A DNA stretch of 64,000 nt from Leucosporidium creatinivorum (taxonomy: Eukaryota; Basidiomycota; Microbotryomycetes; Leucosporidiales; Leucosporidiaceae), in NCBI GenBank assembly GCA_001600635.1, contig BCKL01000040.1:1-64000 (forward strand), in the 5' to 3' direction. A program made the translations under genes and the position numbers. The notes beneath the pieces are model-generated. The model was not told where the DNA came from. It made no database searches and was given only the letters and a program-made list of their open reading frames with translations. Numbering within the stretch: position 1 is the first letter of the stretch; each line of letters opens with the position of its first letter. Shown here one piece after another: positions 1-64,000 of this stretch.

Positions 1-1153
1 CTCCCCCGAGCCGAGCAGGCTGCTCCCACCGTAGAGCCGTCCAAGTGCCCTCCCCTCCCGCTCGACGTCGTCTACCACATCCTCTACCTCGGCGCTGAGG
101 TCGACCTCACTGCTGGACCTATCCCTACCGCTCAGCATACTCGCCAGCGCCTCAACTTCCTCGCGACCGCTTCGCTCCTCTCGTCGTCGTGGAGGGCGGA
201 GGCGCAGAAGCTGATGTGGGAGCATATGCCGCTCACGTCGGAGCGTCAGATGGAAGCGTTTTGGGCTCGACTCACTCCGAAGCACGGCATACTCTCCCTT
301 CGGCTCGGCGACGATTCCAATCCCCCCGCGCTGGAAGGAAAGCTCGCCCGACAACTCCTGGCGAGATGCCATGGAGTGCAAGCCATAGCTCTGCAGAATA
401 TGCAGCAGTGCGATCAAGGAAATCTCCTTGTGCCCGCGCTCACTGGTAGGTTCTCGCCTGAGCGGCGAGCGCCTTCGCCGAGCTTGGCGCCGAAGCTGAC
501 CGTCTTTGGGTTCCATGCCCTCCGATACAGAGCTCAAGCATCTCGAGATCTACAAATCGGTTACCTTCCCCCACCTCCACTCCCCGTTCGATTACGAAAT
601 CTGGATCCCCTTCGCTCTCGACCACCTCCGCTTCGAGCACTGCTGGGACTCGTCGACCCCGTTCGAGCTCATAGCCAAGCTCTTCCCCTCCGTCGCCAAG
701 CACCTCATATTCAACATGTACCGCTCGGATGAAGAGTACTTCGACGACGAGGACGAGCCTTTCTCGGTCCACATACCCTTCCCTCAATCCCCGAACCGCC
801 TTCAAGAGCTCACGCTCATCACCAGAGAGTCTACAGTCGAGGCGGCAACCCCCTTCAATCCCTTCTTCCAACAATGCTACTCGCTCCGAAAACTAAGCAT
901 GGACGTCAGTCAACCGGCAATGCTGCGAGCGTTCCCTCGCTCGGTAGAGACGTACATGGACTTGGGTCAGCTCAACGACTTCGAACGGCAGCAGAGCAAT
1001 CTCAGCGAAATGTTGAGGAGGAGCTATGCCATCTTCTCCAGCCTCGAGCGGCTTGAGCTTCGGCGCTCAAGTTGCCGACAGAGGTTCCGTCGAACCTCCA
1101 GGACGTCTGCTCGAGGAGGGGGATTGCGCTCGTCGTGGAGGGTAGAGAGGTGA
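1..1153 (+). pseudogene. F-box-like/LRR-type protein, gene 1 of 4 (partial, probable frameshift)
   Basis: The 5' end is cut off by the window edge. The reading frame is open from base 1; an F-box-like stretch (LPLDVVYHILYL, about codons 20-31) is followed by a conserved SSWRAEAQKL segment. A phase-1 intron (446-530, 85 nt, CTGAC branch point) sits where the three paralogues in this window have theirs. The second exon aligns with the C-terminal half of those paralogues. At about 1057-1070 the family frame moves by one base: upstream codons give LERLELRRS, but the conserved tail (LQDVCSRRGIALVVEG) is in another frame, and the frame in use stops at 1153. This suggests a one-base indel or a sequencing error. 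A possible intron at 1150-1219 blurs the true 3' end. F-box proteins usually act as substrate adaptors of SCF ubiquitin ligases; whether this one does is unknown. Confidence 0.5.
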
Positions 1154-1702
1154 GCCACTCTATCTCTATCTTGCTGCACACTGATCGCTGTCCGACCGCT
1201 GACTTCTGCCTCGTCGCAGGACTAGGGACGGGACGTCTTGGAGTGGAGCAACGCCGAAGGAGCTCGGAGGTGCACGTTTGGGCGGTAGTGAGCGTTGTGG
1301 CGGGGGGGAAGGGGCGGCAGTGCAAGGAAAGGAAGTAGAGACTACTGGCTCAAAGTTGGAACTCGCAGTACAGCAGTGCAGTCGTCTCGGGGCTCTTAAG
1401 AGCACAGCAAGCGGACGCCGAGAAAGGGGGTTCAGCATTGAACTCTTGTGTGACCTTGAGGGAGCGTTTCTCTAAGCTCTGTACTCCGCTACAGAGCCCG
1501 GACCCCCTCCGACTGCCCTCCTTCGCCCTTTCTCGCCCTCCGCCCCTTCGTCATTCGCGCCTTCTCTCTTTCTCTTTCTCCTCCCACGACTCATCTCGCA
1601 TCGTCTCCCAGCAACGCGGTACTCATCAACAGGAAAGACCAGCTCCCGTCGCCTTTCCTACAGCCTTCCTCCCACTCTATCTTCTCCCTCAGCAACCATA
1701 GC
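1154..1702. other. Intergenic; probable promoter and leader of the TDA3-like gene
   Basis: No supported gene. The last 200 bases are strongly pyrimidine-rich (CTT/CCT runs from about 1500 to 1690), a usual feature of basidiomycete promoters and leaders, directly upstream of the start codon at 1703. Confidence 0.4.
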
Positions 1703-3107
1703 ATGTCGACGACTTCGCGCGAAATCGTAATCGTCGGAGGAGGGATCATCGGATCGTGTACAGCCTACTACCTTAGTCAGCTCGCTGCTACTCGTGGTGT
1801 GCAGGCTAGCATCACTCTGCTCGAAGGCAGCGGAATCGCAGCTGGAGCGAGCGGGAAAGCCGGAGGGCTCTTAGCAGAGGATTGGCATGGTGAGTCGCTG
1901 CTCCCTTAATTACCAGCAGACTGCATCCATTCTGTACCGTCTAGCCGACATCCGAAAGCTGACCGACGTTCGTGCTGTCCTCGCGACTCTACTCTCGCTC
2001 GCCCGCAACAGGCGCTTCGACATCCTCGCTCGCCTCCCTCTCATACAAACTCCACGCCGACCTCGCTTCCTCCCTCGCTGGTCCCTCCCGCTGGGGCTAC
2101 CGTCATCTCGACACCCTCTCCGTCTCGGCCGACCTCTCACCTTCGCAAGCTCGGGCCAAGAAGTCCTCGGTCGACGCTCGGTTCGACTGGCTCAGCAAAG
2201 ACGCGCTGAGGGAGACAAGCCAGCTCGGTACCAAGGAGACGACGGCTCAAGTCCATCCTCGACTCTTCACCGAAGCGATCGCCGAGGAGGCTAAGCAGGC
2301 TGGAGTCAAGGTCGTCGCTGCTACTGTCACCGGGCTGAAGCGTACCGAGGGAGGAGGATTCACCGTCATCGCTGGAGATCAGTCATTCCCCGCTACCGAG
2401 GTCGTCGTCACCGCCGGACCTTGGACAGGGAAGATACTGAAGCAGCTTGGGTTGAAGGGAGGCCGAGCGAGCGGTATTGGAGGAAGCAGGGCTCATTCGG
2501 TGGTGCTCAAGACGGCGGAGGGAAGGGATCTGCCTGCTCAGGCGCTCTTTACCAGTATCAAGGAGGGTCGAGGGATGAGCGAGCCTGAGATCTACGTTCG
2601 TCGTGTTGGTTCATCGCTTCGCCGAGCTTCGCTGACTCTTTCTCTGGGTTTCCTCACACGCAGAACCGACCAGACGGTACCGCCTACGCCTGCGGACCCA
2701 CCGATTCTTCTCCCCTCCCCTCCCTCGCCTCAGACGTCAAGGTCGACGAGCAAGCCATCGCTTCCATCATCTCCCAAGTCGGCGGTCTCGCTCCCGACTA
2801 CCTCGCCGTCGGCGCAGGACCTCACTCGGCTACCGTCGTAGCGAAGCAGGCTTGCTACCTCCCCGTCGGCAGTGGTGATCCCGTTATCGGCGAGCTGGAG
2901 AAGGGCATCTACGTCGGCGCTGGCCACAGCTGTTGGGGAATCACGAATGGCGCGTTACTCTCTTCGCAGGACGTTGACTCGACGTGGCTTCGAGCTCTCC
3001 ACTGAGTCCCTTCTTCCTCGACAGGTCCGGGAACGGGTCACTGCCTCGCCGAGCTCATCCTCGACGGCAAGGTCTCCTCCGCCAACATTGATCGTCTGGG
3101 CCCTTGA
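1703..3107 (+). CDS. TDA3: FAD-dependent oxidoreductase, TDA3-like (DAO family)
   Basis: Four exons (1703-1889, 2012-2595, 2664-2949, 3025-3107) encode 379 residues. The N-terminus has a Rossmann dinucleotide motif (IVIVGGGIIGS, residues 8-18) typical of the D-amino-acid-oxidase fold. Later landmarks of the TDA3 branch are IYNRPDGTAYACG, formed across the second intron, and the FAD-proximal tail GHSCWGITNG-PGTGHCLAE, formed across the third. Yeast Tda3 is a putative FAD oxidoreductase linked to late endosome-to-Golgi transport; its substrate is not established. The third intron only keeps frame with a GC donor at 2950 (75 nt, acceptor ending at 3024), which would be a GC-AG intron; a mis-assigned base would be the alternative. 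Family assignment is good; the symbol is by similarity. Confidence 0.8.
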
Positions 3108-3287
3108 GACAGTATACAGAGTGATATCGTACACACGTGCCCACCTCGAGAAGCCGAGCCGCACAAAAGCAGCGAAGACGCTTGCGCGAACAGCGGACAC
3201 TTCGCCGAGGTTTCTTCGTTATCCGTCGACCTGATACAGTAGCGCAATTCCGTTGTTCAAACTGCATGCCTCTTATCTTCCTATCAA

Positions 3288-4477
3288 CTACTGTCCCGCT
3301 CCCCAAGCAACCTCAATCCCGCGCTTGTTGGCCGCCGAAACGAAACTCCGCCCCCCTCGCAATCCCAAATCGGGCCCGCCGAAGCTCCATCTGGTGAGGT
3401 TGGAGAGAGAAGTCCAGCCGACGTGTAGGATCCCTTCCTCGACGTCAAAAACCTCGTTGTGCGGTGGGTGCAGGACGGTGAGCTCCTTCAGAGGAGAGGG
3501 AAGGTCTTTTAAAATCGAAGGATACGTGATGGTCGTGGTGAGGCGGACGAGGGTGTAGAGGCGTGCGAAAAATGGCGTGAGTGCGAGGGCCGCCTGAAGG
3601 TTGAGCCCGCGGATGGAGAGCGACTCGAGGCGGTAGGAATATGCGCCGAAGAGAGGGGTCGCCGAGTGGGTGGTGAGGGACGCTTCGAGACCGTGTGGAC
3701 CTTCTCCGAAGTCGAGCACTGCTTCTCTGGTGACCGAAGAACAGAGAGCGGCGAAGAGTGCGCTCGGAAAGTGCCTCTGACCCCAGGCAGTCGAGCCGAA
3801 CTCTAGCCAGTCCAATCGGTAGGGAACGGCGAACGGTGCGGATGTGAGAGGGTCCCGGAACCTCACGCCCTCCCGAATAGAGAGAGTGGAGAGATCTATG
3901 GTACCGGAGGTGTGCAAGATCAGTATAGTCAACCGACCTGCGAGTCCGAGCGATACTCACGAGAAAGGTTCGGGAGCTGCAATGTCGCTGGGTCCATGTC
4001 GACGGCGTTCAGAATAGCGAGCATATCGAGTGCGGAGGTCTCTGCGAGAACTCGGCCGATGAGGGCTCCATCGAGGTGTTCTCCTGCCGACGCCCCGAGA
4101 AACAAGATCGAGACGAAGGGACCTCCGCGCTTTGCGCCGAGCACGAAGCTTTGGGCGCCACGAGTGCTGGTGATGGACACGTTGAAGTAGAGGAGTTTTT
4201 GCGCCTCCTCCATCCAGAGCGAGCAAACGAGCGAGAGGCGAGCGAGGAACCGGCGGTACTCGATGGCGTCGTCGCTTCGGAACGAGATGTTGTTGGGTGG
4301 TGCTGCGATGCACATGATGTGGTATACGAGCTCTGTTGGTAGTCGAGGCTGCTTCTCCGGGTTGATGACGAGTCCAGCGAATTGAGCGTCGAGCAGCGCC
4401 TGCTTTTCCGTCTTGAGCTTCCTCCTCGCCGCACCGGAGCGCTTGCCGTGAGCTGTAGGTTGTTGCTGAGCTTCCAT
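3288..4477 (-). CDS. F-box-like/LRR-type protein, gene 2 of 4
   Basis: Two exons (4477-3961 and 3937-3288) give 388 residues, one less than the neighbour at 4842-6068. The start is the ATG beginning MEAQQQPTAHGKRSG, shared with gene 3. A basic coiled N-terminus (RRKLKTEKQALLDAQF) precedes the F-box-like segment LPTELVYHIMCIAAPP, then leucine-rich repeats without clear Pfam spacing, and the family tail ANKRGIEVAWGAGQ. The only way to join the halves in frame is to remove the 23 bases 3938-3960, which begin GTGAGT and end GCAG and lie exactly where the paralogues have introns of 57-85 nt, in the same phase 1. Either a 23-nt intron is spliced, or an internal deletion left a remnant too short to splice and the gene is broken. 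Function inferred only from the F-box-like region. Confidence 0.6.
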
Positions 4478-4841
4478 CCTGTACGAGTATGCTTATTGGA
4501 GCTGAGAGCAACGAGAGCGAGAGCGAGACGAGCAAGATGTGGGAGGAGGACAACAGACGGGCGAGGGTTCGAGCGAGAAGGGGTTCGAGCGGTTGGGAGA
4601 GGGAGGGGGTGTTGAGAGCAACGGCGGTGCTCGCAGCTCTGCATCAATTCGACCAGTACACACAATCTTTCTCAGCTTGTCCTCAGCTCTCTAACCTGCA
4701 GCTCGAGTTCGGTGTTCGACTTTACCATCGCCGAGTGTCCCTTCGCCGACGCCGAGGCTTCGCACCTTCTCTACGCTCATAAACATCTGTACAAAAGCAT
4801 GCGCACTGTTCATCCTATGGCAATCTTCTCGTCCTGTTCCC
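4478..4841. promoter_or_regulatory. Intergenic; promoter side of F-box-like gene 2
   Basis: 364 bases between the start of gene 2 and the stop of gene 3, both on the minus strand. The part next to gene 2 (4490-4600) repeats the GAG/GCGAGA-rich leader also found upstream of genes 3 and 4, so the duplicated unit includes promoter sequence. No open frame of note. Confidence 0.4.
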
Positions 4842-6068
4842 CTACAGCGTCACGCGCCCACTCTGCCAACCGATGGTAATCCCCCTCGCCTTGCACTCCT
4901 GCGCCAAGTCTCGACTAGGCCTTACTTGCTCAATGTCTCCCGTGAATATGAGCCGTGTCAACTTGGAGAGCGACGTGTAGCCGGCACGCAGAGCGAAGAG
5001 CTCGCGATCGAAGTGGTGCTTCGACGAGTAGGGGAGGACGAGGTCTTCGAGGGAAGACAGAAGAGCTTCGAGGATTGAAGGGGTCGCCCAGTCGAGGGCC
5101 AACGTTCGAAGACTGTGGAGTGTCTTAAGATAGGGGAGGAGGGCGGCGTGGGCGGAAGGATCGAGATGGCTCAGACAGAGTTTGCGAAGGCTGGACTGGG
5201 CGGAAGTGAAGCGAAGGGAAGCTGTTCGATTTGGATCCTGGGGGCTGTAGTTGTGGCGGGACGGGATAATCGTAAGGTTCGTAGCTGTGATGGTGCATTC
5301 GAGGAGGGAGACGAGAAGAGGGCTGGGGAAGCGTTTCTCGGTCCAGCAAACGGAGGAGAAGAAGAGGGTGTGAAGGCGGTAGGGTACGCTCAACGGGCGA
5401 TATCGAAGAGGGGTGTTGAAATCGACGTCGTGGGCGATGTCGAGCATTACAAGTCCTGCGAAAAATGTCAGCGCGATGCTTGCGCGTAGCAAGCGAGGAG
5501 CGCCGAGCTCACCTTTCAACGTCTGCCTCGTCAGCGTCTCCATGGCCAACTTGTCGACTCCCGCTAGCGACATTGTGCACAAAAGCGACATTGTGCACAA
5601 AGAGTCGGTTTCGGCTAGGACTTGGTCGACCAAGGCGCCGTCGATGCGCCCGTCGTGTTGCTGGCCGTCGTCCGCCCTGTCTGCGCCGTCAATGTAGAGG
5701 AACTGGGTGAGGCGCAGCTTTGATCCTCCCGACAGGAAGCTCTGTACGTGTTGCTTCGTCTTGAGCACGGCGCTGCTCCATAGCAGACTCTGGGCCTCTG
5801 CCCTCCAGGACGAGCATACGAGAGAGAGTCGGGAGAGGAAGCGTCGGTTCTCTCGAGCCGCATCGCTGTGGAGACTGGCTCTGCGAGGAGGTGCCGAAAC
5901 GCGCATCATATGATAGACGAGCTCTGGCGGCAGCTTCCATCCCTTGCTCGGGTCGATTTCGAGTCCCTCGAACTGAGCGTCGAGCATCGCCTGCTTCTCC
6001 TTCTTGAGCTTTCTCCTCGCTGCACCGGAGCGTTTGCCGTGAGCTGTAGGTTGTTGCTGAGCTTCCAT
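4842..6068 (-). CDS. F-box-like/LRR-type protein, gene 3 of 4
   Basis: Exons 6068-5513 and 5455-4842 give 389 residues. The start at 6068 is chosen because MEAQQQPTAHGKRSG is conserved with gene 2; an in-frame ATG at 6194 would add 42 residues that lie in the paralogues' leader. The F-box-like segment is LPPELVYHMMRVSAPP (about residues 34-49), followed by SSWRAEAQSL, leucine-rich repeats, and the tail AQECKARGITIGW. The intron (5456-5512, 57 nt, GTGAGC, GCTGAC, CGCAG) is a multiple of three with no stop, so its retention would add 19 residues without breaking the frame. This is the best-preserved member of the family here. A role as SCF ubiquitin-ligase adaptor is inferred, not shown. Confidence 0.7.
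   Translation of the reverse strand: MEAQQQPTAHGKRSGAARRKLKKEKQAMLDAQFEGLEIDPSKGWKLPPELVYHMMRVSAPPRRASLHSDAARENRRFLSRLSLVCSSWRAEAQSLLWSSAVLKTKQHVQSFLSGGSKLRLTQFLYIDGADRADDGQQHDGRIDGALVDQVLAETDSLCTMSLLCTMSLAGVDKLAMETLTRQTLKGELGAPRLLRASIALTFFAGLVMLDIAHDVDFNTPLRYRPLSVPYRLHTLFFSSVCWTEKRFPSPLLVSLLECTITATNLTIIPSRHNYSPQDPNRTASLRFTSAQSSLRKLCLSHLDPSAHAALLPYLKTLHSLRTLALDWATPSILEALLSSLEDLVLPYSSKHHFDRELFALRAGYTSLSKLTRLIFTGDIEQVRPSRDLAQECKARGITIGWQSGRVTL
5566..5601. repeat. Perfect 2 x 18 bp tandem duplication inside F-box-like gene 3
   Basis: Unit AGCGACATTGTGCACAAA occurs twice head to tail and duplicates six residues (CTMSLL/CTMSLA in the protein). It is absent from the paralogues and keeps the frame, so it looks like recent replication slippage. 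Confidence 0.9.
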
Positions 6069-6616
6069 CCTTTGTAGTAAGCGAGTGCTTATTGGAGCTG
6101 AGAGCGGCGAGAGCGAGACGAAGAGCGAGCGAGCAGTGAGCGGGAGGAGGGAGAGAAGCGCGCAAGCTCGAATCGGCTCTTGAGCCCCGACCACAACTTC
6201 GCTACAGCTTCAAGTCGAAGAATCGACTACACATAGTGCCAGCTTGCTCGCTCTACCCGCTCCGACTACTGCAGCCAACACTACAGCTCCCGACAGTCGC
6301 GCTCTACGCGTCTCTCGATTCATCTGAGATAGGTAGCTGTATAGAGCACTTCGAGGGGTGTTTCGTTGTCCGGGTTGCTGAAATAGGTGAGTAGGTACTT
6401 CTCTCGCTCTTCGAGACCTGCACCTGCAGACCGAGACCAGCAGCCTCAGGAAGGAGACGAGACGAGGGCGAAGCGTGTAGACGAGTCCATGTCGCTGGGT
6501 GCCCCTCTGCAGCTATAGGACAACGCACTAGCAGCAAACTGACTCAATCTACCCCACTGCCCGTCTGCCGCTCCACAAGCAGTTTAAGCCGAGCTTCGCC
6601 TCCTTCACTTCGCAAG
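6069..6616. promoter_or_regulatory. Divergent intergenic region between F-box-like gene 3 and RAD1
   Basis: 548 bases serving both divergent starts (6068 minus, 6617 plus). No supported gene; short open frames have no family similarity. The side next to gene 3 carries the GAG-rich leader common to the F-box-like genes. Confidence 0.4.
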
Positions 6617-8346
6617 ATGCCAGCTCCGGTGCCCGAAGAGGTGCGCCGCTCACACCTCGTGCACATTCCTAGACTCACTTTGATCCCCTACAGATCCTCA
6701 GCGCCACCGTCACTGATGTGCGACCGCTAGCGAGCATGCTCCGTGCTCTCAACTTCCGGCCGGTTCGTCCTCTTCGCTCTCTGCAGTCAACTTAGAGCTG
6801 ATCTGATCCACGCTGCAGAAAGCAGTGATGGAGATACGTGATCACGGTATCAAGATCACTGTCGAAGAGGGTCGTTCAATTCAAGGTTCGTCGACCGAGC
6901 TCTTCCGTCACGACTCGCCGAAGCTGACTCCAGGCCATCACACAGCCGCCGCCTACCTCACCTCCTCATCCTTCGCTTCATACTCCTTCACTCTCGAAGC
7001 CCCAGCCCGCGCCTCTCCCACACCGTCCACCGACTCGCAAGACATGGAGGGCGACTCCCCCTTCTGCATCTTCGGCATCTCGCTTTCCACCGTTCTCGAA
7101 TGTCTCAACATCTTCGGAAATGCTACGGCTGCCGGTGGTGGAGGAGCGAAGGAATGGCCCGGGAAAGGTGGTGGAGACTCGAGCTTCAAGAGGGGAGGAA
7201 GAAGGACGAGCGATCAGGCCGAGTTGGAGAGGAAGGATGATGGCAAGGTTACGAGTATGCGGATGAGCTACTCGGGGGAAGGGGAGCCTCTTGTGCTGCT
7301 GTGAGTCTCCTTCCCGCCTCTTTGCGATTGCAGGGAGGGTAACGAAGCTGACCTCGGCGTTCACTTTCGCAGACTCGAGGAGTCGGGCATCGTTACTCGC
7401 TGCGAGATCACGACCTATGAGCCTGATCAACTCATGGACCTCGCTTTCGACGACAATACACGCGTGCAGAAGCTCATCATGAAGGTGTGTCGCTCTTTCT
7501 GCTTGGCGATGTTCTGCTCACAGCGACATCGCCGGACGCCCCAGGCCGCCCCACTCCAGCGCTGCGGACACTAACCTCATCCTCGTTTCTCAGTCCGAAT
7601 GGCTCCGCGACGCCTTCCTCGAGCTCGACCCCTCCTCCGAGAAAGTGGCCTTCATGTTCTCGCCCGCCGGTCACGCGCCAATGCCCTACAACCGCTACGC
7701 CAGCTCGCATCGACGGCGTCCTGGTCATGCAGAAAACGGGGAGGATGAGGAGGAGATGCCCTCGATCTTCCGTCTTGAGTCAATTGGGACGCTCGGCAGC
7801 ACCGAGGTACGTCGATGATGACCTCTAATGCTCGAGACGAGACAGCCGCTCATTCTTCCCGACTTCGCAGATGGACTACCCAGACGATAAGGACGTGCTC
7901 GAGACGTTCGAGTGCTTCCAACCTACGAGCAACTCGTGAGCTAACGTTTCGGCGAGCGTTCGAGGGCAGAGGCTGACTTTCGCCTTGCTCGACCTTCGCA
8001 GCTACAAGTTCGGCCACATGCAGCTCACCACGAAAGCTTTAGTAGCGTCGACCAAGGTGGTGAGCTGGCTGCACTCCTCGCCTGATGCTGTAAATCAGCG
8101 CTCACTCGCCTCATGCTCTTCACAGTCAATCCGCACCGCCGAGGATGGTCTGCTCTCGTTTCAGTTCATGATCCCCGTCTCGGCACGCGCCAGCAAAGGT
8201 GCAGAAGCCAAGGTCTGCTTCGTCGAGTTCCTGGTGAGTTCTTTCAACCGTTGGGCAGCTCGTCGTCGAGCGTGCTCTAAGAAGCTCCGAGCGCGAGCTG
8301 AATCGCGTTCACTCTGCAGTGCGTGGCGCTCGATGAGGAGCGTTAG
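6617..8346 (+). CDS. RAD1: DNA damage checkpoint clamp subunit Rad1 (9-1-1 complex)
   Basis: Ten exons: 6617-6640, 6694-6762, 6819-6885, 6946-7300, 7373-7484, 7594-7806, 7871-7935, 8002-8059, 8126-8233, 8320-8346, giving 365 residues with all phases consistent. Rad1 is one of the three PCNA-like subunits of the Rad9-Rad1-Hus1 ring, loaded at damaged DNA by Rad17-RFC to activate the checkpoint kinase cascade in the nucleus. Visible family landmarks: the early LRALNFRPKAVMEIRDHGIK block, FGISLSTVLECLNIFG, the central TRCEITTYEP strand, and the C-terminal YKFGHMQLTTKALVASTKVS with a final FCVALDEE-like ending. A 40-residue Gly/Lys/Arg-rich insertion (about residues 105-145) lengthens an outer loop. 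Introns are short (53-109 nt), most with a clear CTGAC. Expressed divergently from F-box-like gene 3. Confidence 0.88.
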
Positions 8347-8712
8347 GAGGGACGCAAGACGCGCGATCCCTGATGTGATGTTGTCGTATATGTGCTTTCT
8401 CGTGTTGTAAGGCTGATGTTTTCGAGCTGACGAGCAGGAAGGAGCGCGTCGCAACGCTCGAAGGCTCGCAATGAACGATCGTTGCTGTGGCTCTTGTCGG
8501 AGCAGGACTTTCACTTCTTCTCTTCCTTCGCTTCACCTTGAGCTGTTTGCTTTTGCCCCAGCACGCTCGCCAATCGATTCTTTCTCGGCGTTACTTCTCG
8601 GCTCGTTCGTGCTCCTCCTTCAAGTCGGCTTGTGAGTGCGTCTCGCACCGTCCAGTCAACGCCTGAGCTGACTCTCTTCCTGCGGCTACCTTCTGCCCAG
8701 CTGTACACCAGC
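8347..8712. other. Intergenic between RAD1 and the seven-helix protein gene
   Basis: 366 bases. Nothing coding seen; it should hold the RAD1 3' end and the next gene's promoter and leader. Confidence 0.4.
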
Positions 8713-11156
8713 ATGTCCTCTACCATCAATGCCGAGTGGATCGCTTCCCTGCCGCCGGGCACCGACGTCTTCGCAGCGCTCAAAACAGCCATCACAAACG
8801 CCGTCGGTAACCACATGCTGACTGGGGCTAAAGGTGTCGTGTTCTGGGTACTGGTTGGAGCTCATGCGCTGTGAGTTTTCGAGCTGAGGTCAAGCCGAGG
8901 CGAGAGGATTAAGCTGACCGAGTTCGCACCTTTGACTTGGCAGCGTCGTTGTGCTGGCGCTCATGGGTATCGCCGTCAAGTACAAACGAGGAGGAGGATG
9001 GCTTTTCACTCGCGATACCGGCAACGGACTTTGGAGGCCGAGCGTGTGCATCCCTCAGCTGCTGTTCGCCGTCTACGGGATCTGTGAGTCTTCCTTGCAA
9101 GCCCAAGATTTGGAACCTGTTGCTGATCATTTGCCACATTTCCACAGTCTTCCTCATCACCGTGCCGACTTGTACGAGCTGACTTCGTCTCCGCCGAGAG
9201 TGACAAGCTGACCCTCTCCCGTCGCAGGCCTCCTCGTTCGTCAACCCTCTTATGGCGCCTACCTCTTCTCCACCCTCTCTTACATCCCCATTGGCCTCGC
9301 TTTTCACGCCACCGTCTGGTCCACCCTCGGCGTCAGCCTTTCGACCTCCGCTCCCGTCGCGATCGCCTCTTCCGCGGTGAAGAAGCGCTGCCGCCTTCCT
9401 TCCTACATCGGCTTCTGGACGGCACTCCTCTTCATCCTCTGCCACACTCCCGTTGTCGCTGCTGTCCAAGTCTATCGTCAGCGGCAACGGCAGGCTCTCT
9501 ATGAGATATTGGATGGCATCGACGAGGCTGCTGCGAGTGGGATGGGACTGGTTGCCTTGCTTGGGCTCGAGGCGCTTTATACGAAGCTCACGGAGCTATC
9601 GGAGACTCTCTTCACGCTGTACCGAGTTGAAGTGGGCATCTACGGCGCCTGGGCGATCCTTTGGATGCTGGTGAGTCGAGCGCCGAGCCGATACGATCGC
9701 CGAGCTGACCTCTTCATGCTGTGGCAGGTCTATATTCCCACTTCCTTCCGCCTTTTCACTACCCTACGTACTCGCGCCCGTCGTCTCGCTCGCAGCATCA
9801 AGAGCCTTCGAGTGCTCGATGAGCTCGTCACGCAGGACGACTTGGACGCTGCCGCCATGGAGGAGATGGACCTCGAGAAGGAGTCGATGGATCCCAACAA
9901 CCTCGCCTTCTCTTTCGCTCGCACTCCGCGGCTCAACGATGGAGCGCCTCGTCTCCCACCACTCGCCCTCTCGCCTCTCCACTCGCCTCTCTCTCCCGAG
10001 CTTTCGGTGTTCCCTTCGCCGCTCTCGTCGCCCAGGTCGGACACCACCATCCGAGGTCCAGCTAGTCCGAGATCCGAGACTACATTCGATGCGTGGACAA
10101 TCAGACGTTGTGGGACTTCGACCATTGGAGTCGTCGCAGCCAGGTCGGGATCAAGAATCGCCGAGATGCGCGCCGACCTCGCCAAGGTCAAGAGGACGAT
10201 CACCACTGTAGTGCTCCAGCTCATAGTCTCGCTCGCAATGGTTTCCTCCTTTCTCCCGTTCTGCTGTGAGTCCTCTCTGCTGCTCAGCTCCCTCTCTTCG
10301 GCTGACCCCCTCCCCCTCAGTCATCATCATCAGCGGGAACGCCCATCTGGTGACCAATGGAGGCTACCAGCTCTGGATCGGATGGACGTTTGCGGGCCCT
10401 GCTGTCATCTCCTCCGCCGTCTTCCTCTACTTCGCCATCGTAGGCCCTTCCTCCCCGACCCCTTCGACTCACTCTCCCCCTTCAGCGACAGCCACCTCTC
10501 CTCTCCCACTCATGACCGAGTTCACCCCTACATCACCCACCTCTCCAGCTCTTCCCACTCTCACCGACTCCAACCCATCAGCACCGACGAGACACCTTCC
10601 TCGCTCACCCACTTCCTCTCGCCGTCTCGCCCGAGCCCTTCGCGACTTCTTCGACTGGCCCACCAACCCCTTCATTCGCGGTTCGGAGAGTGCAGCTTCA
10701 TCTTCTTCCACACTCGACGTTCGGCCTCAAGCACATCAGCAGCAAGAGAGTGTACCGATCGTTCGCCCTCCGCCTCCCACCGAGCCTTCGCCAGCAGGTT
10801 TCCTCGGTCGTGTGAAGGGCAAAGGTCGAGGGAGTTCGCGCCCTACGACCGCGGAGAGCTTGGTGGATCCTGCTGGTGCGCTGCCGACGCGGGTTCAGGC
10901 GACGAAAGGCCACACGAGCCAGGGTTCCTCCTCGGGCGCTTCGGCGGCGATGGGTTCGAGGGTAGGGGAGATGGGCGAGATCGAAGAGCAGGGAGGTCAG
11001 CGGGTGGGAAGAGTACCAGTGCAAAGCTGGGTCCCATCGGTATGGGCGAGAGGGATGAGGGAGACGGAAGAGGCGAGCCGGAGAAAGAGCCAGGAGCAGG
11101 AAATGAGGACGAGCGAGGATGGGCAGCAGACGGGGGAGATTGGGAAGGCGCAGTAG
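8713..11156 (+). CDS. Seven-transmembrane protein of unknown function
   Basis: Six exons (8713-8870, 8944-9083, 9148-9171, 9228-9670, 9728-10265, 10321-11156) give 712 residues. Seven hydrophobic segments are visible at about 41-66, 84-110, 117-140, 165-190, 241-262, 415-440 and 450-474. Between helices 5 and 6 lies a 150-residue Ser/Pro-rich loop with an acidic stretch, and after helix 7 a 240-residue Ser/Thr/Pro-rich, low-complexity tail. Topology (short extracellular N-terminus, long third inner loop, long tail) is that of fungal G-protein-coupled-receptor-like proteins, but I recognise no class-defining motif, so the receptor reading is speculation. The third exon is only 24 nt. Because the tail frame stays open across the last intron in more than one phase, the tail was chosen by exact GT-AG phase matching. 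Confidence 0.65.
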
Positions 11157-11611
11157 TGATGTCAATGTTAGGAGTGATCTCAAGGCTCTTCTGTACCGCC
11201 TCAGACCGTTCTTGAGACACGTTCGCCGAGCAGAGCAGAGCATCGCCGAGCTCTCCGCAGAAGCGACTTGCTGTCTTCTTGTGTAACCTTTCTCCTCTGC
11301 GTCGACACTTTGCCTTCTCCGTCTCGGTGTTTGAGCAGCCTCCGCCGGCCAGAAAGCCGAACGCATTCGATGAAGACCAACTTAGAACGCGACCCTCGAG
11401 GCCTGCCGGGCTGCGAGCTGGAGAAAGGTTGAAGGAGGAGGCCGTGCTGTTGCTTCTGCTCCTTCGTCGTTCGTCTGGTCTCCTCGTAAACCACACTCTT
11501 TCATCCCTCGTGCTTCAGCTCTCCGCCACCTTCGACCTTTCCTCTTCAGCTCCCCTTCGCAGCTTTCACCGCCGAACAACAACCCCCCAGCTGCGGTCTC
11601 TTTCGGCCAGA
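11157..11611. other. Intergenic upstream of glyoxal oxidase
   Basis: 455 bases. Rich in TTC/CTC in its second half, consistent with a promoter and leader for the secreted oxidase. No other gene recognised. Confidence 0.4.
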
Positions 11612-14600
11612 ATGGCAAGGTCTTCGCTCGCTGTGGCTCTGCTAGCAGCCACTACTGCAGTAGCGCAGAAGGCCAACACTTTTGCGATTGTCGGCGATAC
11701 TGGGTGAGCTCAGCTGCGAATGGGGCGAGCGCGAAGGGCGAAGGAGAGGGCCGTGCTTCACGAGTGGCATGAAGCTGTAGGTGACTACCGCTGACTACCG
11801 AGGACTACGCCCGAATACAGTGCATCCGCCCAGCAGCTCTTCCTTGGTGTGAGTCCCCCCTTCTCGCTGACTCGGCCTCCTTCCTCCGCGCCGAAGCAAA
11901 CAAGCGCTCGGCTGACCCAATTGGTAACATTCCTACGCTTCTGTAGACCGATTCGAAAATCTACATCATCGACAAGACCGAGAACAACCGTGAGTCTCTG
12001 CTCCCTACGCGAAAGCGCCGGCTTGATGGCAGCTGGGTCGGTCGGCGCCACTGGCAGCTTCGCCGAGCATGAGAAAGCGCGTAGAGCTGACTTTCTCGCC
12101 CATCTCTTAGCCGCTACGATCAATGGACATCCTGCAGTGAGTTCGGCTTCCGTCACCCGCTCTGGTCCTCGCGGAGGCTCTGGTCAACCTGCCGCGCCGA
12201 TTGCACGACGCCGACCTTGAGACGTTCTTCGGCGGGGGCGCAAGGCTCTGATATCTCACAGCGCGGCTCACTCAAAGATCACTGACCATCTCCTCTTTAT
12301 CTGCACCACAGTGGGCGACCGAGTACGACCTCGCATCCAACACCTTCCGCTCGCTCGACATCATTACCAACTCGTTCTGCGCTGGTGGCAACCAGATGGG
12401 TAACGGTAGCTGGCTCAATGTCGGCGGTGTGAGTCAAGCATCTTCGATTACCCGCGGCTCACTTCTGACCCTCATAGAGACCTGCAGAACAATGCCATCA
12501 CGACGATGGGCGTTTCGGACTCGGCGCTCAACATCACCGAGGGGCAAGGTGCCTATGACGACTACTCGGGAGGACGAGCGACACGTGTGATCACTCCTTG
12601 TAATGACGAGACCTGTAGGTAGCTCGGCTCGGGGCTCAGATCTCAGGGAAGCTTACTTCCTCCCCTCGGCGCGCAGGCAACTGGACCGAGGACGTCGACG
12701 GCATCCCCAAGAACCGGTGGTATCCCTCACTCGAGACTTTAGAGGACGGTAGCGTGATGATTATTGGTGGAGAGGTGTGCTCCCCCTTGCTTTTCTCTCC
12801 CAACCGAGCGCTTGCTGAGTGAGTGATCTGATGAACAGCTCTGGGGAGGCTTCGTCAACTCGGTCAACCAGAACCAGAGCGTCGCCTCATACGAGTTCTG
12901 GCCTACTCGCGGCGACCCCGTCGCCTCGCCCTTCCTGGAGGACACTCAGCCTGCCAACCTCTGTCCGTCTTCGCCGAGCTGCTCCGTGCTCCTCCTGCCT
13001 GACGCTTCGTCGCACCCGCAGACCCCCTCACCTGGCTCCTCAAAAACGGCGAAATCTTCATGCAGGCTGATTGGCAGACGACGCTGCTCAATTACACCAG
13101 CGGCGAGGAGACGAGGCTGCCGAACATCACTATCGCGCAGAAGACGTACCCTGCTAGTGGAGCGACGGCGATGTTACCTCAGACCGGTGAGTAGCTTAAT
13201 CTGGTCTCGAGGCTTCGACGAGACCCAAGGGACGAGACGTGGAGGATGACGGGGAGGGGAATCGGGCGCCGAAGCTGACATCTTCGCTCTTGTTTGCATC
13301 TCACAGTCGCCAACAACTACTCGACCACCCTTCTCTTTTGCGGTGGAATGACACCTGAGCGCGACGAGTAAGCTGTACCCTTTTCTCAACTCATAGACGC
13401 CGCTGACTCTTCGCTCTCTTCGTCACTTTGCCCCACAGCTGGGACAACCTCAAGTGGGCCATCGCCGAGACAGACACCTCGTCATCCTGCGTCTACATCA
13501 ACCCTGAAGACGAGTCACCGACATGGCAGAACGACGACGACTTGCCTGAGAACCGAGTAGGTCCTTTCTCGCGCTCGGTGCTAGCGCCTAGACGCTGGCT
13601 TATCCTTCCGACTCTCCAGGGAATGGGAAACTTCATCATCCTTCCTGGTAAGCTTTTGTTGACGTGAGGAGGTCCTGTACAAGAGGAGGAGCTGACTTGC
13701 TTTCCCGGCTTGAACAGACGAGCGCCTCTTCCTCGCCAACGGAGTTGGAAAGGGATCGGCTGGCTACGGGTGGGACTCGTGGGCCATTAACCAGGTATGT
13801 ATCTGTGCTGCTATTACCGTCTAGACTTCTGCAGCTTGGTCAGCTCGGCGCTGACCTCCCCTTCAACTTCGGCGCTCACAGTCATACGCCCAAGATCCCG
13901 TCCTCCGTCCCGCCTACTACAACGCGTCGGCTCCCTCGGGATCCAAGTTTGATACCAACCTCCCCAGCTCGACCATCGGACGCCTCTACCACTCGAGCGC
14001 GACGCTGCTTCCAGACGGCTCGGTCTTCATCGCCGGATCTAACCCCAACGCCGACATGATCAACTCGACCAACAACGCTACCTGTACGTTGGTATTGGTC
14101 AGGCTACTCATCGTGGCTCTCGCTAACCTTTTCTCGCTTTGCAGACGTCTACAAGTCGGTCTCCCTGGCCCTTCCCTTCGCCGAGCCGACTCGCTGACCT
14201 TGTCCCTTCACCTACAGGACCGAGTACCGAGCCGAAATCTTTTACCCTTCCTACTATGACGCTGGCCGTCCCGTGCCCAGCGGTATCCCCAGTAACATCA
14301 CCTACGGAGGCGACTCGTTTGACCTCGAGCTTCCTGCTTCGAGCCTCAATGGCACAGACTTGAGTCAGATCAAGGTCGTTATCATGCGCACTGGATTTTG
14401 TGAGTGTATCTGCTGCTCTGTGAGGTCGACCGAGCTGACCTCTTGCCCTCTTCGCAGCCACACACGCCATGAAGTCCGTCCCTCTCTCCCGGCTCGAGCT
14501 GCTCTCACTTGTTGCTGAAGGCTGACGACAACTTGCTCTCACAACAGCATGGGAATGCGTTATGTGCAGCTTGAGCACGCGTACACCGGCAACTCGACTG

Positions 14601-15016
14601 ATGGCTCGGCCGTCCTGCACGTCTCCCAGCTCCCGCCGAACCCCTCGCTCTTGGTTCCCGGTCCTGCTCTCCTGTGAGCTCTTTTCTCTCTCCCTGAATC
14701 TATCACATGCCGAGTCTGATTCACTTGTTCTCGCAGCTTCGTGACCATCAACGGGATTCCCTCCATCGGCCAATTCCTCATGGTCGGCTCGGGCGCTATC
14801 GAGACTCAACCTCTCCTCGACGCTACAGTCCTCCCCTCCTCGAGCGGCAACTTCATCACTACCACCTCCAGCAAGACTAAGTCTGCCTCCTCGTCTTCGA
14901 GCTCCGTCATCACCAATGGAACTACGAGCAGCGGCGCCTCGGCATTGAAGCTTCAGCTCGGCGCTCTTGCCCTCGTCGGTGGAGCTGTTGCTTGGGATGC
15001 TTTGGTAGTCGTTTGA
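11612..15016 (+). CDS. Glyoxal oxidase-like copper radical oxidase, secreted, probable GPI anchor
   Basis: Nineteen exons: 11612-11703, 11821-11848, 11947-11989, 12111-12136, 12312-12428, 12488-12614, 12677-12774, 12839-12962, 13022-13186, 13307-13367, 13439-13556, 13620-13647, 13718-13794, 13882-14083, 14145-14154, 14218-14399, 14458-14473, 14548-14673, 14737-15016; 639 residues. Copper radical oxidases turn aldehydes such as glyoxal into acids, making H2O2 outside the cell. The residues known from Phanerochaete glyoxal oxidase are all present: the cross-linked Cys in NSFCAGGN and Tyr in NRWYPSLETL, the copper-ligating Tyr-His in RLYHSSATLLPDGS, and the second His in GFSTHAMNMG. A signal peptide (residues 1-19) starts the protein. 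A Ser-rich stem and hydrophobic end (LGALALVGGAVAWDALVVV) look like a GPI signal. Exons 15 and 17 are micro-exons of 10 and 16 nt. Confidence 0.88.
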
Positions 15017-15396
15017 CGCCACATTCGTTTTTTTATCCCATCTAGCACATAGAGCCCTTCATTCATGCATCGCAATGGACATTTTGCCTAGCGAATCGCT
15101 CTCGTTCGGCGATTGCGAGAGGTTCGGTCAAGCCGAAGGGTGGACTGCAGATAAGCTCGGGAAGTAGCTCTGGTCCAAGGGATCATGAATTGCGTTTGTA
15201 CAGGCCTGGAGCTCGCTCAAAATCGCCTGCGATATACTTGAGGTGACAACCCGCTCGAGCCGGCGCTTGCCCACAGAGCTCACGAACTGCGCCAGATTCG
15301 AAGTCCTCTCTTCCTCCTCCGCTTCGCAAGCAACTCTTACCTCGTCTTCTGTACTCGATCAGCGCCGACCTTACACACCGTCACAGCTGCCCAACC
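15017..15396. other. Intergenic between glyoxal oxidase and ROT1
   Basis: 380 bases with the glyoxal oxidase 3' end and the ROT1 promoter. No gene seen. Confidence 0.4.
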
Positions 15397-16889
15397 ATGC
15401 CTTCCTCCCTCACCCTCCTGCTCACCCTAGCAGCAGCCGCTCTCGTCAAGGCTCAAGACTTCACTTCGAACGCTACCAGTCTTACCGGCACTTGGAGTAC
15501 TGGAAGTGGTGCCGTCGTGACCGGTCCTGTAGGTTAAGCCTTCCCTTCACCTTCAGAGCCCGTTGGAAGTGCTGCAGACGAGCAGGAGCAGCGCAAAGGA
15601 CGATGAGACGAGGGCTGGGGCGCGGCGTGTGCGGATTGTCCGATGGATTGGGAGGGGCATGGGAAGTTGCAGAACGGCTCGCTGCCGGCTGTGATGTACT
15701 ACAGTACTCGCTGGGCAGGCCTAGAGCTTGCTGCAGGGCTATCGGAGCATGGGACGAGCGAGGGCGCGGCGGTGTTTGTTCAAGGATCGAACGAGGGTGA
15801 TGAGGAGCAGGCAGAGGGCGTGGCGGGGCTTGAAGCGCTCGGCGTGATGTACAGCGCACATTGGTGCTATGGCTGCAGCTCGGAGGTCGGGCGGTCGGGG
15901 ACGCCGCTGGCTGGAGTTCGCGTCTCCCGAGCCTGACTACACAGGCGCTCGGTGTTCAGGCGCCCTGTGCAGTCTGTGGAGCATGCAGGGGGTTGCTCAG
16001 ATACTTTGCACTGCTGCTGGGCGCGCTACAACGTCTCTTCGGCGCAGAAGGGAAGCAAACGGTGGCAAAGACGTCCGGTCAAGCCGAGCGAGTGAGAGAG
16101 CCTTCGCTGACTAGCTTCCCCACATTAACAGGGCTTCGCCGACCCCTTCAACTTTGACCGACCGTTCATCTATCCCGTCAACACCGGAATCAGCTACTCG
16201 TTCACCGACGACGGATACTTCGAGGAGGCGCAGGTGAGTTTTGAGCTGCTCTGTAGCTTCGCAGAACTATCGCTGATCTTTGTTGATTCTCTAGTACCGC
16301 TTCAATGGTGCGAAAGTGCCTCGACACGTATCAAAGGGCGCTCGGCTAACCCCCCTCTTCCTCCATAGCCAACGCCTCGGATCCTCGCTGCGCTACCGCG
16401 GTGGTCATGTTCCAGCACGGAAAGTACCACTTCCACAAGAATGGATCCCTCACTCTCGACCCGGGACCGTTCGCCGCCGATGGTCGTATTCAGATCCAGG
16501 ATCCCTGCGCCGCGACGACCGAAGTCCTCACCTACTACAACCAGTTCACCCTCTTCAACAGCTGGACCATCACCATCGACTCGCACCACGCTGCTTACTA
16601 CCTACAGCTGTACAAGTTCGATGGAAGTCTGTTCAACCGGTGAGTTTGGGCCGAGCATTATCGCCGAGCTGCTTGCTGATCTCTTTGTCTGTTGCACAGC
16701 CTCTTCCTCACTGTTCGCCCCCCAACGATGCTTCCCACCGTCTCCCTTGACGGTATCTAGTACGTCCGGCCTCTCGTCTTCTTGACGCCGACCCCTACTG
16801 ACCACTCTTCCCCTCGCAGCAACGGCTCGCTTAACGACGACGGCACCAGCACCACCACCGTTCAACGTCGCGCGTTCATTCAGAAGTAG
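15397..16889 (+). CDS. ROT1: ER chaperone / cell-wall biogenesis protein Rot1
   Basis: Six exons (15397-15528, 16132-16233, 16295-16307, 16369-16639, 16700-16759, 16820-16889), 215 residues. Rot1 is an essential ER protein in yeast, needed for beta-1,6-glucan synthesis and folding of secretory proteins. A signal peptide is clear (LTLLLTLAAAALVKAQ). Family landmarks: LTGTWSTGSGAVVTGP joining GFADPFNF over intron 1, NTGISYSFTDDGYFEEAQYRF, MFQHGKYHFHKNGSLTLD, and ADGRIQIQDPCA. N-glycosylation sites are several. Intron 1 is 603 nt, five to ten times the local norm, and exon 3 only 13 nt. Yeast Rot1 ends in a membrane anchor; here the model ends at FIQK with no hydrophobic tail, so either this orthologue is soluble or a further 3' exon was missed. 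Confidence 0.85.
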
Positions 16890-17318
16890 GCGTCGAACGG
16901 ACTATCTTTTCCCTCGCATCATGGACAGTGAGTTGAAGCCCGGCTCGGCAGAGAAACGCTCGCTGACTTGCCTCCTCCTCGCAGCTCAGGGACTGTTGTA
17001 CATCCCCCTCCGCCTTTGCCCTCGAGCTCCCCTCCCACTTTCCGCTACCGTTAATATACCTCACGTTCACGACCAGCCTGGCCGACTCGAGAGAGGTTGG
17101 CGACCGAGACGAGCGGAGCAAGAAGTGGCCGACTCGGCTTGTTCGTCTGCAGGCGAGCAGCATCTACGGTCTCTTAGCGGTGGACCTCGTCGCCACCACT
17201 TCTCGCCGTGCTCCTCGCCTTGTATCGAATTGTGCGCGCCGAGAGCCATGGGATGCGAATGCGAGAGATTGCAACGAGCTGACAAAGTGTCTAGTTGTTG
17301 AAGTGTCTACAAAATCCC
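16890..17318. other. Convergent intergenic region, ROT1 / O-methyltransferase
   Basis: 429 bases between two convergent stops. No supported gene. It also marks the outer end of the left arm of the inverted duplication. Confidence 0.4.
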
Positions 17319-19076
17319 TTAGATTTTGGAGAAGATGATGTGGGAGAAAAGACTAGGGGGAGGGCCAGACACGATCTTCTCCAACTTGAACCCAGCGCTC
17401 TCGCCGAGCTTCCTGAACTGCTCCTCAGTGCGCTCTTGCGCGTTCATGCCAGTGAGCATCTGCATGTCGGAGAGGAAGGGGAAGTTGTTGCCGCATGAGG
17501 GGAGGAGGGGGAAGGGAGCCTTGGACGCGGGAGTGGGGTAGAGGGGGTTAATCACTTGCTCCATCAGAACGATGGCCGAGGTGGAGGAGGCAGCGGGGTG
17601 GAGCTGCTTGAGGATCTTGGCGGCGAGCTCGTCTCCCCAGTCGTGGCTGTTGATAGGGGGCAGAGTCAGCTCAAGTCAGATCAGCCTGAGCAGCGGCGGA
17701 GAGAACGGAGAAGGCGGCGAAGGAGGCGAGAACGTACACGACGGCGCGAAGGAGGTAGACCTCGGCATCCTTGACAGGCTGAGGGGTGAAGAAGTCGTGT
17801 CCGACGAGCTGGACTTGCTGCGAAGCGATGGCGGCGGGGTTCTCCTTCTCCCAAGTCTGCGATCCGTCAGCGCCGACTCCCGAGTTAGCCATCGTCGAGG
17901 CGGGAAACGAGATAGACCACTCACGTTCTTGGCCTCGCCATCGATGACTTCCTGACGATCCTGCAACACAATCTTGATCTGAGGAGCGGCCTCGGTGATC
18001 TTGAGCGAGACGGCTCCAGCACCTCCTCCGACGTCGACCACCACGGCACCCTTCTTGAGGCCGTTGAAGTCGAATCCTGGAGCGCGAGGCCGGTTCAGCG
18101 ATCTACCACGACTTCTCAAGGTACTGCTACAGCTCACCTCCATCGAAGACAATGTCCGTGAGTCCTCCGCCGAGAGCGTGAGCGCCGAGCATGGCCATTC
18201 CGAAGCGAGCGAGGTATGTCTCCTTGCCGGGTTGAGCCCAAAGATCCCAAGGAGCGACTTTCACTCCGTTGGCGATGGCGTGGGCTGCCTTTCCGGGCTC
18301 GTAGGAAGAGGCAGTCTCAGGCGAGAGGACAGCCTCGGACAGGTAGGAGGTCGCCTTGAGGAAATCCTCGGTGCAGTGAGCGATGAGGGCGGCGAATCCA
18401 TTGGTGTCGGCGAAGGGGAACTTGTTGCTGTTGAGGGGAAGACGTCAACATTCAGCGGGGAGCACAGAGAGGAGGGAGAAGCCTACTTCTTGAGGACCTT
18501 CACGCTCTTGCCGGTGTCGAGCAGCACCGAGCAGCGGTTGTTGGCGAAAGTCTCGTAGGCGGTCTCGGTGAAGATGTGGTGAGCGGCAAGGAAGCGAAGG
18601 ATGCGGGCTATCGAGGGAACGTCAGCTTGTGTGAACGTGGAGAAGGGAAGCAAGCAGCTCACCGAGCTTGGCAGGGTCGACGGCGCTCGCCTTGGCGATC
18701 TTGTTGACGTGCAGACCCCCAGCTCCTGCCTCACGAATAGCCTCAACTACATGAGCCTCGATGGCGACCCTGAGGGAGCTAGGAATGTGACCCTGCATCT
18801 CGGAAGGTCAGCGACATCGCCGAGCAGGTTGAGAAACGGACGACGACGTACGCTGATAGCCTTGACCATGGTGTATGCAGATCCTCCAAGAAGAGCTACA
18901 AGCTGTTCAGCTGCAGCAGTGGCTACAGGGGCGGAGGCTGCGGCGACGGGACCCTTGCCAGGAGTGCTGTCGTTCAGCGAAGGGATTTCGAGCTTCTCGT
19001 CGGCGAGGAGAGCATCAATAGAGGTAGTGAGCAAGTCACGAAGAGCAGTGAGTTCGTCACGGCCGGTGGTAGTCAT
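17319..19076 (-). CDS. S-adenosylmethionine-dependent O-methyltransferase, family 2 (left copy)
   Basis: Seven exons on the minus strand (19076-18852, 18792-18663, 18607-18487, 18427-18138, 18076-17925, 17856-17738, 17646-17319), 454 residues. The N-terminal part is an all-helical dimerisation/winged-helix region with the FLAAHHIFTE element. The C-terminal Rossmann domain has the SAM-binding motif VVVDVGGGAGAVSL (about residues 258-271) and, across the last intron, VVHDWGDE with the presumed catalytic His. Plant and fungal relatives methylate phenolic or polyketide hydroxyls; the substrate here cannot be read from sequence and no biosynthetic cluster surrounds it. A near-identical inverted copy lies at 35891-37648; this copy has every splice site intact and is the likely functional one. 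Confidence 0.85.
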
Positions 19077-19709
19077 GGTGAGCGAGTTTGAGTAGATTGA
19101 GGAAGGAGAAAGAGAGCGAGAGAAGCGAAAGACTTGTTCCCTTCCCTTGGGCCGCCCCGTGCTGTGTCAGTATTCCCGATGTCTCTCGGACTTGACTAAC
19201 GAAAAAGACAATGGGGTGGTACAAATAGAATGCCACGTCGGAGGGGAGCAATGCGCTCAATGCTCATCACTCTCTCCGCCGGCAGGCCCGTCCTGCCCAC
19301 CGATCATTCCGAGCTTGAGTGCACTTCGGGACTTCGGTCGGAGAAGGAAGGGGGGAGCAAGCTGAGCACTGAGCAGGGTGCGAGCGGTGTTGAGCGTGTG
19401 AGGCGAGCTGTTCGCAGGAAGACGCGCCTAGAGCTTACGCCGAACATCGAGAACTCTGACGGGATCATGGGCGTCGCCGAGCGCTTCCTCGCCTCCCACT
19501 CCTCCGAGGCGCCCTTATACTCGCTGAAGTTGTACTCGAGTAGCCGGCAAAAGCCTAAATTTCATGCTCTTACACTAGCCACACATTCCCCTATAGCTCC
19601 TCTCGCCAGATGTAGCTGCGGAAGAGAAGGAGAACGAGAAGAGATGGGAGGGTAGGCGACGAGGTCAGCTCGCCTTGCGTATCTCGGACGACAGTACATC
19701 TTAGCCCAC
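19077..19709. promoter_or_regulatory. Promoter region of the left O-methyltransferase copy
   Basis: 633 bases, nearly identical in inverted form to 35258-35890, so regulation of both copies was probably the same at duplication. It joins directly to the truncated STI1 exon 3. No distinct binding site can be claimed. Confidence 0.45.
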
Positions 19710-22346
19710 CCTGAACAGCTTGTTCCCCTCCTCCCTCTCCTCATCCGCCTTGACCGGATCAATATAAGCCAACCTCTCCTTCTCGCTCTTCTCTTTCTCG
19801 GCCTCCTCGAGCTTCGACAGGACGTCGGGAGTACGGTGCTCAGTGAGGGACTGGTTGAAGGACTCGATGGCCGAGTCGTAGTCGCCGAGACGCAGGTGGG
19901 CCGAACCGATGCGGGCGTAGGCTCTGTTCGAAGGAGGAGAGGGCCCGTTAGCTTTCGAGCGAGAGAGAAGCGTTGATGGTGACAGGGAGGCTGGAAGGAA
20001 GATCCGAAATAGCAAGTCCGGGCTGTGAAGCGATTAACTACGACACTCACTCGCCGAGTGAGAAGAGCTCGAACTCGTCTCACTCGCGCAAGAGCTCGGA
20101 GTCGCCGGCGCACACGACACCAGCCGAGCGGCAAGTCAACCCGACCCCAGTGAGGAGCTGGGGTCGACAAACTCAGGCAGAAGTCACGACGAGACGTCAT
20201 CTTGCGAAGCAGCGGCCATCGCCACCCCGCTGAGCGAAAGGTCGGCGCGCGTGCAGCTCACTGCTGGCCCTCCATGACCGGTCACCAGCCACGGCATTGA
20301 CTCAACCTGTAACGTTTGCCAAGACTGGGCTATGTAATCTGCAAGGACAGATTCGCTCCCCTCCAGCCGCCCCTCCGGCGACCCGCCAAGTCCGCCGAAG
20401 CAGAGAGCGACAGCGAGCGAGTGGCTCCTCCGAGTGGAACATGAGCCCACCATAAGCTCGAGAGGAGACAAAAGCCGCTTGACGTCCCGCAGCGTCTCGG
20501 CTGCTTTACTCGACGAGAGCACAGCGACCGAACGCAAGACGGCGCCGAGCCTCCCCTGCCTAGATGTCTGAGTGCTGAGGCCGACGTGCGGTGACCGTGC
20601 GAGAAAGTGCTCGGCTACGATCATTCGAGAAGATAGACGGCTCTCGTCTACCACTACGAGCGAAAGCAGAGCGACTCCTCCTCGCGGCTACGTCGTCTCG
20701 ACTCGTTCGACGAGCACAAGACGACGTAGCTGCGAGGCCGAAAGGGCAGAATGGCGCTCCGGCCTAGCACACAGACCTCTACACTCGCCAGAGTATAGCG
20801 GCCAGACGCGAAGAGCGACCCCAGTCCGCCTTCCCCTCGAGCGCCAGCGCAAACGGCGTCGAGGCCGAGCTGAGCCAAGACCTCGACCACCAAGTCGAAT
20901 CTCAACGCAGACACAACGCAGACGAGAGCCGACGATCACTGGTCGTAGCTCAACGCTCAGCGAGCTCTTTGAGACCGCTGCGAGAGGAGCAAACACCGTG
21001 CTGTCGCTTCAGGCTCCGCTCGGCGAAGGCTTCTCAGCCACTCGTCAGAACCGTGCCATTTCGTAGCACCAATGAGCAAAGGAAGGAGAAGGAAGAGCAA
21101 AGATCCTGCTGAGCACTGCAACCCTGCATCATCGATACAGAGCACGCAGAGCAAAGTGGCCTCTCCAGTCCCCCCTGCCGTCTCGCTCGGGTCAGGTCGT
21201 CGAGGTCTGAGGACCGCTAGCGATGATGTAGCACAGCAAGCAATGAGGTCGACGGGATGTTCTATAGCTTCCCGCCAGCCAACCGACTCGGCTGACTGCC
21301 CTGGAAAGCGTGAGCCAGCCCCTCCGTCCCTCGGCTGCTCGAGCTCGAACGCCGAGACGAGCCGTTCGTGAGGCTCGCATCGGGAGTAGACAGCAAGAAG
21401 GAAAACATGGCAATTTCAGCTCAGGCGCTAGCTCCGAAGCCCTTACGGGGCATCACAGCTCAACGCGAGCCGAAGGTCTCGGCGCTCCTTTCCCTCGGCG
21501 CGCCTCCCAAGACGGCTGAAGACGGGCTCAAGGCGAGCTAAGCGCACAGGAGACGGGAGAAGAGGGAGTCGGAAGTGATAAGCTTCCCGCAGAGTGAGCT
21601 CTGAGCACGCCGTGCGAGAAGCAAGCCTGAGCCACCCGCTCCCTCCCCTCTCAGCCAACCGAGTCGGCGTGAGGAGAGTCAAAATTGAGAAGAGATTGAT
21701 AAAGGGAACGAGAACTGCGCGTACGCGCAAGCTGACTTGACCTTAGAGGCCAGAACAGCTTGACGCGAGTAGCGCCATGAGGGGCCGCAACAGCACTGGC
21801 TCCGAGTAGAACGCTTGTCTACGCAATACCAGCGCTCCGCCACTCGCGCATGCCGCCCTTCCCTCGAGCTAGGCAAGCTCCGAACGCAACTCGGCGTTCT
21901 TCACTCTCAGCGAGCATGTCGGAGAGCTGACGATCCCTTCTCTACGCCAGCTGCTGCACCCCCAGAAGGGCGTAATAGCCTAGCGAAGAGCGAGCACCAG
22001 ACCCTCCTCTGCGAGCTGGCAGGGCGCCGAACTCTGAGGGCTGGGCTTCCAGAGACTTTGGGACGACCAGCAGCGCCGAGGCCAAGCGGAGAGCTCTCTG
22101 CTTGGTCTCGGCGCACATGCCCTCCGCAGCCACCACCGCTTCCCCTCCCTCCCTCCCAAAACTCCAGTCTTCTGCCCTCATCCCTGCCCGCCGAGCACCC
22201 ACCTCCCTCCCCTCCCCTCAACCACAGAGCGAGCAAGACGAAACTCACTTAGCGATAATCTTGAAATCCGCACTAACATCCCTGCCCTCCTCGATGGCTT
22301 GCTCGCAGATCTTGATGCAGAGGGGGTAGTCGGCTTGCTCGAAACG
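19710..22346 (-). pseudogene. STI1: Truncated STI1 copy in the left arm (exons 2 and 3 with giant intron)
   Basis: Minus strand. Exon 2 remnant about 22346-22249 (FEQADYPLCIKICEQAIEEG and onwards to DFKIIAK), intron 22248-19924 (2,325 nt), exon 3 19923-19710, with exactly the 214 nt of the intact gene (AYARIGSAHLRLGDYDSAI to EEGNKLF). Exon 1 and the last four exons of STI1 are missing; after exon 3 the sequence runs straight into the O-methyltransferase promoter. There is no start codon in a matching frame, so it should not make a useful protein. It is a host-gene fragment carried along with the methyltransferase. Confidence 0.8.
19924..22248 (-). repeat. Giant-intron repeat, copy A
   Basis: Intron of the truncated left STI1 copy. 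It shares long near-identical blocks with copy B (24464-27128), for example 20550-20703 with 25104-25262 and the ACTCTCAGCGAGCATGTCGG region near 21900 with that near 26780. It is about 340 nt shorter than copies B and C. Open frames in it (up to about 165 codons) show no family similarity. Confidence 0.75.
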
Positions 22347-23272
22347 GATGGGTGGGTGGTGAGGCGGTAGTTGAAGGCGAGGGAAAGGCGAAAGTAAGCG
22401 GTGTAGATGACTGCGGTGGCGCTGTAGGATCGTAGTCGAGTGCTGCAGAGTGACTCGTCAGTCGACCTGGTCGCTGGTCTCGTTGAGTTGCTGCTGGGCT
22501 CGCAGGAAAGAGCTGACGAGCAGTCAGATCTGCCTGTAGCTCTACAGGCCTGCTCCGCTGTCTGCCGGCTGCATTTCCGACCGAGCCTGCTCTGCCCTAC
22601 TCCTTCATCTCCAGCGGTCACTCAGCGCACAGCTCACTCACCTGTAGCAGACCCTCTCCTACGTCTCCGAGCAGCTACTGCACCTCTTCATCACCTCACG
22701 GTGCTCCCTTGACTTTTACCAGGACAAGGTCGACCTGCAGCCCTCCCATCGAGCTGGAAAGAGGCGGCGAGGCGAGGAGCGAGCGTGTAGTGTAGGCCAG
22801 CGGTCGAAGGGTGTCGGCGAGGATCTAGTACAGTCCTTAAATCAGTAGCATGGTACTGCTGCTCGATCGAAGTGGCGAGAGGCGAGAAGACGAGAGACGA
22901 GTGAGATGGGAAAGGGAGAGAGCGGGAGGCGAGGAGGGAGGTCGAGGGAAGTCGAGGGAAGTCGAGGAGCTGTACCGAGTTCGCTGTGGTGTTCCTCGTT
23001 GATAGAGAAATGCAAACACCTGCCCTAGTCTTTCGCCGCTCGTTACTGTCCCCACTCAACCACGCTCAAGCCCTCTCGTCCCCTTCGCCGAGCTCCCCGC
23101 TCTCGCTCTACGCCACCTCTTCATTCGCTCTCATCGACGCCGCGCGCAACTCGTAGGGTATCAGAACGAGGTCGTGTGACTTTTGCAAGAGAGTATGGGT
23201 GGGAGAAGAGAGCACTACTAAGAGGTGATTGCTGCGAACCGAGAGAGATCATCGCCGAAACGAGACCTACGC
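22347..23272. other. Intergenic: inner end of left arm and STI1 3' flank
   Basis: Bases up to about 22985 belong to the left arm of the inverted duplication and match 31655-32284 inverted. From there to 23272 is unique sequence downstream of the intact STI1. No gene recognised. Confidence 0.45.
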
Positions 23273-26200
23273 TCAAGGACGGCCAGTCTTGATGATGCCC
23301 TGTAGTCGAAGAGGTGAAGAAACGGAGGTCAGCAACTTGTTACGTAGCAAGACGACTCCATCGCTCGCCGGCAAGGCTGCTCGGCGAGACCGACAAAGCG
23401 AGGCACCCCATCGCTCGCCGGCAAGGCTGCTCGGCGAGACCGAAGACCAACAACTCACCGCCTTAACCAATTTCTCGACTTTGGCCCTAATCCCCGGGTT
23501 CTGCATATGCTGCATCATACTCTCCGGCTCATTCTGCGCCTGCTGCAAAATCGACTGCATCACCGGGTCGGACATGATTTGCTGCACCTCGGGGTCCCTC
23601 ATCGCTCGAGCGTAGGCCTGCTCATCGGTTTCGCCTTGGCGGGAAGCAGAGTCGGCGAGGTTGATTTTGCGGATTTGAGAGGCGATCTCGGAAGTGTGCT
23701 TTTGCTCGGTGTCTTTGGCGGCGGCCTATGTGAGAGGGGAGAGGTCAGCGCTGGGGTCGAGGGGTGGTGTAGGAAAGCAGACGCACGAGCTCGATGGCAG
23801 AAAGAGCCTTGCCGAACTCCTTCATGGCGAACAGGACGTGGGACTTGCGAATGTAGCCCTTGACTGCGGGCGAAGGACAGGACGGTCAGCTCTCGCTCCT
23901 CCACTCTCCTCGACACCAAGAGGCGACTCACCGAAATCAGGCTGCACCTCAATGGCCTTCTCAGCATCCTTCAACGCCTCGGGGAGAGCCAACAGCTTGG
24001 TGAGAGCCGCTGCTCGGTTGGTGTAGCCACGAGCGTCGGCAGGGTTGCGCTTGATCGACTCGCCGTAGTGCTGGACTGAGGTGGCAAAGTCGCCGGCCTG
24101 TAGTCGGGGAGGAGTTCGAGAAGGCGGCGGAGAGAGCGGAGGAAAGTTGGACAAGCAAGGAAGGGACGACAGAGGCGGACGGGACGGGAGAGCAAGGAGG
24201 GCGCGAGGTCAGCTCGGCCTGCAGAGCTCAGCGAGGCGTAACAGCGTACCTTGAACAGCTTGTTCCCCTCCTCCCTCGCCTCATCCGCCTTGACCGGATC
24301 AATATAAGCCAACCTCTCCTTCTCGCTCTTCTCCTTCTCGGCGTCCTTGAGCTTCGACAGGACATCGGGAGTGCGGTGCTCCGTGAGGGACTTGTTGAAG
24401 GACTTGATCGCCGAGTCGTAGTCGCCGAGACGCAGGTGGGCGGATCCGATGCGGGCGTAGGCCCTGGTGGGGGAGGGGAGGGGGAGGAGGAGTTAGCGAT
24501 GGACTCGAGGCGCCGAAAGAGGTCGGTGGCGCAAGAGCGGTAGTATCAGAGGTGTCAGGGGGGGCAAGACCACCGCATGGACGCATACAGGTCGACAGGA
24601 CTTGCCAAGCGGGAAGAGCTCAGTTCCTCCCAATTACGCAAGAGCTCGAAGCTGTCGGCGCCCTTCCTCAGCCGAGAATCGGGCGGCGCTGACAGAAGCG
24701 ACATCAGGAAGGCTGTGGATGCTCTGCAGCTGCAGCTGAGAGCTGCCTTCCGGCTAGCTCACTCAGCGAATCAGCATCCCCCCCCCCCGCCTCAGCTGAG
24801 CGAGATACGGCCGAGCCTGCTGTTCTGTCCTTCGTCGGCCGTTGCCAATCGACATTAGCCGACAGCGTGCACAACATAGCAGCGTGGAATGCAAAAGCGC
24901 CGTCTCCTGCATGTAGCTGGCCCTCCAGCGAACCGCCAAGTCCGCCGAAGTAGGAAGCGAGAGCGAGCGAGGCAGCTTCTCCGAGCGAGACACGAGCAAG
25001 CACCCTTTCGGCGTGAGTAGGAAAGAGAACCTACAGCACGGTCGTGAGCGCCGCAGCTGCTGTACTCCACGAGAGCACAGCGACCGAACGCAAGACGGCG
25101 CCGAGCCTCCCCTGCCTAGATGTCTGAGTGCTGAGGCCGACGTGCGGTGGCCGGGCGAGAAAGTGCTCGGCTACGATCATTCGAGAAAGTAGACGGCTCT
25201 CGTCTACCACTACGAGCGAAAGCAGAGCGACTCGTCCTCGCAGCTACGTCGTCTCGACTCGCCCGACGGGCTCGAGTCGGAGTGGCGCGAGGTCGAAAAG
25301 GCCGGAGGAAGCTCGACCACAGCACGCCCACTGCTACACTCAGTAGAGTACAGCGGTCCGACGCGGAGAGCGAGCCCGGCCCTGCCTCCCCCCTCGAGCA
25401 TCAACGCCGCCGTCGTTGGCGCCGAGCTGAGACCTCGAGCCAGTCGAACTACAACGCAGACAGGGCTACAGACGGACCAAGACCAGCTGAACGCCACCGG
25501 CCTCTAAGAACCAGCCGTGCGCAAGAGCAGGCTGCTCAGCCTGCCCTTCGCCCGGCTCGTGCTCGGCGCAGGCTGCTCAGCTCTGAAGGTCCTTTGCAGA
25601 GCCCACGGGGTACAGCAAGAAGCTGCGGATCAAGCACTGCAACTCCGCATCATCGACGCAAAGCCCACAGCGCAAAGCGGCCTTTCGACGCCTACTCGCC
25701 CGACTGGCGTTGTCGAGCTCGGCACGCCAGAGATGCTGTAGCACGCCTAGGGAGGAAGTCGACGGGATGTGCTACAGCTTCCCGACAGCCAATTGACTCG
25801 ACTGGCTGTACTAGAGAGCGTGAGCCAGCTCCTTGTGGCCCTCGGCTGCTCGTGCTCGAGTGCCGAGAGGCGTCTCCCGTGAGGCTAGACTCAGGACCGA
25901 GACAGTAGGGGAAGAGGCATGAACCCGCCGTCCAACGCGCCAGCTCCGACGCCCTCGGGGCATCACAGCTGAACGCGAGCGAAAGGTCTCGGCGCTCCCT
26001 TCTCCCGGTGCTCCCTTCTCTCGGCACGCCTCCCAAGTCGGCTGAAGACGGGCTCAAGGCGAGCTAAGCGCATAGGCAGCGGGAGAAGAGAGCTTCCGGA
26101 AGACATAAGCTTCCCGCGGAGTGAGCTTTGAGCCCGCCGTGCGAGAAGCGAGTTCGAGCCATCCGCTCCCTGTCTCCGGCCGTCTGACCGCTGGCATGCA

Positions 26201-27731
26201 GGTAGCGCGAGGTGAATCGAGACATGAACTACTGGGAGGGGAGCCTAGCTACGACGTCGTCTACGCGCTAGCCGATCCGACCTTGAAGGCCAGAGCAGCT
26301 CAACGCGAGCGAGCGAATCGCCTTGCTCTGCCAACCGCCGACGCTCCCTGAAACAGCTGTCGCTCGCAGTGTACAGCAAAGCTCGGCAAGGACATCTACC
26401 CTAACATCAGCTATATGCGACGCAGAGTTCAACATCTGCAGCGCCACACAGCAGGGTCGAGGTCGACAGCTCCCGATCCGAACTCAGCGAGCGCGAAGAC
26501 TGCTGAGCAGCGCAGGGAAGCGAAGATGGGACGCCTCGGTCGACATCAGGCTGACTGCTGTCCTCCGATAGAGCACAACAGGCCAGCGAGCCGAGCCATG
26601 GGCCACCCTTCGCGCCGTCTAAGTAGCCGGCGCGGCGGTACACCCTTGCCTGAGCGAGTAGCGACCATGAGCGGCCGCAACAGCACCGGCACCGAGTAGA
26701 ACGCTTGTCTACGCAATGCCAGCGCTCCGCCACTGCCCTTCCCTCGAGCTAGGCAAGCTCCAAACCCAGCTCGGCGATCTTCACTCTCAGCGAGCATGTC
26801 GGAGAGGCGCAAGTCCCCCTGCATTACGCCAGCTGCTGCACTCCCTCCAGAGCGCAACAGCCTAGCGAAGCGGTAGCCTCAGACCCTCCTTCACTGCAAG
26901 CTCGGCGCCGAACTCGGGACTGGGCTCCTAGCGCACTCGGAGACGTCAAAGGGGGCCAAACAGCGCAGAGATCGAGCAGTAGACTCCCTACTCGTTCTCG
27001 GCGCATGTCCTCCTTCGTTCTCCTCGCCCTCCCAACCTTCCGCTCTCCACCCCGCCCAGCGAGCACCTTCCACCCATCCCCGCCGAACCCCTCCCCCTCA
27101 TCTCCAAAACGAGCAAGACGAAACTCACTTGGCGATAATCTTGAAATCGGCCCTCACATCCCTTCCCTCCTCGATGGCCTGCTCGCAGGTCTTGATACAG
27201 AGGGGGTAGTCGGCTTGCTCGAAATGGACCGCTGTGAGGGGCCGAGCCGGAGCGAGGATCGGAGCGACCGAGCGGCGGGGAGAGCGGGGGTGAGTGAAAG
27301 AGAGGCGGAGGTGGTGAGCGGATGAAGGGAGGGGTACGGAGGTGGCGAGGAGAGAAAGGAGGGGGGAAGCGAGAGAAGGGGAAGTCAGCGAGCGGTTCTG
27401 TACCTCGGCGTGAAGCTTGTAGCAGCAGGTCATGAGGCACCCGATCGAGCAGTAGCTCTCCCGCCCTACCGCCCTACATCCCCTCCTGCTCCTCCTCCTT
27501 CACTGCAGCTCTCGCGCGTCGTTCTCCCGTCCCACATCTCCCATCTCCCGTCCCACAGCTCCCATCTCGGAACGTACCGGCCAAATTGTTCAAGTAAGTA
27601 ATATCCTTATGCAACTTGTACGCCTCTTGGTACTTGGTGGCCGCCTGGTCGAACTGACGAGCCTTGTAGAGGGTGTTGCCCTCTGTCTTGAGCGCTAGGG
27701 CTTGTTGTTGTTGTTCGGGCGAGGTGGACAT
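23273..27731 (-). CDS. STI1: Hsp70/Hsp90 co-chaperone Sti1, short form (TPR2A-TPR2B-DP2)
   Basis: Seven exons (27731-27578, 27231-27129, 24463-24250, 24097-23932, 23863-23787, 23725-23459, 23299-23273), 335 residues. Sti1/Hop passes clients from Hsp70 to Hsp90. The protein starts inside what is normally the middle of Sti1: TEGNTLYKARQFDQA opens TPR2A, followed by HKDITYLNN, SLTEHRTPDVLSKL, the TPR2B block ARGYTNRAAALTKL with EVQPDFVKGYIRKS, and the DP2 end (MRDPEVQQIMSDPVMQSI, then AGIIKTGRP). The N-terminal TPR1 and DP1 (about 240 residues in yeast) are absent, and the 397 bp to MBF1 have no room for them. Nematode STI-1 is known to lack the same part. The second intron is 2,665 nt. Divergently arranged with MBF1. 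Confidence 0.88.
23358..23443. repeat. Tandem repeat in the last STI1 intron (36-nt unit, period 50)
   Basis: The unit starting CCATCGCTCGCCGGCAAGG occurs at 23358-23393 and again at 23408-23443 without a mismatch. It lies inside intron 6 (23300-23458) and lengthens it. Confidence 0.85.
24464..27128 (-). repeat. Giant-intron repeat, copy B (STI1 intron 2, 2,665 nt)
   Basis: Minus-strand intron with a normal GTGAGT donor at 27128 and CAG acceptor ending at 24464. The interior shares long blocks with copies A and C. It contains the 253-codon frame 25147-25908 on the plus strand, of biased composition and no recognisable family. No terminal inverted repeats or target-site duplication could be made out by eye. 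Confidence 0.75.
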
Positions 27732-28128
27732 GTTGGGTGGGAGGGAGCTGTAGGGGAGCGGGTGAGCGGGAGAGCAGCAGGGAGGAGAGAGGGGACGGAC
27801 GATCTAGTGAGGTGCAGAGCAGAAAGAGCAGCGCGGGAGGGCAAGCAGCGGTTGACCGATTCGGCGGGCACTTAGGAGGAAGTTCGAGAAGCTCCCAGCG
27901 AGCGGGCGCCTCTTTCTTGTTCCCGCCACATCTTTACCTCGTACAAGCTCGTCTCGACACTCGTACAGCTACATCTACAACAGACCTACCGTCCTACATC
28001 TCTCTCTCAACTCTGTACGTCTACCGCTCTCGCCCTAACCCTCTCTTGCTCCCCTCCCCTCCTCGCGTGACAGCGACTGACTCGACTCGCCCACAGCTCA
28101 AACACCAATAGCAACAAGCTACAAAACA
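27732..28128. promoter_or_regulatory. Shared divergent promoter of STI1 and MBF1
   Basis: 397 bases between the two start codons. Both genes encode abundant, stress-related factors, so co-regulation is plausible. I see no unambiguous heat-shock-element array (nGAAn repeats); only isolated GAA/TTC words such as GAAGTTCGAGAAGCTCCC near 27890. Confidence 0.4.
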
Positions 28129-31100
28129 ATGGCAGGATCAATCACCGATTGGGATTCTCAGGTGTGTCATTACACTCTCCCTGTCCGTGCTGCCGTACAG
28201 CGCTGACTCTCTGTCTCGCCTCACAACTCCCAACTCGATCCACAACCCGCGTCGCTCGCTCTGATCTCATCGCTCGCCTTCGACCTCGCCTCGGCCTCCC
28301 CTCCATCCCCTCGTCTATCGACCTACCTACTTTCCATCTTTCCATCCTTCCTATTCCTTACATCGCTCGCCTCGCCTCGCTCGCCTTCGCTCGACTGCTC
28401 GCACATCCTCCTCGCCCTCCGCCCGCCCTCGACTCGGCGCGCGTAGACCGTAATCGGCCAAAAAGCCCGCGGACCCACCGTTACCCGTGATGGTGCTGCT
28501 CTCAACGCCGCGAGGAGGAGTGGTGCCAGTATCGAGACGGACAAGAAGAGTGAGTGACTTACTTGGGACGAGCCACCGCAGGTGCGACGTTGGCTGAGCG
28601 GGGAGGGGGTGTAAAGGGTGGGAGGTGACTGAGAGGAGCTGGGAGCTGAGGTCGGTCGGGCTGGAGGGAGCAAGGAAGGGAGGGCATGGGAAGGGCAAGA
28701 GGAAGAGGGAGCCGCTACAGGGCTTGCGCTGTGAGCTCATCGTTCGGTGAACGATGGGCTCGCGGTGCTGTGCGATGTATCGAGTCCGCTCTCCCCTTCG
28801 GTGCTCGTTCGGAGGAGGGAGAACGACGAGGCTGGAGCTGGTACCGGGGGGATGCTTCGCTCGCCTTCCGCTGGGTGGGCGCAGGGCGGTGGGAGCTACA
28901 GCTCGCTGCTGCATCTTCTGCGTCTCATTTCGATGGCAGCTCACCAGGTGAGGGAGGGACAAGGGAGCCAAAGGGCCCACTTCGGCGCGCCGCTAGCTCA
29001 CGTTGGCGGCGTGGGAAGCTTCAGCTCTTCCATACTTCCATCCATCTCGACCTCGGTCGACTGGGCTGGGGAACAGTCGTCTCGGAGGGAGCACAGCAGT
29101 AGAGCGCCTCGGCCTCTCCTTTCCCCGTCCAGAGGACGGAGGGCCCGCCCTGCATGCCCCTTTCCTGTCGAGATCCTATCGTACAGAAGATGGCAGTCCG
29201 AGCGTACAGCGCAGAAAGAGGATCGGATCTGGCTCTCAGTAGGGAGCTGGGCTCGTCCTTTAGCTTGTCTTCAACGTGCGCTCCGTGGCATCACTCGCCG
29301 GCTGTTCGCGGGGGCTGTGCGGCTTGCTTTCAATGGTGCTGGGGCGAGGAGGACTTGCTGCAGCTTTTCGATGAATTTGGAAAGCGTGGGTCGCACTGCA
29401 GGTGCTTCTGGAGGACAACTCGGCACATCTGAGCAGCCGAGCATGAAGCAGGGGCGAGTTCTCGCTGAGGCGCTAGATGAGGCTCGGCAGAGCTTCGTCT
29501 TCGCTTCTGAGCTTTAACTTGATCCTGCTTCTAGCGAGGCTTGGACTACACTGATGAACTTGGTGTCGGCTCCCCCACAAGCATCTCTTGCGCCGAGCGT
29601 CTCACTCGACGAGCTACAGTCGAGGTCTGGAAGGAATTAGCTGCCTCGTTTAGAGCTCGCTGGTTCTGCCTACCAGTGCTCCCGCGAGAGCTCACGGCTC
29701 GACGGCTGAGAGGCCAGGCTCGTCAACGAAGCGCAGCAGATGAGACGGGCTCGCCGGCTTTCGGAGCGGCTGGGGTGGGCTGAGGCTCGCTCTGGCACTC
29801 GGATGAAGCTGGTAAGGGAGCTATTTGGCTGGAGTCTAACGCAAAGCACTGCTTCGGCTGAGCTCGAGCGAGGAGAATCGCTCGCCCTCGAGGCGCCTAG
29901 GCAGGTCCGAGAGGATCTGTCTCGCGGATCGTTCAGGTGACGGTACCTCGTTAGTCTGATGCCTTTCGTGAAGCTGGCTGACTTGCTCCAGAGCTCATCT
30001 CTCCGAGATCGGAGGCTCTCACTGCACTTCTCGTGCGGGCGGTGGAGCGGGGGCTCTGTGGCTCGTTCGAGTTGGGAGTGTCGTGCAGGTCTCTGCCCTA
30101 CGTCTCGACGCTTTCCTGCACGAACTCGAGGGAAGTGTGCAGCTCTCGCCTCTCGCTCGGGCGTCGAGGAGGTAGCTCTTCGGCGCTCGGCGAGTGGGCG
30201 CGATGTCGAGAATATCTCGCTTCGCAAGTAAGCCTCAATGTTCTATTCGTGTGCTGGGTAGCTGCGGCTGCTGTCTTTGGACTTCTGACGTTGGGCAGCA
30301 ACCTCGGCTGGCGAGTGGGCAGGGAGGGCTCGCTTTCGAAGTGAAGGCGGCGGGCGATGCTCGCTGTCTCTCGTCGATGAAGGCACGTTCTTCCTCTATG
30401 TCCTCTCCAGGTGGTGAGGGTGAAGAGACTCGGCGGCAGAGTGACTACTCGGCTTTCGGAGTTGGCAAGGGGGGCTCGAGGAGCTCCGTTCGCCCTTCGA
30501 TTCGAACAAAGTTGTCTGCCGGCTCGGCTTGGTACTCACTTCTGTGGAGCTGTGGCTGCAGACGAGGGTTTTCTAGCAGTGTATGCTGAGTCGCTGCTGG
30601 CTGGCGCTCGCTCTCGGCGGGGGCGACGGGGCGGGGGCTGCGGCGTTCTGCTGAGTTGACTTTACGGGCCGCGCTTTCCCTTTCGAGTCGGCCATACTCA
30701 AAGCTCCTTCCCCAGAGCCTCCCATTTAGCTGAACTCGCCACCCTCACGAACCGCTCGCTGACCATGCTCTCGTCCTTCCTCCCTTCAACAGCCGGAGGC
30801 AACAAAGTCGCGGGCGTCGACCACGCCAAGATTGCCAAGCTCGACCGCGACAACGAAGTAGCTCCTCCCGCCACCGTCTCGATGGAGTTGGGCAAGGTGC
30901 TGCAGAAGGCGAGGCAGGATTACAAGGACTCGGAGGGCAAGCCTAAGCCTATGAGTCAGGGGGATTTGGCAAAGATGATCAATGCCAAGAGTACTATTGT
31001 GCAGGAGTGTGAGTACTTGGTGCTTCGGTCGATTTGTTGGTGGAGAGGGGGAGGAGACGGTGGAAGGGCGAGGAGGGAGGTGCGTCGAGGGAAGCAGCAG

Positions 31101-31464
31101 AGCGACGGCTAGGCGGAGGGAGCGCTCGCTCTCTCCTTAATTGTGATGGTTTCATCTTGCCGTAGCCTTCCCAAGGCTTGGTTGCGGAAGGAGGCGTCAC
31201 AGGCTGAGCTCGGCGGCTTCGCGCGTGGAAAGGGGCGAACCTTTGCCTCTCTCGCTCGCGACTTGGTCGTCGTTAGCAGCTTTCAGTCACCTGATCACCG
31301 CTTGCTGGAACACCTGCTGATACACCCTCTCTCACACCACCACAGACGAGAACATGAAGGCCAAGCCCGACCCCGTCATCCTCGGCAAGATGGAGCGCAT
31401 CCTCAAGGTCAAGCTCCGTGGTGCTGGAATCGGACAGCCGCTGGGAGGTCCTAAGAAGAAGTAG
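28129..31464 (+). CDS. MBF1: Multiprotein-bridging factor 1 (transcriptional coactivator)
   Basis: Four exons (28129-28161, 28447-28549, 30793-31008, 31346-31464), 156 residues. Mbf1 bridges bZIP activators and TBP and also acts on stalled ribosomes to preserve frame. The N-terminal MBF1 domain runs from [15 protein letters not shown] through [13 protein letters not shown]; the C-terminal helix-turn-helix is [20 protein letters not shown], then [15 protein letters not shown] and the final [11 protein letters not shown]. Length matches the family (about 150). All three introns are long (285, 2,243 and 337 nt), unlike neighbours other than STI1. Intron 2 falls right after the DKK of the N-terminal domain, and the spliced codon gives DKKTGGNK as expected. 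Confidence 0.92.
28550..30792 (+). other. Giant intron 2 of MBF1 (2,243 nt)
   Basis: GTGAGT donor at 28550 and CAACAG acceptor ending at 30792. The frames inside (up to 256 codons, 28747-29517) have biased Ser/Arg/Leu composition and no family similarity. I could not find clear sequence blocks shared with the STI1 giant introns. It could hold an intron-encoded RNA or a decayed insertion, but nothing specific can be claimed. Confidence 0.6.
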
Positions 31465-32284
31465 GGTGTCTAGCTTCTGAACAGTGAAATCTTTGAGCCT
31501 TGAAGGGACGTTCTGCTTCAGTCTCTTGGGCGCTGGGCGAGAGAAGGGAGAGCTCGGCGAAGGGGAGGAGGGCGATCAAGAAGTAACGACAGCTCGCAGT
31601 GAGCAGCGAGTGATACCGAGAGATAGCAGTAGAACACCACTCGCGAGCAGACCTACAGCGAACTCGGTACAGCCCTCTACTGACCTCGACGTCCCCCTCG
31701 CCCGCCCTTTCGCTCTCTCCCTCTCCCATCTCACTCGTTTCTCGTCTCCTCGTCTTCCGCCTTTCAGCTCGAGCAGCAGTACGACGTCACAGCCTACCGG
31801 GCTGCACTAGGACCTCGCCGACGCCCCTCGACCACTCGACTACACTACGCGCTCAGCTCCTCGTCTCGCCGCATCTCTCCAGCTCGATGGGAAGGCCACC
31901 GCTCGAGACTGGCACAGCTGAGGTTCGAAGGAGCGGTAGTAGCTGATGTACTGGTGCAGCAGCTGCTCGGAGATGTGGGAGAGGGTCTGCTACAAGTGAG
32001 TGAGCCGTGCGTTGAACGAGCGCTGGAGATGAGGGAGCGGGGGGCAGCGAGCTCGGTCGGAGTGCAGCTGGCGGTATGAGTGCACATCTGTAGACCTGCA
32101 GCTAGCTGGTATTTGCTTCTCAGCCTCTCCAGCGAGCTCAACAGTAGCTCAACGAGGCCAGCGACGAAGCGAACTGACGCGCCTCCGTCTGCAGTAATTG
32201 GCTGCAACACTACAGCACCACTCGGTACACTCCGCGTCTTCCTCCTTTCCAACCCACTTCTACCCACCACCTCACCACTCGCAC
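31465..32284. other. Intergenic: MBF1 3' flank and inner end of right arm
   Basis: About 190 bases of MBF1 3' flank, then from about 31655 the right-arm duplicate of 22350-22985. No supported gene. Confidence 0.45.
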
Positions 32285-35257
32285 ACTTCGAGCAAGCCGA
32301 CTACGCCCTCTGTATCCAGACCTGCGAGCAGGCCATCGAGGAGGGCAGGGATGTGAGGGCCGATTTCAAGATTATTGCTAAGTGAGTACTGGGGCTTCGC
32401 TATTATAGGGGGTGTGAGAGCTGGGCGGGGGTAGGCTGGGCGGCTCGGGGTGGGATGATGGGAGGATGGAGAGGGGGCAGGACTGGAGCTGGAGCTGGGA
32501 GAGAGGAAGAGGACGTGCCCGCCCTGTGGCTGAGCGAGGGAAGATCTTGCTCCGTCCGCTGCTGTCACGCTCCGTTTGCCTCGAAGCCGAGCAGCTCAAG
32601 CCGAGTTCGGCGCCGAGCCAGCGGTAGGTGGAGGGTCTGGAGCTCCCTCTTCGCTAGACTGTTACGCCCTTCTGGGGGTGCAGCAGCTGGCTTGTAAAAG
32701 GGATCATCAGGCTCTCGACATGCTCGCTGAGAGTGAAGATGGCCGAGCTGGGTTCGGAGTTCGCTCAAGACGAGGGGACGGCAGCAGCATGAGCAAGGAG
32801 GGAGCGCCGACAGCGAGTAGAGCGGGCTCTATTTAGTGCCGGTGCTCTCCTTCTCTTGCTCCCGTGCGCCCTCCGAGGTTGAGGCGAGAGTGGGGCGCCG
32901 AGCAGCAGCGTAGCAGGGCGCAAAGGGTTCGCCGCTAGACTCGCTGGTCCGTTGTGCTCTATCCGAGTACAGCAGTCAGCCTGAGGTCGACCTACGGGTC
33001 CCCTCTCCGCTTCCCTGCGCTGCTCAGCAGTCTTCGCGCTCGCCGAGTTCGGGGCTGGGAGCTATCGGCCTCGACCCTGCTGCGTGACGCTGCAGATCAC
33101 TATGTCTGTAGCGCAGCTTAGCTCGGTGTCTATCTTGCTATTGCTCTCGGCTCCCGGCTCTTCCAAGAGTCTCACAAACACGAGCGGCTCGAAGGAGCGG
33201 CGCCGAGCACTGAGCAGCACCAGAGGAGGGCGGCTTAATTCACTCGCGTCGAGCTGCTCTGGCCTGAGAGGTCGGATCAGCCTGCGCGTGTGCGCACTTG
33301 TCGTCGCCTTTCACAATCCCTCTCAATTTCGACTCTCCTCACGCCGACTCGGTCGGCTGACAAGGGAGGGAGCGGGTGGCTCAGGCTTGCTTCTCGCACA
33401 GCAGGCTCAGAGCCGGCGCTCCGGGAGGCTGAGACGTATGCCTGCTGTCCCTCTTGTCCTATGAACGCGTGTCTCGCCTTGATCTGTTCGCTCGTTGAGC
33501 CGAGAGCAGAGCAGAGCCGAGAGGGAGGGAGCGCCGAACTGTTCGCTCGCGTTGTGCTGTAATGCATTCATGGCATTGAAGCTAGCGCATGGGACGTGCC
33601 TTCCACTCTCCTTCTCTGCTATGACGGCTCGAGTCCAGCCTCACAAATGGCTCGTCTCGGCGTTCGAGCTCGAGCAGCCGAGGCGAAGGCGCCGGCTCTC
33701 GCTGTCCAGCACAGTCAGTCGAGTCAATTGGCTGTCGGGAAGCTGTCAAGCCTCCTCTCGATCACCTTGCTCTTGCTTTGCTACGGCTTCACTGGCGGTC
33801 GTCTGAGCTCGACGAGGCCAGTCGTGCGAGCAGGCGGGGGAGTCGAGAGGTCGCTTTGCACTGTGGGCTTTGCATCCGATGGTGCGTGGCTGCAGTGCTC
33901 GGTTCCCTCGGTCCCCTTCTCCCAGTTATTCGCTCGTCGGCGCCAAGATCCGGTACGGTTGCAACAGTTGGCTGAGCAGCCTTCGCCGAGCGTCAGGCGG
34001 GCGAGGCGCGGACGAGCATCCTGCTCTTCTCGTAGCAGCTTCGTAGATGCTGCTGCGGTTTGAGCTAGTCGCGATCTTGCGTCCTTGGTCTGGCTGCGCT
34101 TGGGGCCGATGGCTTTCGGTTGACACGAGAAGTAGGGAGGAGAGACGGATTTTTTCGCGTGGGATTGCTGCACTCTGGTGAGCGGGGTGATCTGCGTGGC
34201 ATCGTCGGTCTCCGCTTCGCCGTTCAGGCCTCGCGCCTCCGCCATGTGCTCGTCGAACGAGTTGAGACGACGTAGGCCTGGGAGGGAGCCACACTGCCTC
34301 TCGCTCGCATTGGGAGGCGCAAGTCGTCTTCTGATTTGAATGATTCTGGTGTTGACCTCGGACCTCTGACGCAGAGGTGGCTTGAGAGCAGAAGCCGAGG
34401 CAGAGGAAGCTCGGCGCCGTTTGGCGTTCAGTCGCTGTGCCCTCCTTGAGTACTGTAGCCGAGACGCTAGCGACACCCTTCCGGCTTCCTTGACTTCGCT
34501 TGAGCTGGGGGGTGCTCGCGTCTCGCTCGGAGGACATGCTCGCTCGCTCGGTCTCGCTCTCTACTTCGGCGGAATGGTGGTTCGCTGGAGAGGCGGCTTG
34601 GAGGGCTGCGGGATGTGCGGACGCGCTACATCGCAGTATCGTGTACTCCGCAGTCACAGGGAGTGATCGGTGACGAACGGGGCCCACGGCAGCAGGCTCG
34701 CCGCTCGCTCTCTCGCTCGGCTGAGGCGGCTTTGGACGCTGCTTCGCGAGGGAGTGAGGCACTTGATGACGTTTCATCATGACTTCTGTCTGAGTTTGTT
34801 GACCCCAGGTACTCGCTGAGGTAGGGTTGGCTTGCCGCTCCGCTGGGGTCGTGAGTGCCGGCGACTTCGAGCTCTTGCGCGAGTGAGACGAGTTCAAGCT
34901 CTTTTCACATGGCGAGTATGCGCTGTAGTCGAGTAGCTTCACTGCCCAGACTTGCTATCCTGGGACACCCATCCAGCCTCCCTGTCACCATCGACGCTTC
35001 TCTCTCACCCGAAAGCTAACGGGCCCTCTCCTCCTTCAAACAGGGCCTACGCCCGCATCGGTTCTGCCCACCTGTGTCTCGGCGACTACAACTCGGCCAT
35101 CAAGTCCTTCAACAAGTCCCTCACGGAGCACCGTACTCCCGACGTGCTGAGCAAGCTCAAGGACGCCGAGAAGGAGAAGAGCGAGAAGGAGCGCCTGGCT
35201 TACATTGATCCGGTCAAGGCGGATGAGGCGAGGGAGGAGGGGAATAAGCTGTTCAAG
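32285..35257 (+). pseudogene. STI1: Truncated STI1 copy in the right arm (exons 2 and 3 with giant intron)
   Basis: Exon 2 remnant 32285-32381 (HFEQADYALCIQTCEQAIEEG to DFKIIAK), intron 32382-35043 (2,662 nt), exon 3 35044-35257 (214 nt, AYARIGSAHLCLGDYNSAI to EEGNKLFK). As in the left arm, exon 1 and the downstream exons are missing and the 3' junction (GTGGGCTGAGATG) leads into the O-methyltransferase promoter. The normal acceptor before exon 2 is not conserved. Confidence 0.8.
32382..35043 (+). repeat. Giant-intron repeat, copy C
   Basis: 2,662 nt, three bases different in length from copy B, with GTGAGT donor and CAG acceptor. It shares blocks with copies A and B (for instance GACATGCTCGCTGAGAGTGA near 32720, the inverse of a block in the others) but looks the most diverged of the three. 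The long minus-strand frames here (up to 338 codons) have no family similarity. Confidence 0.7.
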
Positions 35258-35890
35258 GTGGGCTGAGATGTATTGTCGTCCAAGGTTCCCGAGAGTCGAG
35301 CTGACCTTGTCTCCTACCCTCTCTTCCCCTTCTCGGTTTCCTTCTTTTTCGCAGCTACGTCTGGCGAGAGGTATAGGGGAATGTGGCTAGTGTAAGAGCA
35401 TGGAATGTAAGCTTTTGCCGGCTACTCGAGTACAGCTTCAGCGAGTATAAGGGCGCCTCGGAGCAGAAGGAGGCGAAGAAGCGCCTCGGCGACGCTGTTG
35501 ATCCCGTCAGCCGTCTCGGTGTTCGGCGTAGGCGCCAGGCGCGTCTTCCTGCGAACAGCTCGCGTCGCTCGCACCCTCAACACAGCTCGCACGCTGCTCA
35601 GCTTCGGCTTGTTCCTCCCTTCCTTCCCCGACCGAAGTCCCGAAGTGCACTCAAGCTCGGAATGATCGGTGGGCAGGACGGGCCTGCCGGCGGAGAGAGT
35701 GATGAGCATTGAGCGCATTGCTCCCCTCCGACGTGGCATTCTATTTGTACCACCATTGTCCTTTTCGTTAGTCAAGTCCGAGAGACATCGGGAATACTGA
35801 CACAGCACGGGGCGGCCCAAGGGAAGGGAACAAGTCTTTCGCTTCTCTCGCTCTCTTTCTCCTTCCTCAATCTACTCAAACTCGCTCACC
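35258..35890. promoter_or_regulatory. Promoter region of the right O-methyltransferase copy
   Basis: 633 bases, almost identical inverted copy of 19077-19709. No separate gene. Confidence 0.45.
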
Positions 35891-37648
35891 ATGACTACCA
35901 CCGGCCGTGACGAACTCACTGCTCTTCGTGACTTGCTCACTACCTCTATTGATGCTCTCCTCGCCGACGAGAAGCTCGAAATCCCTTCGCTGAACGACAG
36001 CACTCCTGGCAAGGGTCCCGTCGCCGCCGTCTCCGCCCCTGTAGCCACTGCTGCAGCTGAACAGCTTGTAGCTCTTCTCGGAGGATCTGCTTACACCATG
36101 GTCAAGGCCATCAGCGTACGTCGTCGTCCGTTTCTCAACCTGCTCGGCGATGTCGTTGACCGTTCGGCATGCAGGGCCATGTTGCTAGCTCGCTGAGGGT
36201 CGCCATCGAGGCTCATGTAGTTGAGGCTATTCGCGAAGCTGGAAAGGGGAATCTGCACGTCGATGAGATCGCCAAGGCGAGCGCCGTCGACCCTGCCAAG
36301 CTCGGGAGTCGGTGAGTCCCTTGCTTCCCTTCTCCTTGCTCACACGAGCTGACTTTGACTTGATAGCCCGCATCCTTCGCTTCCTTGCCGCTTACCACAT
36401 CTTCACCGAGACCGCCTACGAGACCTTCGGCAACGACCGCTGCTCGGTCCTGCTCGACACCGGCAAGAGCGTGAAGGACCTCAAGGAGTGGGCTGCTTCC
36501 CTTCTCTCTGTGCTCCCCGCTGACTGTTGACGTCGTCCCCTCAATAGCAACAAGTTCCCCTACGCGGACACCAACGGATTCGCTGCCCTCATCGCTCACT
36601 GCACCGAGGATTTCCTCAAGGCGACCTCCTACCTGTCCGAGGCTGTCCTCTCGCCTGAGACTGCGACCTCTTACGAGCCCGGCAAGGCTGCTCACGCCCT
36701 CGCTATGGGCGTCAATGTTTCCCCTTGGGAGCTATGGTCTCAGCCAGGGAAGGAGCCGTACCTTGCTCGCTTCGGAATGGCCATGCTCGGCGCTCAAGCT
36801 CTCGGCGGAGGCCTTATAGACATCGTCTTTGATGGAGGTGAGCTGTAGCGACACTTTGAGAAGTCGTGGTAGATCGCTGACCCGGCCTCTCACCCCAGGA
36901 TTCGACTTCGCCGGCCTCAAGAAGGATGCCGTAGTGGTTGACGTCGGAGGAGGTGCTGGAGCCGTCTCGCTCAAGATCGCCGAGGCCGCTCCTCAGATCA
37001 AGATTGTGCTGCAGGACCGTCAAGAGGTCATCGATGGCGAGGCTAAGAATGTGAGTGATCCATCTCGTCGACCGCCTCGACGACGGCTGACTCGGCGGCT
37101 TCGACTGGCAGACGTGGGAGAGGGAGAACCCTGCCGCCATCGCGTCACAGCAAGTCCAGCTCGTCGGACACGACTTCTTCAACCCTCAGCCTGTCAAGGA
37201 GGCCGACGTCTACCTCCTTCGCGCTATTGTGTACGGTCGTCGCTCGCTCATCGGCGATTCTCTTCGCGCCGAGCATCTACTCTCATCATCTTATACTCTG
37301 CGCTGACCACATTTTTGCTGCCATGACTGGGGAGAAGACCTTGCGGTCAAAATCCTCAAGCAGCTGCACACCGCCGCCTCCTCCGCGTCGGCCCTCGTCC
37401 TGATGGAGCAAGTCATCAATCCTCTTGCGCCCTCTCCCAACTCCAAGGCCCCCTTCCCTCGTCTTCCTTCCCTCGGCAACACATTCCCTTTTCTGTTCGA
37501 CATGCAGATGCTTGCGGGGTTGAACTCGCAAGAGCGGACCGAGGAGCAGTTTAAGAAGCTCGGTGAGGCTGCTGGCTGGAAGTTGGATAGGATCGTCTCG
37601 GGCCCCCCGCCTGCTCAGTTCTCCCATATCGTCTACTCGAGGATCTGA
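35891..37648 (+). pseudogene. O-methyltransferase, family 2 (right copy, two splice-site lesions)
   Basis: Exons corresponding to the left copy: 35891-36115, 36175-36304, 36367-36487, 36548-36837, 36899-37050, 37112-37230, 37321-37648. Exon lengths match the left copy base for base and the domains are conserved (VVVDVGGGAGAVSL; HDFFNPQPVKEADVYLLRA; DWGEDL). Two differences matter. After exon 2, seven extra bases (36305-36311) lie before the GTGAGT, so normal splicing would shift the frame. At the last intron the acceptor AG is TG (37319-37320), with no in-frame substitute nearby. It is therefore probably a recent pseudogene, or it makes a different C-terminus by other splicing. The first exon differs from the left copy by one residue, so decay is young. 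Confidence 0.75.
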
Positions 37649-37976
37649 GGGGGTGTCGTTGCAATCATCCAGTCGTTCTCATTGCCTGCGGCGTAGGCTA
37701 GTCAGTGTCATAGTCGAGCCGAAGGGGGTCGACTCGAAGCAGGCTGAACCTCATAAGTAGTGCCGCGAGAGTATTGAATATGAGCAGCAGCTAGAGCTCG
37801 AAGTTTTGAATGTTAAGCTCGTCTGCTTGAACTTGAAGACTCGCCGCTTTCTCGTCTCCGAAACCCGCTCTCCCTGGCGCTTAGCCTTCGCAGTCCACCC
37901 CTCGGATATACCACCAATAGCACTTCTATTGACAATGCGGACTTTTTGTACTTCGGTAGATCGACAACTTGTACGC
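37649..37976. other. Convergent intergenic region, right O-methyltransferase / xylose reductase
   Basis: 328 bases between two convergent stops; nothing coding seen. Confidence 0.4.
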
Positions 37977-39774
37977 TTAAGCGAAGATGGCGAGCTCGGG
38001 GTAGATGTCGGCGGGGTTGTTGAACCTGGGAAGGCGAGAGAAGTCAGCAAGCTACTGGTAACAGCCGAGCGGCTCAAGACATCGCACCTGAGGTTCTTGT
38101 TGAGTCCCGAGATCTTCTTGAGGTCCTCCTCGGTGAGATCAAAGTTGACGTGCTCGAGGTTCTGCTTGGCGCGGTCGGGGTTGTTCGACTTGGGGATGAC
38201 AGCGATACCCCTCTGGGTAGACCAGCGGAGAAGGACCTGGGCGGGCGACTTGGAGTGAGCGTCGGCGATGGCCTTGATGGTGGGGTGCTCGAGAAGGGAG
38301 GGGGTATCGAGGGCGCCGGCGTGCTCGATCTCGAGGAAGGACTGAGGTCCGAAGGAGGAGTCTGCGCATAATGGAGAGGTCAGCTGCGAGTAGGTTGAGA
38401 CAAGCAGCGGGCACAACGGACAAGCAGTGACGGCGAGTCCAATCTCCTTGGCGAACTTGATGAGAGGCTCCTGGGTAAGGTAAGGGTGGTGCTGTGCAGA
38501 GAAGAAGTTGTCAGGACATGGGAGTACAGCTCAGCATGATCATCAACGCTCACCTCGATCTGGAGAACCTCGGGCTGCGAAAGGCGAGAGAGTGAGAAAG
38601 TCAGCGCCGAGCTCAACATAGGGGGAACCAGGCGCTGTGAGACCCCTTCAAAGCTTCCGTCACAAAGCTCACCTTGTGCTTAGCAGACCTCAAGAGGTCG
38701 ACAATGAGCGATCCGCTGCAGTTGGAGATTCCGATCGACTTGGCGAGTCCGGCCTCGCGAATCTCCTCCATGGCCTTCCAGGTGGCCGCCATGGGGTCGT
38801 TGGAGAGGGTGACCTTTCCTCCAGGTCCGGTAGCATCCCACCAAGCGGGAGGGTAGCGCTCCTTGGGGTCAACGTAGGCGAGGGACTGTTGCGCCGAGAG
38901 AAGAGGTCAGCTCGGCAGGTTTGAGATGTGTAGGCGAGACGACATTACGCACAACGGGGAAGTGGATGAGGTAAAGGTCAAAGTAGTCGAGTCCCCAGTC
39001 CTTCAGCGACTTCTCGCAGGCGGGCTTGACGTGCTCGTAGGCGTGGTTGGTGTTCTGCACCGAGGATGCTGTAAGGTCAGCGGACGCCTGGAGAGAAGGG
39101 CTTGGGAAGGCTCAACATCCAAGAAGGCTTCAGAGAGACTCACCCAGAGCTTGGAAACAACGTAGACCTCCTCACGAGTAACGATGCCGTCGGCGATCGC
39201 TCGGGAAAGTCCTTGTCCACTCTCACACTCGTTACCGTAGTCGGCTGCCGAGCTGATTGACGACAGGTAAGTCAGTAGGGTTTGTCTGGAGGTCCTGGAG
39301 CGCTGCAGCGGCCTGCGCGGCCGCTGTAGCGCCGCTTGAAGGCCGGCGAAAGGGATCGCCGAAACTCACTCGAGGAGCCTGTAGCCTGCCTTGAGGGCGT
39401 TGTAGACAGTATCGGCGGCATCAGCGTTAGGTACCCTGTCAAGTGAGAGTCAGCTCTGTACATCGAAATCCTTTCTTTGAGCCACCGCACGGTCGGCCAA
39501 TGACGCCCCGGTGCGCCGGCGCTTTTCTGAGCATCGACGATGGCCACGGGAGTACTCGCCAAGCAGTACATGGGTACATAAGACTCTGAGTGTCCATTGG
39601 AAGATGCGCCCGACGTCTAATGACCCGGTGCAGACCCTCCGCTGCTCCTCGAACCTCATCGACGGATTCCGAGCGCCGACGGGAGAATCGCTGTACTAGA
39701 AGAGAGGCGACTTACTTCCAGAGTCCGAAGCCGACGAGGGGTTGAACAGAGCTAGCGAGCTTGATGGTGGCCAT
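37977..39774 (-). CDS. XYL1: NAD(P)H-dependent D-xylose reductase-like aldo-keto reductase (AKR2 type)
   Basis: Nine exons (39774-39716, 39435-39370, 39252-39144, 39054-38953, 38885-38673, 38574-38554, 38491-38422, 38361-38088, 38025-37977), 320 residues, the usual length. The enzyme reduces xylose to xylitol in the cytosol, the first step of fungal pentose use. The aldo-keto reductase tetrad is complete: Asp and Tyr in [11 protein letters not shown], Lys in VVSKLW, His in YLIHFPV. The cofactor loop IPKSNNPDR carries the Asn/Arg pair that lets xylose reductases use NADPH (and NADH). The C-terminal [17 protein letters not shown] resembles the family end. Exon 6 is only 21 nt; intron 1 is 280 nt. 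The exact sugar specificity is by similarity. Confidence 0.87.
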
Positions 39775-40525
39775 AGTGTCAAGTTGAGGGAGTGAAGAGC
39801 GAGAGGGAAAGAGGCGTGGGAGCTGTTTCGGTGGCAGTTTGATCGGGAAGTGTCAGCGATGTTATAGCGGGCTGCAGCGTTTTATGGCGTACACTTCGGT
39901 AGCAGCAAGAAGGTGCAAAGTGAAGGCAGGAGGGAGAGCCGCCCAGCGTCGTATCCCCCTTTTCCAGCTCGTCGGATCTTGGGGCGGGTCAGCGGCGGGT
40001 CTTCAAATTGGAGTTAGGGGCTCGCTGAAGAGGATTACCAATATCAGAGCATATCATGTATGATACTGCTTGTATCTTGCCGAGTCTTTGGCTCCCTCCG
40101 ACAAGTGCAAGCCATCGCCGAGGGCTGAGGACGGCGCCCGAAGCAAGGGGAAGCAGCTGTAGTTCTACAGGTCAGCGTCAGTCAATTGGAATAGCTTGTT
40201 GAACATTGACAAGGCCTGGGCAAGCACTTTGCTAGCCCGAGCAGCTCCTTCTACGATGTGGCGTGCTCGGCGATGGGGAGTCGAGCGCCGACTTCGAGCT
40301 GTAGGCGAGTTGGGGAGCAGAGGGAGGACTGATCAGGAGCCAGCCTGGCGATCAACTGGCTGTAGTGCTCTCCAGCACTTCGTTCCCTTCAACACACCTC
40401 CCTCGCCGCTCGAACCCCTTCTCGCTCGAGCCCTCCTCCGTCTGTTGTCCTCCTCCCACATCTTGCTCGTCTCGCTCTCGTCTCGCTCTCGTCGCTCTCA
40501 GCTTCAAAGAGCTCGCACTACTAGG
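39775..40525. other. Intergenic between xylose reductase and F-box-like gene 4
   Basis: 751 bases. The left part is the xylose reductase promoter. The last 130 bases repeat the leader found upstream of F-box-like genes 2 and 3. Confidence 0.4.
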
Positions 40526-41736
40526 ATAGAAGCTCAGAAACACCCTACAGCCCACGGCAAGCGCTCCGGTGCAGCGAGGAGGAAAGGGGAAGCAGGCGAT
40601 GCTCGACGCTTAGTTCGAGGGACTCGGAATTGACTCGGAGAAGCAGCCGAAGCTACCAGCAGAGCTCATGTACCACATCATCGAGCTAGGCGCCGAGACT
40701 CCCGACGGCATCACTGCCGACAGTGATCAAGCGCAAGCCGTGCGCTCCTTCCTCTGCACCACCTCCCTCGTTCGCTCGGATTGGCGCGAGTACTCCCAGC
40801 GTGTCCTCATGGACTTCGTCTCTCTCAAAACCGACCAGGAGTTGAACAGCTACCTGCAGTTCCCTCAGCACGAGACCCTTCGTCACGCCCGCATCGTCGC
40901 TAAGGAGGGCAGCGTGCTCGACGGGGAGCTCGTCGAAGCGCTCATCGCTTCGAGCCGCTTGCTCAACCTTCAACTTGGAGGTATCAACAGTCTGAGCGCT
41001 TTCTCGCTCTACAGCGCATCTCTCCAAGGCAAGTCGGGATCGTTATCCAGCGCGAGATGCCATCTGATCTCGGCGATCCTTCGCAGGTCTCAAAGACCTC
41101 GTCCTCACTCGTCCTATCGGCTTCAAGCTCGGAACTACGANGCGGGCNCTTTNGNACCGNTCCCTTCAACTACCCTTCAGTCTCGCTACCCTCGTTGTCG
41201 AGACTTGGGGAGAAGCAAAGCTGAGCCTGCGGCCGCTCGCTCTCATCGGTCGACTGCTCTCGAACCCGACTGGAAGCGTCAAGATACTTCTCTCGGGCGA
41301 TCCAGACTACTCCAAGGTCCCCTTTAAATTCCCCAACAGCGCCAACCAGCTCCGTGAGCTCCAACTTTGCTACACTTGCGAGTGCACAGACGACGCCGTC
41401 GACTCGCTCCTTCCCTTCATCCGCCAATGCCACCAGCTCGAAGTGTTCTCCCCCAACTTCGTCGATTCGAAACTCATCAAAACGATCCCGAGCATCCTTC
41501 GACAGCTCTCCCTTCACGGAATGGACGAGCAGTGGGTGCAGACGGTGCCGAACCTCCTCAAAGAGAACTGTAGAACACTCTCGCGTCTCAGTCAGATCAA
41601 ACTCATCTGCATCGCTGAGCTTCCGCCGTATGCTCTGTTGCCGCTCAGAATCGAGTGCAAGAAGCGAGGGATCGAGCTGTTACTCGAGAGGATTGCCCGC
41701 ACCGACGGAGCCAGGGTAGGCCGGCTCATCTCCTAG
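40526..41736 (+). pseudogene. F-box-like/LRR-type protein, gene 4 of 4 (decayed 5' end)
   Basis: Exons about 40526-41028 and 41087-41736. The position of the family start (MEAQ) reads ATA at 40526-40528; a small deletion in the RRKLKKEKQ stretch shifts the frame near 40590; and the family CAG of DAQFEG is TAG at about 40611. Downstream the frame is open: LPAELMYHIIELGAETPD, then leucine-rich segments and the tail ECKKRGIELLLERIAR. The intron (41029-41086, 58 nt) has a GC donor (GCAAGT) and the family's phase 1. Translation could begin at the internal ATG 40668, giving about 337 residues without the F-box start. Five undetermined bases lie in exon 2. Most likely a pseudogene, perhaps a shortened gene. 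Confidence 0.65.
41141..41160. other. Five undetermined bases (N)
   Basis: N at 41141, 41148, 41153, 41155 and 41160, all inside exon 2 of F-box-like gene 4. They look like a consensus left ambiguous by collapsed paralogous reads rather than a scaffold gap. Confidence 0.95.
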
Positions 41737-42351
41737 CCATAAGCCGGGACAAACGCTCATTCCATTTTGATCTACAGTACATGAGCTCTGATACTCACCA
41801 CTGAGGGTACAGGAGCAGCCTGCAGCGGCAGGAGTAGTATCGCCGAGAGGAGGGGCCGCTGGCTGGCTGGCCTGCGATGCAGCGAGACGATGAGCAGGAG
41901 ACATGTAGCTCCGCTGCGAGGGAGACAGGAATACTGGAACGCCGAGTCCTGGATCGACTGTTTGGCAAATCTCTGGCTGGGAGCTTCTCTGAGCCCGTCG
42001 TGCCGTTCAGTCGGCGCCGAGCTGAACGCCGAGCCGTGCAGAGAGGGAGAGTGCAAGGCATTGTGCGCTGCATTGGGGTCGGAGAGCTTTAAAACTCTAT
42101 TGAGAAGCTCTGCCACACCTGGGAAACTGCCCTACATCTCTCTGATGGTCTGGCTCTTACGCGCTGCTGGGCTGCGAACCCTCTCTTCCTCCTACTTCCT
42201 CCTCGTTCCATCTCGACTCGACTACAGCTCTCTCGAGTTCATCTCACTCACGACAAGACTCTCCGCAAACTCGCACATCATCTGCACCCCCACACCCCAT
42301 TCGCAAAGCACCTCGAAGCTCATCTCGAGCAGCTCAGGACGAGCAAGCGAC
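41737..42351. other. Intergenic between F-box-like gene 4 and COX16
   Basis: 615 bases, including the COX16 promoter (TCTCTTCCTCC-rich near 42180). No supported gene. Confidence 0.4.
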
Positions 42352-43391
42352 ATGCCCTCCTTCTCGTCGAGGCCGATCAAGCCGTGAGTGGAGCACGAGG
42401 TGTAGGCTGGTAGTCTCAGTGAGGATCTGGTGGTTCTGTTCAGGTGGCGGAACGCTGCAGGAGAGCAGGCAGCGGGCCTCGAGCTCAGCGAGTGCGGTCT
42501 GCTGGCTCAGGGAGAGCTGGCGGGGTGAATCGTGGAGCTCGATGGAGATGCTGTAGCTCTGCAGGAGTGAGAGAAATGGAGATGTGCTCGCCTCGGACTC
42601 TTCGTCTGAGCTGGTCAGCTGCAGAAGCAGATCCGCTCAAGCGATGATTTGGAGGTGAGGATTCTTGGCCAGCACAGTCAGCAGCGATTCTCCCGCCGAG
42701 TCTGTACTACTGCACGAGCCCGTCGCTGCTCTCGAGAGCTCGGAGCCTCGTCGGAGAACCTCAGCTCTTCCATCTGCTGTCGAAGCCGAACGCACGGCAG
42801 GGGGAGGCAAGCAGGGTACAGAGCAAGTGTTCGGGAGGTAGAAGGTACAGCTCAGACTACTAGGGTATACAGTGCTGCTCACAGCCACCGCCAGAGTTAA
42901 CCTCGAGCGACACGACCTGCTCGGCGCTGGCTTTCGCACTCGCTGACTTTCTCCTTCCTCTCCCTCTCAGATCCGCCGTCACCCTCTCCCTTCGAAAGCA
43001 CCCGTTCGCTCTCTTCGGCCTCCCCTTCATTGCCACCATCGTCGTCGCCTCGTGGGGTCTTTCCGCCTTCACTCAGACTCGCTATGATCTCCGAGACGAG
43101 AAGGTGCACGCCGTGACCAAGGAGGAGGAGCTGGGGATGAAGAAGGGACGACGAAAGTTTGATGTGAGGGAGGAGTATTATGTGAGTGGATGTTGGACCT
43201 AGCTGTCTCCTCTTGTGCGGCGAGGTGCACCAACCGAGCGCCGAGCCGAAAGCTGACCGTTTCGCTTCTCCTCGCAGCGATTGCAAGCCAAGGGCAACGA
43301 GTTGGGCGAGTCGGATGACTGGGAGAACAAGCGTGTGGAGCGGCTACCAGGTCAGGACGAGTGGGGGACGCTGCCTGTAGCGAAGAAGTGA
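42352..43391 (+). CDS. COX16: Cytochrome c oxidase assembly protein Cox16
   Basis: Three exons (42352-42383, 42971-43181, 43278-43391), 118 residues. Cox16 is a small inner-mitochondrial-membrane protein that helps assemble cytochrome c oxidase. A short N-terminus (MPSFSSRPIKPSAV) precedes the single membrane span (HPFALFGLPFIATIVVASWG, about residues 21-40), then the hallmark QTRYDLRDEKV, the KGRRKFDVREEYYRLQ block, and DDWENKRVERLPGQDE. The short first exon is placed by reading phase and CCGTGAGT donor; intron 1 is 587 nt, long for the region. Confidence 0.88.
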
Positions 43392-43936
43392 AGTGAGGTT
43401 GGTCCCAGCTCCGCTTCGCCTGACGAGAAGAGGTCCGTTGCTATTTCGCTCGACACCCGAGGTCTTCCGTGTGTGTATCGAGAAGCTCGCTAACCTCTCT
43501 GACACCCTACAGAGCCTCAGCTGCCGGCCCAGCTCGCCTCGCCGCCGCCGCCAGATCGGGGCTCAGGCCATCTTCGAGGCCATCAACCCATCTTGTACAC
43601 TCTACTGCAACCATCTCCGTCCTCATATCATCATCACCAGCAGTTCCAGCGCTTTCCAAGCTCCGGTCGTCGACGAAATGACTCTCCGCGTGATTCTTAT
43701 CGTCGCATTCTACTTTGGTCCTCGAAGACGCCGGCGGGCTCTTTCTCCTGCCACAGCTCGCCTCCCTGCGCCTCAGAGCAGCCAGGGCTTCTCAGAGTGC
43801 TACTGTTGCTTCTCAGCCTCCTTGAACCAACCTACAGGTATGTTCGCCGTCCGCGCTGCGAGGTTGGCGCTGTTCCCCACCTCGCTCAACACGCTGAGCT
43901 TGCTCGCTCCAACAGCAGACCACCACTGCTCTCGAC
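43392..43936. other. Intergenic between COX16 and the first Ser/Arg-rich gene
   Basis: 545 bases, pyrimidine-rich; a leader intron for the next gene is possible (GTATGT at 43838 to CAACAG near 43916) but not proven. Confidence 0.35.
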
Positions 43937-44839
43937 ATGCCCAACACGCTTCCTCCTCCCATTGTGGAGTCTCAGGCAGTTCACCCTGTCGGCAGTAAGT
44001 TCCCCCCTCCTCTCGCCCTCGCCGCCGAGCTGAGCTTCATTCGTTCAACAGCCTCCGAGCACAAGCCCGTCTACTCTACCGGCGACAACATCCCTGCGTC
44101 GCTCTCCGAGAACAACTCGCCTGCTGCTACACCCTCCTCCGCCCGCTCCAGGTCTCGCACTCGCGACCCCTTCTTCCAGCGCCCCTCGCGAGACCAGTCG
44201 CGCGACCCCTCCTACCAGCGGGATCAGCAGTTGGGCCACACCATCACTCAAGTTCAACTCGCCCAAGCTGCCGCCCGCGCTGGCTCGCAGGATCGTGAGC
44301 GGTCGAGGAGCCGAGCCGCCTCGAGGGACCCCTTCTTCCGCCGAGAGACGAGCACGGACCCTCACCACCAGGACGACCTCCAACAGCAAGTCATCATGGA
44401 TCAAGTTCGCCATGCGCAAGAGGGCAAGTACGCCGCCGACCTCGAGCGGGCTCTTCGCGCCTCGAGGACCGAATCTCGTTCGACGACCATCGCCGACGGC
44501 AGCAAGAGTCGCTCAACCTCGCACATCCGCTCCGCTATCAAGGCCATCGTCAACGACCCCTTCTTCCATCGCGCTGGAAAGGATGAGGATCAAGCTGCTG
44601 AGCTGCACAAGATCATCTTGAGCGAGGTCGCGGCGGCGAAGGCTAGCTCGGCGGCGGGCGAGGTCGATCGAGCCAAGAGGGAGGGAAGCAGCAGTAGGAG
44701 CAGGAGTCGCGCTCGCGGAGAGGATGGAGCGGGGAGTCAGCCAGGATCGAGGAGCCAGAGTAGGGTCAGGTCAGCTGTCTCCAACCTCTTGCGCCGTGAC
44801 TCGGGAGCCGACATCAAGGAGGAGGCGGTGGTCGAGTAG
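43937..44839 (+). CDS. Ser/Arg-rich protein of unknown family, member 1
   Basis: Exons 43937-43994 and 44052-44839, 281 residues. No known domain recognised. The sequence is hydrophilic, with RSRSR clusters and a recurring RDPFF(Q/R/H)R motif (three times, near residues 63, 116 and 195), plus two copies of a motif S-x-S-(R/H)-(I/V)-R-S-A-(I/V) before short hydrophobic tails (HIRSAIKAIVNDPFF; RVRSAVSNLLRR). That second motif is shared with the next gene, 1.1 kb downstream on the same strand. The intron (57 nt) is in frame and stop-free, so it could be retained. Function unknown; the composition suggests a phosphorylated, largely disordered protein. Confidence 0.65.
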   Translation: MPNTLPPPIVESQAVHPVGSKFPPPLALAAELSFIRSTASEHKPVYSTGDNIPASLSENNSPAATPSSARSRSRTRDPFFQRPSRDQSRDPSYQRDQQLGHTITQVQLAQAAARAGSQDRERSRSRAASRDPFFRRETSTDPHHQDDLQQQVIMDQVRHAQEGKYAADLERALRASRTESRSTTIADGSKSRSTSHIRSAIKAIVNDPFFHRAGKDEDQAAELHKIILSEVAAAKASSAAGEVDRAKREGSSSRSRSRARGEDGAGSQPGSRSQSRVRSAVSNLLRRDSGADIKEEAVVE

Positions 44840-45914
44840 AGGGAGGTGGGGCAAGTTGTGTCCAGTACATCGGTCGCAGGATTAGTGCAGTGACTGTTAA
44901 GTAGGGTTTGCTCTGGCGCAGGTGGCTCGTAGATCAGCGAAACGAGTTGACCTCTGCTCGGCGTCGAGTCGCTTCGGCTGGGGACGACAAGCTCAGGCGA
45001 AAGGCAGCGGGCACTCACTATCTTTCTCCGACATGGCTACCAAACTTTACCTCCATCTGAAAGCCAGCAAAAGTCTGCTCCTTGCGAGGCATCCCGCTCG
45101 CGCCGCCCCTTCCTCGCCTGCTCGGTCCAGCCTCGCCAGATCGCCCAGAGGACATTTCGCTTCCGCTACGCTCCTTGGAGCGCCGAGCAAGCGCCGTCTG
45201 ACGAGCTGTACCATTCGAACAGAGCACGCGCTCCTCGTACAGATCTCAGACGCTGGCCTCCGATGGCAGCCGAGAGCAAAAGCTGACTTCTGGCAGCTGC
45301 TGGCTGATAACGAGGCTTATCGCGGCGAGAGAACAGAGGAGAACGTCGGCGCAAGGTGCAGCAGGGGCGGGTGGTCTGTGCACCAGGTGTACGCCGAGTT
45401 TCGGCGAACTCAAAATTCGTGCTCATCAAAACCTGCTTGATGAAAGGCAGGCCGCCCGACGGTCGGCGCAAAAGCTGAAAGATCACCTGAGCGCGTGAAA
45501 AGCCCGTTGATGAAGCGACGGCTCTGGGGAAAGAGGCTGGTCAGGCCTTCGCAGACTTTTCGAGCGCTTCAGAGAGCTTCGCGAGGATGTAGGAAGGTAC
45601 AGGACGGCCTGCCGATGTCCGCAGTGCTGTATCCAAAAATCCGAACTCATCAGAAGCACATGGTAGCGTGCAGGGAGAGACTGAGGACGTGTCAGCTTCT
45701 CAGCCGAGGGCCCGATGGATAGCGCTTTGCCGTGAGTTTCCGGTCACGCCTAAAGTCACAAACTTCTGCTCTGCGCCTCTCTGCTTCCTGCACTTCACTC
45801 GTACTTTTTCAAAGCATCTCAGCTCGCTCAACTCGATTCAACTTCGGACTTTGCTCGCCCCTCTCTCAAGCACTTCGCTCCTCTACACCCCCACCTCTCG
45901 CCTTTACAACAACA
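44840..45914. other. Intergenic between the two Ser/Arg-rich genes
   Basis: 1,075 bases. A 135-codon frame 45033-45440 begins with an Arg-rich, acid-free stretch that looks like a mitochondrial presequence (MATKLYLHLKASKSLLLARH), but no family is recognised, so it is not called. The rest is promoter-like. Confidence 0.35.
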
Positions 45915-46649
45915 ATGTCGGGCCTCTTCCTCGCCTCGCGCACCTCTTCGCCTGCTGGCTCCCGCTCTGCTTCTCGTGGACGTGCTCCTCGCTCTGGTGA
46001 GTTGCCCTTTCACAGCCCCTTGCGCCGAACTCAGCCCCCGACGGAGAGTTCGCGTGTTAGAAGCCCGCCGATGCTAACCTCTCCTCACTTTGCAGAGGAG
46101 CCCATCATCATCAACGACACTGCCAGCCAGGTCTCCCCCCAAACCACTTCCACCCCTGCCTCCCGCTCCAACTCGGCTTCGCGCTCCTCCTCCCGCTCCC
46201 GTATCGGCGCCGCCGTCAAGGCCGTCTTCAGCTCCCACGCCGCTCCTTCGGATCTCTCCTTCGCCGACTCCAAGGGACTCGAGCGTCAAGCCCGTGAGGC
46301 CTCCGCCTCCCGCTCTGGCTCGCGCGTCGGATCCCGTTCCAACTCGAGGGCTCCCTCCCCTTCGCGCGGCAACCCCTTCCCCGCCCAGGAGCAGGGCTCC
46401 TCCTCCCGCTCTTCGTCCAAGTCGCGGATCGGCTCCGCAGTCTATAAAGTATTCGGGGGACACGAGCACCACATGAACTTCGCCAACGAGGCCGGACTTG
46501 AGCGCCAAGCTCGCGACCGCTCGGCCGACAACAGTGCCGCCAACAGCAGGTCAGCTTCCAGGTCGGCATCTAGGGTCAGGGGAGAGCGCATCCCTGAGGA
46601 GCAGGAGGAGGTCACTCGTGGACGTCCCGAGGCTACCATCCAGGTTTGA
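45915..46649 (+). CDS. Ser/Arg-rich protein of unknown family, member 2
   Basis: Exons 45915-45996 and 46096-46649, 211 residues. Two internal repeats of about 70 residues each contain a basic helix-like motif (SRSRIGAAVKAVFSSH; SKSRIGSAVYKVFGGH), followed by a FADSKGLERQARE / FANEAGLERQARD block. The S-R-I-G/R-S-A-V motif also occurs in the gene upstream, so the two are probably old tandem duplicates. No signal peptide or membrane span. The 99-nt intron is in frame and stop-free. Function unknown. Confidence 0.7.
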   Translation: MSGLFLASRTSSPAGSRSASRGRAPRSGELPFHSPLRRTQPPTESSRVRSPPMLTSPHFAEEPIIINDTASQVSPQTTSTPASRSNSASRSSSRSRIGAAVKAVFSSHAAPSDLSFADSKGLERQAREASASRSGSRVGSRSNSRAPSPSRGNPFPAQEQGSSSRSSSKSRIGSAVYKVFGGHEHHMNFANEAGLERQARDRSADNSAANSRSASRSASRVRGERIPEEQEEVTRGRPEATIQV

Positions 46650-47150
46650 GCCGAGCCAGAGCTCGGAGTTCGTTTCGTCGTCGTTTAGATTCCTTATTAG
46701 TACCCCTTAGACATACCTCTACACTACACTAGCTTTACCCCTAATATTATGGACACTCATGGACACTCTATCATCGTTGGCGGCACCTAAAGAGCTTGAG
46801 AGCACAGCGAGACGACTTCGGCGAACCAGCACGAGAGGATCTGCTCGCGATGATGAGATGTTCTTGGAGCTGTGTGCAGCGCAAGAACCTCGCTGTGTTG
46901 TATTGCGTCACCGAGACGTACCGCCAACTCAGAACGAGCTTAGCTGAGGAGCATCCGAGGGGCGAGGACTCGAAGCGATTTCGGCGGCGACCTTCACTAC
47001 AAGCGGAAGCAAAGATCAGGCCGAGCTACTCGCGAGAGTGACGGCTGAGAGTTGACAATAAGCATATCCAGTTTACAAAGACTTCACTCCCTCCCCGCGC
47101 TACAGCTACGTTCTTCTCCGGTCCAAGCTCGCATCTGCTCGGCACCTCCC
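46650..47150. other. Convergent intergenic region
   Basis: 501 bases between convergent stops; AT-richer just after 46680, as expected for 3' ends. No gene seen. Confidence 0.4.
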
Positions 47151-47841
47151 TCAATCATCATCGACAATCTCCTTGACCTTGTCGACCCATCCGTTGACCT
47201 TCTCGTTCTTTCCTTCCCGCGTGAGTTTGGAGATGTGGGTCAGGACGCCGCCTGCAACGCCGAGAGCAGCTCCGCCGGCGAGGGTCCAAGGTATCGGCAC
47301 TCGACGAAGGAGGATGGCCGTGCTGCTGAGCTGCAGAGGTGAACAAGGAGGTCAGCGAGCTCTCCTCGACGCATTACAGCTCGCACTGCAGCTCTACGCC
47401 GACGAAGACGACTTACAGCTCCCAATGCTCCTCCGATGAAAGCGTAATCATCCTCCCTCCGCTGGTTGGCATCCATCTTGATGCTGGTAGCCTTCCTCGC
47501 TACACCCTCGTCATTCATCCCTCGCATTGTCGCCCATCCCAGCCCTCCTCCAATGAGCGATCCAACGCCAAAGGTCGCGATTCCGGCAGCTCGAAAGATG
47601 GGCGAGAGGCGGAAGGTTGGTCGGCGCAGCTGTGAGAGGACGGCCAATGGTGGTGAGATGAGGGCGAAGGTTTGAATGCCTGTAGCGCAGCAGAGCAGCG
47701 AGCGAGAGACGAGATCAGCGAGGTGAGAAGGACGCATGACCGCCTAGCTGTAGGCCGATGCAGCTCACCTCGCTGAATGTAGTGCAGCTGCACCTCCTGG
47801 TAGTCGCGCTGAGCGTTGCTTGTACGAGCGAGAAGTGACAT
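47151..47841 (-). CDS. Small glycine-rich membrane protein, unknown function
   Basis: Three exons (47841-47769, 47679-47417, 47330-47151), 171 residues. Two clear membrane segments with glycine-zipper spacing: AGIATFGVGSLIGGGLGWAT (about residues 57-76) and WTLAGGAALGVAGGVLTHIS (about 127-146), with a weaker N-terminal one (TFALISPPLAVLSQL). The stretch between them is basic and charged (KMDANQRREDDY). The first exon (MSLLARTSNAQRDYQEVQLH) is joined in phase 1. Such small Gly-zipper proteins often sit in the inner mitochondrial membrane, but I do not recognise the family. Confidence 0.65.
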
Positions 47842-48175
47842 GGCGAAGAGACGAGGCAGATGAAGATGAGGGCGGAGTACAAGAGCTGAGACCGTCGAAG
47901 GGTCGAGTAGAGGTGCAGCTCAAGTCGGGGCAGAGTTTCGCAAGGGGTGCCAAACCACCTTCAGATGCCCATGGAAGAGCCTCGCCGAGCTCACTCTCCG
48001 AACCAAGCTGTACCGACGCTTTCTCGGCGCTCGCATCGGCGGTCCTCTCCGTCGCCGAGCGTGTAGCGAATCAGCGCAGTGCACGTGTATGATATAATGC
48101 CAAAAGAACAACAAGATGCTAGAGCAATAGCTCAAGAGATAATAAATATGATATGTCTCCCTCTTCCTCTCGTCG
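47842..48175. other. Intergenic between GAF gene 1 and the small membrane protein
   Basis: 334 bases. The AT-rich stretch at about 48090-48150 (ATAATAAATATGATATG) is the likely polyadenylation zone of GAF gene 1 on the minus strand. Confidence 0.45.
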
Positions 48176-50925
48176 TCAAGCCTCCAGCTCAGCCTTGATC
48201 GCCCAAGAAACGACCTTCTTCAGCTGCTCCACCACCTTCGTAAAGTACTCGAGCTCCTCCTCCTCAAACTCGCGGGTGCCATCCCTCGTATAGCCAGCCA
48301 GGACCCATCCCTTCCTGAGCGCCTGACTCTCGGCGACGGGAAGCAGAATGCCACTGGCGTAGCCTGGTCCTTCGAACGAGCCTTCCACCGAGGAAGCGAC
48401 GAGAGGGTTCTTGAAGAGTAGTCCTCCTTCTGGTGCGCGGAGAGCTTTGAGGTGCAGCGAAGGGTCGAAGGAAGGCTTTGTCGCGGGAAGGTTGTGCGCC
48501 GAGAGAAGGGTGAGGGGGGAGAGGTCCTCCTCCTCGCGTGAGAGGTCGAGGGAGACGAGGTAGACGAGCGAAAGGTCCAAGCCCTTCCCGAGAGCGCCTG
48601 TAGCAGCGTCAAAGAGTTTCTGCTGAGGCGATTTGGGAGGAGGGCGAACTCGCGCGGAGGGGAATGTAGCGGTCGATGCTTTGATGGAAGGGGCGGAGGG
48701 GACGGGGACGGTAGGAGGCGGTCGAGGAGCCGAAGGGAAGACGTGTGCTTTGGGTGCTGACTCCGACGTCTGGGTGCGGCGAATGGTGGGAATGGAGGTC
48801 GAAGATTCCTCGGGCATGGGCGCGAGAGGACGAGCGGCGGTAACGAAGGTGCTAGTCGACCGTCCAAGATCCTCCTCGCTGAGTTGCGCCCTACTCGGCC
48901 GACGAATTGATCCTGGAGGAGTAGGAGGAAGCGACTCGGCCTTGGGGATCCTACGCTGGGCGACGAAGGTGCTCGAGGCGGCGGGAGGAGGGGCTGCTGG
49001 GCCGGCCTTGGCCTGCCAGTCGATGTAGGAGGAGGACGAGTCGAACGAGACGTGCTTGAGGCGATTGGTGACCGAGGAGACGGAGGAGACCGACGACCGA
49101 CGATCCCAATGACCTTGGACCCAGTTGTGGATCTCGTTCGAAACGTCGGTTGCGAGGGAGCGGCTGTTCGAATCGAGGTCAGCTCCTGCGTCGTAGAGTC
49201 GACCAGAAGAAGAAACGTACAGCTTAGCACGCTCGGCCGACGAGAAGTTGACGCGGCAGTTGTCGTCAATGATGGCGATGGTCCCGATGGGAATGCGCCC
49301 GCCGGCTTCCTCCTCGAGCTCGGCGTGCGAAGGAGCGAAGATGGGCATCCCTGTTGGAATGGGAGGGGTCAAATACATTCGTCGACACTTTCGAGCGCCT
49401 GCAGCTCACCAGCGTAGAAGCGAGCGTTGAGAACAACCGATAGCATGTTACCTCGGAACCTGCGAAGCGATCGTCGAGTCAGCTACGGCTCGCCAAGCTC
49501 TCGCACAGTCACAACTCACCTCCAATCCCTCTGCGTGTCCAGCACGACGAGACCACGCTCCCCATTCAGCACCGTATGCGAGCAAAGGGTCGCGCTCCTC
49601 GGCAGGCTATCGACCTTGTCGGGCATGCCATCGCTGGCGAGGAAGAACTGTCGCTGCTCCTCGAGGATGGTAATCATGATCATTTTGGTCCCAAAGAGCT
49701 TGCGGCCTTTTTTGAGGATAGCGAGGAGTGCTGGATGGTTCTGCAGCGACCGAGCAGGAGGGAGGGAGGAGTAGAGCTGCTGGTTGGCTTTCGCCGAGGA
49801 GGGGAAGGGCATGGAAGGGGATGGTGCGGAGGAAGGCGTAGTAGAGACGATGGAATCCCTATTGTTGGTGAAGATGGAGTCTCGTTGCGACGTTGCCGTC
49901 CAGCGTGACGAGGCGGAGCTGCCAGGGACCATCGCTGCGGAGGCAGGCGAAGTCGGCGTGGAAAGTGATGAAGGAGGAAAGTTGGGGTCGGCTTTGCCGA
50001 GGAGGTCGAGCCGGAGGAGAAGCTTTTGTCGAATGTGCTCCAGTGGTGAAGCGGGCGCGGCGAAAGATCCTTCTTGGTAGGGAGAGGGCCGAGCGCTCTG
50101 CGCCGAGGTCGAATGAATGGGAGGGAAGGGAGGGTCTTCAATGTTGATCTCGCCCTGTAGGAGAGCAGGCAGGGTTAGCGAGTGCCTTACAGGTGCGAGT
50201 TCTGCTGCCCAGCGACTCACCTGGCCGTAGCGAGCAGCATAATCGTCCCAAGTCCGAGGGATCTCAAAGTCGTCCGAGCGGCTGTCGAGCCTGCCGCCTC
50301 TCCTGCTTGACGTAGAAGGCCGAGGCGGTGCAATCCCACCTCCACCTAGCTGCAGCTGCACCTGCGTAGGCGGCGCACGCTGTCCTTGCCCTGCAGCAGC
50401 GCTCGCCGGCGCCCGCAAAGACGCGCCGTTCCCTTTCTTGGTCGACGAAGCGAGCTGCTGACCTCTTAGGCCGAGGGCGGCCAAACTCTTCTTGCCCCAG
50501 CTCCTCTTGGGGATGTAGTCCTCCTGGCTGTCCCTCGAGGGGAAGGTGGTGACGGCGTGATCTGGTGCTGTCAACAGCGAGCTGGCCCGAGCGCGTGGTG
50601 GTGGAGGAGGAGTGGTGAGGAGGAGCCAGTGTGCTGCAGCAGGTAGAGGTGGCTCAAAGTCGACTCGAGCGGACCGTGGTTTGCCCGCTGAGCGGCGCAA
50701 CGAGCTGGTGGACGCGTTGGCGCTGCCGCTGAGGCCAGGAGGAAGTGTGTAGGGCTGAGGAGCGTAGACGGAGGAGGTGTCGGAGGCGATGGACACTGTA
50801 TCCGAGTAGCGAGAGCGACCGAGTGTTGGCCTGGAAGGGAAGACGAGCGACGACTGGGCGGCGAGATTGGCCGTTCGGCCGTAGGAGAAGGCGCCCTCGC
50901 TCGGCGGAGGCGCGAGTGAGGCCAT
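48176..50925 (-). CDS. Double GAF-domain protein 1
   Basis: Five exons (50925-50221, 50154-49520, 49459-49410, 49350-49221, 49163-48176), 835 residues. The first 400 residues are Ser/Pro-rich and disordered with a short conserved box (PRTWDDYAARYGQ, then GEINIEDPPFPP). A GAF domain follows (about 410-580): FGTKMIMITILEEQRQFF, DSLPRSATLCSHTVL, GLVVLDTQRDWRFRGN, ARFYAGMPIFAP, GRIPIGTIAIID. After a disordered linker, a second GAF-like domain ends the protein (DLSLVYLVSLDL, LKALRAPEGGLLF, GYASGILLPV). GAF domains bind small ligands or mediate dimerisation; no kinase or cyclase is attached. The gene downstream has the same architecture and exon phases. Introns 1 (66 nt) and 4 (57 nt) are in frame without stops. 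Confidence 0.78.
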
Positions 50926-51395
50926 CTAGGGCTGAGCTGTAGGCGATTCGAGCGTCGAAAGTAGCAAGACGAAGAGGAGGGGGAGAGAGAGAGCTGCAGG
51001 TTCACGGGCAGAGGCGAACCGGTGGAAGCTTCAAGGAGAGTTCAATGCCACCCCGCATCGAATCGACGCTACCAAAATCCACGCGACGAGCCGGCCGAGT
51101 TCCAGAATCACGGATGACCTCTTTCCCTTTCGCCAACGTCCTCCACGCCGAGTCTCACCTACAGACAAAGCTTGTTCAGAGGTACAGCCCTGTAGCTGTA
51201 CTCGAGTACGGCGAGAGGGAGTACAAAGATCCAGCTTTTGGCGCGCTCGGCGATGATCCTTCCCGTTCAAAGCCTCTCGACTCCTGCGCCGAATTACTGG
51301 TAGATGGCGAACAAGATGTGATGTTACAAGTCAATCGAATCTAACACAACATGACTATGAATCTACAGCACGACTCCCAAGATTGCTACCACCCC
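50926..51395. promoter_or_regulatory. Intergenic between the two GAF genes
   Basis: 470 bases: promoter and leader of GAF gene 1 and 3' flank of GAF gene 2 (both minus strand). No gene seen. Confidence 0.4.
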
Positions 51396-54126
51396 CTACG
51401 CCCTCAACGACACCTGCGAGTTGGTTCGACCGAGCTTGGTAACATACGTCTCCAACTGCTCGGCAAACTTGACCATCAACGCCAAGTCCTTCTGCTCAAA
51501 CTGCCTCTCCGCCTCCTTGGTATAAGCGCACAGGCAGTAGCCTACTCGGCGAACCTCGAGGATGGGAATGAGCATCCCGCTGGCGAATCCCAAGCCCTCT
51601 CCTTCGGGCGAGTAGCGAGGGTTGCGGTAGAGGAGTCCGCCTTCGGGTGCGCGAAGAGCTTTGAGGTGAAGAGCTGGGTCGAAGGAAGGCGCGGGGTTGG
51701 AGAGACCGTGGGAAGCGAGAACTCGGAGGGTTGGCGCCGAGGAGGAGGAGGCAGGGGAGGGAATGAGGTCCAGAGCGACGAGGTAGACGAGCGAGACGCC
51801 GAGCGCCTTTGCAAGCATCTTGGTAGCTTGGTCGAACACCCGCTGTAGGTCTTTGGGAAGGGCGGTGACGGGTGCATCGGCTGTGTGAGCGAGGGAGAGG
51901 CCGGTCGCGGTGGATGGGCGACGACCGGGGCGGAGGGAAGAGCCTTGAGCGCTGGTAGTATCGGACCCACGACGAGATGAGGAGGCGATGGAAGCGTCCG
52001 AGAAGGATCCATCGCGACTGTGGCTGCTCCTCGCCGAGTAAGGGTGATGGATCGACTGAGGAGGAGTAGCGGGGAGGGCCGAGGTAGGTGCAGGAGTGGC
52101 GTGAGAAGCCTTTGAGAGACTCTCTCCATCGTCGAAGTTCGCGGGAGGGGTCATGGGAGGAGTGTCGAGGTCGGTGACGGACGAGTTGATGGCGCTGGGA
52201 GCTGGGCCGAGCGAGGTGGCGTGGAAGACGTCCTCGAGGCGGTTGAGCTTGCCCTCCATGCGAGCGTTGCACCAGTTCTCGACCTCCTTGGAAGCCTCAG
52301 CGGCAAGATCGAAGCTGTGGGGCGAAGGATGAGATCAGTGAGATGCTCGGCGCAGCTGAGGAAGGGCCGAGAGGTCTGTCGACGCGAGCTGAGAGGGCGC
52401 TGAACGTACAGAACGGTGCGCTGCTCGGGAGTGAAGCCATCGCGAGGACGATCGTCGGCGACGCAGAGGGTTCCGATGGGGATGGCAGGGGCGTCGGGGT
52501 TGCCGAAGTTGGGAGCGAGAAGGGGTACACCTTTTGCAGAAAGAGGGATCAGGGAGCTGTAGAGACGCGAGAGGGGAAGCAGAAGACTTACCAGCGTAGA
52601 AGCGAGCGCCGAGTTGAGTAGCGGGGACTCCGTTGGCAAACCTGGACAGCGCGGAGGGTCAGCTCTCCGTCTCGTCGGAAGTCCAGCACGAGAAAACTGC
52701 AGGGCTAAAGCGCAGACAGACTCACCTCCAATCCTCCTTGGCGTCCAAGACGACCATGCCCTGGTTCTCATCGTCCATAATCGCATGCGCACAGAACGTA
52801 ACGCTCCTCGGCAGCGAATCGCCGAGCTCCATCCCTCCAGTGCAAAGGAAGAGCTGCTGCTCGTCGTCGAGGACGGTGAGCATGCTGACCTTCGAGTCGA
52901 AGATGTCCTTGCACTTGGAGATGATGGCCTTGAAGACGGGGTTGTCCTTCATCGAGTCGATGGCTTCGGCGTGGATGGACTGGACGGTACGAGTCGAGGG
53001 GGCGAGGGAGACAGTCTCGGCGAGAGAGTCGCGGCGGAGGAGGAGGGACTCGCGGGAGGAGGCGTGCGAAATGGATGAGCTGTTGGAGGGGTTGGCGTAC
53101 ATGGGCGAGGATTCGGGTTTGGCGGGGAGCTTGATGGCGAGCGTCGCTTCCGAGGCCTTCGCGGCGAGACGCTTGGTGCCGAAGAGGTCGAGCTTGTTGA
53201 CCATGCCTTGTCGTTCTGCCTCGTTGTAGGGCTTGGGAGGCATGAAGCAGCGTTGCTCGAAGACGGTGGCTTGGTCGGCGGGCATGTCGGCGGGACGAGT
53301 AGGTGGAAGGGGAGGGTCCTCGACGTCGATCTCAGCCTGTAGGAGAGTAGCCATAGAGAGGAGAGTGAGAGAGGAGGAGCAATAGGTCAGCTTCGCGCCC
53401 TCTTCTGACCGCGAGAGCTCCGAGGCGAAGCCGAGACGAAGGAAAACTCACGTTGATGTAACGCTCGACATACTCGTCCCAGGTCAAAGGGTGGTGCTCC
53501 TTGGGTGAGCGACTTGAGATTTTCCTCTTGACCGCCTTCAGCACCTTCTTGCCACGCTCCCGCAGCTGCTCGGCCGCAGCCTTGATCCTCGCTGAGTTGG
53601 CCACGCGCTCCCTCTGCTGAATATCGGCGATGACGGCGGCGTTGGAGACGGCCTGTACATGAGCAGGAACCTCCTTCGAGCTAGAGCGAGACGACGATTT
53701 GAGGCGGAAGGCGGAGAGCATCTTGTTGACGCCGGAGGGCTTCGACGAGCTGTCGGCGGTTCGGGGACGAGGGTAGGCGGCGTGGCCGCGACTGGGAGCA
53801 GGAGCGGTAGGAGCGTAGGAGTAGGCGTTCATTGCTGCTGTGGCGAGCGGTGGTGAAGCTTGGAGGATGTCGAGCGCGAGGGAAGGGACCGGAGGTTGAT
53901 ATTCGACTTGGGCGGATCGAGTGGGAAGGGCGAGAGAGGAGGTAGTCGACGGTGAGGTGAGGTGTACGTGCTTGCTGCTTGGTGGGTTGGATGGGCGGAT
54001 CCCTCTGCGAGCGTTGGGAGGGATGAAGGGAGGCTGAGACGCTAGCGCTGCTGAAGGAGGATCGCCGAGGGCGGAGCCAGCGAAGGGCGACTCGAGGGTG
54101 TAGGTGTAAGAGAGAGAGAAAGCCAT
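51396..54126 (-). CDS. Double GAF-domain protein 2
   Basis: Five exons (54126-53452, 53336-52726, 52641-52592, 52530-52410, 52314-51396), 791 residues. Same order as the neighbour: disordered Ser-rich N-terminus, WDEYVERYIN / AEIDVEDPPLPP box, GAF domain (FDSKVSMLTVLDDEQQLFL, DSLPRSVTFCAHAIM, GMVVLDAKEDWRF, ARFYAGVPLLAP, IPIGTLCVADD), linker, second GAF-like domain (GVSLVYLVALDL, LKALRAPEGGLLY, GFASGMLIPI). The N-terminal part carries a basic coiled segment (QLRERGKKVLKAVKRK). The start at 54126 is preferred to an in-frame ATG at 54282, which would add 52 residues unlike the paralogue. All four introns sit at the same codons and phases as in GAF gene 1. Confidence 0.78.
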
Positions 54127-55131
54127 GGACGGGCCCAGCGGTCGTGATGTGCTGGCGGCCACTGAGCGAGACGGTCGAGGTCGATTGAAGGGAAGGGAAG
54201 GGAAAGCGAGCAGCGATCGGCAGAGCCTGGGAAGGGTACAGCTCGGCGGCCGTGCAGCGGCGGGAAGTGAGGTGCCTCCCAACCACGACCCTTTGCGCCT
54301 TCAAATACCACGCTGCAGGGTGTCGCAGGATGATCGTACAGCGAGTGGGGAGAAGGACGGTTGGCGAAAATGAAAAGTCTCAGCGCGTGAAGGGGCGACT
54401 TGACGCGTTAAATTGACCTCTCCTGGGGTGTGATGGGAGCACGTCAGCTCTGCTCGGCTTAGGCGAGTGTGATGAACCTCGTGCACGTACTCACTCGCTG
54501 CTCGGCGTTGACACGCAGGTCTCAGCTCCCCTGGCCCCCTCGGCGCTCGTCCGTCGGTTGAGCTGCCCTCCCTCTCTCCCGCTCTCAACTGACTCAACGC
54601 TCTTGCACCCAAGTACATCCCTTCACTCCTTCCGACAAAACCTCGAAGCGAGATACGTCCATGAAGCAGCGCGAGAGAGCCAAGCGAATCGAAGGAGTTT
54701 CGGCGAACGCCTGGCCGCCGAGCTGTCGCAGAGCAGTTGAACGAGCGAGGATGATCTGCAGTGTAAATCAAGTCAGTCCCGAGCACAGGACAAGCCCAGG
54801 AAGACTCACGAGAGCAGCAACAGGAGTCCCGAACAGCTCAACTCGCGTGCGAGTTCGCCTCGGCGAATGTGTGATCGAGGGTGGTCGGCCTCCTCCGTCG
54901 CGGGTCGGTCGAGGTGAACGAGGAGGAGGAAAAAAGAAGAAAATAAGAGAAAGCTGTCGACGTTGAGCGCCTGTTCGAGCCGTTTCTCCGCCGCCGTAGA
55001 AGGTTGGCCAGGCGAGCGCCAGCGAAGGTTTCGAAGGATGCGATGACGGGCCGGGGGCTTCGGGTCAAACGCGAGAGCTGAAGCATGGCTTCTCGTGGCG
55101 ATAAGGTGTCGATTCCCTCTCCAACTCGGTA
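54127..55131. other. Intergenic between GAF gene 2 and TBCE
   Basis: 1,005 bases. An ACGCGT (MluI cell-cycle-box-like) word lies at 54403-54408, about 280 bp upstream of GAF gene 2; a purine-rich tract occupies 54920-54955. No gene recognised. Confidence 0.35.
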
Positions 55132-57288
55132 TCACCGCCGCTCCACCCGAACCTCATCCCCCTCGCCCAATCCCCACCAGCTGACCTCCCTCCCTTCCTC
55201 GGTCGCCGGAATCTCTACTCTCAGCCCCTCTCCGCCCTCTTCCGCAGACTTGAGGACGGCGACCAGCTTCCACTGCGTCTTGGGCAGAGGCCTGCTTACG
55301 AGCCGAGCGATTTGGGTGCGAAGGAGGAGGGTGCGGAGCGTTGGGAGGATGGAGAGAGTGAGCGGTGCTGGGGAGGTTGTGGGAGAAGGGAGAGAGTTGT
55401 CCAGCGTGATTTTGAGCTCTGGAAGGGAGAGATGAGAAGCGCATTAGCGGACATCCGACGTTCGGAGCTTGGTCGACTGCGACGGGAGCGGAGGACGGGA
55501 GGGGATGAGATAAGAGAAACGCACGGATGAGACGACCCTTCATAGCTGTAGACTTCTTCTCTGTTGGTTTCGTAGAGGCGCCGTACTCTGTAGACGAAGA
55601 GGGTCAGCTTGCGAGCTCGAGACGGGTCGGGCAACCACTCACTTTCGACCAACTCTTTCCACCTCGGATGCAGCTTCTCTTTCTCCACCTCACTCGCCTG
55701 ACTCTTGCTAATGATACTGAGATACCATAGCTCGGCGTCCTCCCGTTCCGTCGGCGACACCTGTCGCAGCAGGCTCATCAGCTCTGGCTCGGTCGAAGGA
55801 GGAGGAAACGGCGGACTCACCCTACTTCCCTCCAACTCCTTCAACCCTCCCACTCTCGCAATCAACTCCAACCTCACATCTCCCTCATTAAGGCTGTCGG
55901 ACAGTGGGTTCTCGCCGATCCACAGTGCTTCGAGCCGGGGCAGCTGCGAGGTGAGCGCGTCGACCGAGCTCCTCGAGGCGAGGGCGTTGGCGGTGAGGGA
56001 GAGGTGGCGGACTTGAAGGGTCGCAGTCGAAGGTGAAGAAGAAGAAGAAGGGATGGAGGCGACGGCGTTGCGAGAGAGGATGAGGCGGTCAAGTCTGCGT
56101 GGGGATTGTCAGCGACTGACGAGCGCGAAGGCGCCGAGAGCGTACGATGGTAAGGGCAGGAGAGCGACTACCAGCTCGTCCCAGTGAGCGAGCTTGTTAC
56201 TGTCCAAGTTCAGTATTGTGAGACTGGGAAGCAGCGGTGACGTTGATGTGCCTTCGACCGAAAGAGAGGCGAGTTCGTTATCGCCGAGTTGCAGTTCTCG
56301 GAGGTCGGGGAGTGAAGGACTAAGCTGTAGGATCTGCGAAGGGGAAATCAGCTCACGATACTCGAGCGATACTCGAGCCAGTGGTGAGCTCACCTCGTTC
56401 CAGTCCACGAGCGTTCGATTGAGGCTGAGGGTCGTGAGCTGCTTGAAGCCGGCGAGGACGGTCGGTTCTCGCAGTGGTGCGAGTCGGTTGGAGCTTGGAA
56501 GAAGCATACAGGTCAGCACAGAACTTCGAACAAGTGAAGACACAGCAACACACTTCAGCGACAGCGTCCTGAGCTTGACCAAGTCTCGGACGACCTCGTC
56601 GACCGCCTCGAGCGACGGCAGCAAGCTGTACGAGAGATTGAGGACCTCCAGACCTGTTCAGTAGACCATCAGCTATTTTATACACCTCGGAACGAGCTGC
56701 AACTCACCACCCAACTCCCTCCTCACCTCACTCCTCTCCTCCTCGCTGCCAGCCCCACAAACTCCCTCCCACTCGAGCCCCACCTCCCTAACCCTACTCA
56801 GCTGCTTGAACCTCTCCTTAATCTTACTCAGCGAGACCACCTCGACCTCGAAGTTGGAGCTCGTCGCGTAGAAGGTGCTGCTCTCCTCCTCGCCGTCCGC
56901 TGCTGTTGGGCCGTCGTCGAGGTACTTGGAGTGCAAGGCAACGAAGAAAGAGGTCCCGTAGAAAAGTCCTGGAGCGTTCGGCCGGAGGAAAGAGCCGGCG
57001 CCCGGTATCCTACTCGTCGAAGCTCGTCAGCTCAGCTCAGCGAACAACACGCGTCTGCCAGCAGCAGTGCTGGTGCAGGAAAGCTCACCTGCAGCTAAAG
57101 TACCGCACCCCAGTCTTCTCATACACTCCATCGTGCTTGCCCCTCGCTGGATCGTCCCATTCGATGCCGAGCCATTCGCCTTTGGTCGGAGGGACGGGTC
57201 CGCTGAAGAGGATTGTGCCGAGGGAGGTGCTGGCGGATGTACTAGACGTTGCTGGGGTAGTGAGAGCTATACGAGTATGCAGCGCCAT
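55132..57288 (-). CDS. TBCE: Tubulin-specific chaperone E (tubulin cofactor E)
   Basis: Eight exons (57288-57089, 57009-56708, 56653-56554, 56493-56394, 56333-56146, 56094-55643, 55587-55525, 55418-55132), 563 residues. Cofactor E (yeast Pac2, fission yeast Alp21) binds alpha-tubulin during heterodimer assembly. The domain order is complete: N-terminal CAP-Gly ([18 protein letters not shown], near residues 35-52), leucine-rich repeats ([52 protein letters not shown]), a linker with [15 protein letters not shown], and a C-terminal ubiquitin-like domain (LKITLDNS to [13 protein letters not shown]). The GKHDG motif replaces the usual GKNDG. Introns 3 and 4 (60 nt each) are in frame and stop-free. 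Start chosen at the ATG of [11 protein letters not shown]. Confidence 0.88.
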
Positions 57289-57419
57289 CGCACGAGCCGA
57301 GAGCAGAAAACCGAGGTGAGCGCAGGAGGCAAAGAAAGCGAGGGCCGAGGTTCGCTCCTCCAAGGCTTTTGAGCTCGAACAGCCTGAAGATCGTCCGTAT
57401 ATCACTACTAAGCTACATC

Positions 57420-60117
57420 TCACTCCTCCCAAACCTTCTCCCACCTCCCCTTCCCCTCCTCCAAATGCCCAAACTCGGCAACCGCCTCCTCCTCCCCTTT
57501 ATCCTCCTCCTCCTCCTCTTCATCCTCGACCTCCAACGCGACCCTCCCCTTCCCCTTTCTCACCTTCTCCTTCTCCTGCTGGGCCTTAACCTCCCACTTC
57601 TCCTTCCTAGCTAACACCTTCTCCAAGCTCTCCCACCCCTTCCCTTGGGGGACGACGACCTCCCTCCTCCCTCCTTCGAAGCGGCAGATCGCTTCGCACC
57701 CAGGGGGGTCCCAGACGCGATAGCACGGCTTGACGTTGGAGAGTGCGGAGGGCATGGTCCAGGAAGCCCAGTTGGTGGGGATGGCGACTTTGGAGGTGGA
57801 GGGAAAGTCGAGGTTCATGAGACGGATGGTGCGGGCCGAGGCGAAGGAGGGGGAGGTGAGGAGGGTGTAGAGGTCGCTGAAGGAATGGACGTGGCGCATG
57901 TCTGTTTGGTGTGGCGTCGAGAGATGGTCAGCGAGTGGAAGGAGAAAGCGCGCGAGCGCCGAGCGAGCGCCAAACTTACCCAACTCTGCCACTTCATGCA
58001 ACTCCAAGGCCAGTTCCACCCTCTCGCCCTCGCTTCTCCTGTTCCACTCTCCATCCAACCTCCTCTCTCCCTTACCCAGCACACTAGCACCCACCGCAAA
58101 CCGACTAGCCTCAGTCAGATAACTCGGCTCGACAATCTTGACGCCCAACGCGCTTTGCAGGTGGGGTAAGGGGAAGGAGGAAAAGATCTGGCGGACGGGG
58201 ATGGTGGGCGCGCCGGTCGAGTCGAGAGGAGGGAGGTCGGTGAAGGTTGCGTGGGCGGGGGGGAGGAAGGCGCGCGAGGTGTAGTGTCTTTTCGGTGGGG
58301 TGGGGTGAGGGGCGGGGACGAGGTGGGAGCGGGGGGGGGGAGTGATGGTCGGGAGAGAGAGAGGGAGGTGAGGGCAAAAGGGAAGAGCGAGGAGTCGAGA
58401 TCAGCGACCAGCTCGGCGAAGCCACTTCGAGCTCGAAAGGGACCTACGCCGCCATCAACAGAATCTTCATCTTCTGCACCAAGCTCGTCCTATTCCCGCT
58501 CAAATGATCAATGGTCAAGAGCATCGGAGGTTCCGAATAGTAGCCCTTGACGTCGCCCCAGAAGCCCTAAGTCCTCGTTCGGCGCAGGGTCAGCTCGACT
58601 CAACTCGGCTCGCTCCTTTCGAGAAAGAGGAAATGAGAGGGAACGCACCTGAGCTTTCGCGACATACTCTTTCGTCAAGGCATCGTCTCCGCAGGTCATA
58701 TGCAGGCTCTGCTCAACGCTCACTCATCAGCTTCCGCCCCCCCCCCTCGCCGAGAAGAGCAGGAGAAAAGTAGCGACTCACCACACTCTCATGCCTCTCC
58801 GTACCCGGTAGGTCGACCTCAAAATGATGGCTCCTAAACACCCCAGGATCGAGGATATGGACCTTCAACCCATTCTTCGCCGTAAAGTCCATCTTGAGCG
58901 GCAGGCGCTCGGTCGGGGAGAGACAATCGGACGGGTCGCAGTGCCGCAGTTCGGTGGTGCCGAGGATCTGGGTGCACGTTTTGAGAGAGGGAGTTAGTGA
59001 GGAGGAGAGGGAAGGAAGGAGGGCAAGGATAAGGAACCTCACCTCGTTGAAGTTGTTCTGATCCCGCGAGACTTTCTCCAAGTCGCGCTGGAGGACTTGG
59101 TTCCATGCCTCGGCGGTGACGTCGCTCTTCTTCATCCACATCCATCCTGTTTCCAATGCACCGTCCATATCAGCGAGCATCCTCGAGATGAGCCGAATCG
59201 AATCGGCGCACCAGTGTTGAAATGATCGAACGCCTCGTTCTCCTGGGCGATGAGGTCGTGCGTGGCCATGTACTTGGTCATGTAGGGGTAGGGGTCACTG
59301 TGGTGTCGGTCACTCGGTCAGCTCGGCCGACGAGCCGGGGAGAAGAGAGAGAGAGAAGGAACGGACTACTTGAAGGCGACGTCCGAGTCGACAAAGAAGA
59401 CGTCCCGCTGCTTGAGGACTTCGATGAGGCCTGCGGTGGAGCGTTTGGTTTAGTTCTGGGTAGTCTGTATCATGGAGAGTGAACTCACCAGCGAGTTTGG
59501 GCCAAGTAGCGACGCTGCTCGGTGGAAGGAAGGGTCAGTTCTCGGTTCGGCGCTCGAGCTCGACGACGTACAGGATCTGCGCGGGCGCAGAGAAAGGCAA
59601 GGTCAGCTCACTCGACTATTCATCATCCACACGCCCAAATCCACACGGCCAAAAACATAACGCACCTTGTCCGGCCGATCCCACATATAACCCCCAAAAG
59701 CATACATTCCCCTCTCCTCACAGTTCCTCACGCACTGCTCATCCAAACAGAGCACCACGACCTTGGTCTCCCTCCCCCCGTCAGCTGTATCCCTCCCAGC
59801 AGCTTTCCGCTCCTTGTTCAACCGTTGAGCAAAAGTATGGAGGGCGTGAGTGCCCGAAGTGGCCCAGTGCCCGTCTGCGAGGGTGAGCCAGAGATGAGGC
59901 GGAGGGGAAGAGGGGGAGGTGAGAGGGAAGTGTGTAGAGAGGAATGTAGTGAGGGTGGTGCCATCTTTTGCTAGGATCGCTTTCGGTAGCGCCGAGGAGC
60001 CTTTGGTCGCCGCCTGCTCGTCGTCGTCGTCGTCGTGAGTTGGTGGCCTGTAGTCGACTCGCTCCTCCTCAGCCTGCTGTAGCTGAGTAGGGTACACCTC
60101 TCCCTTCTCCTTCAATC

Positions 60118-60149
<32 letters not shown>

Positions 60150-60346
60150 CGCTCCTGCTCCCTCACCACTGCCCTCTCCTCGCTCGACCCAGAACTGCCG
60201 ACCAACAGCCAAAGCATCAACACGAGTCCCATCCCCATCAACAGCCATTTCCTTGCGCCTCGAGATAATGGTAGTAACGATCCAACATCTGTACGATTTG
60301 CGCTGGTGCCCGGTAAAGGGAGGTTAATGGACGCGCCGCCGCGCAT
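57420..60346 (-). CDS. Type II membrane glycosyltransferase, nucleotide-diphospho-sugar transferase (DxD) family
   Basis: Eleven exons (60346-59666, 59576-59572, 59514-59489, 59430-59370, 59297-59212, 59146-59043, 58967-58782, 58708-58649, 58566-58448, 58287-57980, 57901-57420), 705 residues. A cytosolic tail, one membrane anchor ([18 protein letters not shown], about residues 33-50), a Glu/Gln-rich stem and a lumenal catalytic domain are visible. The DxD site is FFVDSDVAF, with CDEQ-like upstream strand ([20 protein letters not shown]), [26 protein letters not shown] and MAAHYTSRAF downstream. This fits the Pfam Nucleotid_trans group; sugar and acceptor are unknown. Exon 2 has only five nucleotides (ATCCT), needed to keep frame and giving the expected DKILVATWPK. 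The acidic-tailed C-terminus ([11 protein letters not shown]) is unusual. Confidence 0.75.
60121..60161. repeat. Hexanucleotide microsatellite in the glycosyltransferase stem
   Basis: Imperfect (CTCCTG)n run on the plus strand, reading EQEQEQ on the coding minus strand. Likely variable in length between strains. Confidence 0.8.
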
Positions 60347-60628
60347 TCGAGGTGAGGTTGAGGGAGGAGCGAGAGAGGTGAGCGAGGGGGCGAAAGGATG
60401 TCGTGGGAGAAGAAAGTCGAGTGAGATGAGTTGGTAGGACCAGAGTGACGTAAATTAGCTCTGATCGCTTTGCTACACCGCTACAGACCCTCCTCGCTGC
60501 CCTCCAGCCCTTCGCCGAACCCTCTTCGCCGAGCAGCCTTCGCCGAACCTCTCAGCTCTCACTCCCTGCAAGTCAGCTCGGAGTAGCGGAGACTTCCACT
60601 CTATCAGCTGCTTCTCCGCCCTAGCCCT
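60347..60628. other. Intergenic between glycosyltransferase and dioxygenase genes
   Basis: 282 bases: glycosyltransferase promoter and dioxygenase 3' end, both minus strand. Repeated TTCGCCGAAC words near 60510-60550. No gene seen. Confidence 0.35.
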
Positions 60629-62406
60629 CTACCTCGGATCCTCACTCCCCGCGACATGCGCCTGCAGCATCGTCCTCCTCCCCTTACTCCCATCCCCCTC
60701 TCCCTCCCAACTCTCCGGATAATCAGTAGCACTATGATACACCCCCCTATTATAAAACAGGACCAAATCCCCTTGTTCATACTTGGGGCAGAGGATGTTC
60801 TCAGGCTGCAGGGCGGGGCGTTGGAGGGAGTAGAGAAGAGCTCGGACGGCGGAGAGGTCGGAGATGATCTCTACGGGGGCGGAGGGGGAGTGCCGGAGAA
60901 AGATGCGACGGACGGCGACAGAGTGGACTTGGAAGGATTTTTCGAGCGTGTGGGGGTTGGTCCAGAGCAGTGGGTAGGCTGTTCAAGCAGGGAGGGAGGG
61001 GGGGGGGGGGGGTCAGCTCGGCACTCGCGATCGGTTCGGCGCCTGCTCCCTCCTTTTGTGACTCTTCTCCTTGACCTCCCAGCCCGACCGACGGGAGAGG
61101 GCAGACAGTATATGTTAGAGCAAGAGAGAAGCCTCTCACTTTTGACATCCTCCTCCCTCCACTCTGGCAAGTCCTCCAACGGCAGCACCTTCCCTTCTTC
61201 ATGGTACGTGCCCAGGCCGTTCGAGTTTCCTTTGGAGGCGCCGTTCCATTGGTCTGTCGTGTATCAAGATTGATCGTGGTGATTCGTGAGAGGAAGGAGA
61301 GACGGGGGAAACATCAGCGAGGCTCGGCGCCGAAACAGATTGAGGAGAAAGGGAGAGCAGAGCTCTAGAAAAAAACGTACAAGGCCAAGGCGCATACTCG
61401 ACCCAACTATTCTCCACCACCCGCCTCTCCTCCTCCCCCAGACACTCATACATCTTAGCACCACTGAGGAAGCCCGTCGACCCGGCCGCGACGCCAGGGA
61501 GGGTCGAGCCCGAATCGTCGTCCCAGACTACTGTGAGTGGGGGCCCGGACGGGATGGAGAGACAGAGGAGGGAGGTCACGCGTGGGGGAGAGGTGTGGTA
61601 GAGGGCGGCGTCCATCTGTTTGACGCGGACGGGAGAGAGAGGGAGGAGAAGGGGTGAGCGCCAAGCGAGCCTGAGGTCTCGGGCTTGAGAACGACGAGAC
61701 GTACGTGCCAGCTGCAGGGGAGGAGCACAGAATCAGTGTACATGTTCTGGTTGGACGTCGACAAGAGGTAGGCGAGAGATGTGCAGGAGAACGCGACATA
61801 CCGATGCCAACGAGTGAGCAGGCCCTCCTCCCTCTGCTTCTCCGTCAAGGGGAACTTATGATAGCTGGTATGATCCTGCTCAACCCCCAATGAAAAGCCT
61901 TATTAAGCTCCCTCCTCCTCCCCCTCCCCTCAATGCAAGAGACAACAACTCACCGCCTGCTTGAGCACCCTCCCTCCGAACCTCTCTCCCTGCTTCCCTC
62001 CTCCAACAAGTTTAATCTCGGGATGCACACTAATGGAGTTCCCAATCCCATTGAGGAGGGAAGCTCCTTTGACTGCATCATTATGTCCATGTTCCGCCTG
62101 CTCCCTCACTTTGATCAGCTGTTGCTCGGGCTCGGCGGGGAGGGGGAGGGGAAAGGGGAAAGGGGGACTTACGGCAGCAGAAGGGTCGAATCGCCTTACA
62201 AACTGGAACTGTTTCTCCGGCTCCAAGCCCCCTTGACTAGGGATGATGAGCACTTTGTACCGATACAAGGCCTCCTCAAGCACTTTGAACTCGTTATCGC
62301 TCAGCTCGGCGTTCAAATCCACTCCCAGGACTTTGGCGCCGAAGTCGACGCCGGACCCGACTTTTGTAGGGGAGAGAGGAGCGATGATGGGAAGAGGGAG
62401 GGTCAT
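60629..62406 (-). CDS. xanA: Alpha-ketoglutarate-dependent dioxygenase, xanthine dioxygenase (XanA)-like
   Basis: Seven exons (62406-62173, 62097-61954, 61875-61802, 61711-61705, 61615-61381, 61253-61140, 60978-60629), 385 residues. Fungal XanA is a TauD-family Fe(II) enzyme that hydroxylates xanthine to uric acid in place of xanthine dehydrogenase. Landmarks: VRRFDPSAAAEHGH, ISVHPEIKLVGGG, RWHMDAALYHTSPPRVTSLL with the His-x-Asp iron ligands, STGFLSGAKMYE, ENSWVEYAPWPYQW, LLWTNPHTLEKSFQVHS and GDLVLFYNRGVYHSAT with the distal His. A downstream Arg (KGRRTMLQ) can bind the co-substrate. Exon 4 is a 7-nt micro-exon (CTGGCAC) that completes RWHMDAAL. Intron 6 (161 nt) contains a long G/C homopolymer run near 61000-61012. 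Substrate is inferred from family similarity. Confidence 0.8.
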
Positions 62407-62734
62407 TGTGGAGTGAAGGAGGGAAGGAGGGAAGGAGAGAGAGAGAGCGCGCAGATCTGCGGAAGGGCTCGAAGGGAAGGAGGGCGCCGGCAGCTCGGCC
62501 GAGAAGCGGAGGGGAGGGCGAGATTGTGGGTTAAGCAGCTGGGGACGAGGAGGAGAGGTGTGCGAGCAGGGGAGGTTTATTTAGATATGTAGCATAGCAA
62601 GTGAAGGATGAGGTGCAAGAGCGCAGGTTGGGCTGCTGGGGTGCAGGAGTAGCTCACCCTCAAGATGAGCGAGCCGAGCGGAGCAGCCTAGAGCTGTTGT
62701 GTTGTCTTCCCCCTCATCTCTCGTCGCCAACACG
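62407..62734. promoter_or_regulatory. Divergent intergenic region
   Basis: 328 bases between the dioxygenase start (62406, minus) and the tail-anchored protein start (62735, plus). It contains a GAGA/GGAAGGA-rich tract next to the dioxygenase. No GATA cluster obvious enough to claim nitrogen control. Confidence 0.35.
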
Positions 62735-63358
62735 ATGAGCCACTCTCGCTCTTCTTCCGTCTCTGACCTACACCCCTACGACGACCACCCGCTAGCATCC
62801 TACTCGTACGGCCCCTCCTCTTACTCGGATACAGCTTCCGAACCACCTAGTCGACGCACTTCTCTCGCCTACGAGCCCGAGTCCGCTCCTGGTCCTAGAG
62901 CAGGGGTAGCGGGCGAGGGGAGTGTAGCTTCTACGGGAGGAGCAAGTAGTACAGCAGCAGCAGCAGCACCGGGACCAGGCGGGTCAAGGAGGAGCAGAGC
63001 ACGCGCCTTCTCCTTCCTCCTCGACTCGTCCTCGTCCTCCTCCCCTCTGGCGCCTTCTTCCTCGACGACAAACGGAGACCGGCGCGCCTCCCTAGTAACG
63101 ATGGACGACCCTTTCGCGGGAGAAGCCTACCATTTCGCCCTCCGCGCCGACGACGAGGACGACGACGACGACGAGCGGGGGCAGTTGAGCGACGTCGACA
63201 CCTCTGGAGGAGGAGGAGGACAAGCAGTACAGCAGAGACGAAAATACAGGCAGACGTTCCAACCGATCGTTAAAGAGGAATTATGGTCGATGGGTGTTAG
63301 TGCGCTCGCGGTCGTCGGGTTGACGGCCACGGCGGTGGTGCTTTCTGTTGTGGGTTGA
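62735..63358 (+). CDS. Tail-anchored membrane protein, unknown function
   Basis: A single exon of 207 residues. The N-terminal 160 residues are Ser/Ala/Gly-rich and disordered with an acidic run (ADDEDDDDDERG). A basic patch (QQRRKYRQTFQPIVKEELWS) precedes one C-terminal membrane segment (MGVSALAVVGLTATAVVLSV) that ends at the stop codon, which is the layout of tail-anchored proteins of the ER or mitochondrial outer membrane. The start is placed at MSHSRSSSVSDL. No family recognised; composition of coding bases is normal for the window. Confidence 0.6.
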   Translation: MSHSRSSSVSDLHPYDDHPLASYSYGPSSYSDTASEPPSRRTSLAYEPESAPGPRAGVAGEGSVASTGGASSTAAAAAPGPGGSRRSRARAFSFLLDSSSSSSPLAPSSSTTNGDRRASLVTMDDPFAGEAYHFALRADDEDDDDDERGQLSDVDTSGGGGGQAVQQRRKYRQTFQPIVKEELWSMGVSALAVVGLTATAVVLSVVG

Positions 63359-64000
63359 GCGTGAGTTGAGGTCATGTGATGTGGTGCAGAGTAGGGTGGG
63401 GTTGGAGCTGATTGTCACTATATACAGGTCGAACGCGGAGGCAATGTAACATCACCGTCTCTCACTCGGCGCTCGCTCGCTCGGCGGGGCGGAGAGCTTC
63501 AACCACATTCCTCCCCCTCAACGCATGGCTCTCGCTCTCCACTCCCATTCGGACCTTTCTCCCAATCCTCAAGTTCCCACTCCTACCCACCTCACTTCCA
63601 CCACCTGCCCGCTCTCCTCCTCTCGCCAATCTCTCGCCGAACCCCCCAGAGACCGCAAGCTCGCCCTCTCCCTCCTACTCCTACCTCCTACCTCCTACAT
63701 CACACGACTCCTCCTCCTCCCCTCGCCATCGCACCTGCTCCACCCTCCCCTCACCCCCTTCGACTAAAACGCAAAGCCCGCCTCGCCTCCAACCCTAACC
63801 CTCCAATCCGGGTTCCTCTCACCTCGGCGGCAGTTGGAGCAGCTCAGCGATGTCTGCTCCTCCGAGCTTGCTGAGCAGGGGCGCAAGGCAGCAGGTCCGA
63901 CCGTCGGGGATGATGGAGTGAAGCCCAGCCTCCTACGCTTCGGCAGGGAGGTGAGGGAGGGAGGGGAGAAGGTGCTCTCCCTCTCTCTCTCTCTGTCGAG
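63359..64000. other. Right end of window, unresolved
   Basis: 642 bases. A candidate internal exon 63834-63950 lies between a GGCGGCAG acceptor and a GTGAGG donor, with a 39-codon open frame starting LEQLSDVCSSELAEQG. An upstream start could be the ATG at 63525, but the pieces could not be joined with confidence. It is probably the 5' part of a plus-strand gene continuing beyond the window. Confidence 0.25.

What the first reader, a model, noticed from the sequence alone, without database searches (positions are those of the whole stretch)
17319..37648. Large inverted duplication carrying an O-methyltransferase and pieces of STI1 on both sides of the intact STI1-MBF1 pair
Two arms of about 5.7 and 6.0 kb in opposite orientation enclose 8.7 kb. 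Both include the same truncated STI1 (exons 2-3 plus giant intron) fused at the same base to the methyltransferase promoter. STI1 sequence is thus present three times within 18 kb. Such a palindromic layout is prone to inversion, hairpins and gene conversion, and the near identity of the arms suggests youth or homogenisation.
Basis: seen in the sequence. Interest (0 to 1): 0.75.

Follow-up and report, generated by a model that had tools for sequence, protein, structure and literature searches.

The report
Old inverted duplication with patchwork copying
In a fungal genome, a methyltransferase gene and a broken piece of the chaperone-helper gene STI1 sit in mirror image on both sides of the complete STI1 gene; the two copies are old and diverged, but stretches appear to have been copied between them, which is a known process and not a new kind of system.

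Summary
The mirror-image layout is real: arms 17316-22987 and 31655-37651, opposite orientation, enclosing 8.7 kb with divergent STI1 and MBF1. The claimed near identity is wrong. Ungapped identity is 78.5% over 5545 columns and very uneven: 99% in a 0.46 kb core (OMT promoter and first codons), 85-89% around it, 67% in most of the giant STI1 intron. A three-way comparison shows alternating left-right and left-STI1 tracts. Best reading: an old inverted duplication of a methyltransferase plus a truncated STI1, patched by short ectopic gene-conversion tracts. The left methyltransferase looks intact; the right one has a frame-shifting length change and lacks a splice acceptor. An apparent 100% extra copy on contig C35 is contig overlap; C35 ends inside the 266-bp exact left/right match, so spacer orientation needs long reads. 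One result is unexplained: both truncated STI1 pieces keep an open frame with fewer amino-acid changes than a neutral model expects, yet have no visible start codon. New member of a known kind; modest interest.

The parts
17316..22987 (-). left arm of the inverted duplication
   Evidence: blastn self-comparison, sliding identity
31655..37651 (+). right arm of the inverted duplication
17319..19076 (-). O-methyltransferase, left copy, 7 exons, 454 aa, looks intact; DVGGGAG and HDW motifs
   Evidence: splicing by hand and translation; Pfam Methyltransf_2 8e-22 and Dimerisation 1.5e-7; roles of the motifs recalled
35891..37648 (+). O-methyltransferase, right copy, probably a pseudogene: 7-base length difference at the exon 2 donor, no AG acceptor before the last exon
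18881..19341 (-). near-identical core (99.1% with the right arm), probably the most recent conversion tract; holds the OMT promoter and first codons
19711..19923 (-). STI1 exon 3 piece, left arm
19924..22248 (-). left copy of the STI1 giant intron (GT and AG ends kept)
22249..22347 (-). STI1 exon 2 piece, left arm (acceptor at the STI1 place missing)
22348..22987 (-). inner 0.64 kb block shared by the arms (72% identical); no other match found in the genome search
23273..27731 (-). complete STI1 gene, 335 aa by hand splicing, TPR2A-TPR2B-DP2 only; giant intron 24464-27128
28129..31464 (+). MBF1 gene, divergent from STI1, also with a large intron region (28551-30828; a small exon inside may be missed)
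31655..32283 (+). right copy of the inner block
32284..32381 (+). STI1 exon 2 piece, right arm
32382..35043 (+). right copy of the STI1 giant intron
35044..35257 (+). STI1 exon 3 piece, right arm
20503..20911 (-). left tract closest to the complete STI1 intron (best segment; 96% in two windows of 100 columns), a second conversion pair
1..19034 (.). stretch repeated letter for letter as the last 19034 bases of contig C35: contig overlap, not a duplication

Best explanation
An old local duplication in inverted orientation placed two copies of a block [O-methyltransferase, its promoter, STI1 exon 3, giant intron, exon 2, 0.64 kb of unknown DNA] on either side of the divergent STI1-MBF1 pair. Since then the left arm, the right arm and the complete STI1 gene have exchanged short stretches by ectopic gene conversion, so that age differs from block to block. 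The latest visible exchange covers the methyltransferase promoter and first codons. Shown: the layout, the mosaic of identities, the matching junctions, the lesions in the right methyltransferase. Inferred: that conversion made the mosaic, the order of events, and that break repair or template switching made the inverted copy.
For: Collinear inverted blocks. Identity falls from 99.1% (18881-19341) to 88% on both sides, then to 72% at the OMT 3' end and 67% in most of the giant intron. Left-right synonymous differences are 0 in the first 40 codons and dS is 0.85 and 1.08 in the last two full blocks, while left and right against the third methyltransferase are high in every one of eight full blocks of 55 codons (pS 0.40-0.68), so the core is not merely constrained. 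Three-way: of 953 two-against-one columns among 2522, 379 pair L with R, 379 pair L with STI1, 195 pair R with STI1; each pair has a best segment that 0 of 2000 shuffles matched. The longer tracts (about 0.29, 0.41 and 0.46 kb) are of the order quoted for yeast, about 500 bp in one study and 200-300 bp in most others (passage of PMC3924818).
Against: No related strain or species was available, so direction and dating of conversion are not shown. The shuffles treat columns as independent, which is generous. The dS profile along the methyltransferase is not smooth. The constraint seen on the truncated STI1 exons is not predicted by conversion plus neutral decay. C35 ends inside the exact core match, so the assembly is weakest just there.
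Confidence: 0.8

Rival explanations
1. A young palindromic duplication whose arms are still nearly identical.
For: A core with exact matches of 266 and 127 bases.
Against: 78.5% overall identity; 67% in 1949 columns of the giant intron; dS up to 1.08.
Confidence: 0.03
2. Assembly artefact: an arm, or the orientation of the spacer, is a misjoin.
For: Contig C35 stops at window base 19034, inside the 266-base exact left/right match; C40 begins inside another inverted repeat. C35 and C40 overlap by 19034 identical bases yet were not merged.
Against: Arms differ at over 20% of positions, so one cannot be a copy made by the assembler; the only N in the window are at 41141-41160, outside the arms. 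The orientation of the spacer is not secured by this.
Confidence: 0.08
3. The identity peak is functional constraint on a shared promoter, without conversion.
For: The peak lies on the OMT promoter and start.
Against: Synonymous sites of the first 55 codons vary against the third copy (pS 0.61 and 0.63) but hardly between arms (0.02); a 96% left-STI1 tract lies deep in an intron.
Confidence: 0.07
4. The STI1 pieces in the arms are still expressed exons, for example alternative terminal exons of the upstream neighbour on the same strand (STI1 for the left, MBF1 for the right) or a small TPR product.
For: 103 codons open in both arms; amino-acid changes L-R 12 against 21.7 expected and R-STI1 4 against 13.0, each 0 of 3000 simulations; L-STI1 8 against 13.6, P 0.007. 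Donor and acceptor ends of the giant intron are kept. A GTGAGT site is shared in the inner block.
Against: No in-frame ATG in the pieces, no coding frame shared upstream as judged by eye, no AG at the STI1 place before exon 2 in either arm. The pieces hold only part of TPR2A.
Confidence: 0.12

Closest known systems
Ectopic (interlocus) gene conversion between local fungal paralogues, e.g. a region of Aspergillus chromosome 1 (PMC12844118, abstract read)
   Same: local duplicated genes, exchange between them, broken copies
   Different: here inverted arms around a third, complete parent gene; no second species compared
Partial and chimeric segmental gene duplicates (PMC4546093, passages read)
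   Same: truncated copy joined to other sequence; inverted orientation about as frequent as direct in the human set
   Different: human data; our truncated piece is doubled and older
Sex-chromosome palindromes kept alike by arm-to-arm conversion (PMC3308322, seen only in a search listing; details recalled)
   Same: inverted arms, conversion
   Different: those are near identical along their length (recalled); ours are not, and the STE3 and homeodomain matches lie on other contigs (C25, C24)
hop (STI1) downstream region as a recombination-prone place in plants (PMC4522979, abstract read)
   Same: rearrangement next to STI1/hop
   Different: plants, chl-fus gene; the abstract reports no inverted copies of hop exons; probably coincidence

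Membership tests
inverted segmental duplication | two collinear homologous blocks in opposite orientation | tested here: met
near-identical palindrome | arms near identical along their length | tested here: not met
   78.5% overall
ectopic gene conversion | short tracts of raised identity covering coding, intron and promoter alike | tested here: met
ectopic gene conversion | donor and recipient assigned with orthologues | not testable with these tools
   The genome search states that the genome has no relatives here
O-methyltransferase of the Pfam PF00891 type | Methyltransf_2 and Dimerisation domains over the cut-off | tested here: met
   left copy and C35 copy; the right copy was not scanned
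Sti1/Hop | TPR2A-TPR2B-DP2 | tested here: met
   aligns to residues 218-540 of 7kw7_E; PF17830 over cut-off
Sti1/Hop | N-terminal TPR1-DP1 | tested here: not met
   not in the gene; a recalled yeast TPR1-DP1 query gave 20 matches up to E 1, best 4.5e-9 on C11 over residues 5-106, none followed up; two searches found one STI1
transposable element | many dispersed copies of the arm or giant intron | tested here: not met
   only the copies on C40, besides the C35 overlap and the third OMT; the search skips very common words, so this is not absolute

The most novel reading that the evidence does not exclude
The truncated STI1 exons in both arms are still used, as alternative terminal exons of STI1 (left) and MBF1 (right) or as a small TPR product, and the inverted arms let the STI1-MBF1 cassette flip between two settings.
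Probability: 0.05. Interest if true: 0.7.

Novelty: new member of a known kind. Interest (0 to 1): 0.33.

Why it matters
It is a compact natural case in which three partial paralogues in both orientations carry tracts of different age within 18 kb, with a further methyltransferase copy nearby as outgroup. It also shows how a contig end at a near-identical tract can pose as an extra, 100% identical gene copy. The unexplained constraint on the truncated STI1 exons is the one part that could become more than ordinary.

Tried and rejected
Extra methyltransferase copy on C35 (100%): rejected, contig overlap. Mobile element in the giant intron: not supported, three copies only. Known RNA in arms or introns: no Rfam family at gathering score in the window; four matches far below gathering score at E up to 5. 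Mating-type region: STE3 and Homeobox_KN matches lie on C25 and C24, not C35 or C40; linkage between contigs unknown. Fusion of STI1 exons to the methyltransferase: the frame upstream of its ATG is open for only 30 codons, identically in both arms, inside the near-identical core, so it says nothing. Coding 5' exon in the inner block: judged by eye, the two arms share no open frame; the right arm alone has one without an ATG.

Full report
What is there. The window is C40:1-64000 of a 27.7 Mb genome in 63 contigs. I take it to be fungal: short introns with GT-AG ends and an STE3 pheromone-receptor match; the species was not identified. Self-comparison gives a collinear inverted match between 17316-22987 and 31655-37651. 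The arms measure 5672 and 5997 bases and the spacer 8667. The spacer holds STI1 (23273-27731, minus) and MBF1 (28129-31464, plus), divergent. Each arm holds, in order on its coding strand, a 0.64 kb block for which no other match was found, STI1 exon 2, the giant intron, exon 3, the first bases of intron 3, a promoter region, and an O-methyltransferase. Both arms leave STI1 homology at matching places; on the intron 3 side the right-arm junction rests on a short motif, since blastn to STI1 stops about 9 bases into the intron there.

How alike the copies are. Over 5545 ungapped columns the arms are 78.5% identical. By block: OMT 3' end 72.2% (417 columns), OMT middle 88.4% (1133), core 18881-19341 99.1% (459), further upstream 88.1% (303), STI1 exon 3 and flank 88.7% (275), next intron stretch 85.1% (289), rest of giant intron 66.7% (1949), exon 2 89.2% (93), inner block 72.4% (624). 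The longest exact matches are 266 and 127 bases, next to each other in the core. The unevenness was reached in 0 of 2000 shuffles. So the claim of near identity fails, and the claim of homogenisation holds for part of the arms.

Conversion. Between the two methyltransferases dS per 40 codons is 0 at the start, 0.08-0.83 in the next eight blocks and 0.85 and 1.08 in the last two full blocks. The run is not smooth. Against a third methyltransferase (C35:208221 to about 210000, 444 aa) both copies are diverged in every full block, including the first, so the core is not simply a constrained stretch. Across 2522 three-way columns of the STI1 part, 379 join left and right, 379 join left and complete STI1, 195 join right and complete STI1. 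These sit in blocks: left-right at L 20214-19927, left-STI1 at L 20911-20503 with 96% in two windows of 100, others shorter; for each pair the best segment was reached in 0 of 2000 shuffles. The shuffles treat columns as independent, which is generous. The simplest cause is ectopic gene conversion in short tracts. Direction cannot be told without relatives.

State of the genes. The left methyltransferase splices to 454 aa with PF00891 and PF08100 over cut-off. The right one has a length change of 7 bases at the exon 2 donor and no AG before its last exon, so it is probably dead; yet overall dN 0.071 against dS 0.351 suggests that both were under constraint for much of their life. The complete STI1 aligns with residues 218-540 of the human-type STIP1 chain 7kw7_E: it is a short form without TPR1-DP1. 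A recalled yeast TPR1-DP1 query gave 20 matches up to E 1, best 4.5e-9 on C11 over residues 5-106; I did not follow these up, and read them as other TPR proteins. Worm Hop also lacks TPR1 (passage of PMC8629791).

Result that does not fit. The STI1 exon 2-3 pieces in the arms are open over 103 codons without indels. dS is 0.252, 0.240 and 0.263, and dN 0.034, 0.031 and 0.066 for L-STI1, R-STI1 and L-R. In a neutral simulation with the intron's own substitution pattern, amino-acid differences were too few: L-STI1 8 against 13.6 (P 0.007), R-STI1 4 against 13.0 and L-R 12 against 21.7 (0 of 3000 each). The lack of stops means little (expected in 59%, 61% and 42% of runs). Conversion resets both kinds of change, so it does not explain this. 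Yet there is no in-frame start codon in the pieces, no acceptor at the STI1 place before exon 2 in either arm, and no frame that I could see shared upstream. Either the pieces were parts of live genes until late, or they are still used in a way not visible in DNA.

Assembly. The last 19034 bases of C35 equal window 1-19034 letter for letter. This removes an apparent extra copy and extends the map to the left. C35 ends at 19034, inside the 266-base exact match; C40 begins inside another inverted repeat. Orientation of the spacer is therefore the least secure fact here.

Neighbourhood. In 108 kb of joined sequence there are two further inverted pairs of note: 40265-43392 with 76144-73018 (92.3%), and a pair around window 1 with C35 near 207.5 kb (89%, 65% farther out); the third methyltransferase is also inverted relative to the left one. 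A short repeat at 4190-4640, the start of an apparent gene family, gave 42 matches on C35, C40, C14 and C1, counting itself and copies seen twice through the contig overlap. The locus lies in a duplication-rich stretch, so the arms are one of several local inverted duplications.

Literature. Five searches were made. I read abstracts of PMC4522979 and PMC12844118, and passages of PMC8629791, PMC3924818 and PMC4546093. None of the listed titles named an STI1 fragment joined to a methyltransferase; that is no proof of absence from print.

Verdict. It is best read as an old inverted duplication patched by gene conversion: a new member of a known kind, interest 0.33.

Noticed in passing
window 1-19034: Identical to the last 19034 bases of contig C35; the two contigs overlap and were not merged.
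   Followed up: yes
window 23273-27731: The only STI1 that the searches found in the genome lacks TPR1-DP1.
   Followed up: partly
window 24464-27128 and 28551-30828: Neighbouring STI1 and MBF1 both carry intron stretches above 2 kb (a small MBF1 exon may lie within the second), while the methyltransferase introns are 53-91 bases.
   Followed up: partly
window 40265-43392 and C40:73018-76144: Another inverted duplication, 3.16 kb at 92.3%, with five scattered N at 41141-41160 inside it.
   Followed up: no
window 4190-4640, 5791-6150, 40381-40681: Start of an apparent gene family, 42 matches on C35, C40, C14 and C1, itself and overlap doubles included.
   Followed up: partly
window 1-1422: Inverted relative near C35:206.3-207.9 kb, 89% in part and 65% farther out, beside the third methyltransferase.
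   Followed up: partly
window 20680-20737: Self-complementary stretch of about 58 bases in the left giant intron.
   Followed up: no
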